Positions 1 to 64,000 of a DNA stretch of 64,000 nucleotides are shown here, in pieces. Position 1 is the first letter of the stretch. Each line of letters starts with the position of its first letter. The DNA is from Antedon mediterranea (Eukaryota > Echinodermata > Crinoidea > Comatulida > Antedonidae), in assembly GCF_964355755.1 (NCBI RefSeq), contig NC_092674.1, positions 27,826,001 to 27,890,000 of the forward strand, written 5' to 3'. Position numbers and translations under genes: made by a program. The notes beneath the pieces were generated by a model, which was not told where the DNA came from, searched no databases, and saw nothing but the letters and a program-made list of their open reading frames with translations.

Positions 1-240
1 GTATAACGAGGGTAATGCTCATGGTACCTGGATAACGAGGGTAATAATTACTGTACCTGGATGACGAGGGTCATGATTATTGTTGTACCTGGATGACGAG
101 GGTAATGATTATGGTACCTGGATGACGAGGGTAATGATTATGGTACCTGGATGACGAGGGTAATGATTATTTTACCTGGATAAGGAGGGTAATGATTATT
201 TTACCTGGATAAGGAGAGTAATGATTATGGTACCTGGATA
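1..240. repeat. minisatellite, about 29-bp unit
   Basis: About eight direct copies of a unit built on GTACCTGGATGACGAGGG followed by TAATGATTATG. Copies differ by point changes (GATAACG, GATAAGG) and by small length changes near 80-90. The array begins before the window, so its full length is unknown. It is not in any gene. Confidence 0.9.
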
Positions 241-1281
241 ACTAAAACAAATATCGATAAGTGATTGCAGACGCATTCGCATTTCTGATATCAACCTCCA
301 GGCTAATATTTTATTAAACTAGGGAGTATCTCCTGATTAAACAAGCCCCACTAGGCTGCTTGTAAGGGTGTGACTTACTAATTGTTTACCTGATAAAGAT
401 GTTCATGTATCAATCTAGTAGAATAATGTTATTTGGTATTTTTAATTTTGTGGGATCAACGCACTTTTTTTCAAATGTATCATTAAACATAACATATTAA
501 ATAGAGTTATCAATTGTTGCCAAGCTTTTTACAATTATTATTCATTTTTATCGAAGAAGCAGACTACTGATTGATGATTAGTAACAATTTAAGAGCGGAT
601 TGTATAATTAATGTTTTGATTACCGGTTCAACTCCGTTTTTACGCCATTCGTAGAGTACGGTACGTACGACCACTCCTCGGCATATGGAGTGTCTGGTAA
701 TTTAATTCTACCAATAGCCACTCCTGAAATACGATGGCTTGTGTTTGCCGCGTCAAACCATCAAGATAATTTGTCGTGTAATATACACATCGTGTAAGTC
801 AATGACCCTAATAAGCTTCCGTAGGCAAAACCTTTTGATCACCTTAACATTGTAATCAATGATTTACCTTTTATTAACACCATGGTAAATAATTTTTATT
901 TGAAAGGGCCATCACGACAATAACTAAATGTTATAATTAGACCACAAGCAGCTCTTGTTTATCATTACTTCAGTATACTGTAGAAGTGAATATTTAATTT
1001 AAATCTATAATACGTATTATTCGTATGACTGAATAATTGGTTTCTGTTTGTTTTTGTAAAATATTACAATATATTATCAGTCATTTGGTTTTATCTATCC
1101 ATGCAGTAATCTTATTTGTGTGACATGATGATGAATGTTTACCAGAAGAACATTTGAACAAACACATCGATCATTATTCATTAATGCAATATATGCTGGT
1201 ATTCAATTACCGTATATAACATTTTGTATAGTTCAATTAGTTCAGTGAAATTAAACGTTCGTAAGTTGCCTAAACCCTACA
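241..1281. other. gene-free 5' flank of copy A
   Basis: AT-rich sequence with no exon I can support. The last 100 bases before the ATG at 1282 contain 'atatgctggtattcaatta', which resembles the flank upstream of copies D (about 12579) and G (about 55203). This is probably the old promoter region of copy A. Confidence 0.5.
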
Positions 1282-1599
1282 ATGGCCTTGTCGCAAAATA
1301 ATAGCTACGTCCATACCCCAAGTCTAAAACCATTTATTGGTCATACTCCTTGGAGTTTTCAGAAAATAATATTACAGGTAAGTTATCGATGTTCTTATTC
1401 CAGTTTCCCGTCGTTATTAGATGCCGTGTAGGCCTATTTAAAACATTTGTTAACCAGAAAAATATGGAATATTTGTCAACGTCCTCAACCAGCTTTTTTT
1501 TCCGACTTGTTTTTTTTTTGTACACATTCACATTGTATTGTATGATAATTCTTTACAAAAAAATTAATAATACTGTGAACTGATACCGTAACAAGGCCA

Positions 1600-1725
1600 A
1601 CAGCCATTAAGTCGCGTGCTACAATGCATAGTGATACCGGACCGACAGACAGACCGACAGACAGACCGACCGACCGACCGACATAGTGAACTATAGCGTC
1701 GCGTCCACGCGACTAAAAATATGCA
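1600..1725 (+). repeat. dispersed element with (CCGACAGA)n core, in intron 3 of copy A
   Basis: A CCGACAGA/CCGACCGA simple-sequence core lies between 'taacaaggccaacagccatt' on the left and 'gtcgcgtccacgcgacta' on the right. The same flanks and core occur reverse-complemented at 26711-26815 and 27385-27530. It is therefore a mobile or dispersed unit and not just a microsatellite. Confidence 0.75.
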
Positions 1726-1890
1726 AAGAGTCACCTTATTAACTTATTGACATTTAGATTTTGTTTTTAGTACCATTGAAGTTATTTAAAAAAAGGCATT
1801 ATATTTGTAATTTATGTGTTTTTTATAATAAAATATAAGTAATTTCATATTTGTTAGGATAATATCTTTTAAATAAACATAAAATAACTA

Positions 1891-2216
1891 TTAAAGATGT
1901 ATTGTTCCCCTGAAAAAATAATTCTTAAACAATTTTTTGTTGAATATGCCATTTTAATGTCACAAAATAGTTATTCACTTTAACCAAAAATTGGATCGAA
2001 AAAAATATGTATATACCTAAAAAACTGTCATTTAAAGCAAAAAAATAGTAAATTGGCTGCCAGCCAATGAGTTTTTTGGTTGAATTTTACCATTTATTTT
2101 TTACATTTTTTTTCTACGAAATTGATTAACTTTATTAAAACTTCAAAATAAGCTATTTAAAGTCAAATTTTATTAATCTTCATTTTTCAAGTTTTTGGGG
2201 GACAATACATCTTTAA
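1891..2216. mobile_element. foldback MITE with TTAAAGATGTATTG ends, in copy A
   Basis: A 326-bp segment begins TTAAAGATGTATTGTTCCCC and ends GGGGGACAATACATCTTTAA, so its termini are inverted repeats of about 20 bp. The inside is A/T-rich and partly self-complementary, with no reading frame. A related copy in the other orientation lies at about 31389-31680. I cannot assign a transposase superfamily. Confidence 0.75.
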
Positions 2217-3270
2217 CATTTCCTAATATCATGCCAATATTAAAGAATCCACAACTAGAGATCCGCAACAATGCCTTATCTCGATCGTTAGCTTCTAACA
2301 TTTCACCATACAGTATAATAACTATTTATAAATTTACATATTGCCAGGTGCAAAGCGTTATTCATAACTCGTAGCCCGGACACACTTTACCCAATGGTTT
2401 GTGAAATGATTCCAGAGTTACCGTAAGTGAAAGTATTTCAGGTGACCTAAATTCAAAACAGTGAGTATTATTAAGTTAAGTTGACATGGATAATACAATA
2501 CAAAATCACTGATATTATGGTCAAAATAACTAGTTATTGTTAGCTGTTCATTTGTTTTTTAGGTTCCCCTACTCGAAGAAGGTTATAGCCACTGGTTCAA
2601 ATTATAAAAGGTACAGTAAGTAGGCCTACTATCGATAAAATGATAATTTATATTAAAGTGTATTTAGTTGTTTACAAAGTTAACTTTTGTCTTTTTTTTC
2701 AGTGGAATGTTCTCGATGATATTTCTATTTCGGGATGTGAAGAGGAAGTAGTAAAAGCGGCGACGAAAGTTACCATTGATGACGTCAGCCATTTTAGTAT
2801 GACATCGGTAAGAAATATGATTAAACTATCATTGATGCTAAACTAAAAATGCTCTAAATAATCCAAAATGACTGGTTTTTAACTGATTCAATAGATAAAT
2901 CCGTGGCATTCACGTTTGAAAAATAAAAATATTGAATCTGAGAAGAGTTAATTAATATTAATGTAATATTATTATCATTCTGTTATTCCTAAGGTTATAA
3001 AACTATACTAATGTCACTTAAGGAATTTGTATTTATTGTTTCAAGATTTAACAATAATTGACCTGGATCACCGAAATATTGGGATTTATTTACTAGTTAT
3101 CTAGCATGGCTTTTTTTTTGCGAAAGAAGAGTTAGGTCAATACCGCCAGTGCAGTCTGAATCCCTTTATTGGGCTGACTATGCTAGAAATGTTGGAAGTT
3201 GAAATCGGGACAACAGAGAAATGATTGGGGTTTTTTTTCAGCGATAATAACGAGTAATGTTTGCTGAATA

Positions 3271-4143
3271 CAAGCATTATTATTCGGTCTCTTTCAAAAT
3301 ATACAAAACAAAAAAACTGAAATTGGGGAGACAGGGTCAACCTAAATGAACTTAATCACTGTAGAAAAGAACATTTCTCAAAGATACCACGCATTTTAGT
3401 ATTTTGATTGTGTTTCCTTACTCCACTGTAAACAAGGAGTACCTTTTAAAATTGATTAAAACCTTGTTGCAAGGGAAGAGTTCGTGCATAGTAGGCCTAC
3501 CTTCTTTTATTATTACAGTAGTACTAAATAATTGAAATCGTTCCTTGTCGTCTATATCTCCTTTGTTAGTCTGACAATGCACCCGACTTGTTGACGATTA
3601 CTTACAAGTGTTTGTTACGTATCAGATTAACCACTATTGTCGTTGATAATCTCTATAGTTTGAAAAGGGAACTTAACCAGTAAAAAGGTATTTCAATGTG
3701 TTTGTAAAAAAAATAAGTATAATTTAAACCTATACATTCGTATAAGTTTGTTGTCCATCATACCCACTTTGTTGGTCTGACAATGCACAGATTCTTTGAA
3801 ATTTTGTCACCAATGTTTGTTACATAGATAATCAAATCAAATCCTTTTCCATATATAAAAATGTGTGCATGGAAAAATTGTTTTTCATAAAGATATTCTA
3901 AATCAATAACCGTACAACAAATTATATTTGATGATCTTAATAATTCTAATGATACCTTTCTTGGGTGTTTTATTTAAATTACCAAACCAGGCAATGAAAG
4001 AGATAACTACAGTGGTACTATTTTAATTATCACTATTATCCCTGATAATCTCTAGTTTGAAAAGGAATCTATTTCATTGTGTTTGCTTATTACACTGTCA
4101 AAATTTAGTCTACTTAGAATCGACACGAACGCAAGTTGTTGTC
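3271..4143 (+). other. flank between copies A and B, with a local duplication
   Basis: No exon is supported. Two diverged stretches share 'tctgacaatgcac', 'gtttgttac' and 'gataatctctagtttgaaaa' (about 3560-3710 and 3755-4085). The promoter region of copy B thus contains an old tandem duplication of about 300 bp. The second copy runs up to the start codon at 4144. Confidence 0.45.
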
Positions 4144-7100
4144 ATGGCTTTTTTGCAAAAGAGTTACGTCCATACCCCCAGTCTGAAGCCCTTTATTGGG
4201 CTGACGATGCACGAAATGTTGGAAGAAAGGGTGAAGAAAAATCCAGACAGAGAAATGTTTGTCTTTGTCGGTGATAATGAACGAGTTACGTTTGCTGAAT
4301 TCCAAAAAAAGGTGAGTATAAATGTCATATACTGTACATTAATAAATTACACGTAATATCTCGAGACTAGTGGACCGCTAAAAAGACCATGGGGCTACCT
4401 GCTATTGTTACTTTTGCTACTAGCTACAGGTACTTATTTCTCGTGTTTCTCAATTTGGAGATTGTCTTGTAAATCTTAAAATCTATAAATTATGCTTACA
4501 AATCGGTGGTTATTTCAGGTGATAGACTTAGCAGCCGGATTCCTACTCAAACTTGGTCTTCGTCGTGGTGATCGTATAGCTGTTATAGGCGCTAACCACA
4601 TAGAATGGCCCCTTATAACGGCTGCAGCGAAAGCTATAGGCGTCGGTGTGGTAGGTATCAAAGTTATTGTAACGGATATTAACTGATTTTAAAACGTGAA
4701 ATATCTTTGCCTTATAGGCTACAACAACACAAAAACTATTATATTTTTCTTTTCAGACTAATCTGATAGTTGGCCATACTCCTCAAAGTTTTAAGGAAAC
4801 AATTTTACGGGTAAGTGATATCATATTGTATCTTCAGCTCATATAAAGATTAGTGTTAATATAAACATATCACCTGTATTTTATGCAAATCACCTTTGGT
4901 GTGCGTATCCAATAATACTACAAATATTTGTATAAAAGTGTTGATATGCTGTCGGGGTTCTTTTTCGGCATCTATTCTGGTATAAACATGAAATCAATAC
5001 GCTTTTTTATCAACATCACTGCAGGTATCGTGCAAAGCGTTTTTCATTGCTCGTAGCCCGGACACACTTTACCAGATGGCTTGTTAAATGATTCCAGAGT
5101 TAAGTGAAAGTATTCCAGGAGACATTAATTCAAAACAGTGAGTATATTCTAAAAGTTGAATTTGGGCCACATAGCACTGCTGACATGAAGGAATTATTCT
5201 GTGCTATTCTTAACATTATACAATATTTATGGTTTCTTTAGGTTCCCCGAATTAAAGAATGTCATAGCCGTTGGTTCAAATTGTAAAAGGTAAGTACTGG
5301 TACTTTATATATAACAATGTTAAGTTATTTGGAGGGTTTCCTCGTAATAACGAAGTATTTTTCCGGTTTGTTTTCAGTGGAATGTTGAATCTCGATGATA
5401 TTTCTATTTCTGGATGTGAGGAGGAAGTGGCGAAAGCGGCGAAGAAAGTCACAATTGATGACGTCAGCCATTTTAATACGACATCGGTACAAACCTTTTA
5501 AACAAAATTTGGTTCATTGTTGTTACAAACAAATAACCCATTCAAAGAATAAATCACAATATTTCTCTTCTTGAAACAGGAGGGAAAAGTGAATTAATAG
5601 TATTCTCGTGTACCTCCAATAAAACTCGTTTATTCCAGCATAGGATTCTGTATTGTATGACCTAGTAATAAATTCATTATATGCTGTTATTTTGTTTAAG
5701 TGCTGTACTAAATACGTAGTCTTACTGTTAGATAATTTCCGAGATTATGCAACTAAAATGTCGACCGTGAGATGATGATTTTTTTTTTCCAAGGGGACAA
5801 CTGGATCACCGAAATTGACACCGCATGATCATTTCCGAACACTCAACGACAACATATTTGTACCTGATCAATTTGACGAGAAACAGGTAGGTTTTTAATA
5901 ATACTAGGTCCATATGGCAATATTATGATGGAAAGATGTAAAAGTACGAAGAATGACGATGATTATCCAAGGGATAATTATGATTAAGAGACTGATGATG
6001 ATTAATAATTAATTTGACAAGAAATACATTTATGAATACATTTAAGAAGATGATGATATATTTTGTACCAAAGGTAAATAATCTAGCCGTCACCGATAAC
6101 CTGGCATATGTTGGAGCAACGCAATTGGGCCAAGTAGCACCACTTCTTTACGGTACAACTGCAGTGTTTCCTTCCCCAATCTACAACTTTGAAAAGTTTC
6201 TTCAGGCTGTGGAAGCAGAGAGGTAGGCCTCTAGTATAGTAGTCTAAAAAATCAAAGTTTAAATTCGTCTGTTATGTTTCTAATTTACATAACATACGAT
6301 TGATTTTTTTTTAGATGTACCTCTTTCATGTTAACTGTTGATGGTGCCGTTAATCTTGCATACAATCCTATTTGTGACAAGTATGACCTGTCTTCATTGA
6401 AATTCGGTAATATGCTATTTAGTATACCAAGTCTACAAGCATATCTGTAAAATAATGATCGGTCTTCGTGCAGAGAATCGATACATTTAAGCACATTTCT
6501 TGTTATTTTTTTAAAGGTATAGCCAGTGGTTCTCCGATTCAGCCAGCTGTTATTTTCGAGTTTAACCAAAAGTATGGCATTCCTTTGTTGGTACGTATTG
6601 AGTTTTCTATCAGGAACGATTGTAGCACGCTGCGTTTGACGTTGTTTCTCCGGCAAACAAAAGTCGTTTCCTTTCTTCTTTTCAGAATGCTTATGGATCA
6701 TCGGAAACAACTACAATCAGCTCAACTACAGTCGATGATGGTCAAAAGGTTTGGCATACAGCAGGCCGTACCTTACCCAATATTGAAGTAAGGCCAACTA
6801 GATCTTATCTTTTTCACAACTTGTGTCATATCATTATGTTTATAATAATAATATGATGTAGTACACCCACATTTAAAAACTTACGTTTCTACAGGTTCAA
6901 ATAGTTGATGAAGAAGGATATCCCGTAGAATTGGGAGAAAAGGGAGAGGTATGGTTAAGAACTCCGATTGCGTTCAGAGGTTACTATGGTGATATTGAGA
7001 AAACAAAACAGACGATCACTGAAAACGGATGGATTAAAATGGGGTACTATCACAACTTGTATCATTACTAAGCAAAGTATACCGTCAAGTCACATTTATA

Positions 7101-8655
7101 AAATCAAGGACATTATCAATGATCTAATGTTAAATATCTTTTCAGAGATATTGGTAAGCTAAGTGAAGATGGCTACCTGACAATCGTCGGTCGAATTAAG
7201 GTACTGGAATTATTGTAATATCTGTCTCGATTTAAGGCAATTTTACACTTGATCTTATGTTACCAAGGTACACATTTTTTTCAGGACATAATCATCAGAA
7301 GAGGCAACAATATCCATCCATCAGAAGTGGAAAGTTTTGTAGTAACTCATCCAGCCGTAAACATTGCGCAGGTAAGTTGTATACAACTATTAGATAGAAA
7401 AGCATTTTGTTAACAAAAGAATGATAACGTGCTTTAGACAATAAAAACACCTAATGTTTACCAAATGCATTAGCAATAGTTAAATTCTGTTGTTCTTCAA
7501 TCTCACAGGTCATACCAATTCCAGATTACAGGATCGGTGAAGATGTTTGTGTATGTGTTACGTAAGTCATATATAATCATGTTAGAAAAACACTATCGCT
7601 TTTTGATGATGGACAACTCTAAAATGTATATAGGAAATGTTTTTGTTGTTGATTTTATATCTATTATGTTGTGTTTATTGTTGTAAAAGTAATGTAAAAA
7701 TGTAAATGGGTCCTGCAAAAACAGAAGTGTAAACTTTTCTATGCAGAATCCTTGCCATCATTTATGCTATGAAACTATATTACAAAGGATGAGTAAATAA
7801 ATGTGAATTGATTTATAAGTAATTTATAAGTATAATTTTTCATTTATACAAAAATTATTTTATGCAATAGGAACTAAACTTTATACAATGTAATGATTTT
7901 AAAAGAAATTTAAATTATATTTCTATTTTGTATCATTTTAAATATTGATTTCTTCAGATTAAATGAAGGTTACAAAGTCACCGAAGAAGAACTGAAATTT
8001 TTTTTTGCTGGAAAGGTATTTGTATTAAATTAACACTGGAAATTAATCATTTTCGGAAGTTTTTCAATTTTTTTTTAGTAAATGTACTTTTAAGGAAGAA
8101 AGTAAAAATTCATGAAACGGTTATTAATGTTTTTGAAAATCATTTTTTTTAGATGTCAAAAATAATAAAACCGTCATACTTTCTAATATTTGACTCCTTC
8201 CCATCTGGAGCTTCGGGAAAGGTAGGCTTGCTGTAGTCTTTTATAAATCGAGCTTTTTATGTAGGCCCCATAAATTATTTCAGGCTAATAGATTTACTTT
8301 ATTAAATGATCGTGACTACGTCATAGACATTACGATCAACCTGAGAAGCATAGATATGCGTTACGTAAAAAATAATTCCATCGTACCAATTAAAAATAAT
8401 ACTGTTGAGATGAATTAACCAATATGTACTGATAATGATATATAGGTTTCAATTAACATCAGGTCTTACATCAAAACTGTATACCCTTGCTAGTTTAAAC
8501 CTACACATTAAAACTGTAAAAATATAGATATTAAAATGTAATTTATATCATGTATTCAATAACTTCGTAATTATACTTTAAAGGTGGATCGTAAGAAGCT
8601 GCAAGAGATGGCTATTGGTAGAATTAAATTACCAGAAACTCCTTATGCTGAATAA
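4144..8655 (+). pseudogene. ACSF2-like acyl-CoA synthetase copy B, complete exon set with one nonsense codon
   Basis: The family ligates CoA to a medium-chain fatty acid through an acyl-AMP intermediate, in mitochondria for ACSF2. All 18 exons are present with GT/AG borders: 4144-4311, 4519-4650, 4757-4810, 5025-5137, 5242-5289, 5378-5486, 5794-5886, 6074-6222, 6315-6406, 6517-6590, 6686-6787, 6895-7043, 7146-7200, 7285-7371, 7509-7561, 7958-8015, 8153-8221, 8584-8655. They would encode about 558 residues. Visible motifs are the P-loop TTSGTTGSPK (exon 6/7 junction), YGSSET (exon 11), MGDIG (exon 12/13), GRIKDIIIRRG (exon 13/14) and SGASGKVDRKK (exon 17/18). The only lesion I find is TAA at 5085-5087 in exon 4, where paralogues read GAA. 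Exon 4 is 113 nt, so skipping it would shift the frame. No obvious mitochondrial presequence precedes the SYVH start. It is either a recent pseudogene or a polymorphic or miscalled base. Possible poly(A) signals are AATAAA at 8685 and 8903. Confidence 0.9.
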
Positions 8656-9588
8656 CATGTTAAGTGAAGAGTCGCACCGCATTAAATAAACATGTTTCTA
8701 TGCTAATACGTGTTTATATAATTTTTGAATATTTATGTCTTTAGTAATATTGTTAGTGAGAAAGAAACTGAATTGCTAGTCTGCAGTCTATTACCAAAAT
8801 GAAGGAAACCAAACCTTATGTTTAACGTGAACAAGACTAAGGAACTAATTGCATTTTGATGATTATGTTTTAATAATTGATATTCATTCAACTGATTTTC
8901 AAAATAAAGCTTGTTATAATGTAAGCCACCATATCATTTATTTACATTGATATTATGACATTATGATTTTATCCATTTAATTATATGGTAATAATTATAC
9001 TAGTAATGTTGTTCATACTGGTGACGTCATGATGCATAGGCCCATATTTTAAATATTGATATTTTCATTCTATTTTAGTATCCTACCCGTATTTTTAGTC
9101 AAAGAAAGTCATTTTAATGTATACATTAAATTTGTAAATTCTTCATTTGTATTCACATTATATTGTGCTCGTCATTTTTTAACGTTTGTGTAATTAAAAT
9201 TTTAAAAAATTTAGCTGTTTTATTTAGACGGTATTTTTGGCGGCGATTGCCTTCAATAGTTTCATTTTTTTTTAATCTAATCGACAAAACACATCATAAT
9301 AACTTTTTCAAATATACTGTAAACAAAATGTAAACCAATAATTGCTTTATTTTTTGTAACTTCAAATTTGAATGAGACCTTTTTTCATGTACACTATTAA
9401 ACATCCATTTGTTGATGAATAGCCAAGAAAACAAATGTGATATGATGTCAGCCTATCAATAATTTACCACCGCTTCCGCTGCTACTCAGTCTAGTCTAAT
9501 TTAAAAGGGCACTTTAGCAAAAAGCTATTGAATTGTATTTGCTATCCACTGTGAGATTTATTCTAGTAGAATCCGCTAGTTATCTAGT
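8656..9588 (+). other. 3' flank of copy B and promoter-like block of copy C
   Basis: No gene. Blocks here recur next to other copies: 'cttgttataatgtaagccacca' (also near 23080), 'gacggtatttttggcggcga' (also near 17000) and, at 9465-9588, a stretch nearly identical to 17100-17226 directly upstream of copy E. The duplicated unit therefore included the intergenic DNA. Confidence 0.6.
9465..9588 (+). promoter_or_regulatory. conserved upstream block of copies C and E
   Basis: The 125 bases before the (lost) start of copy C match those before the start of copy E (17100-17226) almost base for base. Shared words include 'ccgcttccgctgct', 'aaaagggcactttagcaaaa' and 'ctatccactgtgagattta'. By position this is the proximal promoter and 5' UTR. 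Promoter function is inferred from location only; I see no clear TATA box. Confidence 0.4.
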
Positions 9589-11020
9589 ATAGCTTTTTGC
9601 GAAAGTAGAGCTACGTCCATACCCCCAGTCTAAAGCCTTTTATTGGGCTGACGATGCACGAAATGTTAGAAGAGAGGGTGGAGAAAAATCCGGACAGAGA
9701 AATATTTGTTTTTGTCGGCGATAATGAACGAGTTACATTTGTTGAATAAAAGAAAAGGGTGAGAACCTTAATTAAATTTTAATGTACTTATACATACTGG
9801 AAATGCATCGCTTTGATCACTAATAAATGAATAGTAACATACGGTTATATCGTACTTTTATGAACGTTTGAAAAAAGTAAACCAATTAAAAAAAATATTA
9901 AATAATTATAATTTGTGCTGGTTTTTCTAAATAAAAGAAATTGTGGTTATTGAATTGTGTTTCTCGAGTTGGTTTGAATGTAAAATGTAAAAGCTTAACT
10001 AATATGTAGATTTCGTTCTATCATTTTCAGGTAATTGACTTAGCAGCCGGGTTCCTACTCAAACTTGGTCTTCGTCGTGGTGATCGTATAGCTGTTATAG
10101 GTGCTCACCACGTAGAATGGCCGATTATTACAGGTGCAGCGAGAGCAATAGGCGTCGGTGTGGTAGGTACCTCAGCATTAATTAAACACATTAAACACAT
10201 CAACGTATACACACCTGATACGAGGATGAGGTTTCTATCTAGACTGTTGTCGAAAACATTTTAAATATAATTTCTACAACGTGATTGATGTGTAACCTTA
10301 GGCATACTAACAACAGTTCATTCGGACAAACACTGAGGAAATACTGTACTTCCTTTATGATTTGGTTTCATTATTTTATTATTATTGGACATACTCCTCA
10401 TTAAACAAGTATGCTAAAAAAGTTTTTTGAACTTCATATTTTCGGAAATTTATGGACACATACAATTGCAATAGGAAAAAAATATAGGCGTGGTGACCGC
10501 CTGTTCCCACCATTACGTAAATTTATTCGCGCCAATCGAAAATTCTTGATCTGTGATTGGTTAAATATTTTGAAGAAATTCGCCCTAATGGAGAAGATGC
10601 TTACACATGTAAATGTCGATAATGGTAACGTTTATAATAAAATAATGATTTTATTTGGTTTATTCAATTAGTAAGATCAATTTAATTAGTATGCACCACC
10701 AGTAACATTGCAAACACTGTGGGAGATGAGCCAAGTAGCGCCACTTCTGTTCGGTACAACTTCAGTGTTTCCTTCACCAACCTACACATTCGAGACGTTT
10801 GTTCAGGCTGTCGAAGCCGAGAGGTAACATTATAAGTAATAGACATTCTAGCCTACATATCCATGTTACCATCGATAGACCTACCATACACTGTCGATGA
10901 CCGCTGTCATCTAAATTGTTTTTTTAGATGCATGTTCTTCTCATTGAAGATTAGTGGTCTGGTTGATCTTGCGTATAATCCTATCTGTGATAGGTACGAC
11001 CTGTCTTCATTGAAATCAGA
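9589..11020 (+). pseudogene. ACSF2-like copy C, internally deleted and truncated
   Basis: Remnant of the same gene. Exon 1 (9589-about 9760) has a lost start (ATA at 9589 where E has ATG), one T fewer in the following T run, and TAA in place of TAC near its end. Exon 2 (10031-10162) is intact, with GT/AG borders. Part of exon 3 (about 10384-10402) is joined to sequence that in copy E is the end of exon 7 and intron 7 ('aaacaagtatgctaaa'), so exons 4-7 are deleted. Exon 8 (about 10673-10823) is frameshifted. Exon 9 (10929-11020) has lost its donor (CAGAAAA where E has CAGGTAAA). Exons 10-18 are absent. Introns and exons 8-9 are nearly identical to copy E (19100-19715), so the duplication is recent. 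No product is expected. Confidence 0.85.
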
Positions 11021-12668
11021 AAATTAGTAGACATTATAGACATTTTAGTAATAAGAAAAATATATATTACTAGATGGTACCATCTAGGTCATGCCCACAG
11101 ATGGTTCTGGAATACATAGTAATTTCAGCGTAAAAAACTGGCGATTTCAAATGTACGTACCGCATGACTATAAAACATTGTCGTTTACAGAAACAAATAA
11201 ATAGACACAATGATTTATGTAGTCAACCAAAATTAGCACCCTGCGAATTACTTCCAAAAGAGAAACTTGTCACAAAATGAGTCCAAATGTTTGATTTGGA
11301 CTAATTTAAACAAACCCAATTTGTGTCAGTGTATCTAACATTAGGGTTGAGGATGAGGATAGATACAAAGAGGAACAATTTTTAAATATATTCTTTATAT
11401 TAAATTATTCTTTATATTTCTTTATTATTCACTAAGTAATTTTTTTATAGGCCTATAAATAATATACCACTAATAGAGTAAAACATTTAAAGAATTAATA
11501 ACTGTTAAAATTGTCACTGTCATAGTCGATTGAAATAGTAAAGTACATGTAACGATACACCACTACGTCGTTTATATTTTTTGTAATTATTAATTAATAC
11601 AAACGTAGCGAAGCAACCTTCAGTAATAAAGTATTATATTATTATGTGTTTATAATCTAAAAGTAGGGGCTACCCACACCCACAGTAACAACGTTTATTA
11701 GCAATTTGTTTTATTATATCACACACAATAAGACATTTGCGATTCAAATGGCGATCAAAAGTGGTAATACCTATTTACAGTATTGTATAGCATTACAATA
11801 CTATTTATGTTTATTCTCCAAGGGCCCATAAATTTACCTACTTTTGTTAAAACTATGGAGGTATGCAAGCATGGTTAAACCAAATAATTTGCAATGTTCC
11901 ATTCATTGCAAATCAATACATTTATATAAACGTATATTAAATCTATCAAAATAGCATTTTTTAAAGAAAATCGGCCTGTCTGCAAAATTATGATGCTGTA
12001 CTCGAGCTGTTCAACAAGTTTTCAGCTATTAAAAACAATTATCGTAGGAGGAGATAGGAAAATGCGATGCATCCTCGTATTATTGTATTCGGGTATTATT
12101 CAAGATGGACATGCATTAGACAGTGTATAACACGATCGGAAAACACCCCTATTTGGGGCAAATAGTTGAACCTAAATTCGTTTTAATTGTCAGTAACTAC
12201 TTATCGAACTCAATTTAATTAGTAAACAGGGTTACATCAGGTGGTTAAAATCAGTATCGAATGTACGAACCAACTTTATATACCATCGCGTAAACATTCT
12301 AGAAATAATGCGTGAATTTTGCCCTTACGTAAATTTATATATAGATTATAAATAAGAGTCAGTTTCTCTCTGTAAATGAATAAATGAATAGAATAATACC
12401 ACACAACCAAATACAGTAGAGCTAGCAAAACAGAGTTGGAGGAGCAGAGTCTTCACATATGAAGTTGGCTCCAAATACGAAAAAGAAGAAGAAGAAGAAA
12501 CACGACCCGAATGTCGATGTCAACGAAAAATGTGCTTTTCGGTAACATTGGTTCAACCAATAGCAACCTTTTACAATTATGCTGGTATCATAAATACTTA
12601 TACAAAATACTATTGTATACTTTTAGTGTTACTTATTTCACTTATTGTCAAAATCGATACATGTAAGT
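11021..12668. other. gene-free spacer before copy D
   Basis: About 1.6 kb of AT-rich sequence with no exon I can support. The last 170 bases (about 12500-12668) resemble DNA on both sides of the 23-kb insertion: 'aatgtcgatgtcaacg' matches 31915-31930, and 'ttttacaattatgctggtat' matches about 55194-55213. This region serves as the unoccupied reference for that insertion. Confidence 0.55.
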
Positions 12669-15600
12669 ATGTCTAGAATGGCATTGTCGAAAAAGAATAG
12701 CTACGTGCATGCCCCGGGTCTGAAGCCTTTTATTGGGCTGACAATGCACGAAATGTTGGAAGAGAGGGTGGAGAAAAATCCGGACAGAGAAATGCTTGTT
12801 TTTGTTGCCGATAATGAACGAGTTACTTTTGCTGACTTTAAGAAAAGGGTGAGAATGAGATATTGTTTGAATGGTTTTTTTTTTCTTGTGTAACTTTTAT
12901 TATGTTCATTGGATGACATTGATGACAAGGATGTCGTTGGTAATGAGGATGGCGTTGATGACGAGGATGACGTTGATGGCGAGGATGTCGTTGGTGTAAT
13001 GAGGATGGCGTTGGTGACGAGAATGACGGTTATGGCGAGGATGTCGTTGATGACGAGGATGTCGTTGATGGCGAGGATGACGTTGATGACGTTAATGTCG
13101 TTGATGACGAGGATGATGTTGAAGATGTTTAATAATAATAATGATCCATTTTTTCTAATCTAAGGTCATTATATTTGCATGCGTTGGTAACATGGCCTAT
13201 GTTGGAGCAAGTAAATTGAGTCAAGTAGCGCCACTTCTTTTCGGTACAACTTCAGTGTTTCCTTCACCAAGCTACACATTTGAAAAGTTTGTTCAGGCCA
13301 TCGAAGCAGAAAGGTAAAGTAAATATGCGTTTAATTAACATTAACAAGGATTTAAAACGTACAATGATTATCACTGCTTGCATCGATCGATATTAAATAT
13401 GCGTCTCGATCTTTGCACGGTTTTCATTGGTATTACTGTAGGCCTACTGATCTTCTTTATTAGATGCCACTCCTTCTTGCTGATGATAGATGGTGTGGTT
13501 AATCTTGCGTATAATCCTATTTGTGACAAGTACGACCTGTCTTCATTGAAATTCGGTAATAACCAGTTTTAACTTCTATTTATATAAGTATAGTTATGAA
13601 CATATTTAACATTATCTATCTTAGAAAATCGAGGGGTAAAAATAAATATGTTGTGGTGTTTTTTGTTGTTGTTAAAGGTGTGACCAGTGGTTCGCATATT
13701 CCGCCAGATGTTATTTTTGAGTTGAACAAAAAGTATGGATTTCGCTTGTTGGTGCGTATAAAGTAATCTACCTTTACATCGCGTAGCAAAACTCAGGTGC
13801 GTTAAATAATACCGGTGTGGGGACACTCCGAAGTTTTGCTAGGCGATGTGAAATTATACATGGCGTGAGGAGCATCAACAAAGATGAACTTGTATATGGC
13901 GCATTTGCCGTTATTTGTTTTCGACGAATGAAAGTTTTATTTTCACCCCAGAATTCTTATGGATCAACAGAAACCACCAGCGTCAGCTCAATGGCAGTGG
14001 ATGACGGTCAAGAGGTTTGGAATACAACAGGTTGTACCTTACCCAATATTGAAGTAAGGCCAACTTATCTTTGTCACAACTTGTGTCATATCATTATGTT
14101 TTTAAACACTAACAAAGGGGAAATACTAGACGGTAAATGGACAACCAACATAAATGAATGAACAAAAATGAGCTATGAGAAGTGTGTGAGAAAGGCACAG
14201 CTGAGGAAAGAATGGAAATTCATGACAGCCAATCTGTTTCCTTCGAGCGGAGGACACCGACAGGTGAACAATGATTGTTTAAAATCCAACATTTTTCAGC
14301 TTCAAGTAGTTGATGACGAAGGATATCCCGTAGAAGTGGGAGAAAAAAGAGAAATATGGATACGAAGTCCGGTTGCGTTCAGAGGTTACTATGGTAATAT
14401 TGAGAAAACAAAACAGACGATCACCGAAAACGGATGGATTAAAACGGGGTACTATCACAACTTTTACTATTATTTATTATAACTTTCAGCTCTTCGGGCC
14501 CTGTGGCGGAACTAACAGTAGACATTTTTTACACAATAATTTAATCTACTTATTATAGGCCTTTGGAAATACATGAAATTACAATGTTATGTATTGTAAA
14601 TTGTCAAAACCTACTTAAGTTAATTATTAAGCAAACTTTAGACAGAATGTGCTGTAGGCATATACGCCTAAAACAATTAAAAGAATTGTGCATGTATATT
14701 ATATTTTTCAGAGATATTGGTAAGCTAAGTGCAGATGGCTACCTGACAATGCTTGGTAGAATTAAGGTACATAGACATATACATGTATAGTATTATCGTT
14801 TCAATTTAAGGCAAGTTCCATATTTTACCAGTAAGAAGCTGCAAAGTGATGACGTCATGGTCCACACGGCAAATACAGAAACTCGGCAATTACACACATT
14901 TTACACGCGTGACAACCGCGGGTTATGATACATGATATGTATTCAGTACTGTACATTGACTAACAGTAATATTTTCATTATCAGGAAATAATTATCAGAA
15001 ACGGTTTCAACATCCATCCGTCAGAAGTGGAAAGTTTAGTAATAACCCATCCAGCCGTAAACATTGCGCAGGTAAATGATTGGTTCCAAAAGACGCAACA
15101 CAAGGACGTAACGCAACGCAAGTGAATTGACCAATCACAAGCGATGGCTTATTCGCTTGTGATTGCTAACTGTCTATAACTTCGCTTGTCATTGGTTAAA
15201 ACGCTTGCGTTGCGTTTACGTCCTTGCGTTACGTTCTAGTGGGAACCAAGCTTTAGTTGACCAATCACAAGAGCGATGTATTATTCGAACTGTTGTTGGT
15301 CGAGTCTACACACTTGCGTTACGTTCTAGAGAAGTGATAACGTTATTCATGTTTATGCACATACAGTATACCAATAATGTTCTCCAAAGCGTGGGATGAT
15401 TCTTCCGGGCTTTGGAGAACAAACCAAATGTTGCAATATTGGGTTTGTATACATTGTAATAGTTTTTTTCTTACACAGGTTATACCAATTCTAGATTACA
15501 GAGTCGGTGAAGATGTATGTGCATGTGTTACGTACGTATTATTTGAATTCCAACTAAAACTGAAATTCTTTTATATAATGAAATAAATATATATAATTAT

Positions 15601-16468
15601 TTTACATTATTTTCAACAGTTTTGCATGATTATGAATTCTTTTAAAAAAGAAAACTGAATTTTATTTCAGATTAAATGAAGGTTTCAATGTCACCGAAGA
15701 AGAATTGAAAACGTTCTTTGAAGGAAAGGTATAAAGCATAAAGTTTACATTAAATAAACACAAGAAATCAATATTATTTGAAATTCAATTATTTTCTTTC
15801 AATACAATCACGAAAAATGTCGTCTGGTTTCAAAGCAATATTGTATACAAAATTTATCTTTTGATAAACCAATTATCAAGTACTTACTTCCTACGTTTCG
15901 ACTATTTTCAATAGCCTTCTAATCTTCAGTCATTCGTCAGGCTCGGTGATTCGCGCCATCACTTGCCTGATGTTCAGCTTTCAGTACAATACTTGATAAT
16001 TGGTTTATCGAAATATAAATGTGTATACAAAATTTGAACTTATTAAATTTGACGATAATTTTCGAAATTTGTTTTTTTTTCAGATGTCGGATTTAATCCA
16101 GCCATCTTACTTTCTCATCTTTGACTCTTTCCCAGCTGGCGCTTCAGGAAAGGTAATGTTATGGCATACACATGTTCTAAAGGCTTAGCAAATACAAATA
16201 TACTTTAAACTTAAAGATATATCTGGAAATTCGATAATAGATCAATAACTATATTTATTATTTATCACCATTGTAATAATATAAACGCATTCCCCGTAAT
16301 TTTGTAGTAGTAAGACTACAATTAGACCACGTCAGCTTTGATCATAGAACATTAACTAATGTAATTTAAAATCACAAAATCATGTTGTTTTTACAGGTGG
16401 ATCGTAAGAAGCTACAAGAGATGGCTATTGGTCGAATTAAATTACCAGAAATGCCTTATGAAAAATAG
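12669..16468 (+). CDS. ACSF2-like copy D lacking exons 2-7, open and in frame
   Basis: Shortened member of the acyl-CoA synthetase family. Exons: 12669-12848 (exon 1), then 13165-13313, 13464-13555, 13678-13751, 13952-14053, 14300-14448, 14712-14766, 14985-15071, 15479-15531, 15671-15728, 16084-16152 and 16397-16468 (exons 8-18). Exon 1 ends and exon 8 starts in phase 0, so direct splicing gives one frame of about 379 residues ending TAG. All exon lengths match the family and I find no stop or frameshift. Present: YGSTET, TGDIGKL, GRIKEIIIRNG, SGK. Missing: about 183 residues including the P-loop GTTGSPK. A second in-frame ATG lies at 12678. Canonical ligase activity is unlikely without the P-loop. 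It may be a recent loss, a regulatory or dimer-forming protein, or unexpressed. Of all copies this is the only one without a disabling lesion in what remains. Confidence 0.7.
12912..13130 (+). repeat. GATGACG-rich minisatellite in the exon 1-exon 8 intron of copy D
   Basis: Imperfect tandem repeats of 'gatgacgaggatgtcgttg' type units (about 18 bp multiples). One frame reads as an Asp/Glu/Val-rich peptide, which I regard as a by-product. It lies exactly where exons 2-7 should be and may have grown at the deletion site. Confidence 0.75.
15081..15250. mobile_element. foldback MITE in intron 14 of copy D
   Basis: Inverted halves: 'ggttccaaaagacgcaac' and 'caaggacgtaacgcaacgca' on the left, with complements 'tgcgttgcgtttacgtcctt' and 'gtgggaacc' on the right. 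The whole could fold into a hairpin. A partial third copy follows at about 15257-15330 ('ttgaccaatcacaag', 'cacttgcgttacgttctaga'). It has no coding content. Confidence 0.65.
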
Positions 16469-17226
16469 GTCGTTATACATTAGTTCATTTAAATGTTTTT
16501 AGATTGATAATTATATTTAACGAAATACACAATAAATTGATAATGTTATTCGGATGTAGCGCGTAGTATGTTACCGTATTCGAAAATAATGGAAGTTTCG
16601 CCCCGGTGTTGTGTTGATCTGAGTAACCGCTTCACTGGTGGCCGTGGAGTGGAAGTTAAGTTAGGCTTTAGGATGTTAGTTAATATGTTAGTGTTCCTTT
16701 AATTGGTTCTATTGTCTGGTTATCGATTCTTATTCAGAAAAAAAAAACAATACTAGCTAAGTTCTACCTCGTTGTTAAAATGACTAATATTATCATATGG
16801 TATATTGACATTTACATTCTATTTTGGTAGCCTACTACCTGTATATTTAATCAAATAAAGTCATTTGATGTATAAATTCTTCATTTGTATTCACAAACAG
16901 ATACGTTCCATTCTTTATTTCATATTGTCTTATATTTTGCTCGTCATTTTTTAACGTTTGTGTAAATTCATTTTAAAACAGTTTTAGCTGATTTATATAG
17001 ACGGTATTTTTGGCGGCGATTGCCTTCCATAGTTTTTTTGTTTTTGTTTAAATCTATTAGACAGAATACATTTATGTGAACTTTTCTGATTTGTCAGTCT
17101 ATCAATAATTTACCATCGCTTCCGCTGCTGCTCAGTCTAGTCTATTTTAAAAGGGCACTTTAGCAAAAAGCTAATTGCTATCCACTGTGAGATTTATCCT
17201 TGTAGAATCCGCTATAGTTATCTAGT
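16469..17226 (+). other. 3' flank of copy D and promoter region of copy E
   Basis: No gene. A possible poly(A) signal AATAAA lies near 16531. From about 16770 onward the sequence parallels 9050-9588, including 'gacggtatttttggcggcga', and ends in the same 125-base block that precedes copy C. Confidence 0.5.
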
Positions 17227-20200
17227 ATGGCTTTTTTGCGAAACAAGAGCTACGTCCATATCCCCAGTCTGAAGCCTTTTATCGGGCTAACAATGCACGA
17301 AATGTTGGAAGAGAGGTTGAAGAAAAATCCGGACAGAGAAATGCCTGTTTTTGTCGGTGATAATGAACGAGTTACATTTGCTGAATACAAGAAAAGGGTG
17401 AGTTAATAAAATATTAATGTACTTATACATACTGGAAATATTGTGAAAGGCGTCGCTTTGATCACTAACAAATGAATAGTAACATCATACTTTCTTTATA
17501 ATATGAACGATATGTAATGTTTTGTTTGAAATAAGTAAACCAATTTAAAAAACAAATAGTATGCTGGTTTTTCTAAATAGAAGAAATTGTGTGGTTATTG
17601 AATTTCTCGAGTTGGTTTGACTGTAAAATGTAAACGCTTAACTAATATGTATATTTCGTTCTATCTTTTCAGGTAATTGACTTAGCAGCCGGGTTCCTAC
17701 TCAAACTTGGTCTTCGTCGCGGTGATCGTATAGCTGTTATAGGCGCTAACCACATAGAATGGCCACTTATTACAGGTGCAGCGAGAGCAATAGGCGTCGG
17801 TGTGGTAGGTACCTCAGCATTAATTAAACACATCGACAAATACACACCTCCTGATATGAGGATGAGGTTTTTTCCTGACTGTCGAAAACATTCTAAATAT
17901 TTAAATTTCTATAACGTGATTGATGTATAACCTTAGGCCTACTAATAAGAGTTCATTCGGACAAACACTGAGAAAGTACTGTACTTCCTTTATGATTTGG
18001 TTTCATTATTTTTTTTTCACGCTAATCTGCTTATTGGTCATACTCCTCAAACTTTTAAGAAAATAATGAAACAGGTATGAATTATTTATCATATTTCATC
18101 AAGTTTCCAATTGGTATTGTATTATAATAAATTCATACAGTAATTTTAAAACTTGCGTCTCGAATTGAATTTATCATAATAAACCGTTATCCGGCGCTAA
18201 TTCTCTTAGTGTTCTACAGTTTCTTCCATTCTAGGCTATTACATATGTTGATAAATGGGAATAAAAGGGCATTATGATAGGCCTAGGTACAGTAGAAGTA
18301 AATAATTGGCTCACTAGGACATAAAAGCCTATTATTTAATTCGCAAAACGAATCCCTACTGCAGGTATCGTGCAAAGTGCTGTTCATAACCCGTAGCCCT
18401 GACACACTTTACCAAATGTTTTGTGAAATGATTCCAGAATTAAGTGAAAGTATTCCAGGTGACCTGAATTCAAAACAGTGAGTATTGGACAATTAGAATG
18501 TCAATTAGGTAATGGATCATTAATTATGGCATGTAGGGAAGCTTGATAAAACACCTTTTAAATACTGTAATGTTTTTAGGTTACCTAACTTGAAGAAAGT
18601 CATAGCCACCGGTTCAAATTGTAAACGGTAAGTAATATTAACAAGTCTGTATGTAAAAATAGAACTTAAAATGTTTTGATCTAACAAAAGTATACGTGTC
18701 TGTTTTGTAATGTAAAATGTATTATTTTTTTCAGTGGAATGTTGAATCTCGATGATCTATTTCTGGATGTGAGGAGGAGGTAGCAAAAGTGACAATGAGA
18801 GTGACAATTGATGACGTCTGTTACTTTAGTATGACATCGGTACAAAATATTACATTAAACTTATTACAAATTAACGATTTAAATATACCTATAGCAGCCA
18901 TAAGCAACTATTTGCATTTTATTAAATTAATTGTCATGTGATGGAAGTCATGGAAGGTATTTTGAGCGCCAAGAGCGAGTCTTACTCTGTGAGTTTATGG
19001 GAGTTCTTTTATTTCAACAGGGAACAACTGGATCACTGAAATTGGTACCGTATACTCATTTCCAAATACTCAATGGAACCGTCTTTGCACCAGATCAATT
19101 TGACAAAAAACAAGTATGCTAAAACGTATTTGAACTTGTTTTCTGAATTGTATGGACACAATTTAGACGACGCCACGTATATACAAAATATGGCCGTGGT
19201 AACCGCTTGTTTTCCCCTTTTACGTGAATTTTTTTGCGTCAATCGAAAATTCCTGATCTGTGATTGGTTGCATATTTTGAAGAAATTCGTTGTCGCCCTA
19301 GTGACTGACGATAATGGTAACGTTTATAATTAATATTTAATGATTTTATTTATTTATTCATTTCGTAAGATCAATAAATTAGTATGTAGCAGTAACATGG
19401 CAAACACTATGGCAACGCAGATGAGCCAAGTAGCGCCGCTTCTGTTCGGTACAACTTCAGTGTTTCCTTCACCAACCTACACATTCGAGACGTTTGTTCA
19501 GGCTATCGAAGCTGAGAGGTAACATTATAAGTAATAGACATTCTAGCCTACATATCCATGTTACCATCGATAGACCTACCATACACTGTCGATGACCGCT
19601 GTCATCTAAATTGTTTTTTAGATGCATGTTCTTCTCATTGAAGATTAGTGGTCTGGTTGATCTTGCGTATAATCCTATCTGTGATAGGTACGACCTGTCT
19701 TCATTGAAATCAGGTAAATTAGTATACATTATAGTTATTTTAGTAGGTACATATTAAACGTAATATGCTGCAGAGAATTACTAATATTTAAACATTTTTT
19801 AATTAGGTTTTGTTTGTGGTTCCCCCATCCCGCCAGATGTTATTTTAGAGTTGAACAAAAGGCGTGGAATTCTTACGTTGGTATGTAAACTGTCTGCGAA
19901 TGCCTATAAACCTTCTGAAGTTTTAATAGTCATAGCGAAAAATTACATTCGTTTTTTTTCTCTAGAATCTTTATGGATCAACAGAAATCCCTAGAGTCAG
20001 CTCGATGACAGTAAATGATGGTTCAGAGGTTTGGAATACAACAGGTCGCATCTTACCACATGTTGAGGTAATGCCATATTGATCTTATCTTTAGTCGTAA
20101 CTTGTGTGCTCCTATTCCGACATCATACACTTTTCAAATCCAACTTTTTCTTTTCAGCTTCAAATAGTTGATGAATATGGATGCCCTGTAGACATCGAAG

Positions 20201-21224
20201 AAAGAGGAGAGGTATGGGTACGAAGTCCGTTTGCGTTCGGAGGTTACTATGGTGATATTGAGAAAACAAAGCAGATGATCACTGAAAATGGGTGGATTAA
20301 AATGGGGTAATATCACAACTTTTCCTATTATCTATTAAAGTTTATATTGAGTAAATTATATACCAAGATATAACACATTTTGTTTGCTTTTTTTTAGCGA
20401 TGTTGGTAAGCTAAGTACAGATGGCTACCTGACAATAGTTGGTCGAATTAAGGTACTGATATAAAATGTGGGCCTACTACAGTTTAATACAATGTTGTTC
20501 TCGTTACCAAGTTAAAATATTATTTTCAGGATATAATTATAAGAAGAGGTGTCAATGTACATCCTTCAGAAGTGGAAAGTATAGTAACAACTCATCCAGC
20601 CGTAAACATTGCGCAGGTAAGTGTATGCCTAAAACTAATCAAATCCATTTTTTCTCCATTTCTTTACAAAATTAAATGTATTACTGCTTAAATAGTTGTA
20701 TTTTGAAAGGAAAGGCGATTTTTCTTACAGGTTTTACCAGTACCAGATTACAGAATCGGTGAAGATGTTTGTGCATGTGTTACGTAAGTTTGTTTTTATT
20801 TATCCCAAAACTAAAAATAACTTATAAATAAAAAAAACATACATTATTTTATAATCTATAAGTATTTTATATTTTAACAAAATTGCATTTTGTTTTTCAG
20901 ATTAAACGAAGGTTTCAATGTAACCGAAAAAAAACTGAAAACTTTCTTTGAAGGAAAGGTACCGTATCAACTTCAAGTTATCAAAATAATAAACACACAA
21001 CAAATAAAACTCATTTGTTGGTTCTTGTGAATGAAACAATTTCATTTCCGAAACTTCCTTTTGTTTTTTATGTTCGACAATCTTATTTTTAAAATTCTTT
21101 CTGTTTCAGATGTCAGATTTAATTCAGCCGTCTTGCTTTTTAATTTTTCACTCCTTCCCATTTAGTGCTTCAGGAAAGGTAATGTCATATGGTTTGTTTT
21201 GTTAATACTTGTGTAGTAGATAAA

Positions 21225-21812
21225 TTGATAATAGATCAATCGATAGTAGATCAATCGATAATAGATTAATCGATAATAGATAAATTGATAATTGATCAAT
21301 TGATAATAGATCAATCGATAATAGATCAATTGATAATAGATCAACCGATGGTAGATCAATCGATAATAGATCAATTGATAATAGATTAATCGATGGTAGA
21401 TCAATCGATAATAGATCAATTGATAATAGATCAATCGATGGTAGATCAATCGATAATAGATCAATTGATAATAGATCAATCGATGGTAGATCAATTCATA
21501 ATAAATCAATCGATGATATATCTATAATAATAATAATAACAGGGTTTTTATAGCGCACATACCACTCAAGAGTGCTCAAGGCGCATTCCAAAAAATAAAA
21601 GCAAATCATACAAATGCCTGACAAATAAAATGCAATTTCTTTGGAGGGTCCCCATCCGTTCTCGTTCTGTCGCGGTCCCGATAATAGATCAATTGATAAT
21701 AGATCATTTGATAGTAGATCAATTGATAATAGATCAATCGATAATAGATCAATCGATAGTTGATCAATTTATAATACATCAATCGATAATAGATCAATCG
21801 ATATATAAATTG
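21225..21812. repeat. 15-bp GATCAATYGATAATA satellite in intron 17 of copy E
   Basis: Tandem 15-bp units of GATCAATTGATAATA and GATCAATCGATAATA, grouped into a 45-bp higher-order unit with GATCAATCGATGGTA. The array runs from 21225 to about 21520 and resumes from about 21680 to 21812. Because 15 is a multiple of 3, long repetitive frames are open on both strands without being genes. Confidence 0.9.
21525..21678. mobile_element. short dispersed element splitting the 15-bp array
   Basis: About 150 bp beginning with (ATA)n and 'acagggtttttatagcgcac' interrupts the 15-bp array, which continues on both sides. It therefore inserted after the array formed. The 'tttatagcgcacat...gctcaaggcgc' pattern resembles short repeats common in marine invertebrate genomes; that likeness is from memory. 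Confidence 0.5.
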
Positions 21813-21984
21813 CGTCACCACCTTTAGGCCTATAATACATATTAGGTGTTTGCAAAGTACTAATTCAATTTTACTCTCTCCACAATTACAAGCTCCCTAT
21901 ATTAAAGTACAATATTAAAAAGATGATATTTGAAACATATTGCTAGCTACTATTGCTACTGCACAATGGAGTTGTAAATATTTT

Positions 21985-22160
21985 GCTTAATCTCACTTTG
22001 TTTTTTTCTTTTTCTGTCTCAAAATGTCATTTCTTTGTTATGTAATGCGTCCGTCTATGTTTTATGTTTAGACTACAGAGACAAGCCACTTTGGCTTCTG
22101 TGTATCTAACTCATAACACTGTTAAATGTTAAATAAATGTTGTTATTAGTAAAAAAAAAA
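21985..22160 (+). mobile_element. probable 3' tail of a non-LTR retroelement
   Basis: The segment has 'gactacagagacaagccact', 'ggcttctgtgtatctaac' and 'aaataaatgttgttatt', and ends in A-rich sequence. This pattern is typical of CR1/L2-like 3' ends and their SINEs. No coding part is present. The family assignment is inference. Confidence 0.4.
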
Positions 22161-22377
22161 GTTGATAAAAACAAATATGTCATGATTATCATTTCCAGGT
22201 GGATCGTAAGAAGCTGCAAGAGTTGGCTATTGGTCGAATTAAATTACCAGACACGCCTTATGCCGAATAAAGTGTTAAGTGAAGAGCCGCACCGCATTAA
22301 ATTAACATTTTTCTATGCTACTACAGGACACATTTATATAATTTTTGAATATTTAAGTGTGTTATGAACTTTAGTAA

Positions 22378-22953
22378 TACCCCTTTCACACCAAAAGCAA
22401 AACTCCGGAGACACTCCGGAGACAACCCGGAGTTGACGTCCCGCTGTTTGGTGTGAAAGGTAAAATCAAGCAACTCCGGAGTTTAAAACTGCGGGGTTGA
22501 ACAGGTGAACATTCTCCGGAGAGCGAACTGCGGGGACACCCCGGTGTTTTGGTGTGAAAGGTGCCAACATCAAACTCCGGAGTGTTTCGGGTCAAAAGGT
22601 CATCCTCACACGATCACTCATTGCTTTAGTTTTATTTCAAAATACTTTAAATATTTCTACAACATATATAGCGGGTTAAAAAATAATAAGTAGTATCAAT
22701 AAAACATTATATTACTTCTGAGACTTTTGAAAGTAATTATTAAATTAAACATATTATTAATTAAAATGATTCTAATGATCGTCGCTATGTAAACAAACAC
22801 AATAGAGGGCGACATTTACAATTTTATTTTATAAACCCCGGAGTTGCTAGGTTGGTGTGAAAGGGGTATCTCCGGAGTTTCTCGACGTTTTGAATGGTCA
22901 TAAACCCCGGGGTGTCTCCGGAGACACTCCGGAGTTTTGGTGTGAAAGGGGTA
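22378..22953. mobile_element. PIF/Harbinger-type MITE, 576 bp, TSD TAA
   Basis: Begins TACCCCTTTCACACCAAAAG and ends with TTTTGGTGTGAAAGGGGTA, so the termini are inverted repeats. Repeated CTCCGGAG palindromes lie inside. It is flanked by TAA at 22375-22377 and 22954-22956. The 3' flank of copy B (about 8739-8755) has the uninterrupted site, TTAG-TAA-TATTG. A 3-bp TWA target duplication is the hallmark of PIF/Harbinger elements. Internal copies of 'ttggtgtgaaagg' near 22450, 22555 and 22855 suggest nested or rearranged ends. Confidence 0.85.
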
Positions 22954-22956
22954 TAA

Positions 22957-24149
22957 TATTGTTAGTGAGAAAGAAACTGAACTGAACCAAACCTTATTTA
23001 TAACGTGAACAAAACTAAGGAACTAATTGCATGCTGATAATAATTGATATTCTTTTAAATGATTTTCAAAATAAAGCTTGTTATAATGTAAGCCACCAAT
23101 TTATAATTTATTTACGTTGATATTTTATAAATTTAATTGTAAACATTGTGATTTTATCCATTTAGTTATATGGTAATAATACACTAGTAACGTTGTTCAT
23201 ACTGGTGACGTCATGATGCATAGGCCCATATTTTAAATATTAATATTGACATTTACATTCTATTTTAGTAGCCTACTACCCGTATTTTTAGTCAAAGAAA
23301 GTCATTTTAATGTATAAATCTTCATTTGTATTCACAAACAGATACGTTCCATTCTTCATGTCATATTGTTTAATATTGTGCTCGCCATTTGTTAACGTTT
23401 GTGTAAGTAAACTTAAAACATTTTTAGCTGTGTTATTTAGATTTTGCCTTCCATAATTTCATTTTTTTTAAATCTAATCGACAAAACACATCGTGTTAAC
23501 TTTTCTGATATCAAATATACTGTAAACAGAATGTAAACCAATAATTAATTGCTTAATTTTTTGTAACTTCAAATTTGAGACCTTTATTTAATTATGTACA
23601 CCACTATTAAACATCCATTTGTTGATGAATAGCCAAGAAAACAAATGTGATATATAGTGTGGCCAGCGATGGAAATGAAATTATGGTAAGTGACAGCACA
23701 AAATTATACCAGATTATGCTAGACATATTTACGGCCAAAATAGCACTAACAATGTATTAGAGGACGGTGTAGGTCTTCGGATTTTCGGCCAAATTATGCT
23801 AGATTTAGTAAATAATTATGCTAGATATTATGTTGAATCTTCTGCCGTATGCTGTGTCATTGGGTTTTTCAAATTATGCCAGATTATGCTAGATTTTCTA
23901 AAATTATGCTAGGCATAAATTCTAGATGCCAGATGGGTGAAAGTATGCCAGACAGCATAATTATGCCAGATTTGGCCACTTTGTATTTATATCAATAATT
24001 TACCATCGCTTTCGCTGCTACTCAGTCTTTCGTCCGTCGTATACTCATAAGTTCATTGAAAATACGACATCAAGAACTATATGTTGATTTTATGCCTACT
24101 GATTCTGTAGATCAACCTTTGAACAATGTTTATATGTTGACATTATTTA
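22957..24149. other. 3' flank of copy E, duplicated intergenic DNA and an ATGCTAGA-rich repeat
   Basis: 22957-23640 parallels 8755-9450 downstream of copy B (for example 'cataggcccatattttaaat' and 'agccaagaaaacaaatgtga'). 23650-23970 is a low-complexity stretch with many 'attatgctaga' and 'attatgccaga' words, bounded by 'gtggccagc' and 'tttggccac'; it may be a decayed foldback element. No exon is supported. Confidence 0.5.
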
Positions 24150-25000
24150 CCTCCGCCAAGGAGGTATATGTAATCGATCGCATGTGTGTGTTTGTCTGTC
24201 TGTCTGTTTGTTTGTCTGTTTGTCTGTTTGTTTGTTAGCAGGATTACTCAAAAAATAATTACAAGATCTTTACCACAATGAATATACAGATAAATATGTG
24301 GTCAAGGACCATTCCATTAAATTTTTGGACCATTTGGGACCATGGTCCCAATTCTGAACCACTTTTCAGTATAATTTTCAGACCTGCTAGTGTTAAAAGA
24401 TAGGACAGAAGTTTTCAAAAGCCGGCGAGCAGTCTTAAAGTAACAAGTAAACTGAAATTGCATTTTCTCGAGAACTACTTGTCCAAAAAACTTCATTTTT
24501 GTACACGAGGCAAGAGTTATAATTTGTGATTTGTAATTTTAAAACATAATGTGCACCTTTTTTGATGCGAGTAGTTTAAAAAACCTATTTCATTTCAAAT
24601 TCACTCGTTTGATTTTCGCGTTGCTGTTCTATTGTTAGTCAACTGAAGCTATTGTTAATTGAAAGGCTTGTTACATAACCATTACGCCAAACTCGCATAC
24701 ACATGGTTGTAGTGAAATTAGCCTAAACCATAAACATCATTAAGACACACACAAATATATATATATATATATATTCAGGTTGAAATTATCAGACCGTTAG
24801 GATAGAGTGCTCAATACCAAGGTAGAGCATAAATAAATAAATAAAATAACAGCAGAAAACTTGGTTACTTCATTGTTTTAATCACTACAAATTTGTTTCG
24901 TACGACCAAATATATAAATTTATTTTCCCGGAGAAATCTTATGTAGGAGAATTTTACAGTAGGCGGAGGTATGCACTCTCGGAGTGGCTTTCAAGTTCCA
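24150..25000. mobile_element. dispersed element bounded by CTCCGCCAAGGAGG / GGCGGAGG
   Basis: Starts CCTCCGCCAAGGAGGTATAT, has a (GTCTGTTT)n tract (24192-24240) followed by 'agcaggattactcaaaaa', and ends near 'taggcggaggtatgcactct' at 24960-24980. I recognise this as a repeat seen widely in marine invertebrate genomes. No coding sequence is evident. It separates copy F from the duplicated upstream block seen at copies C and E. Confidence 0.55.
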
Positions 25001-25403
25001 ATTAATTATGTTGATACTCTAAGCTCATGTTTATCAACACTCAGTGTTGGCTACAACAGAAGTAAACTTGAATAATCCTGTCGTTTACTACGGAATTCAA
25101 GAAAAAAAAGTTAAAACTGTTTAAATCCACGTTTAAATGCCAATTTACACAAATGCGCGGTACCGGTAAGCGGAAAACCGCGTAGCTTGTCCCATGTAGA
25201 ATCTGTATCTATCTATTACTGTTACCGCTCGTCTGTGTAAATTGATGATTGAACTAGAGTAAAGCTCTGCTGTCTACACTAAAAATGAACATGATTATGT
25301 CATATCGCTATCATATTTGGGTATAGCACATTTAGGAAAATAACAAACTTGCTTGATAATGTAGAGTCCATTTGTCATTAAGTATAGTTGTTAAATCCGT
25401 AGA
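25001..25403. other. proximal upstream region of copy F
   Basis: About 400 bases without exon evidence. It contains 'tcatatcgctatcatatttg' near 25300, a diverged match to the unit that forms the 21-bp satellite at 57437. The start codon at 25404 follows 'gttgttaaatccgtaga'. Confidence 0.4.
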
Positions 25404-26315
25404 ATGTTGTCTCGAATGACCTTGTTGCGCAGGATAAGCTACGTTCATGCCCCAAGTCTTAAGCCCTTTATTGGGCTGACGATGCACGAAATGTTGGAAG
25501 AGAGAGTGAAGAAAAATCCAGACAGAGAAATGCTTGTTTTTGTCAGCGATAACGAACGAGTTACGTTTGCTGAATACAAGAAAAGGGTGAGCAATTTACA
25601 CATTATCATTCCACTTCCATTCGTTCCGCTTGAAAACTTGCGATAGGCTGCACATTGTCGTGGTTGCCTGCACAAGGGCTGAACTATACACTTTCTTTCT
25701 ATTCTTCAGGTAATAGACTTAGCAGCCGGGTTCTTATTCAAACTTGGTCTTCGTCGTGGTGATCGTATAGCGATTATAGGTGCTAACCATGTAGAATGGC
25801 CGCTTATTACAGGTGCAGCGAGAGCAATAGGCGTCGGTGTGGTAGGTACCCCATAATATTTATTTAATTAATCAAATTACATATTTTTAAACTGATATCA
25901 AGTTTATATCTACCGTTATGTCATAAACTATATTGCTTTAATGTAACGTATAACGTTCAGTGTGTGTAACCTTAAATTAACAAAAACAAAACACGGGTGA
26001 AGAAACTATTTGGATTGAATATTCAAAATTATTAATTAATTTTTTTCAGGCTAATCTGCTTATTGGTCATACTTCTCACACTTTTCAGAATGTAATGGCA
26101 CAGGTATGAATTATTCATCATATTTCATTAATTGTTTTTCATTAATACTGTTTATGATGATGTCTGTGAAGTTAGCTACTACTGTACAGTAGTTCCAAGT
26201 TCCTTATTCGAAGATAATTAAAAGGAAAGTTTCAAATTGTTTGAGGGACTAGTGTTGTTCCGCCGTACCACGCCGAGAATGTTAAAGGGTTGCTATCTAT
26301 TCAGGTTTGAACTAT

Positions 26316-26396
26316 ACCATGAAAGCCCAGTGGTCTAATGGTTAGGACATCTACATATCAAGCAGAAGGTCCGGGTTCGAATCTCGGTTGGGGAAT
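26316..26396 (+). other. tRNA-like sequence, probably SINE head or tRNA pseudogene
   Basis: Contains an A-box-like 'tggtctaatggttaggac' and a B-box-like 'ggttcgaatctc' with correct spacing. The T arm is good (GGTCC... GGTTCGAATC). The acceptor stem pairs only in part and the anticodon stem has a mismatch, with loop ATATCAA. I see no clear SINE tail. A functional tRNA is unlikely. Confidence 0.45.
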
Positions 26397-26710
26397 TTTC
26401 TCATTCTCACAGATTTCCTTATCTTATCGTTTCAAATTAATTAATTAAATTTCATTAGGCCTATATCACCGGGCGGTTTAGAATTAATATTCTATGCCTA
26501 ATGTGTTTATATTTATAATTAATAATATATTTGTCTAATTAATTATGCAGACATGTGGCCATTGAATAGCTGAACCCTTTATGATGTTATATTACCGGTA
26601 AATGATATACAGTAGGAGTGTTCGATTTGATGTGATCTAGAACCTACATCTTGTCAATTCATTGTGCGCATGCACGAAATTATTCCACGTTCTGGGTGCA
26701 GTCTTTTTAG

Positions 26711-26815
26711 TCGCGTGGAAGCGACTCTATAGTTCACTATGTCGGTCGGTTGGTCGGTCTGTCTGTCTGTCGGTCTGTCTGTCTGTCGGTCTGTCGGTCC
26801 GGTATCACTATGCGT
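26711..26815 (-). repeat. dispersed (CCGACAGA)n element, copy 2
   Basis: Reverse-complement copy of the element at 1600: 'tagtcgcgtggaagcgact', 'tatagttcactatgtcggtc', the GTCTGTCG tract, then 'ccggtatcactatgc'. It lies in intron 3 of copy F. Confidence 0.75.
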
Positions 26816-27384
26816 TTTATCGCTTTCTGACCTTATCTTGATATCAGTTTAATCTAGCTAGGTCAATTTTTCACAGTATATTCCTTATGGCCAGGAATCA
26901 ATGTGGTTATGTTTTCACGGTGCGCAATAAAAAATTACGCGGTTTACGCACGATTTAACGAAATCACGTTTGAAATCATATCTTCACAACCATGAATCAC
27001 AATTAAATAAAATTTGGTACTCATAAATTTCAGGGCATAAATCATCATATGGCAATACAATTACGTGCGTAGCGCATGTAACGCATGCGTACGCGCGCTT
27101 ACAATTTTCAAAATTTATTTTCGATGAAATAAGAGTACGTTTCAGGCAATTTTAAGCGTTTACAAAATTGCCATGAGTGCGCATATTTTTGCGCGCGCAC
27201 TGCGCGTTAAATGTTATATTACGCACTCTTTTTGCCCGATTTCTGTTTCCTTGACTTACTTTTCAACTCGAAATTACGTTATACGAGCACGTCAAAAGTG
27301 ACAGGCTACGCACGTGTAAATTAAAAAAATATAAATGTTTTTAAACATTTCAACATTTTTAAACATGTTCAGTAATTTCGGTCA

Positions 27385-27530
27385 GTATAGTTCACTATGT
27401 CGGTCGGTCGGTCTGTCTGTCTGTCGGTCTGTCTGTCGGTCTGTCTGTCGGTCTGTCTGTCGGTCTGTCTGTCGGTCCGGTATCACTATGCATTGTAGCA
27501 CGCGACTTAATGGCTGTTGGCCTTGTTTTT
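27385..27530 (-). repeat. dispersed (CCGACAGA)n element, copy 3
   Basis: 'tatagttcactatgtcggtc', a long GTCGGTCTGTCT tract, then 'ccggtatcactatgcattgt' and 'taatggctgttggccttg'. It is the second copy in intron 3 of F, about 600 bp after the first. Simple-sequence frames on both strands here are not genes. Confidence 0.8.
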
Positions 27531-28344
27531 TTAGATTCTGGTCCAGAGACTACGGCCAACGACATACTACAATGCATTATAATAGGTCTAATGTACTCTC
27601 CTATTTCATACAGGTGTCGTGCAAAGCGCTGTTCATAACTCGTAGCCCGGACACACTTTACCCGATGGTTTGTGAAATGATTCCAGAGTTAAGTGAAAGT
27701 ATTCCAGGTGACTTAAATTCAAAACAGTAAGTAGGCTTATTATTGGAATTTGATTATTTAAGCACTACATGTATGATGCAATAAGTTACGTTATAAGATA
27801 GCTATCTTGACTTGTGACTATCTGCTTAAGAATTAACAGTAACGACTTTTTTTAGGTTGCCTCACTTGAAGAAAGTCATAGCCACTGGTCCAAATTGTAA
27901 AATGTAAGTACTGTAAACCCAGAACTTATAAAACCATAGAAAATAGAAAGTGTGTATCAAAATGAAAAATCGTTTGACCCTAATAAGAACCTTGAAGTCA
28001 TGTAATTATAAATGTGTTCTTTTCAGTGGAATGTTGAATTTAGATGATATTTCTATTTCTGGATGTGAAGAAGAAGTAGCAACAGCGGCCAAGAAAGTTA
28101 CAATTGATGACGTCAGTTATTTTTTTACGACATCGGTAAAACACATTAGATTAGTTATTTATCTTGTACATAATTTTAAATAGGCCTTTTGTTAAATCAT
28201 TTTTTTTCTAACTTTTATTTTACTTACTCTGGACGCACCTTCATTCAAGAAGTGTGCCACTGTTTCAAAAGTGTAGCTTCCAAATAAATTATTATTATTA
28301 TCAGACTTTATGTAACAAAAGTATGATATATATATATGACCATA

Positions 28345-28405
28345 ATGATCTCATATCACTACCATATTTGGGCATATCACTACCATATTTTGATAGTATA
28401 GACAG
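28345..28405 (-). repeat. two-unit seed of the 21-bp satellite
   Basis: Reads 'catatcactaccatatttgg' then 'gcatatcactaccatatttt', followed by 'gatagtatagacagagctt'. Reverse-complemented, this is the left border and first units of the array at 57437 ('gttctgtctacactatcaaa' then 'tagtgatatgcccaaatgtgg'). It lies in intron 6 of copy F. Confidence 0.8.
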
Positions 28406-31202
28406 AGCTTTTAGACATGCCTATGATTAGGCAAAAACGTGAGCTTATAGTGTATTTTGTTTTTGTCAGGGAACAACAGGATCACCAAAACTTGTACCGT
28501 TTACTCATTTCCAAACACTAAATGGATCCATCTTTGCACCCAATCAATTTGACGAGAAACAGGTATGCTAAAAAATGATTTTAGTTTTCTAGTTCATGGT
28601 GGTAGAGTATACAACGAAAAAGTATAGGGCAGAGATATTGATGGCAGATTTGATATGGAATCCTGTGATTATGAAATAAAATTATCAACCAATCAATCAA
28701 TTCGTGCTGTCCCGATCAATTTGTCTTGTCTCGATCCCATGCAGCCCTGATTATGTGTAGATGGAATATGAATGTGCATGCCCATAACAATGCTTTAATT
28801 TTAGTAGAACACAGGCTTAAGACGTGTATAATGATAATGATAACAAAAACTCACGATGATAATTGATAATGATATTATTTATTTTAAGATCAATAAATTG
28901 ACATTTATCAGTAACATGGCATACATTGTGACAACGCATTTGAGTCAAGTAGGGTCACTTCTATACGGTACAACTGCGGTGTTTCCTTCACCAACCTACA
29001 CATTTGAAAAGCTTGTTCAGGCTGTCGAAGCAGAGAGGTAAAATACTCTATATTGTAAATAGGTACACTTTTACATTCTTCCACGATTTGGTAATAGCTG
29101 ATATTATTGATACATGCACCCTCGGTTGCGGTAATATGATAATCTTATTCTGTAGGTGCAACTTTTTCGCCTTGAAGATTGATGGTCTGGTTAATCTTGC
29201 GTATAATCCAATTTGTGATAAGTACGACCTGTCTTCATTGAAATCAGGTAACATACTAATACAATATAATTATATAATATTTAGATACACCTATTAAATT
29301 GTAATATCTTCAATCTATGTCAGAAAATCGATAACAAGTGTGTTTCTTTTTAAATAAAAGGTTTTACTTATGGTTCGCCCATTCCATCAGATGTTATTTT
29401 TGAGTTAAACAAAAATCGTCGGGTTGTTACGTTGGTACGTACAAAGTAGCCTACCATAAACCTCGTCGTGGAGGTCTGAGTATGCCGCTAATAATCTATG
29501 GGGAGTTACTGCGAATAATAGTTATTTCTTTTCTTCAGAATCTTTATGGTTCTACCGAAACCCTCGGGAATCAGCTCTGTGACAGTCGATGATGGTCCAG
29601 ATGTTTGGAACACATCAGGCCGCCCTTTACCAAATACTGAAGTAGGACCTATCTACTTTTCTTATCTTTTTCCAAATGATGTTTCATTCCATTCTGTTTA
29701 TAAATTACTAATGTACGCCAACAATGCTGTATTTACAGATTCAAATAATTGATGAAAAAGGATGTCCCGTAGAAGTGGGAGAGAACGGAGAGGTATGGAT
29801 ACGAAGTCCGACTGCGTTCAGAGGTTACTATGGTGATATCGAGAAAACAAAACAGACAATCACTGAAAAAGGATGGATTAAAACAGGGTACTATCACAAC
29901 TTGTATTATTACAAAAGCAAAGTATACCGTCATTTATAAAATCAAAGAAATTCCTAAAATAATTGTTTTGATTTGTTCAGAGATGTTGGTAAGCTAAGTG
30001 AAAATGGCTACCTGACTATAGTCGGTCGAATTAAGGTAATCGAAATATTAATGTAATATCTGTCTCGATTTAAAGCAATGTTACACTTGATCTTATGTTA
30101 CCAATTTACACATTTTTTCCAGGACATAATCATCAGAAGAGGCGACAATATCCATCCATCAGAAGTGGAAAGTTTTGTAGTAACTCATCCAGCCGTAAAC
30201 ATTGCGCAGGTAAGTGGTAAACAACTATTAGATAGAAAAACATTTTGTTAACAAACGAATGATAACGTGCTTTAGACAATAAAAACACCCAATGTTTACC
30301 AAATGTATTAGCAATAGTCAAATTCTGTTGTTCTTCAATCTCACAGGTTATACCAATTCCAGATTACAGGATCGGTGAAGATGTTTGTGCATGTGTTACG
30401 TAAGTATTATTTTTATTTATACAAAAAATGAAATTATTTAATTTAATTTAAGTTATATTTCTATTTTGTATCATTTTAAATTTTTTTCAAATTTATAAAA
30501 TAATTTTTCAGATTAAATGAAGGTTACAAAGTCACCGAAGAAGAACTGAAAACTTTCTTTGCTGGAAAGGTATTTATATCGAATAAACACAAATTAATCA
30601 TTTTCTGAACTTTTTCGATTTTTGTTTAATATGTGTATTATTAAGGAGGAAAGCAAATGCATAAAAAGGTTATTATTTTGTGTTTATGAAAATTATCTTT
30701 TTTTAGATGTCAGAAATAATCCAGCCGTCTTACTTTCTAATATTTGACTCCTTCCCATCTGGAGCTTCGGGAAAGGTAGGCTTGCTGTAGTCTTTTTATA
30801 AATCAAGGTTTTTATCTAGGCCCCTAAATTATTTCAGGCTAATAGATTTACTTTATTAAATGTTGGTGATTACGTCATAGACATTACGATCAAACCGATA
30901 AGCATAGATATGCGTTACGTAAAAAAAAGATAATTAAAATAATACTGTTGAGATGAATCTACCAATATTTACTAATAATGATGTATAAGTTTCAACAAAC
31001 ATTATGCCTTACAAAAACATTGTATACAATACACTTGCTAGTATAGGCCTACACATTAAAACTGTAAAGAATATCCTTACTAGATGTTAAAATGTCATTT
31101 ATATTATGTACAACTAATTATTATTTACAGGTGGATCGTAATAAGATACAGGAGATGGCTATTGGTCGAATTGAATTACCAGAAACTCCTTATGCTAAAT
31201 AA

Positions 31203-31990
31203 AGTGTCAAGTGAAGAATTAAATCAACATTTTTCTTCTTATGATATGATATGCTGGGACACGCATTTATATACTTTTGAATATATGTTATAGTATATAT
31301 TGTTAGTGAAAAAGAAGTGTTAGTGAAAAAGAAGCTCAATTGCCAGCCTGGAGTCTATTGCCAACATGAAGGAAACCAAACCTTATGCTTAAAGATGTAT
31401 TGTCCCCCAAAAACATGAAAATTGAAGATTAGTTAAATCAGACTTTGAATAGGTTATTTTGTAGTTTTAATAAAGTTAATCACTTCCATAGAAAAAAAAA
31501 ACGGAAAAAGAATGTTTTCACTTATAAAATAACATGATAAATCGTAAAATGGCAGCCAATTTGATCATTTTTTTGCTTTAAATTCCAGGTAAATAAATTT
31601 GTTATTGATCCAATTTTTGGTCGAAGTCAATAACTTTTATTTGACATTAAAATGGCATATTCAAAAACAAAAAATTTAAAAAAAATATTTTTGATTTGAT
31701 TATGTTTTAATAATTGATATTCATACAATGTAAACCACCATTTATTTATATCGAGATATTATTATAATTAATTATAAACATTATGATTTTATCAATTTAA
31801 TTATTTATGGTTTCCTCAAAATAATAATAGTTCTGTTGTTCATACTGGTGATGTCATGATGCATAGGCCCATTTTTTTAAAGTTTATTGTCAAAACTTTG
31901 GAAACACAACCCAAATGTCGATGTCAACGGAAAAAATAGAGACAAAGCATTTATTTGTTTCTATTATGTCGTCAATTTAAAACCGCTCTT
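31203..31990. other. 3' flank of copy F and left side of the 23-kb insertion
   Basis: No gene. 31389-about 31680 is a relative of the foldback MITE at 1891-2216, in the other orientation and without a clear second end. 31720-31880 parallels the flank downstream of copies B and E ('catgatgcataggcccat'). 31900-31930 instead parallels the region upstream of copy D ('aatgtcgatgtcaacg'), so a junction lies near 31885. Confidence 0.55.
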
Positions 31991-33310
31991 CCCAGCAAAC
32001 AATATAACGTTTGCAGAACGTTATATGAATGTTTCCATGACGTTATATGAATGTTATAAGATAATGTTAGGATGACGTGAAAGTGTGGACCCTTTTTTTT
32101 GTTAATCGAACGTTATAACTAACGTTAGTTTTAACATTTAACAAACGTTTGTATAACGTTATTTCTGACATTAAAAGTAACCTTTAAAAAATGTTACTTG
32201 AATGTTTTGTTTGAACGTAATTTGAACGGTATAAAAATAACGTTAGGATAACGTAAAAGTGTGGACCCTTTTTCTGGTTAATCGAATGTTATAACTAACG
32301 TTGGTTTTAACATTCAATTAACATTGTTAGAATGTTATTTATTACATTAAAACTAACTGTTAAAAAACGTTATATTAATGTTTTTCTGAAACGTTATGTG
32401 AATAATGTAAAAATAACGTTAAGATGACGTTAAAATGTGGACCCTTTTTTTGGTTAATTGAACGTTAGAACTAACGTTAGCTTTAACATTCAATTAACAT
32501 TTTTAGAAAGTTATATATTACATTACAAATAACTGTTAAAAAACGTTATATGAATGTTTTTCTGAAACGTTATGTGAATAATGTAAAAATAACGTTAAGA
32601 TGACGTTAAAATGTGGACCCTTTTTTTGGTTAATTGAACGTTAGAGCTAACGTTAGCTTTAACATTCGCTTAACATTTTTAGAAAGTTATATATTACATT
32701 ACAAATAACTGTTAAAAAACGTTATATGAATGTTTTTTCTGAAACATTTCGTGAATAATGTAAAAATAACGTTAAGATAACGTTAAAATGTGGACCCTTT
32801 TATTGGTTAATTGAACGTTAGAACTAACGTTAGCTTTAACATTCACTTAACATTTTTAGAAAGTTATATATTACATTATAAATAACTGTTAAAAAACGTT
32901 ATATAGATGTTTTGTTGAAACGTTGTGAGTAATGTAAAAATAACGTTAGGATGACGTTAAAATGTGGATCATTGTTTTAGGTAATTGAACGTTATAGCGA
33001 ACGTTAGCTTTAACATTTAAATAACGTTTGTGTAACGTTACCTTTGAAATTAAAAATAACCTTTAAAAAACCTTACTTGAATGTTTTGTTTATACATTAT
33101 TTGAATGGTTCAAAATATCGTTAAGATGACGTGAAAACGTGGAACTATTTTTGGGTTGGCCGAACGTTATAACTAATGTTTGTTTTAACATTCAAACAAG
33201 GTTGTTAGAACGTTATATCATTTAGTTTAATGTTTTGTTGAACTTTATTAAATAAGATAAAATAACGTTAGGTTAACGTGGAATGTGGACCTTTTTTGTT
33301 TGGTATATGT
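31991..33310. repeat. AACGTT-rich 176-bp tandem array (left)
   Basis: The word 'gtggacc' or 'gtgga' recurs at about 32085, 32261, 32437, 32613, 32790, 32963, 33136 and 33287, a period of 176 bp. Every unit carries several AACGTT or TAACGTTA palindromes and 'ggttaattgaacgtta'. Outer units are more diverged than the centre. Confidence 0.9.
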
Positions 33311-33729
33311 TTGGTAATTTACTTTAAAAGATTACTGGTGTTCCGAACATATTAGTTTGTTTTATTTTTCACACATTTGTTGGATTGCTTTAATTGTTTT
33401 ACAAACGGACAACGCACACAATTCAAATTACCATCATTATCATTGAAATAAAATACTTTATTATGGTTTTATTAATATTTAATTATTTTACAAATAACAA
33501 TACTGTAGGCTTTAAGAAAGAGTACGGCTGGGTGGGTGGTTCTAGATATATAAGTTAAAAATTAAAATATAGTAGAGGGTGCAATTTATAATACAGTGTA
33601 AAAGATAATAAATTATAGAAAGATATAGCGCTCGACGTTGGCGGCGTCTTTTTTTAAATTTTAGAGTTAATTGTATGGTTTCCTCATAGAATCATAGCCT
33701 CATCACTACCACTGCCAGTACAGTATGCA
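33311..33729. other. AT-rich spacer, possible 3' UTR of the minus-strand gene
   Basis: No reading frame. On the minus strand it follows the stop at 33730. AATAAA-like signals on that strand near 33458 and 33608 could be used, but this is weak evidence. Confidence 0.25.
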
Positions 33730-34404
33730 TTATATTTCTAGGCCTACAAGGTCTTCTGTTGTATCGTCATCATCCTCCTCCATTGAATCGTCAATGTTTA
33801 CAGCCTGTGGAGTTAAAAAGTCATTGTTTAAAATAATCATCCTTATTTTTAATTAAGTAGACGTATCTTTTATGGATTTTTTAGGGCGTTAGCGCACTTT
33901 CGCACCTCGTCTAACCCAATTTAAAACATTCACCCGCTGCGCGGCGGTTACAACTTTAATCGTGGGTGAACAGCAGACTACAGGGTTGGGTATAGACTTG
34001 CCCCAAGTCTGTATTATCTTTTTTTTAATTTATTTGTTTTTACTCGGACCGCGATTTTTGTCTGAAATCAAGTAGTATACGTATGAAACGCCATATGTGC
34101 CAAAATATTTTTCTTTTTACTACTACGGTAATAATATTAAGACAAAACTCCGTCTGGAACCCAGACTAGGTTGGGTAGGTCAAAGATAAAAGGAGAAGAT
34201 ACAACAGTTCCGTTGGCGGCGTAAACCACATCCGAGTTACTATTTGCCTACGCCTAGGCGTGGGTAAGGTAAAACTATCTATAAAAATGCAAACGATGAT
34301 TATTTATCAAAATGATTATCAAAAATATTAATACTGTAATATCAAAATTAGTAGAGCACAGACGCGAGAACACATCAGATCATCACGATCCATCCAAACG
34401 TAAA

Positions 34405-34675
34405 GTGGAGTTGTGGCTTGGTGGTTATGATGCTTGGCTACCAATCCAAGGGTCCTGGGGTCAAGTCCCGTCCATGTTTGTCAGGATTTTTTCAAAAGAC
34501 TAAATTACAATTCCACTCCAAAAGACTTGTAATAAGACTTTGTTTATGTAAAGCATCTTGTATATAATGTTTGTCTTGTGAACCTCTGAGGGTCCATAAT
34601 GATCAGCAATTGCTGGATGGATCACCCTCATTAAATATGGTTTTAAAAAAAAAACAAAAAAAAAACGTGGAATTA
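34405..34675 (+). mobile_element. SINE-like element with tRNA-related head and A-rich tail
   Basis: The head has 'gtggcttggtggttatgatg' and a B-box-like 'ggggtcaagtccc' at 34410-34470. A middle part follows ('cttgtgaacctctgagggtc'), ending 'ccctcattaaatatggtttt' and a poly(A)-like tract 34646-34672. The spacing fits a tRNA-derived SINE. No target duplication was identified. Confidence 0.5.
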
Positions 34676-34812
34676 GACGGGAACCATATCTAGAGCCCGC
34701 CGTCGTTCGGCTGCTGGATTCTTACGCGTCCATGAAAGCACGTCCGCGTTTCCTATCCTTCTACTGTATATATAATAGCGCGTACTGTTGATTCTTTACC
34801 TATTTATATTCT

Positions 34813-35341
34813 TTGGGTAGGTTTGGCCGGTATGCGTACCTTTTTATGGCCAGCGGGCGTCCAATTATTGCGCAATATATTTTTAATGGCAGCGTCTGTG
34901 CGTGTGAAATACGTACAATGCGACAGAGGGCGTTATATTTAAATTTTCCGCGCGAGATGCCAGCCGGCCACGGACCGGGCTGCGTGGATAGTTATGTGTG
35001 GATAGCTATGGGGATCATCGGCCGGCGGAGAGAGTCGGTTTTCATTTTTAAGCGTTTCAATTTTTGGCCTTTATTTTCTGTGTCTGGTTTAGAATTTGTT
35101 TTGTCCCTGTGATGTTTATAATTCACCATATTATATAGGCCATTATAAAATATGATTTACATTTATTATTAATTAATTATTATATGCCCTCTGTCGCATT
35201 GTACGTATTTCACACGCACGGAGCGGACGCTGCCATTGAAAAAATATTGTGCAATAATTGGACGCCCGCTGGCCATATTGCGCAATATCCGGGACGCCCG
35301 CTGGCCATAAAAAGGTACGCATACTGGCCAAACCTACCCAA
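34813..35341. mobile_element. GC-rich foldback element, 529 bp
   Basis: The left arm (34813-about 34950) starts TTGGGTAGGTTTGGCC and holds 'tggccagcgggcgtccaatt' and 'tacgtacaatgcgacagagg'. The right arm (about 35186-35341) is its complement, ending GGCCAAACCTACCCAA. Arms are about 140 bp with small indels, around a 235-bp centre. It is far more CpG-rich than the surroundings. The open frames here are short and repeat-derived. Confidence 0.75.
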
Positions 35342-35379
35342 CCCGTATCACAGCAGAGCCATATATATATAATTCATTC

Positions 35380-35760
35380 ATTCTTTATTTAGCCTTTAAA
35401 ATCGAAATACATTTAAAACAAGGTAACAAAAACTGTAGCTCGCAGGCTTGCTTATCCATCCTTAGACATCCAGTACATAAATATAGATAAAATACACACA
35501 TTAACGATCCTAATATAAATAAATTCGAATTAAGTGAAAGTATAGCCTATTACTACAGTAGCAAATTATTCTTAATTTAGTCAAATTCCAGTACCCAAGG
35601 AATTTAATATTTATAATGTTCTTTCAATTTCATAGCAAATATATTAGTATTTTCAAGAACTACAGAGTCCTTAATTTCATATGGTAGATTTAACCATAAA
35701 CGTGGAAACTCAGTTATAGAGGAGTGTTTTAGTACCTCTGTACGCGGCATATTGATGACT
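35380..35760 (-). mobile_element. 3' end of a CR1/L2-like non-LTR retrotransposon
   Basis: Minus strand from 35760 reads VINMPRTEVLKHSSITEFPR then LWLNLPYEIKDS and ends at a TAA near 35623. This matches the usual C-terminus of non-LTR reverse transcriptases (PRTE... W..LP..IK..). An A/T-rich 3' UTR follows down to about 35380. It is 5' truncated. Confidence 0.6.
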
Positions 35761-36242
35761 TTGGATACATTAAAAGTGTTTGTGATTCAGAAATATTTTT
35801 TTCCTTACCAGTGTATTTCACTATCCTTATAGGATACAAGGGCCATTTTGGGTCTGGAATTTCATGCCTTTTTGCCCTTGCAACAGTGTAATTTCTAAAA
35901 AACAAAAGTTAAAGTGGTTATCTTTCTATTTTTAATTGTTTTTTCTTCATGCAGTGGTACAATACAATAAGTGAATATAACAAAATACTTACCTCCTGTT
36001 TTTTTATTATCCATTTTTCTGAGACAATGTCCACTGCCTCTTCATCATCAAAAATTACTACGGCAAAGTTAGTCATCTGTGGGAAAAAAATATTATTTTA
36101 ATGTTTTTATTGTTTTAATTTAATACATGTTATATGTCCAACAAATGGCAATGAAAAATTAATTTCATTTTCTTAAATACTATATTAGGTTGAGCATCGT
36201 ATTGTAAGATCTACCTAGTACAGTATAACCGTTTGTTACTCA

Positions 36243-36875
36243 AAAACCGAACCGAACCAACATAAAAGTGATTGAATCATCTAGTGTACAACCCACTGGG
36301 TATATCAATGTAAAAAAAAAATTAAATTTCTACTGTTAACTTATTTTTGGGGTACAACATCATTTTTTGGTCAAAAATGATTGCTAAACCCCGCAAACCT
36401 CCAAAAAACCATAGCAAACCCCACCGAACCAACATAAAAGTGATTGAATAATGTAGTGTACGACCCACTGGGTATATAAATTATTAAATTTCTACTGACT
36501 GTTAGCTACTTTTTTTCGGGATAAAACATAATTTTTTGGTTAAAAATTAGCAATCATTCTTGAAAGTAGAAATTTAATATTTTTTTACATGGATATACCC
36601 AGTGGGTTGTACACTACATGATTGAATCACTTTTATGTTGGTTCGATGGGGTTTGCTATATTTTTTGGGAGGTTTGTAGGGTTTAGCAATCATTTTTGAC
36701 CAAAAAATGATGTTTTACCCCAAAAATAATTAGTTAACAGTAAAAATGTATTATTTTTTTTACATGGATATACCCAGTGGGTTGTACACTACATGATTCA
36801 ATCACTTTTATGTTGGTTCGATGGGGTTTGCTATGTTTTGTTGGGAGGTTTGTGGGGGTTTGCGGTGTTTAGCAA
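36243..36875. mobile_element. foldback element, 'aaccaacataaaagtgattg' family, copy 1
   Basis: Two direct units at 36243-36547 containing 'accaacataaaagtgattga' and 'tagtgtacaacccactgggt'. Two units in the opposite sense follow at about 36558-36875 ('acccagtgggttgtacacta' and 'atcacttttatgttggttcg'). The whole is a large palindrome without coding capacity. Confidence 0.75.
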
Positions 36876-38019
36876 TACCCATTCTTATTTGTTTCTGTAC
36901 AGATTTTGATGTCCGAACAAAAAAAATTAGAATTTCAATTATTTTCAAATTCTTACAAATGTGGTGTGTGTGGTGTGTACAAGCGATCGATAAAATAATG
37001 TTGTAGATACCGATGCTGTACCCACAATTTGAATTTCTTGCAATCTGAATTTTTTAACATTTTGTAACTTTGTTGAACAAGTAATAATTACTTATTTTGT
37101 GATTCTTTCTCATTAAATTAACAATCATAAAAATATCACCTATAATTCGTCAGAGTGATGATTTAATTTCGAGTTTAATGCTAACATTTGTTTTTAAGAA
37201 ATCATAAATTAAATCTAGGTATTTTAAGTTCAGTTTAGTTGTTTTTTAGATTATGTGTATGGTTAAATAATAAATAAGTCAGATTTTTCAAATTATGTAG
37301 GTTCATGTAGTAAAATACTTTGTATTTATTCCTAAATTGCGAAATAACATTTTCTTAAACCAAAAAACACCGAGGTCTATAATAATGAAGTTAATGTATT
37401 TATTTAACAAGTTTAAATGATAATCTATGCATGCAAACATGGTTTGTTAAGCGTAGCAAAATTTGCAAAGAATATAAAAAAAGAAAAAGATTAAAAGTAG
37501 AATAAATGTATAAATATAAAAATAAAAGTACTGCATAAAGTAAAGTAACAAGTTTTGGTAATCTGTCTCCCCGGTCTGTCTCAGAATAAATGTTTACATA
37601 TGGACAAAACACTGCACAAACAATAACAAATTGTAGGCTATGTGTCACGAATGGGACAGCAAATAAACATGACTTTTCAGAAGGTATACATTTATCCTCA
37701 TTATAAAAGATACCTAATCTGTTTTATATAATGTTGCCAGATAGTTGTTTTATATAACTTACCTGTTTAAATTATAACATTTTATTATTATTTATTTATT
37801 TTTATTAAATATGATTTATAATGTCGTTGCGGACGAGACATTTTAACATCCAAATGGAACACTTTTGTCTAGGTTAAAAAATATTATAATTTTGCTATTA
37901 AAAGAATTGTTTTTGACGCAGCGCAAACTTTTATTTACAATCATCAATGTAATTCAACCATTGAAACACTGATAAAAGGGGTATTGTTGAATCCTTCAAA
38001 CATCACAAAAAAACATATT
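36876..38019. other. AT-rich spacer inside the 23-kb element
   Basis: I see no exon, RNA or structured repeat that I can support here. Confidence 0.4.
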
Positions 38020-39235
38020 TTTAAACCCTATTGAACCAAAATAAAAGTGATTGAATCATGTAGTGTACAGTATGACTAAATTGGTATGTCAGTCAAAACA
38101 AAAATTTGTTAAAAATTGTTAAATACAGTTACAGTCCTTATTTTTGGGGTAAAACATCATATTTAAGGTTAAAAATAATTGGGTTAAAAAATGCTGTTTT
38201 ACCCAAAAATTCTTTTAAATTGACAAACCAAGTGGTAGGAAGTTTGTGCACTACTACATATTCAATTCAAAATTCTTTAATCATCCCACACGGGGCAATT
38301 CAAATAAAAAGGTCTGGATTAAAATTATCTTACAAAATATCACAAAACAGTACAAAATAATAAGAGTCAGATGGCCACTGCACTGGCAAAAACGAATTCC
38401 TTTTCTGGTTTGTTCTACATGCTGGGCATCGAAAGCAACACCCATGAGGCATCAGCTCAAAATCACTGAACAAGTCATGGTTAACATTTTTTAGAATAGC
38501 TCTACTTTTTTCTAGAATTTGCATGTCACAAAAAGAAGATAAGCTACAAAGTTGAAAACCTATTAATTTAGAACTTAAGTTAACAATTCTTTGTAGTGAG
38601 TTTTACTCTTTGACCCTAACTAAGACTAAAAAAACATCATATAAAGGAAAAAGTTAAAAAAACAATTATTATTGATTAGAACCCAACTAGAACTATATAG
38701 GGAGACAATTTATGAGAAAAAAAATTTGAAATTCCTTTAAGTTTGCCTTTTTTTGGGTTAAAAACTTCAATTTTTGGGAAAATTACTGATTTCACAGCGC
38801 AAAAAAAAACAAAAAAAGCTGCGCAAACCTCCTTTAAATCAATTAAAATTGTTTTTTTAAAGAAATTTCAAATTTTTTTCCCCATAAATTGTCTCCCTAT
38901 ATAGGTATAGTTGTGTTTTAATCAATATTAATAGATTTAAAGGAGGTTTGCACAGCTTTTTTTGTTGTTTGCGCTGTTAAATCAGTAATTTTCCCAAAAA
39001 TTGAAGTTTTTAACCCAAAAAAAGGCAAACTTAAAGGAATTTCAAATTTTTTTTCTCATAAATTGTCTCCCTATATAGTTCTAGTTGTGTTCTAATCAAT
39101 AATAATTGTTTTTAAGGAGGTTTGCACAGCTTTTTTTGTTGTTTGCGCAGTTTAGCAATACCCCCAAAGTTTTACACTACACAATTCAATGACTTTTATT
39201 TTGGTTCAATGGGGGTTTGCTATGTTTTTTAAACA
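38020..39235. mobile_element. foldback element, same family, copy 2, with inner palindrome
   Basis: Outer ends: 'aaccaaaataaaagtgattg' near 38035 and its inverse 'aatgacttttattttggttc' near 39190. Inside, 'agggagacaatttatgag' to 'caaacctcct' (about 38700-38835) is repeated in reverse at about 38938-39080. A minus-strand stretch at 38524-38330 encodes a Cys-rich peptide (HGCCFRCPACRTNQKRNSF) that could be a decayed zinc-binding exon; I cannot confirm it. Confidence 0.6.
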
Positions 39236-41250
39236 GTAAATGTAAGTGTATATTTTTTTTAATAACTAATTAACAAACTAGCATTTATATATGTAATATT
39301 ATACAGAATTCCCACTGGCAATAAAAGCTGAAATGTAAACATCAATAGTATCAAAACAAATGTAATATTAAACTCAAATTAAAACAAATGAAAAGGGCTA
39401 TTCATTACCTTAATTTCACAATCAAACAGGTTGCTGTTGCTTCCAAATAGAAGTCAAATTTGTTGTGGACCAGCTGATGCTGAACAATGACAGCATTTAT
39501 GAAAGATAATACAGTACAGTATAATAATGTGCAAAGAGATATCAATTGTTGGTCTTGTTAACATTAAATGCTAAACAAAGAATGAATTAGTTCAAAAATA
39601 TAAAACAATTATAGGCTCAATAACTGACCAATCGGATTCAGTTAACTAAAATGATCAACCAATGAAGTGAATTATAGGCTAATGGCTGTTAACCATAGAG
39701 AAAGTCTCCACATGAGTTAACAATTAAGTGGTTTTACACATAAACAATTAATCAGCAAGCAATCTCATGATCTGTGTTGTTTAATTCAAATCATGAGACA
39801 AAATTTGTATTAATTACTAATTAATAGAGTAATATAAAAGCCTAAAAAAATACTTTTTAATTTAGTTGCAAACAAGAAATGGTTATTTGATTAATCATGG
39901 AGGTAAACTCATTGGCTTCATTTCTTTTAAGTCTAGTTTGCATTTCATTGAATAATGCTAAATTTAACAAAAGTAACATTACCTAAATTCCATCAGCACT
40001 AAATGTGACCATTAATATTATGGACCTTTAGATCATGTGGATGCAGTTCCCACCAAGCTGTCTTTCTCGTTGAACACTTTTAGATTTCACTCAATGACCA
40101 AAAACTGGATTACAAAAGACCTCGGCGTAAAATATTTAGGTGACGTCAAATCCAAGTCTCACCAACTCTCTAATTCTAGTGAGAAATACGATCTGACGCA
40201 TGCGCAACGTCTCAAAATGATGTAATCATCGGCATGTAAATAAAAGTCTTATAATAGTTCAGACTCGCAAAGTTATTTTTTTTCAATGGGTTTACTGTTA
40301 CTGAAGGTCCTTACTTATGACATGGTGCAACATATGTAATCTAATGTTGCTCCATGCTTATATTTTTACCATGAGATTTTCTTTTTTTTAGGACTCTTGG
40401 GTGGGCTTCTTTTCGAGATTACTTTTGCAAACCAAACAGGGTGGGGAGGCGTTCTTTTTTAGAGTGTAAACTACATCTCCCTGGTTCTACTGGGTAGTGT
40501 AGTTAATTGTGTTTGGTAAAATTGCTATACCACCAGTCCATTGGGAGTGACCTTCTCAGATATCACAAGATTTTATGAGAATTCTATGCTAATCATTGAA
40601 GGCTATCAGCATGGAGTATTACTCCATGCTTTCAGTTAAATATTGTATTGTTACCACAGTGTTATTTTGTCATTTTCACAAAGATACTTGCCAGTACAGT
40701 ACTGTAGTTTACATATTAAGATTTAGAATATTCAAGTATATGATATGATTTCCATTACTAAATTGACATATTCAATTATTTTACACATTTTTTTTATATA
40801 TTTTTGTATATTTAGGAAGATACATTCCTATGTAGATGGAATCAAACATTAAAAATTATTGAGACAGCTGCAAAATTTGGTGTCCATGAATATGAACTTG
40901 TACTTAATAAATTACATCCTTGTGCTAAGGGTGAGTGAATATATAATAATTGTTCCTCTGAAATATTAATTTTTAAAACAATTTATAATAATTAAAATTA
41001 ACTCCAATTTGATTACTATTGAAGAGTGCTAGGTTTGTACTAATATGTAATAGAGTGTATCATCATGGTATTATTAGCACTTGAAAGTGTTTTAATTTTT
41101 GGTTTCTAAATTCTATCCTTAGGTTAGGGCACAAGGTATACCATAAGATACAATTATGTTACAATTAAAACATTATAAACTATGGAACGCTGCTTGCGCA
41201 ACAATTCAGCGAATTTAATTTCGCAAGTGTTGTCGCAGGGTGAATGAAAT
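39236..41250. other. spacer with one exon-like segment
   Basis: Mostly featureless. 40816-40930 (+) looks like an exon: acceptor TTTAG, an open stretch including CRWNQTLKIIETAAKFGVHE and YELVLNKLHPCAK, then a GTGAGT donor. I find no partner exon on this strand, so its status is uncertain. Confidence 0.25.
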
Positions 41251-41254
41251 GCTT

Positions 41255-42970
41255 TAATGATAAACATTTTTTTGTTAAAAGAAACCTAATTTGTCTTTCC
41301 TGGCCATGATTTTATCCAGCATTTCAAATCATCATTCTAAAAGATGATTCTTGCAGCAATGAATTCCATAAATATTTGTGTTTCTACATTACAGTACTGA
41401 CACTCAATGCTAATGGTAATGAGGTAACCAATGCATCATTGCTTTCACTAACCAAATTTTCTCTTAGTTTCTCACTTTGAATTCTTTGTATCATAATAAT
41501 AATCTCCATGATCTCAATTATAATCTTCTATAACAATAAAATTTATATATTTAATTCATTACAAAAAGAAAAACATTGCTTTTATTGAATCAGATTTTTT
41601 ATTTATATTTTTTTGGATTTGGATTTAAATTTAAATCGGTGGCGCACACACAATATTACGTAACAAATAAGTAATCAAACTATAACATATAACTACAGTA
41701 ATACAATTCCCACCCCACCCCACCCACTTTTCTTTCAATTTATTTAATACAGCAATGATACATACTTTCAGAGTAACACTTAGTAATACATGAGTAAAAA
41801 AACAAATTCCACCTCAAAATCTATTCTCATACTCATGGCTTTAGTAGCAATTTTTAGTAGCTTTTATACCATGGATTTCCTTGCTTATATGAAAAACTAT
41901 TGGTTTACAAAAGCAAAACACTTAATTTGCCCAAACCTATTTTCCTGTTGAGTTAATCTAAGTTCTATAGGCCTACGGTTCCTCATTCTATTTTAGTGAT
42001 GATAAAAGATAGGTGGTGATTGTACTCCCATTACTACTGTACATTCTTCATAAATTGTGCTTTTAGACAATGTATTTAAAGTCTACTAAACACTATTGGA
42101 TGATTTTCATATTTGATATTAAAGTATGTACAGTATTTTGGTTTAGTTAAATCATATTTGTTATAGATTATTTTTGATCAATTTTCATTATAATGAAAAT
42201 TTAATACATACCTGTTATTATTATTATTGTTATTATTATTATTATTATTATTATTGTTATTGAAAACTAAGATCGAGAATGATGACCCCTTGTATAATTA
42301 AATGTATAGCATTATCTATGGTGGTCCTGTTTTAAATTTGAACAGCAAATGTCTCAAATCACACTATTAAATTGTACAGTATTATTTTGATCAATTTAGG
42401 GCAAATGCTTCATAGCACAATAAATTACATTATGTTAACAAATGAAGCAACAAATTTATATAACATGTTGATCATTTTAAGAAATTTGACATTGATGAAT
42501 AATAATTACCAATTTAAAATACCCCTTTTCATTTTATTATGTGAACTCTTTGTATAGATATCATGTAAAAACACAATCCTTGTATTGGGGGATGATCTCA
42601 TGAAATTTATAGATCCATTACAATACAAGGTACATGAATCAAACTATAAAATGCTTTTTCGAAAATAATAATTTTATTGAACATATGCTTTTATAACAGC
42701 AGCACACTTTGACATGAAGGTGAGGAAACTTAAACTAGTAATACTATATTTATATAGACAAATTACAAAAGTACGATATTTGACCTACTATTACAAAACA
42801 CCTATTACATTTAAAAAGTGGTTAGAATGACCATAAAAAATTAAAATTACACAGTAATGTCAATTCCAAATGAATATTATTATTATATTAATTATTATGA
42901 ATGTGGGTTGTATTTATTGTTATTGTGTCATTGGTAATTTGGTTTAGTGGATGGTGGTACTATCTGAGTG
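41255..42970. repeat. left copy of a diverged direct duplication
   Basis: Shares ordered words with 44520-45150: 'gtcgcagggtgaatgaaatg', 'gattttatccagcatttcaa', 'aatgcatcattgctttcact', 'cttagtttctcacttt' and 'gaatgtgggttgtattta'. The order is conserved, so this is an old tandem duplication of the element interior. An (ATT)n microsatellite lies at 42207-42260. Confidence 0.55.
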
Positions 42971-43108
42971 TTATCTGTTTATTTTTAGTTTACTTTTTAT
43001 TTTATATTATATTATATATGTGTGAAGCCATGTCCCTTGTGAAACTTGTGTAGTAGTGTAACAATTTAGTATCCCATCAATCAATCTCACTCATTTCCTG
43101 GTAACTTA

Positions 43109-43782
43109 GGCCCTATTTCTGCTGCCAATAAACAATACAGTATTTATTTTTGCCTGCGACATGATCGGTCAACATCGTGTTTTTATTTTCTGTCGCTGTC
43201 AGCTGTTTTACACACGTGTATAGATATATTCGGCAAAAATGTGGAGCAAAGACGTCACAGTATTTACTAAATCTGTCTGGGGAAGGAGGGGTGGAGAAGG
43301 AGGGGGTGGGGGAGCTAAAATTTCTGGCCAACTAAAAGGTAATAAAAGGGACAACCAACATTTATAAAGACATTTCTAAAAAACATAAAGCAGGAGTACG
43401 GAATATACTTGTCTCCAAAGCAAGTAAACTCAAAGCTGAAGAGCCTGCGAAAGCAGTACAACATTGCAAAAGACAATAACTCGGGGAGGGAATGAATTAC
43501 TTGTCCCCATTACGATGTTTTCTGTGCTCTCACAACATCTCTATCACTAGGGCTAGGCTGTTGAAAGTGAGACGTAAAACATCCTTTAAGGCTTTATTGC
43601 GAATTTTAATTATCGACCAAATAAATGAATGGCAATTTGGGTAAAAAGGATGAAATTTAACACGACTACCCAAGAAGTATTGTTAGCAGAAACGGGGTAC
43701 TGAAAAATACGATATAAAAAATACCGTATTTTATACTGTATTTTTAAACCGTATTTTGAGTAGTTGCAGCAGAAACAGGCCC
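43109..43782 (+). mobile_element. PIF/Harbinger-like element with Myb/SANT remnant, TSD TTA
   Basis: Left end GGCCCTATTTCTGCTGC and right end (reverse-complemented) GGGCCTGTTTCTGCTGC: 15 of 17 match. TTA flanks both sides (43106-43108 and 43783-43785), the TWA duplication typical of PIF/Harbinger. Inside, on the + strand, 43370-43490 reads IKTFLKNIKQEYGIYLSPKQ then VNSKLKSLRKQYNIAKDNNS, followed by CPHYDVF. That is the layout of the Myb/SANT- or MADF-like DNA-binding protein these elements encode. No DDE transposase is present. Confidence 0.65.
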
Positions 43783-44519
43783 TTATTCTATATGAATGAG
43801 TCAGGTATATCAGAGGTGGGCCTGTAACCAGGAATGTACCTCTCTGGTCAAGACTTCAATAACTTTTGCTCCCATAGGATACAACTGGGTTCATTTACCT
43901 TTTATAAGTACTACTAGTACTGCATAATTAGGAAACAGTAAAGTCATATCTGAATTGAAGTTCTAATATATATATTAATAGTTTATTTTGTATTTTTGTA
44001 GTTAAGTTAAGTGTTCTCCGAATAAATTATTATTAATGGTCTCCCTTCCTTTGTTTTTATGGCCTCCAGATGTTACTTGCCAGTGTTTGCAATAGAGATA
44101 ACATAACATTAAATGAAGTTAGGTCCTAATTTTAAACTTAACTAAGAATTATTAATTGGCTTAAACAAATTTATGATAATAGGGTAAAGTCAAATAAAAG
44201 TAAAATTAATTAAAATGAGATATAAATTTAAATAGAAGAATAACAGTTATTTATCTCCCTGGCTCAATGTAGTTATGAAATTAAAGAAGGTAAAGGTTGT
44301 TCTCAGATTTTAAAGATACATTCCAATACACTTGCTTTAGATAGATATTTATGTACAAATAGGTCATAGTTTTATAAATATGGTAACTACACAACAAATT
44401 TACCAAATACCAGTTCATTGCAAACTAATGGAAATTTGGATAACATTTGTAAATGTTTGTATGTCTATGCGTATGAAACTCAAATTGCCAAATGTCTTTA
44501 ATCCTCTAAAAATAGAATG

Positions 44520-45150
44520 ACTATACAAAGTTTGTCGCAGTGTGAATAAAAATGCTTCAATGTTAAAAGAAACCAATTTCCTGAGATGTTTTTCTTGGTC
44601 TTGATTTTATCCTGCATTTCAAATCATCATCAAGAAAGCTGACTCTTGCAACACCACTCAAGGCTAATGTACTTAATGCATCATTGGTTTCAGTAACTGA
44701 ATTGTCCCTTAGTTTCTCACTTTTATACCTCTAATAATCTAAACTAGTAATGTTATGGCTAACTTGATTAAAATTTATTGGAGTAACTTAAGTAATCAAA
44801 CTGGTGTCAATACTTATAATGATATAGTTATCAATAGTCATGTTTCTGATGTTAGGGAAAATTATATCAATTCTGTTTACAGTCATCAAATTCACTACAG
44901 CTGAAATAATCTAATCTATGCTTTCCTGTTTATTGATGTCCCTAATTTGGGTTCCTATTGTTCCTTATTATTTTTGCTGGTGACACTATCAAGAGTGTGT
45001 ATATCTTAACATAGATTCTAAGTACTGTATATATTCCTTTGTTTATATACTAATTGATATGCTAATTTAGTTTCCAAAGTATGTGGGTTGCATTTAATTG
45101 GTATTAGTATTACAGTTTATTTTTAATTTGGTTTTATCGAATTATCAATA
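44520..45150. repeat. right copy of a diverged direct duplication
   Basis: Partner of 41255-42970, about 3.3 kb away, with the same word order ('gtcgcagtgtgaataaaaat', 'gattttatcctgcatttcaa', 'aatgcatcattggtttcagt', 'gtatgtgggttgcattta') but shorter. Confidence 0.55.
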
Positions 45151-45341
45151 AAAACTAATTGATCATTTCTTATTTTTGACTTATTTCTTAATTGAATACT
45201 ATTTGGAAATTTTTTTTAATGGTTCAACAAAATTTAAACACCATTTATTACTAGATAAAATCTATGATTTATATCAAGATAAAACAATTTGCTCAATTTT
45301 TGGACTATAATTGTAAATCATTTTTAATTACAGCTATAGTT

Positions 45342-46507
45342 AAGTCTAGGACCTGGGTCAAATTTGTATGCATTTAATTTAGGAGAGGATATATTAGGAT
45401 AATTTGACACCAACGAACAACATGGATGTGTGCTGAATTCGCTATCCGGGGCGAACATGCCCAAAATCGGGGTCAAAGGTTCTTATATCTCGACAACCAC
45501 TTGTCGTACAGATTTGCTTTTGGTGACAAATTGTTCAGAAAGTACATATTTATATTCAGTCTAACACAACCTCTAACGAAAAAATGACTGGAAATGCTTT
45601 TACTGACCTTTGACCCCAAAATGACCACATTTTCAGGTCAAATTATTCTTTAAAATGCCAATGGACAAACTGTATGGTATCAAATGAAAGCATACACAAT
45701 ATGCTACCCAACTTGTATTGAAAATGTTTAATTATGAAGCTAATTATATTGAAAATGTGCATATTTTGATTACTTTTATACAAAAAATGAATAATTGGTA
45801 TCAAATGAAAGCCCATAAAATATTCTACCCATTTCTACCCAACTTTTATTAAAAATCTGTAATTATGATGCTAATTTTGTTAAAAATGTACATATTTTAG
45901 TATTTTGTTACAAAATGAGTATACATATTAAATAGTGTAAATTTATTTTGATTTATTTATAATATTTAATAATTGTTCTTTTGGTGTCAAATTGTTCAGA
46001 ATATACATATTTGTATTCGGTCTAACACAACTTTTAGCGGAAAAATTACCGGAAATGCTGTCACTGACCTTTGACCTAAAAATGACCAAAAAACACATTT
46101 TCTGGTTAAATTATTCTTTAAAATGCCAATAGATAAACTGTATGGTATCAAATGAAAGCATACACAATATGCTACCCATTGCTACTCAACTTGTATTGAC
46201 AATTTTTAATTATGAAACTAATTGTATGGAAAATGTGCATATTTTGATTACTTTTATACAAAAAACGAGTAATTGGTAGCGTAATTGTTATGTTTTTTTA
46301 TATAATATTAAATTATTTAAGTGTTTGGAAAAACTATTTGGTATCAAATGAACATAAAATATTCTACCCATTGCTACTCTGTAATTATGTTGTATTTTTT
46401 TATATCTAGGCTGAGGATAGTCTAGATCATTATCCTGTAACACTAACAGTTGAGATATTCTCTCCTAAATTAAATGCATACAAATCTGACCCAGGTCCTA
46501 GACTATA
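45342..46507. mobile_element. foldback element, 'gtctaggacctgggtcaaat' family, inner copy
   Basis: Begins AGTCTAGGACCTGGGTCAAA and ends with GACCCAGGTCCTAGACT; the next inner words 'atgcatttaatttaggagag' and 'ctctcctaaattaaatgcat' also pair. The inside has repeated 'tggtatcaaatgaaagc' and 'gtgcatattttgattac' segments. Confidence 0.7.
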
Positions 46508-47858
46508 TGACTATACATTCATTTTAACTATTATTCATATTGGGTGTTACTTTGTCCAATTCGTTAAATTTATTGGATATTTTACGTACTGTTGGCCATC
46601 TCGGATTTGACACCCCTTTTTTAGAAAAATTGCAACATCTTTTTTGTATTACTTTACAACGTAGAGAAACTAAATCAGCTGGAATTTTGCTTTAACAAAA
46701 AATGAAAAACAAATTACATAGTGGCCTATTAATATGAATATATATGTTCCGAGTATTTTGATACCAATATCATTTTGAAAGACCAAAGGGTTACGGAGAT
46801 AGGGCAATTTGGATGCCATTTTGAAATTGCATTGAAAATCTGTAATTATGAATAATGATGTAGATTTTTTTGAAAAATGTGCATATTTTATAAAATTTTT
46901 GACAAAAATGAGTATATTAAATAGTGTAAATTTATTTTGGTTTATTTATTATGATTAAATTATTGAAGTGTTTAGAAGATCTATTCAGTATCAAATGAAA
47001 GCCCATAAAAATATTCTATCCATTGTTACCCAACTTGTATTGAAAATCTAATTATGATATTTAACAACAAAATGTGCATAAGTTTTGACAGAAATGAGTA
47101 CTGTATACTGTACGTAAGTGCAAGTAGTGTACATTTATTTTGTATAATAAATCAATATTTTTTTAGTTTTAATGAAATATGTGACACTATATCAAATGAA
47201 AGCCAATCAAATATGCTATCAAATTGAATTGTAAAGTTAAAATTAATAAAGCTACTTTAGAAAATGTTTTATAATATTATAAATAAACCAAAATAAATTT
47301 ACACTACTTACTGTATACGGTACTCATTTTTTTCCAAACACTGATGATGTAATGATTTAATATTATATAAATAAACATACCAATTACGCTACCAAATATT
47401 CATTTTTTGTATAAAAGTAATCAAAATATGCACATTTTCCATACAATTAGCTTCATAATTAGAAATTTTCAATACAAATGCTTTCATTTGATACCACACA
47501 GTTTGTCCTTGGCATTTTAAAGAATAATTAAACCTGAAAATGTGTTTTTTGGTCATTTTTGGGTCAAAAGTCAGTAAAAGCATTTCCAGTCATTTTTTCG
47601 CTAGAGGTTGTGTTAGACTGAATATAAATATGTATATTCTGAACAATTTGTCATCAAAAGCAAATCTGTACGACAAGTGGTTGTCGAGATATAAGAACCA
47701 CACATTTTTAACTTTTGACCCCGATTTTGGGCATGTTCGCCCCGGATAGCAAATTTGGCACACATTCCATGTTGTTCGTTGGGGTCAAATTATCCTATAA
47801 CAGTTGAGATATTCTCTCCTAAATTAAATGCATATAAATCTGTCCCAGGTCCTAGACA
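46508..47858. mobile_element. foldback element, same family, inverted second half
   Basis: 47540-47858 is the reverse complement of about 45342-45640, including the words 'ccggggcgaacatgcccaaa', 'gacaaccacttgtcgtacag' and 'cagtctaacacaacctcta', each read in reverse. Together with the preceding element it makes a nested palindrome of about 2.5 kb. Translations of this part on either strand are repeat-derived. Confidence 0.65.
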
Positions 47859-48354
47859 ACGGAAACATTAAAAAAAATTTTTCTTCTTAATTGTTTTTTT
47901 TTCTTCAAATTTTAGATTTAGAATAGATTTTACTATTATGAAAATTGTGCATTGTCAATTGTCCTTAAGATCGACAATTATCCTTAATATGCACTTATTT
48001 CTTAAATGTATTGTTTATAGTTCATAGATTTTACAAATATGGTACAGTATTAATTAATAACTTTTTGTGAACATTTTGTATGGGTTGAACCTCTCGTTAC
48101 GTGTTCCTCCGTTTTAAAAGAGAGAAACCAAACTATTATTATTATAGTTGGCAAGCGTCTATTAATTAGTATAACAACAACATTTTTATATTTAATGACA
48201 AAAAGAGAGATTGACCTTTTGCTTTCATTAACTCAGATTAGCAAGAAAAAAAAATGTTTGTCTTTCTTCTTACAATTAAAGAATAATAGAACTTGAATGA
48301 AGCTCAATTGATTGGAATGAGAGTATATACTGTACTAGAATTATTTAGTAATCA
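47859..48354. other. AT-rich spacer
   Basis: Nothing supported. There are no exon signals or clear repeats. Confidence 0.4.
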
Positions 48355-48960
48355 ACAAAACCAAAGAGGTGATAATTGATTTCGGCAAGGTACATAATAG
48401 TTTAGAATATCTTAAAAATGAAATTATTGAAGACGTTAACGAATACAAATATTTAGATACTACCATAGTAGAACAAATTTAATGTTACAACTCAGTCAGA
48501 TGAAAAGCAAATCAGCGATTGTATTTTTTAAAAAAACTTAACTATTTTAACGTAGATAAAAACGATTTTAATATTATTTTACAAATCTGTTGTCCTTAGC
48601 ATTTTAACTTTAAATTGTATATATGGTAACGTGACGAAAGCAACCAAAAACAAACTTAAGAATGTAAAGCTGCTAAACGTATAATAGGAGAGTGGAAATT
48701 GTTATTGAAACCTTAGAAACAATTTATACCAGCTGAACTCAAAAGAAAGTTATTAAGATTATTCAAATTAAACACATCCTCTAAAATCATTAATTAAAAT
48801 ATAATAGATCTGGCATAAGATTATGTGTACCGCGTACTCATATGACAAGATATAGGAATTCTTTTTATCCAAATTCAATTTTCAAGTTTAATCAGGCGCT
48901 AATTTTGTTACTTATCATTTGTATTATGTATGCCAAAGGAAAGCAAATTTCCACAAATTA
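48355..48960 (+). pseudogene. decayed non-LTR retrotransposon reverse transcriptase, C-terminal part
   Basis: With frameshifts the + strand reads KTKEVIIDFGK, then VNEYKYLDT, KKLNYFNVDKNDFNI, FYKSVVLSIL and LKNVKAAKRIIGEW. This is the order seen at the end of LINE-type reverse transcriptases: the K.K...DF segment, the YKYLG segment, the F..L..F.V segment and the K...II segment. Several stops and indels make it non-functional. It lies in the interior of the 23-kb element. Confidence 0.6.
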
Positions 48961-51889
48961 TTGGACGAATAAAATATATATTATATCTGATCTTAAAACT
49001 TTTTGAAAATGGAACATGTTCCCAATGTTAAATCATTACAGTGACATATTATAACAATAGACCTATTATAATTTATAGGTCCATCAATGATACCAACACA
49101 CAGATTTATTTGATTTATTTTATATACTATCATCATGTAATTACTTTTAAACCATGATTTGACCAAAAAGATTGTATCCTTTTATTTTGTATATTATTAT
49201 TAATTGTAGTAAGGGATTGTAATGCTTTTATAACCATACAGTACTACACAACTGCTCTTAGTCTTATCTCTGTGAGTGACAATAAAATCTCCCTCCCCAT
49301 TAAATAACACCCCCTCCCCCTTGTACCCTAATGACATTCACACAGAGGTTCCAAATATATTGAAAAGATCGTTTTTTTATGTTGCGTCATTAAAAATCTG
49401 TAATTTAACGAGAAAATGTGACTTTTATACGCAATTTTGTCCACTCATGTCGTAAATTGTTTACCACAAATGCGATAGAGCGTGACCGAAATTACGATAC
49501 GCCGTCAGCGCCCGTTGACAAATATGCTATAAAACCTATAATTGACTGTTTATAGAATAATGTAAATTTAATTTACAATAAATACTCAATGAAATATATG
49601 ACATAATAAAGAAATCCAAATATAAATTGAAATATTTACAGATAATGTGTTTAAAAATATCCAAATTAAAACGGCCTTCCATAACATAAAGTGCGCCCTC
49701 AATCGTCATACATTTATCAAACTTTTGAATTTTATGTTTATGTTTTATGCCATCACATATATTTTTCGACTTTATGTTATTGTTAACTAAATTAAGAAGG
49801 AAAAAATCCATTTGCGTCTACAAGATAATAATTTCACTTTCCAAACTTTAACAGCGGAAAACTGCCACGTTTGTGATTAGTCAGAATCAGAAAATATTTA
49901 CTCATTCTTCCCTAAAGGATGGTGGAGCTGAATTGTATTGGCATCCCACATTGTGTGACGTTTTTGAGACATTTTAGAATAAATTTCATCCCAAGTGTTA
50001 TTTGAAAATATAATATTGAAAAAAAAACCCAAAACAACGCTTTCCTCAATTACGTTGTTGCCAAATTGAATACTGGTTCTTCAAGTTGTGTATGATCGAA
50101 TCGAATTAACACGGGTGTTAAGATAAACAAATACACCATCATCCAGACTGTACCTCCCTTCCTAGACTCATAATAACTATTGTACGCATCTTGGCCGGCG
50201 GCCCACTACAATTCAGAGAATTAAAACGCATAATATTTACGAGATACTTGTTTCCATTAAGAAAGACGTTAAAGAAGATGGATAAATGGTGAAAAGCGAA
50301 TGTAATTTCTTCATTGAATGTCAACAACCATATTTATTTTCCCATAAACAAGGCCTATACAAATACATGTAAAAACTGCAGGTGTGTGGTGGTGCAGGCA
50401 GGCAATAAGCTAGGCAGATTCCGACTATACAGACATTTTGCGAAAGGATCTGATCCTGCTATTTTTTCTAATGTCCTTTCTATGACTTAATAATCGCAAT
50501 AGTTTTAAAATTGTCTGAATTTTATTTCAAAACCCAATACCAACAGCAAAATTAACTCGCAAATATAACAGGAAGGTTTTCCACCAAACGCCATGCTCTG
50601 TTGTCAAAATCTACAATTATTGTGTGAAATGAGAATATTATATCATATATCTTTGAACAATGTAAATATAGCTAGTTAACTATTTCAGCGGTACGTTTAC
50701 AATCTGCGTAGGAACCTTTTTGAAAAGTCTTTGTAGGGCCTCATCGCATAAATGTGTTTCTTTCATCTCTGTTTATTCCGTTCCGTTTACATTGTATGTT
50801 TGCCAATGTTTTTATTGAATTAAAAATTGATAGTTGGTAACTAATGTAAAGAGGGTTTGTGCAAAATGTGGTCATCCCAAACCAGAGCTGCTTAGAAGTA
50901 GTTTTGGTCATATATTTTGTAGAAACAGCACTTGTGACAAAATCTGCCGTCAATATGTGCTAACAACCACATTATTTTGTGCAAACTTGCCACCCTCAAT
51001 GTGCAATTGATGTATCAATTGATTTCTACACTTGTGTTGTTTTTGATGGAAATTATAGGTTCATATCGGCAAAAAATCATCACCCAAACATGACGCCGTT
51101 ATATGTAACACATTTTGATGTTAAATGTGCAAATAATATTTTTTTTTAATCAAAAAACTGTTTCGTTTGCTAATGTGAGATTGAACGGCTGGTAATAATA
51201 TGTATATTTTGTAACACGAAACATTTTTTTTGTGTTCAATTCAATTCAAATTCACATTTATTTAGCCAAAAGCAGCATGGACCTTACACTCGAAAAACGG
51301 CATTCTGTAGTAGTACCGGTAGTAAATCCATTTACAAAAATAAAAATAAGTCATAATATTATTGCTGAGAATTCTAAATTAACTTCAATCTGTGGAAGTA
51401 GTGTCATCATCAGCAATAGACACGATCGTATCCAGTATATCGGACAAAATGTGTTGTTTTTTAGAAGACAGCATCTTTTATTCTGGATTACACAATCATA
51501 TCTGCAAGGTGGACAAGGACAACACATCTCATTTTGGATACATACTCAGTGTTATTGCATTTTTGCTATTTATTATTGAATTTTTCAAACAAAAATATGG
51601 TATAGATAGTAACAACGGATAGAATTATGTGCTAGATGTATCCCGGGTCGTCCCTATGCAACGTATTTTGGTGTTGAAATATTATACTATATAGGGGGCG
51701 CTATAACAAGCAAAAAATTGTATTCATAAAAGCATGCACAGCAAATTCATATCCGAATACTGTATCAGCAACAATTCATTTACGGCCTACAGAATTTTGC
51801 AAATCAAGATTTTATAAGATATCTCAACCTTAAAATCATATTGATGTTTTAGTTAAACGTTTTTGGGATAGGATCCCGTTATTATCAAG
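48961..51889. other. AT-rich interior, no supported gene
   Basis: Short open stretches occur on both strands but none has exon borders or a family likeness. 51232-51280 ('caattcaaattcacatttat') may be the tail of a retroelement. Confidence 0.4.
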
Positions 51890-54800
51890 AGGTGTGTATA
51901 ACGTTAGCAAAATGTTTTCAAAATGTAATGGTTTCATTACAAAGTTATTGTTAATGTTCATTTCACGTTAGTACTAAATGTTAAATTTAAACGGTTGTTG
52001 TAAATGTTTCAACGTTATCTAAAAAAGAATGTTTGGATGTTTCTAAAACGTTAGAAAAATGTTAACATGTTATGTAATCGTTTGTTTTAAATTGTAAACG
52101 TTTGTATAACGTTCGCAAAATGTTATCAATATGTTTTCTAATGGTTTACTTACAACGTTATTGGGAACGTTCATTACACGTTAGGCCAATGTTAAAAACA
52201 AATGTTATATAGATGTCACATTTTAACGTTTATTGTAAATGTTATTTCAACGTTATTTCAAAGTTATATTGATGTTATATTTGAACGTTATTGTAAACGG
52301 TTTTTTTAACGTTAGCAAAATGATATCAAAATGTTGTCTAATGGTTTACTTACAACGTTATTCAAGTTTCAAGTTTCAAGTTTATTGTTTCACACAATAC
52401 AATACAATAGAACAGTAACATAAATTAATAAAAAAACAATTGTGTGAGGAGGACGCATTAAGCCAAGGCTTTAAGTTTGGTCCTCCAGATAATTAATATA
52501 TTTAATTATTTAATTTAAGTGAGAGAACAAAAATAAACTTCTTTCTTAGGAACGTTTATTACACGTTAGGCCAATGTTAAAAACAAATGTTATATAGATG
52601 TCACATTTTAACGTTTATTGTAAATGTTATTTCAACGTTATTTAAAAAGTTATGTTGATGTTATGTTTGAACGTTATTGTAAACGTTTGTATAACGTTAG
52701 CAAAATGTTATCAAACCTTTTTATGATCGTTTATTTACAACGTTATTGGGAATGTTTAAAACAAATGTTATGTAGATGTCACATTTTAATGTTTATTATA
52801 AATGTTATTTCAACGTTATTTAAAAGTTATGTTGATGTTATATTTGAACGTTATTGTAAACGTTTTTTTGACGTTAGCAAAATGATATCAAAATGTTGTC
52901 TAATGGTTTATTTACAACGTTATTGGGAACGTTCATTGCACGTTAGGCCAATGTTAAAAACAAATGTTATATAGATGTCACATTTTAACGTTTATTGTAA
53001 ATGTTATTTCAACGTTATTTAAAAAGTTATGTTGATGCTATATTTGAACGTTATTGTAAACGTTTTTTTAACGTTTGCAAAATGATATTAAAATGTTGTC
53101 TAATGGTTTATTTACAACGTTCTTGGGAACGTTCATTGCACGTTAGGCCAATGTTAAAAACAAATGTTATATAGATGTCACATTTTAACGTTTATTGTAA
53201 ATGTTATTTCAACGTTATTTAAAGAGTTATGTTGATGTTATATTTGAACGTTATTGTAAACGTTTGTATAACGTCAGCAACATGTTATTGAAATGTTGCT
53301 TGATGGTTTATTTACAACGTTATTGGGAACGTTCATTACACGTTAGGCCAATGTTAAAAACAAATGTTATGTAGATGTCATTTTTTAACGTTTATTGTTA
53401 ATGTTATTTCAACGTTATTTAAAAGTTATGTTGATGTTATATTTGAACGTTATTGTAAACGTTTGTATAACGTTCGCAAAATGTTATCAATATGTTTTCT
53501 TATGGTTCATTTACAAAGTTATTGGGAACGTTCATTGCACGTTAGGCCAATGTTAAAAACAAATGTTATATAGATGTCACATTTTAACGTTTATTGTAAA
53601 TGTTATTTCAACGTTATTTAAAAAGTTATGTTGATGTTATATTTGAACGTTATTGTAAACGTTTGTATAACGTTAGAAACATGTTATTGAAATGTTGCTT
53701 GATGGTTTATTTACAACGTTATTGGGAACGTTCATTGCACGTTAGGCCAATGTTAAAAACAAATGTTATGTAGATGTCATTTTTTAACGTTTATTATAAA
53801 TGTTATTTCAACGTTATTTAAAAGTTATGTTGATGTTATATTTGAAGGTTATTGTAAACGTTTGTATAACGTTCGCAAAATGTTATCAATATGTTTTCTA
53901 ATGGTTTATTTACAACGTTATTGGGAACGTTCATTGCACGTTAGGCTAATGTTAAAAACAAATGTTATATAGATGTCACATTTTAACGTTTATTGTAAAT
54001 GTTATTTCAACGTTATTTAAAAGTTATGTTGATGTTATATTTGAACGTTATTGTAAACGTTTGTATAACGTTCGCAAAATGTTATCAATATGTTTTCTAA
54101 TGGTTTATTTACAACGTTATTGGGAACGTTCATTGCACGTTAGGCTAATGTTAAAAACAAATGTTATATAGATGTCACATTTTAACGTTTATTGTAAATG
54201 TTATTTCAACGTTATTTAAAAGTTATGTTGATGTTATATTTGAACGTTATTGTAAACGTTTGTATAACGTTCGCAAAATGTTATCAATATGTTTTCTAAT
54301 GGTTTATTTACAACGTTATTGGGAACGTTGATTGCACGTTAGGCAAATATTATTTAAAACAGTTATGTAGATGTTGCTTTTCAATGTTATTGTGAATGTT
54401 TTACAGACGTTATATAAATATTATTTAGAACGTTAGACAGATGTTGAGTTTGAACGTTATTTTATACTGTCTGATTAACGTTATCAGCATGTTATAAAAA
54501 CATATTGATTGCAACGTTTTTGTGAACGTTCAATTAACGTTAGACAAATGTTACTGAATTAGTTTTGTAAATGTTACTTTTGGACATTATTGTAAACGTT
54601 ATTCTAACATTAGATGAACGTTATCAAAACATGTTTTGTAATGGTTACATTTTGAATGTTATTGTAAATGTCCTTCAAACGTTACATAAACGTTATTATA
54701 AATGTTCTGTATGAGGTAAAACGTAACATTTTGTAGAACGTTTATTTAACGTTAGGTAAATGTTAATAAAACAAGTTTGGAAAATGTTATATATTAACGT

Positions 54801-54951
54801 TATTATAAACGTTTTTACAACGTTGAAAGAATGTCCGACGAATAAGTCTTGTTAAGTGAACGTTATGTTAATGTTCTTTTAACGTTCGTAGTGAACCTAA
54901 CCAAACAATAACCAAACAAGAACGTTAGAAAAACGTTATGTGTTTGCTGGG
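51890..54951. repeat. AACGTT-rich about 199-bp tandem array (right)
   Basis: 'gggaacgtt' recurs at 52925, 53125, 53325, 53524, 53724, 53923, 54122 and 54321, a period of 199-200 bp. Units carry 'gttatttcaacgttattt', 'gtaaacgtttgtataacgtt' and 'tacaacgttattgggaacg'. Units are very similar in the centre and decay toward 54950. Repetitive reading frames of about 69 codons here are by-products of the array. Confidence 0.9.
52363..52551 (-). mobile_element. retroelement 3' end inserted in the right array
   Basis: About 190 bp starting 'caagtttcaagtttcaagtt' and 'tattgtttcacacaataca' interrupts an array unit ('acaacgttatt' before, 'aacgtttattacacgtt' after). Reverse-complemented, it ends in '...aataaacttgaaacttg', as LINE/SINE 3' ends do. 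Confidence 0.55.
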
Positions 54952-54971
54952 TTCAACATTCATATTTCCTA

Positions 54972-55132
54972 AAGCCGATTTTCCACTAGGCGAATTTGTT
55001 CGCGCGAATCGAAGGCGTCCGCTAATACGCATGCGTAGAGAAGGATGTGGAAGATGTAAACATGAATACACATGCGTACAAGCTGGCGCTTTCGATTCGC
55101 GCGAACAAATTCGCCTAGTGGAAAATCGGCTT
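54972..55132. mobile_element. foldback MITE, 161 bp, upstream of copy G
   Basis: The arms AAGCCGATTTTCCACTAGGC and the following 'gaatttgttcgcgcgaatcg' are repeated in reverse at 55087-55132, ending GCCTAGTGGAAAATCGGCTT. Arms are about 45 bp with near-perfect pairing around a 70-bp centre. It lies only 20 bp from the right end of the 23-kb element. Confidence 0.8.
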
Positions 55133-55278
55133 AAGTGACATACGGATGTGTGTGCTTTTTAACATAATTATATTAGTTTCACCAATGGCAACCTTTCACA
55201 ATTATGCTGGTATAATAAATACTTATGCAAAATACTATTGTATAGCTTTAGTGTTTATTTATTTCACTCCTTGTAAGA

Positions 55279-58200
55279 ATGTTTAAAATGGCCTTGTCAA
55301 AAAAGAAAAGCTACGTCCATGCCCCAGGTCTGAAGCCCTTTATTGGGCTGACGATGCACGAAATGTTGGAAGAGAGGGTGAAGAAAAATCTGGACAGAGA
55401 AATGCTTGTTTTTTTCGGCGATAATGAACCTTTGCTGAATTTAAGAAAAGAGTGATTTGCCAATCAACGCACATTCTGCTAAACACGTTTAGCCTGTGTA
55501 ATTCTCGTTTGGTTTTAAAACCTTTTGAACACAACTTTTTTTTTCTATGTAGTATAAAGCCGTTATATGTGTAAATTATAGAACCTGAAGCTATGACTAG
55601 ATTCTTCTTTTTTTCAGGTAGTAGACTTAGCAGCCGGGTTCCTATTCAAACTTGGTCTTCGTCGTGGTGATCGTATAGCTGTTATAGGCGCTAACCACGT
55701 AGAATGGCCCCTTATTACAGGTGCAGCGAGAGCCATAGGCGTCGGTGTGGAGGTATATCAATATTTATTTATTGATATCAGTATTTATATGGTATAGGCC
55801 TATTTTCATGTAATTTTTAAAATGTAAACAGTGTTATTTTTCTTCAGGCTAACCTGCTATTTGGTCATAACCCCCAAACGTTCAAGAAAATATTGTCACA
55901 TGTATGTAAGTATCCTGTTACTCTTTCAATTTCAGATTTTGTGTATTGCTGCAAAATGTTAGCCTGGCCTATTCCACTACGTTTCTAATTATTATTATCC
56001 TATATTAAATTTATGGAGTAACTTCATGCGTCCGAACCCCGTGTTTCATGTTTTATATTATTCGTTTTGGACAGGCCACTTTCCCTCCCCACTCTGTGTC
56101 AATCAATCAATCAATCGATCAATAATCTTTATGTACTTCGTATACAAATTGAATCATACATTTAAAAAATAAATAATGGAATCTGATTAATCTATGACGA
56201 GTATAAAAAATACATATACAATTATATCAAATTTATAATTTACAGGTATCGTGTGCAAAGCGTTGTTCATAATTCGTAGCCCTGATACACTTTACCAAAT
56301 GGTTTGTGAAATGATTCCAGAGTTAAGTGAAAGTATTCCAGATGACCTGAATTCAAAACAGTGAGTATGGATAATTTGAATATTATGCTGTATGTATAAG
56401 GTCTGGAACCATAATAATATATTAATACCTGCCAAAATATCATGCAAAGCGCTGATCATATCACACTAATTATCATTTATCGAGGTTAGAGGGTCATCTG
56501 TTAAGTTAACAATGTTCTACCATCAATTCAATTCAATAAAACTATATTATTACAAACTCCGGAGAAATTAGTTTGGTTGTGGTGTACAAAGATTCATTAA
56601 AACGTTTCAAAAGCACACAAAAAGACAAGCACAATCATAACATTGAACACTAATTAATCAGGTTCAATTCTCCAGACTGCAACAATTTGTATTTAAAGTA
56701 TATTTTGTATATATGTGTTTCTCCGAGTTAAATTTTAAATACTGCTTCTTTTTTTTTTGTAGGTTCCCAGATTTAAAGAAGGTTATAGCCGTTGGTCCAA
56801 ATTGTAAAATGTTAAGTGGTATAAAATAGTGCGTTTGTTTGTTGGAGCATAAAGATTATTTCTCCATGATTTGAGTATTAATTCAAGATTGAACCCCGAC
56901 CCTTCCATGGTTTGATTTTTTGCGTCATATTGAAAGTTTTTTTTTTTTTTCGGTGGAACATTGAACTTTGCCGATATTTCTATTTCTGGATGTGAGGAAG
57001 AAGTAGCAAAAGCGGCCAAGAAAGTCACAATTGATGACGTCAGCCACATTAGCATGACATCGGTAAAAAATATTACTATTTTCAAAATCGACATTATAAT
57101 TTCCAGCTGTTTTATTCGTCATAGAACATTTCTATCTCAGGCTACCATGCTGATTTTTAATCTCAGTATTATTGTAAACGTTGTGAATTTTATTCCACTC
57201 CAAATTACACTTAAACTATCGGCTTACGGTATTTTATTTTTTATTCCGTAGGGCACAACTGGATCACCGAAATTAGTACCGTATACTCATTTCCAAACGC
57301 TCAACAGTAAGTTACATCATTCTGACACATAAATGTGACGAGAACCAAGTAGGAAAGATTTATCTTTGTAACTACAAAATGTAGAGGGATTCATTATTAA
57401 TATTAAGAACGGAAAGTTCTGTCTACACTATCAAACTAGTAGTGATATGCCCAAATGTGGTAGTGATATGCCCAAATGTGGTAGTGATATGCCCAAATGT
57501 AGTAGTGATATGCCCAAATGTGGTAGTGATATGCCCAAATGTGGTAGTGATATGCCCAAATGTGGTAGTGATATGCCCAAATGTGGTAGTGATATGCCCA
57601 AATGTGGTAGTGATATGCCCAAATGTGGTAGTGATATGCCCAAATGTGGTAGTGATATGCCTAAATGTGGTAGTGATATGCCCAAATGTGGTAGTGATAT
57701 GCCCAAATGTGGTAGTGATATGCCCAAATGTGGTAGTGATATGCCCAAATGTGGTAGTGATATGCCCAAATGTGGTAGTGATATGCCCAAATGTGGTAGT
57801 GATATGCCCAAATGTGGTAGTGATATGCCCAAATGTGGTAGTGATATGCCCAAATGTGGTAGTGATATGCTCAAATGTGGTAGTGATATGCCCAAATGTG
57901 GTAGTGATATGCCCAAATGTGGTAGTGATATGCCCAAATGTGGTAGTGATATGCCCAAATGTGGTAGTGATATGCCCAAATGTGGTAGTGATATACCCAA
58001 ATGTAGTAGTGATATGCCCAAATGTGGTAGTGATATGCCCAAATGTGGTAGTGATATGCCCAAATGTGGTAGTGATATGCCCAAATGTGGTAGTGATATG
58101 CCCAAATGTGGTAGTGATATGCCCAAATGTGGTAGTGATATGCCCAAATGTAGTAGTGATATGCCCAAATGTGGTAGTGATATGCCCAAATGTAGTAGTG

Positions 58201-61200
58201 ATATGCCCAAATGTGGTAGTGATATGCCTAAATGTGGTAGTGATATGCCCAAATGTGGTAGTGATATGCCCAAATGTGGTAGTGATATGCCCAAATGTAG
58301 TAGTGATATGCCCAAATGTGGTAGTGATATGCCCAAATGTGGTAGTGATATGCCCAAATGTGGTAGTGATATGCCCAAATGTGGTAGTGATATGCCCAAA
58401 TGTAGTAGTGATATGCCCAAATGTAGTAGTGATATGCCCAAATGTAGTAGTGATATGCCCAAATGTAGTAGTGATATGCCCTAATGTGGTAGTGATATGC
58501 CCAAATGTAGTAGTGATATGCCCAAATGTGGTAGTGATATGCCCAAATGTGGTAGTGATATGCCCAAATGTGGTAGTGATATGCCCAAATGTGGTAGTGA
58601 TATGCCCAAATGTAGTAGTGATATGCCCAAATGTGGTAGTGATATGCCCAAATGTGGTAGTGATATGCCCAAATGTGGTAGTGATATGCCCAAATGTAGT
58701 AGTGATATGCCCAAATGTGGTAGTGATATGCCCAAATGTGGTAGTGATATGCCCAAATGTAGTAGTGATATGCCCAAATGTGGTAGTGATATGCCTAAAT
58801 GTGGTAGTGATATGCCCAAATGTGGTAGTGATATGCCCAAATGTGGTAGTGATATGCCCAAATGTAGTAGTGATATGCCCAAATGTGGTAGTGATATGCC
58901 CAAATGTGGTAGTGATATGCCCAAATGTGGTAGTGATATGCCCAAATGTGGTAGTGATATGCCCAAATGTGGTAGTGATATGCCCAAATGTGGTAGTGAT
59001 ATGCCCAAATGTGGTAGTGATATACCCAAATGTAGTAGTGATATGCCCAAATGTGGTAGTGATATGCCCAAATGTGGTAGTGATATGCCCAAATGTGGTA
59101 GTGATATGCCCAAATGTGGTAGTGATATGCCCAAATGTGGTAGTGATATGCCCAAATGTGGTAGTGATATGCCCAAATGTAGTAGTGATATGCCCAAATG
59201 TGGTAGTGATATGCCCAAATGTAGTAGTGATATGCCCAAATGTGGTAGTGATATGCCTAAATGTGGTAGTGATATGCCCAAATGTGGTAGTGATATGCCC
59301 AAATGTGGTAGTGATATGCCCAAATGTAGTAGTGATATGCCCAAATGTGGTAGTGATATGCCCAAATGTGGTAGTGATATGCCCAAATGTGGTAGTGATA
59401 TGCCCAAATGTGGTAGTGATATGCCCAAATGTAGTAGTGATATGCCCAAATGTAGTAGTGATATGCCCAAATGTAGTAGTGATATGCCCAAATGTAGTAG
59501 TGATATGCCCTAATGTGGTAGTGATATGCCCAAATGTAGTAGTGATATGCCCAAATGTGGTAGTGATATGCCCAAATGTGGTAGTGATATGCCCAAATGT
59601 GGTAGTGATATGCCCAAATGTGGTAGTGATATGCCCAAATGTGGTAGTGATATGCCCAAATGTGGTAGTGATATGCCCAAATGTGGTAGTGATATGCCCA
59701 AATGTGGTAGTGATATGCCCAAATGTGGTAGTGATATGCCCAAATGTGGTAGTGATATGCCCAAATGTGGTAGTGATATGCCCAAATGTGGTAGTGATAT
59801 GCCCAAATGTGGTAGTGATATGCCTAAATGTGGTAGTGATATGCCCAAATGTGGTAGTGATATGCCCAAATGTGGTAGTGATATGCCCAAATGTGGTAGT
59901 GATATGCCCAAATGTGGTAGTGATATGCCCAAATGTGGTAGTGATATGCCCAAATGTGGTAGTGATATGCCCAAATGTGGTAGTGATATGCCCAAATGTA
60001 GTAGTGATATGCCCAAATGTAGTAGTGATATGCCCAAATGTAGTAGTGATATGCCCAAATGTAGTAGTGATATGCCCTAATGTGGTAGTGATATGCCCAA
60101 ATGTGGTAGTGATATGCCCAAATGTGGTAGTGATATGCCCAAATGTGGTAGTGATATGCCCAAATGTGGTAGTGATATGCCCAAATGTGGTAGTGATATG
60201 CCCAAATGTGGTAGTGATATGCCCAAATGTGGTAGTGATATGCCCAAATGTGGTAGTGATATGCCCAAATGTGGTAGTGATATGCCTAAATGTGGTAGTG
60301 ATATGCCCAAATGTGGTAGTGATATGCCCAAATGTGGTAGTGATATGCCCAAATGTGGTAGTGATATGCCCAAATGTGGTAGTGATATGCCCAAATGTGG
60401 TAGTGATATGCCCAAATGTGGTAGTGATATGCCCAAATGCGGTAGTGATATGCCCAAATGCGGTAGTGATATGCCCAAATGCGGTAGTGATATGCTCAAA
60501 TGTGGTAGTGATATGCCCAAATGTGGTAGTGATATGCCCAAATGTGGTAGTGATATGCCCAAATGTGGTAGTGATATGCTCAAATGTGGTAGTGATATGC
60601 CCAAATGTGGTAGTGATATGCCCAAATGTGGTAGTGATATGCCCAAATGTGGTAGTGATATGCCCAAATGTGGTAGTGATATGCCCAAATGTGGTAGTGA
60701 TATGCCCAAATGTGGTAGTGATATGCCCAAATGTGGTAGTGATATGCCCAAATGTGGTAGTGATATGCCCAAATGTGGTAGTGATATGCCCAAATGTGGT
60801 AGTGATATGCCCAAATGTGGTAGTGATATGCCCAAATGTGGTAGTGATATGCCCAAATGTGGTAGTGATATGCCCAAATGTGGTAGTGATATGCCCAAAT
60901 GTGGTAGTGATATGCCCAAATGTGGTAGTGATATGCCCAAATGTGGTAGTGATATGCCCAAATGTGGTAGTGATATGCCCAAATGTGGTAGTGATATGCT
61001 CAAATGTGGTAGTGAAATGCCCAAATGTGGTAGTGATATGCCCAAATGTGGTAGTGATATGCCCAAATGTGGTAGTGATATGCCCAAATGTGGTAGTGAT
61101 ATGCCCAAATGTGGTAGTGATATGCCCAAATGTGGTAGTGATATGCCCAAATGTGGTAGTGATATGCTCAAATGTGGTAGTGAAATGCCCAAATGTGGTA

Positions 61201-61502
61201 GTGATATGCCCAAATAGATTATGGATACTATATGTATTTTATGCTATAAAAGAACAATTATTTTGTATTGATTACGTCATCAGCATTACGATATCAAAAC
61301 CGGTATACAAAGATACGTCGGGATACGTAAACAGAAACGTGCTTACACTATACAATTGTTTCATATACATCCTTGCTATCCCTGTATGTACATTTAAATC
61401 GTGTCATCAACAACTTATTTTTGTTTACAGGTGGATTGTAAGAAGTTGCAAAAGATGGCTATTGGTCGAATTAAATTACCGAACACGCCTTATCAAGAAT
61501 AA
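55279..61502 (+). pseudogene. ACSF2-like copy G, exons 1-7 and 18 only, middle replaced by satellite
   Basis: Remaining exons: 1 (55279-55451), 2 (55618-55749 or 55752), 3 (55848-55901), 4 (56246-56360), 5 (56763-56810), 6 (56954-57062), 7 (57252-about 57307, cut short) and 18 (61431-61502, ending TAA). Exons 8-17 are gone, and the 21-bp satellite occupies the gap. Lesions: 7 bases lost in exon 1 (GAACCTTTGCTG), giving TGA; the donor of exon 2 altered by loss of a T (a GT three bases later would keep frame); 2 bases gained at the start of exon 4, giving TAA at 56270; the acceptor of exon 6 reads GG instead of AG. The start (MFKMALSKKKSYVHAPGLKP) and upstream DNA resemble copy D. It cannot make a synthetase. 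Confidence 0.88.
57437..61216. repeat. 21-bp satellite, about 180 units, with 1029-bp higher-order repeat
   Basis: Uninterrupted units of ATGCCCAAATGTGGTAGTGA plus T. Because 21 is a multiple of 3, several frames on both strands are open for hundreds of codons (VVICPNV, MPKCGSD and LGISLPH periodic peptides). None should be taken as a gene. Marker variants recur at fixed spacing: CCCTAATG at about 58480 and 59509 (1029 bp = 49 units) and 60076 (567 bp = 27 units); ATATACCC at 57991 and 59020 (1029 bp). Clusters of four 'tgtagtagtgat' variants precede each CCCTAATG. Confidence 0.97.
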
Positions 61503-62195
61503 AGTGAAAACTCCCACGTCATTAAATCAATTTCTTCTTGTTGTATTACATATCATTGTGACTATTGAAGTGTATTTAGTATAATAAAACACCTAAGTAG
61601 ATTCTTGTCATTTGATTAGACGATTTTGGATCACGTGATTTTCAATAAACTGCGATATTGCACGCTCGACGTTATATACAACGATTCAGCTTTTTTGTAC
61701 GAAAAGAAAAATCTTCTCGCGTACAGAAAAAAACAGGCCACGGCGAAAATCTAATAGCGCTTCCAATTTTGTGCTTCGCTTTGGCATATATACAATACCA
61801 ATTTAAAATGGCATTCGATCAGAAACTAACATTTTTGGGGAGCGATATTTACTACTTTAGACCAAAAAGCACTTAAAGTATGTTTAAAGCGTGTGTAGGC
61901 CTATGATTTTTATTAAGACGTGGAATTGCCTTCATCAGATTAATTTCATTCATGAAAATATAACCTTTCATCTTTCACCTCATGCAATTATTCGTACTAT
62001 TTCACTAATAAAACATTCATTATCTGTATAATATTCAACACATGGACTATCTGCACTTAGTGGATGAAATATTTTACCAATATGTATAAGTATTGTCAGG
62101 GAGTGTCAGCCTCGCGTCAGTCAAAATGAAGATATCACAATGCTTAGCATGGAATAGAATTAATAATTTAACATTTAGGAGCTGCTTGTGCGTTT
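61503..62195. other. 3' flank of copy G
   Basis: The 3' UTR probably ends after AATAAAA at 61581. An open stretch at 61658-61876 on the + strand has no exon signal or family likeness. 'tgtaggcctatg' near 61895 is one of the common dispersed words. Confidence 0.4.
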
Positions 62196-63690
62196 ATATG
62201 ATTACTGTCACGTGTTGATATCTTGATACTTTGATTGGTATACATGATTTCATCAAATTACTTCTGTATTATGATTACTGTCACGTGTTGATATCTTGAT
62301 ACTTTGATTGGAATACATGATTTCATCAATTTACTTCTGTTTTATGATTACTGTCACGTGTTGATATCTTGATACTTTGATTGGTATACATGATTTCATC
62401 AAATTACTTCTGTATTATGATTACTGTCACGTGTTGATATCTTGATACTTTGATTGGAATACATGATTTCATCAAATTACTTCTGTATTATGATTACTGT
62501 CACGTGTTGATATCTTGATACTTTGATTGGAATACATGATTTCATCAATTTACTTCTGTATTATGATTACTGTCACGTGTTGATATCTTGATACTTTGAT
62601 TGGTATACATGATTTCATCAAATTACTTCTGTTTTATGATTACTGTCACGTGTTGATATCTTGATACTTTGATTGGTATACATGATTTCATCAAATTACT
62701 TCTGTATTATGATTACTGTCACGTGTTGATATCTTGATACTTTGATTGGTATACATAATTTCATCAAATTACTTCTGTTTTATGATTACTGTCACGTGTT
62801 GATATCTTGATACTTTGATTGGTATACATGATTTCATCAATTTACTTCTGTATTATGATTACTGTCACGTGTTGATATCTTGATACTTTGATTGCATACA
62901 TGATTTCATCAAATTACTTCTGTATTATGATTACTGTCACGTGTTGATGTCTTGATACTTTGATTGGTATACATGATTTCATCAAATTACTTCTGTATTA
63001 TGATTACTGTCACGTGTTGATGTCTTGATACTTTGATTGGTATACATAATTTCATCAAATTACTTCTGTATTGTGATTACTGTCACGTGTTGATATCTTG
63101 ATACTTTGATTGGTATACATGATTTCATCAAATTACTTCTGTATTATTACTGTCACGTGTTGATATCTTGATACTTTGATTGGTATACATGACTTCATCA
63201 AATTACTTCTGTTTTATGATTACTGTCACGTGTTGATATCTTGATACTTTGATTGGTATACATGATTTCATCAAATTACTTCTGTATTATGATTACTGTC
63301 ACGTGTTGATATCTTGATACTTTGATTGGTATACATGATTTCATCAAATTACTTCTGTATTATGATTACTGTCACGTGTTGATATCTTGATACTTTGATT
63401 GGTATACATGATTTCATCAAATTACTTCTGTATTATGATTACTGTCACGTGTTGATATCTTGATACTTTGATTGGTATACATGATTTCATCAATTTACTT
63501 CTGTTTTATGATTACTGTCACGTGTTGATGTCTTGATACTTTGATTGGTATACATGATTTCATCAAATTACTTCTGTATTATATTACTGTCACGTGTTGA
63601 TATCTTGATACTTTGATTGGTATACACGATTTCATCAAATTACTTCTGTATTATGATTACTGTCACGTGTTGATGTCTTGATACTTTGAT
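62196..63690. repeat. 73-bp satellite, about 21 units, each with a CACGTG E-box
   Basis: The unit includes 'gattactgtcacgtgttgat', 'atcttgatactttgattgg', 'tatacatgatttcatcaaa' and 'ttacttctgtatt'. The spacing of 'attactgtcacgtg' is 73 bp (62201, 62274, 62347 and so on), with a few 1-3 bp deletions (about 62895, 63145, 63582). The CACGTG is unchanged in every unit I checked, as is the inverted CCAAT (ATTGG) in nearly all. Confidence 0.95.
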
Positions 63691-64000
63691 TTTTTATTTT
63701 TATTTTTTGTGGACATATCAGTACCATATTTGGGCACATCACATTGTTTTGTCAAACTACTTTAAAATGAAGGGATTAACCTACCGGATTTACTGAACCT
63801 AAAAGAGGGTTGGACTTTTTATTAATCTGTACGAATGAAAAGGCAGTCATTTTCCTATCGTTACCTTCGCGCTCTATTAAAAAATTGATTGTTCAGCCTG
63901 ACAATGCTTAGTTTGTATGTGAACGTAGGGGTTTAAAGTTCATTTTTAAGTTAACATTCATTTTGTATAAGACTGTGTTTGCTTATGCCTACTGCTGCTT
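63691..64000. other. right edge of the window, with a diverged satellite seed
   Basis: 63705-63760 reads 'gtggacatatcagtaccata' then 'tttgggcacatcacattg', a diverged relative of the seed at 28345 and so of the 21-bp satellite. The remainder holds no exon I can support. Confidence 0.5.

Follow-up and report, generated by a model that had tools for sequence, protein, structure and literature searches.

The segment at positions 31991-54951 of the analysed stretch of Antedon mediterranea DNA (the window, 64,000 nucleotides, C5:27826001-27890000) is very probably (probability about 0.9) a giant cut-and-paste DNA transposon of the CACTA-related animal group (TRC/EnSpm, CMC clade), present here as a non-autonomous copy that transposed recently. 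The element spans 22,961 bp (C5:27857991-27880951), has precise ends flanked by a 2-bp duplication, and belongs to a family, here F1, with further copies at unrelated sites of the genome, one of which carries an intact transposase gene. The genome searched amounts to 354 Mb in 18 contigs, and genome-wide repeat counts are to be read as lower bounds.

Within the window, the terminal sequence CCCAGCAAACA occurs once, at 31991, and its reverse complement likewise once, at 54941-54951 (Table 1). The inverted ends and the two tandem arrays with periods of 176 and about 199 bp, all reported by the initial annotation, were recovered to the base, and the target duplication that it had suggested seeking is the dinucleotide TT on either side of the element. 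The flanking DNA had further been read as two adjoining parts of the region upstream of a paralogous gene copy (copy D). This holds in outline, with window 31901-31934 corresponding to 12497-12530 and window 55172 onward to 12547 onward, but about 56 bp of the left flank and 218 bp of the right flank have no counterpart in the paralogue. The unmatched right flank includes a separate foldback MITE at 54956-55149, with inverted halves about 78% alike, which lies just beyond the right terminus of the giant. Copies elsewhere in the genome are better proof of insertion than the copy-D comparison. The insertion accounts for the break in the region upstream of one gene of a tandem cluster in the window, which we take to encode acyl-CoA-synthetase-like proteins. 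The window also contains two further arrays, one with a 21-bp unit (GTAGTGATATGCCCAAATGTG, 57439-61215; 180 copies, 98% alike) and one with a 73-bp unit (62197-63691; 20.5 copies, 96% alike), as well as a predicted tRNA-Asp-like gene at 26324-26395 with the unusual anticodon ATC, perhaps a SINE or pseudogene.

Table 1. Full-length F1 copies in the genome (contig coordinates) and parts of the element at the analysed site (window coordinates)
Feature	Coordinates	Strand	Length	TSD	Remark
F1 copy C5 (window)	C5:27857991-27880951		22,961 bp	TT	
F1 copy C8	C8:15888233-15911225		22,993 bp	CT	
F1 copy C9	C9:13292449-13320698		28,250 bp	AC	
F1 copy C2	C2:23724411-23752380		27,970 bp	TA	
TSD, left copy	31989..31990	.	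2 bp	TT	2-bp duplication in 11/11 bounded copies
Left TIR CCCAGCAAACA	31991..32001	+			first 110 bp identical at four genomic sites
Left subterminal region, AACGTT array	31991..33305	+			176-bp unit, 33 AACGTT sites, phase ~11.7 bp
Second-gene exon relic	35773..35896	-			exon_6276 of C9 copy, protein identity 88% (tblastn)
Nested MITE without left end	36246..36865	.			deletion junction ~36246-36250, transposase gene removed
Right subterminal region, AACGTT array	51840..54951	-			199-bp unit, 90 AACGTT sites, phase ~11.75 bp
Right TIR TGTTTGCTGGG	54941..54951	-			
TSD, right copy	54952..54953	.	2 bp	TT	

The strongest evidence for a single mobile unit comes from the other copies. The first 110 bp of the element are 100% identical at four genomic sites, and its last 132 bp lie at the matching convergent position of all four, 23-28 kb away, so that the proposal of one giant transposon with two unlike subterminal arrays is borne out and the contrary outcome, arrays occurring independently as one-ended elements, did not materialize. 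Pattern searches of element ends also uncovered three sister families. F2, whose left end reads CCCAGCAAACAATTTTACGTT, is represented by five bounded copies that measure 15.7-23.2 kb (target duplications TG, TC, TT, AT and TA) and by further left ends, and F4, bounded by CCCAGCTAACA, by two copies of 15.5 kb each (TT and TA). The F3 element at C3:30505832-30524638 retains its arrays and has a damaged right terminus; its interior (L022-L023) includes a retroelement-like ORF of 1277 aa as well as a 24-bp unit repeated in tandem about 170 times. All 11 bounded copies with intact ends, drawn from F1, F2 and F4, are flanked by a 2-bp duplication.

The window copy differs from its closest relative, on C8, by 66 substitutions in 22,775 aligned bp (99.7% identity). 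Identity this high might be expected of a segmental duplication or an assembly artefact; however, in all four F1 copies it ends exactly at CCCAGC/GCTGGG, the flanks are unrelated and each copy has a duplication of its own, and with 2-bp duplications in 11 of 11 copies such an origin is refuted for practical purposes. Divergence of the window copy is 1.5% from the C2 copy and 2.4% from the C9 copy, F2 copies differ by 0.65-0.86%, and the F4 pair by 18 substitutions in 15,483 bp, values that indicate recent and repeated movement of F1, F2 and F4 elements. The suggestion that the window element might be old, made on the strength of the elements nested in it, does not survive this comparison: the element has diverged by 0.3% from the nearest copy, and the nested elements are common to several copies, so they predate the move into the window and are no sign of an old insertion.

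A partner was not found for a diverged left end at C3:12913861 or a right end at C2:38089511. Paired matches of 0.9-2.8 kb to the right end (L012-L014) were set aside as a different palindromic repeat with long inverted arms; since the match continues past the terminus into identical inverted flanks, they reflect the capture of some 70 bp from the end of an old AACGTT element. A search of published text with the terminal sequence returned primer coincidences only.

Deletion of coding sequence distinguishes the window copy from the 28.3-kb C9 copy. No ORF longer than 126 codons is present in the former; the latter, in agreement with the expectation that longer copies might encode a transposase, carries an uninterrupted 713-codon ORF (L001:7318-9456, minus strand), its sole ORF above 142 aa. 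This protein matches the Pfam families Transposase_21 (E 5e-5) and DUF4218 (E 1.7e-5), and a search of the genome with it identified, at C4:23787276 and C8:7985136, intact relatives of 684 codons that are 45% identical to it, sit inside the two 15.5-kb F4 elements and match the same families (E 1.4e-5 and 1.8e-4, respectively). For the transposase, both scores lie below the curated cut-offs (25.1 versus 27 bits and 23 versus 28.6). With both Pfam matches below threshold, family placement leans on the domain pair in combination with catalytic motifs, element ends and target duplication. The C9 and F4 proteins share NIDG and CDAPAR, each of which contributes an Asp residue, followed by C(2)C (CDKC), H(3)H (HSMVH) and then FENY. 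In the C9 copy and in both F4 copies alike, the left end and the gene lie on opposite strands. A more distant transposase, 35% identical, is encoded at C2:18608955, where the flanks, over about 3-4.5 kb each way, contain no AACGTT array, and a PDB profile search with three transposases gave no match.

As only one of the four full F1 copies carries the transposase gene, and MITE sequence flanks that gene on both sides, it might be regarded as a passenger, i.e. part of a smaller EnSpm element that had inserted into an unrelated giant with another transposase of its own. The arrangement of the MITE itself argues otherwise. This palindromic, high-copy repeat (L001:9415-10010 in C9, about 36250-36865 in the window), which has ends GGGTATTGCTAAAC and an 8-bp duplication, lies just 5' of the C9 transposase ORF and has many copies genome-wide. 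In C9 it is whole and stands between 8-bp duplications ATTCTTAT, marking it as a separate insertion, with the transposase gene on its left, and it lies between the 5' end of that gene and the sequence common to C5, C8 and C2. The gene was accordingly present before the MITE arrived. In C5 and C2, the MITE lacks its left end and is joined, at the same place, to sequence that lies 3' of the transposase gene in C9. The MITE between the C9 gene and the shared sequence and its truncated counterpart in C5 and C2 together place the gene in the common ancestor, and the nested-transposase hypothesis was rejected on these grounds. Moreover, both F4 giants contain a 45%-identical transposase in matching orientation, and the ends and 2-bp duplication of the giant are as this class of transposase would predict (PMC1636069). 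A passenger gene is therefore very improbable. The transposase gene was deleted from the window lineage, with breakpoints at two related MITE copies. The mobile copies of F1 may rely on just one intact transposase gene genome-wide.

Downstream of the transposase gene, on the same strand, lie pieces of a candidate second, spliced gene. The gene is known from exon-sized pieces alone, which are conserved, in the same order, in C9 and F4 (tblastn E 1.7e-6 and 2e-4). One piece each of C9 and F4 matches DUF4806 below the cut-off (E 0.037 and 0.0055), and a genome-wide DUF4806 search produced, outside the elements, two sub-threshold matches only; given this weak outcome, the DUF4806 label stays tentative. 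In the window copy, this gene is reduced to the exon relic in Table 1.

The left subterminal array of the window copy (32017-33218) comprises 6.9 copies of its unit and the right array (52549-54418) has a higher-order period of 399 bp; AACGTT is greatly overrepresented in both, the counts of 33 and 90 comparing with 3.8 and 7.5 sites expected on the left and right from Markov-1 resampling, and the motif is absent from the 13 kb between the arrays. Among families, arrays of about 0.7-4 kb occur at both ends and hold from tens up to about 170 AACGTT sites. They are asymmetric, with unit sequences that differ between ends and between families and left/right unit lengths of 176/199 bp (F1), 151/180 bp (F2), 138/140 bp (F3) and 104/212 bp (F4). 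When AACGTT is taken together with close variants, which were picked after inspection of the sequence, the dominant period is 11.4-12.0 bp in all eight arrays of the four families. A control restricted to single units, in which tandem copying is removed, was significant in six of the seven units with enough sites (0.17 for the right unit of F4). The arrays themselves also serve as insertion targets, as illustrated by a LINE-like element with ORFs of 1037 and 285 aa inside the right AACGTT array of the F2 copy at C2:38635510-38658679 (L015-L017).

In maize En/Spm, the TNPA protein binds subterminal repeats and brings the ends together. In the elements described here, a C9-type transposase would act in trans on the CCCAGCAAACA ends of deleted copies, and the product of the second gene, weakly DUF4806-like, would bind the phased AACGTT sites and draw the element ends together in a TNPA-like manner. 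The initial proposal that the arrays bind transposase would be modified accordingly under the En/Spm parallel, the TIR being the likely site for transposase and the array for a second protein. It is a possible, though doubtful, extension of this model that these giant animal CACTA elements are two-component systems, with a DUF4806-like protein of no recognizable relation to plant TNPA binding dozens to more than 100 AACGTT sites phased near the helical repeat, so that the arrays would be functional platforms for synapsis or against silencing whose spacing and motif are conserved as the unit sequence turns over.

We consider it an equally tentative possibility that the phased arrays are passive satellite DNA that expanded from an 11-12-bp ancestral unit through replication slippage and unequal exchange. 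TRF detects sub-periods of 11-12, 24, 58 and about 72 bp within units (the 72-bp period in F4), array length differs between copies (81-136 AACGTT sites per right array), and CACTA elements of Chenopodium capture satellite arrays near their 3' end (PMC8978399). Against inert origin stand the eight arrays themselves, all unlike in unit sequence and length, yet alike in keeping AACGTT and the 11.4-12.0-bp phasing, their invariable position directly inside the termini on both sides, and the distant transposase at C2:18608955 without arrays. As the variant motifs were picked post hoc and an ancestral 11-12-bp unit could yield phasing without selection, array function is best called putative. Four families with unlike units, a common motif and phasing of about 11.7 bp nevertheless offer a clean comparative system in which to address whether such arrays are functional platforms or inert satellites, the question raised by the maize TNPA work.

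Returning to the element as a whole, the initial annotation had allowed that it might be of an undescribed kind; the tnp2-type transposase, CCC ends and 2-bp duplication instead place it with the animal CACTA-related elements. A tnp2 (Transposase_21) DDE transposase is carried by a full-length sister copy but not by the window copy, the motifs C(2)C and H(3-4)H stand between the second D and E as in the CMC transposase pattern (PMC12730594), and a TIR with a CCC core (CCCAGCAAACA or CCCAGCTAACA) bounds F1, F2 and F4. Neither the CACTA terminal motif nor the 3-bp duplication of plant elements is found, CCCAG ends and a 2-bp duplication occurring instead, and the ORFs of the window and C9 copies include no PolB, integrase or packaging/capsid genes as would characterize Polinton/Maverick elements. 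This genome contains giant CACTA-type elements of 15-28 kb that have moved very recently. No animal element of 15-28 kb with kilobase AACGTT arrays was found in the literature searched, Repbase lying outside the comparison.

The closest known relatives are the Transposons Related to CACTA (TRC) of animals described by DeMarco et al., which include SmTRC1 and the Aedes and Tribolium TRCs, are filed as EnSpm in the CMC clade, and combine a CCC TIR core (CCCAGTCAAC at the ends of the Aedes element), a 2-bp duplication and a Transposase_21 domain (PMC1636069). The crinoid elements resemble them in their CCC-initial TIR, duplication, transposase type and further spliced coding capacity, and SmTRC1 in having a tandem-repeat region, but are larger, at 15.5-28 kb where the Tribolium and Aedes elements measure 5.2-9.2 kb (PMC1636069), and bear kilobase arrays at both ends with unlike unit sequences. 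With plant CACTA/En-Spm elements such as the soybean Tgmt* (20.5 kb; PMC2613891) they share giant size, asymmetric subterminal repeats, a tnp2 transposase accompanied by a second DNA-binding protein (a candidate here) and deletion derivatives mobilized in trans (presumed here), whereas the plant elements have CACTA termini, a 3-bp duplication, subterminal repeats of a few hundred bp and a second protein to which the present candidate is not recognizably related. Enlarged En/Spm families of 16-20 kb in the red alga Chondrus crispus are likewise giant EnSpm elements, but have 4-5 ORFs, and the excerpt citing them (PMC6431247) describes no arrays. Polinton/Maverick, Teratorn and other giant eukaryotic transposons (PMC6431247) fall in the same size class, but differ in ends and duplications and in the polymerase, integrase or capsid-type ORFs that are missing here. 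What appears to be new among these systems is scale and anatomy, that is, animal elements of 15-28 kb with asymmetric arrays of 104-212-bp units and sites phased at about 11.7 bp.
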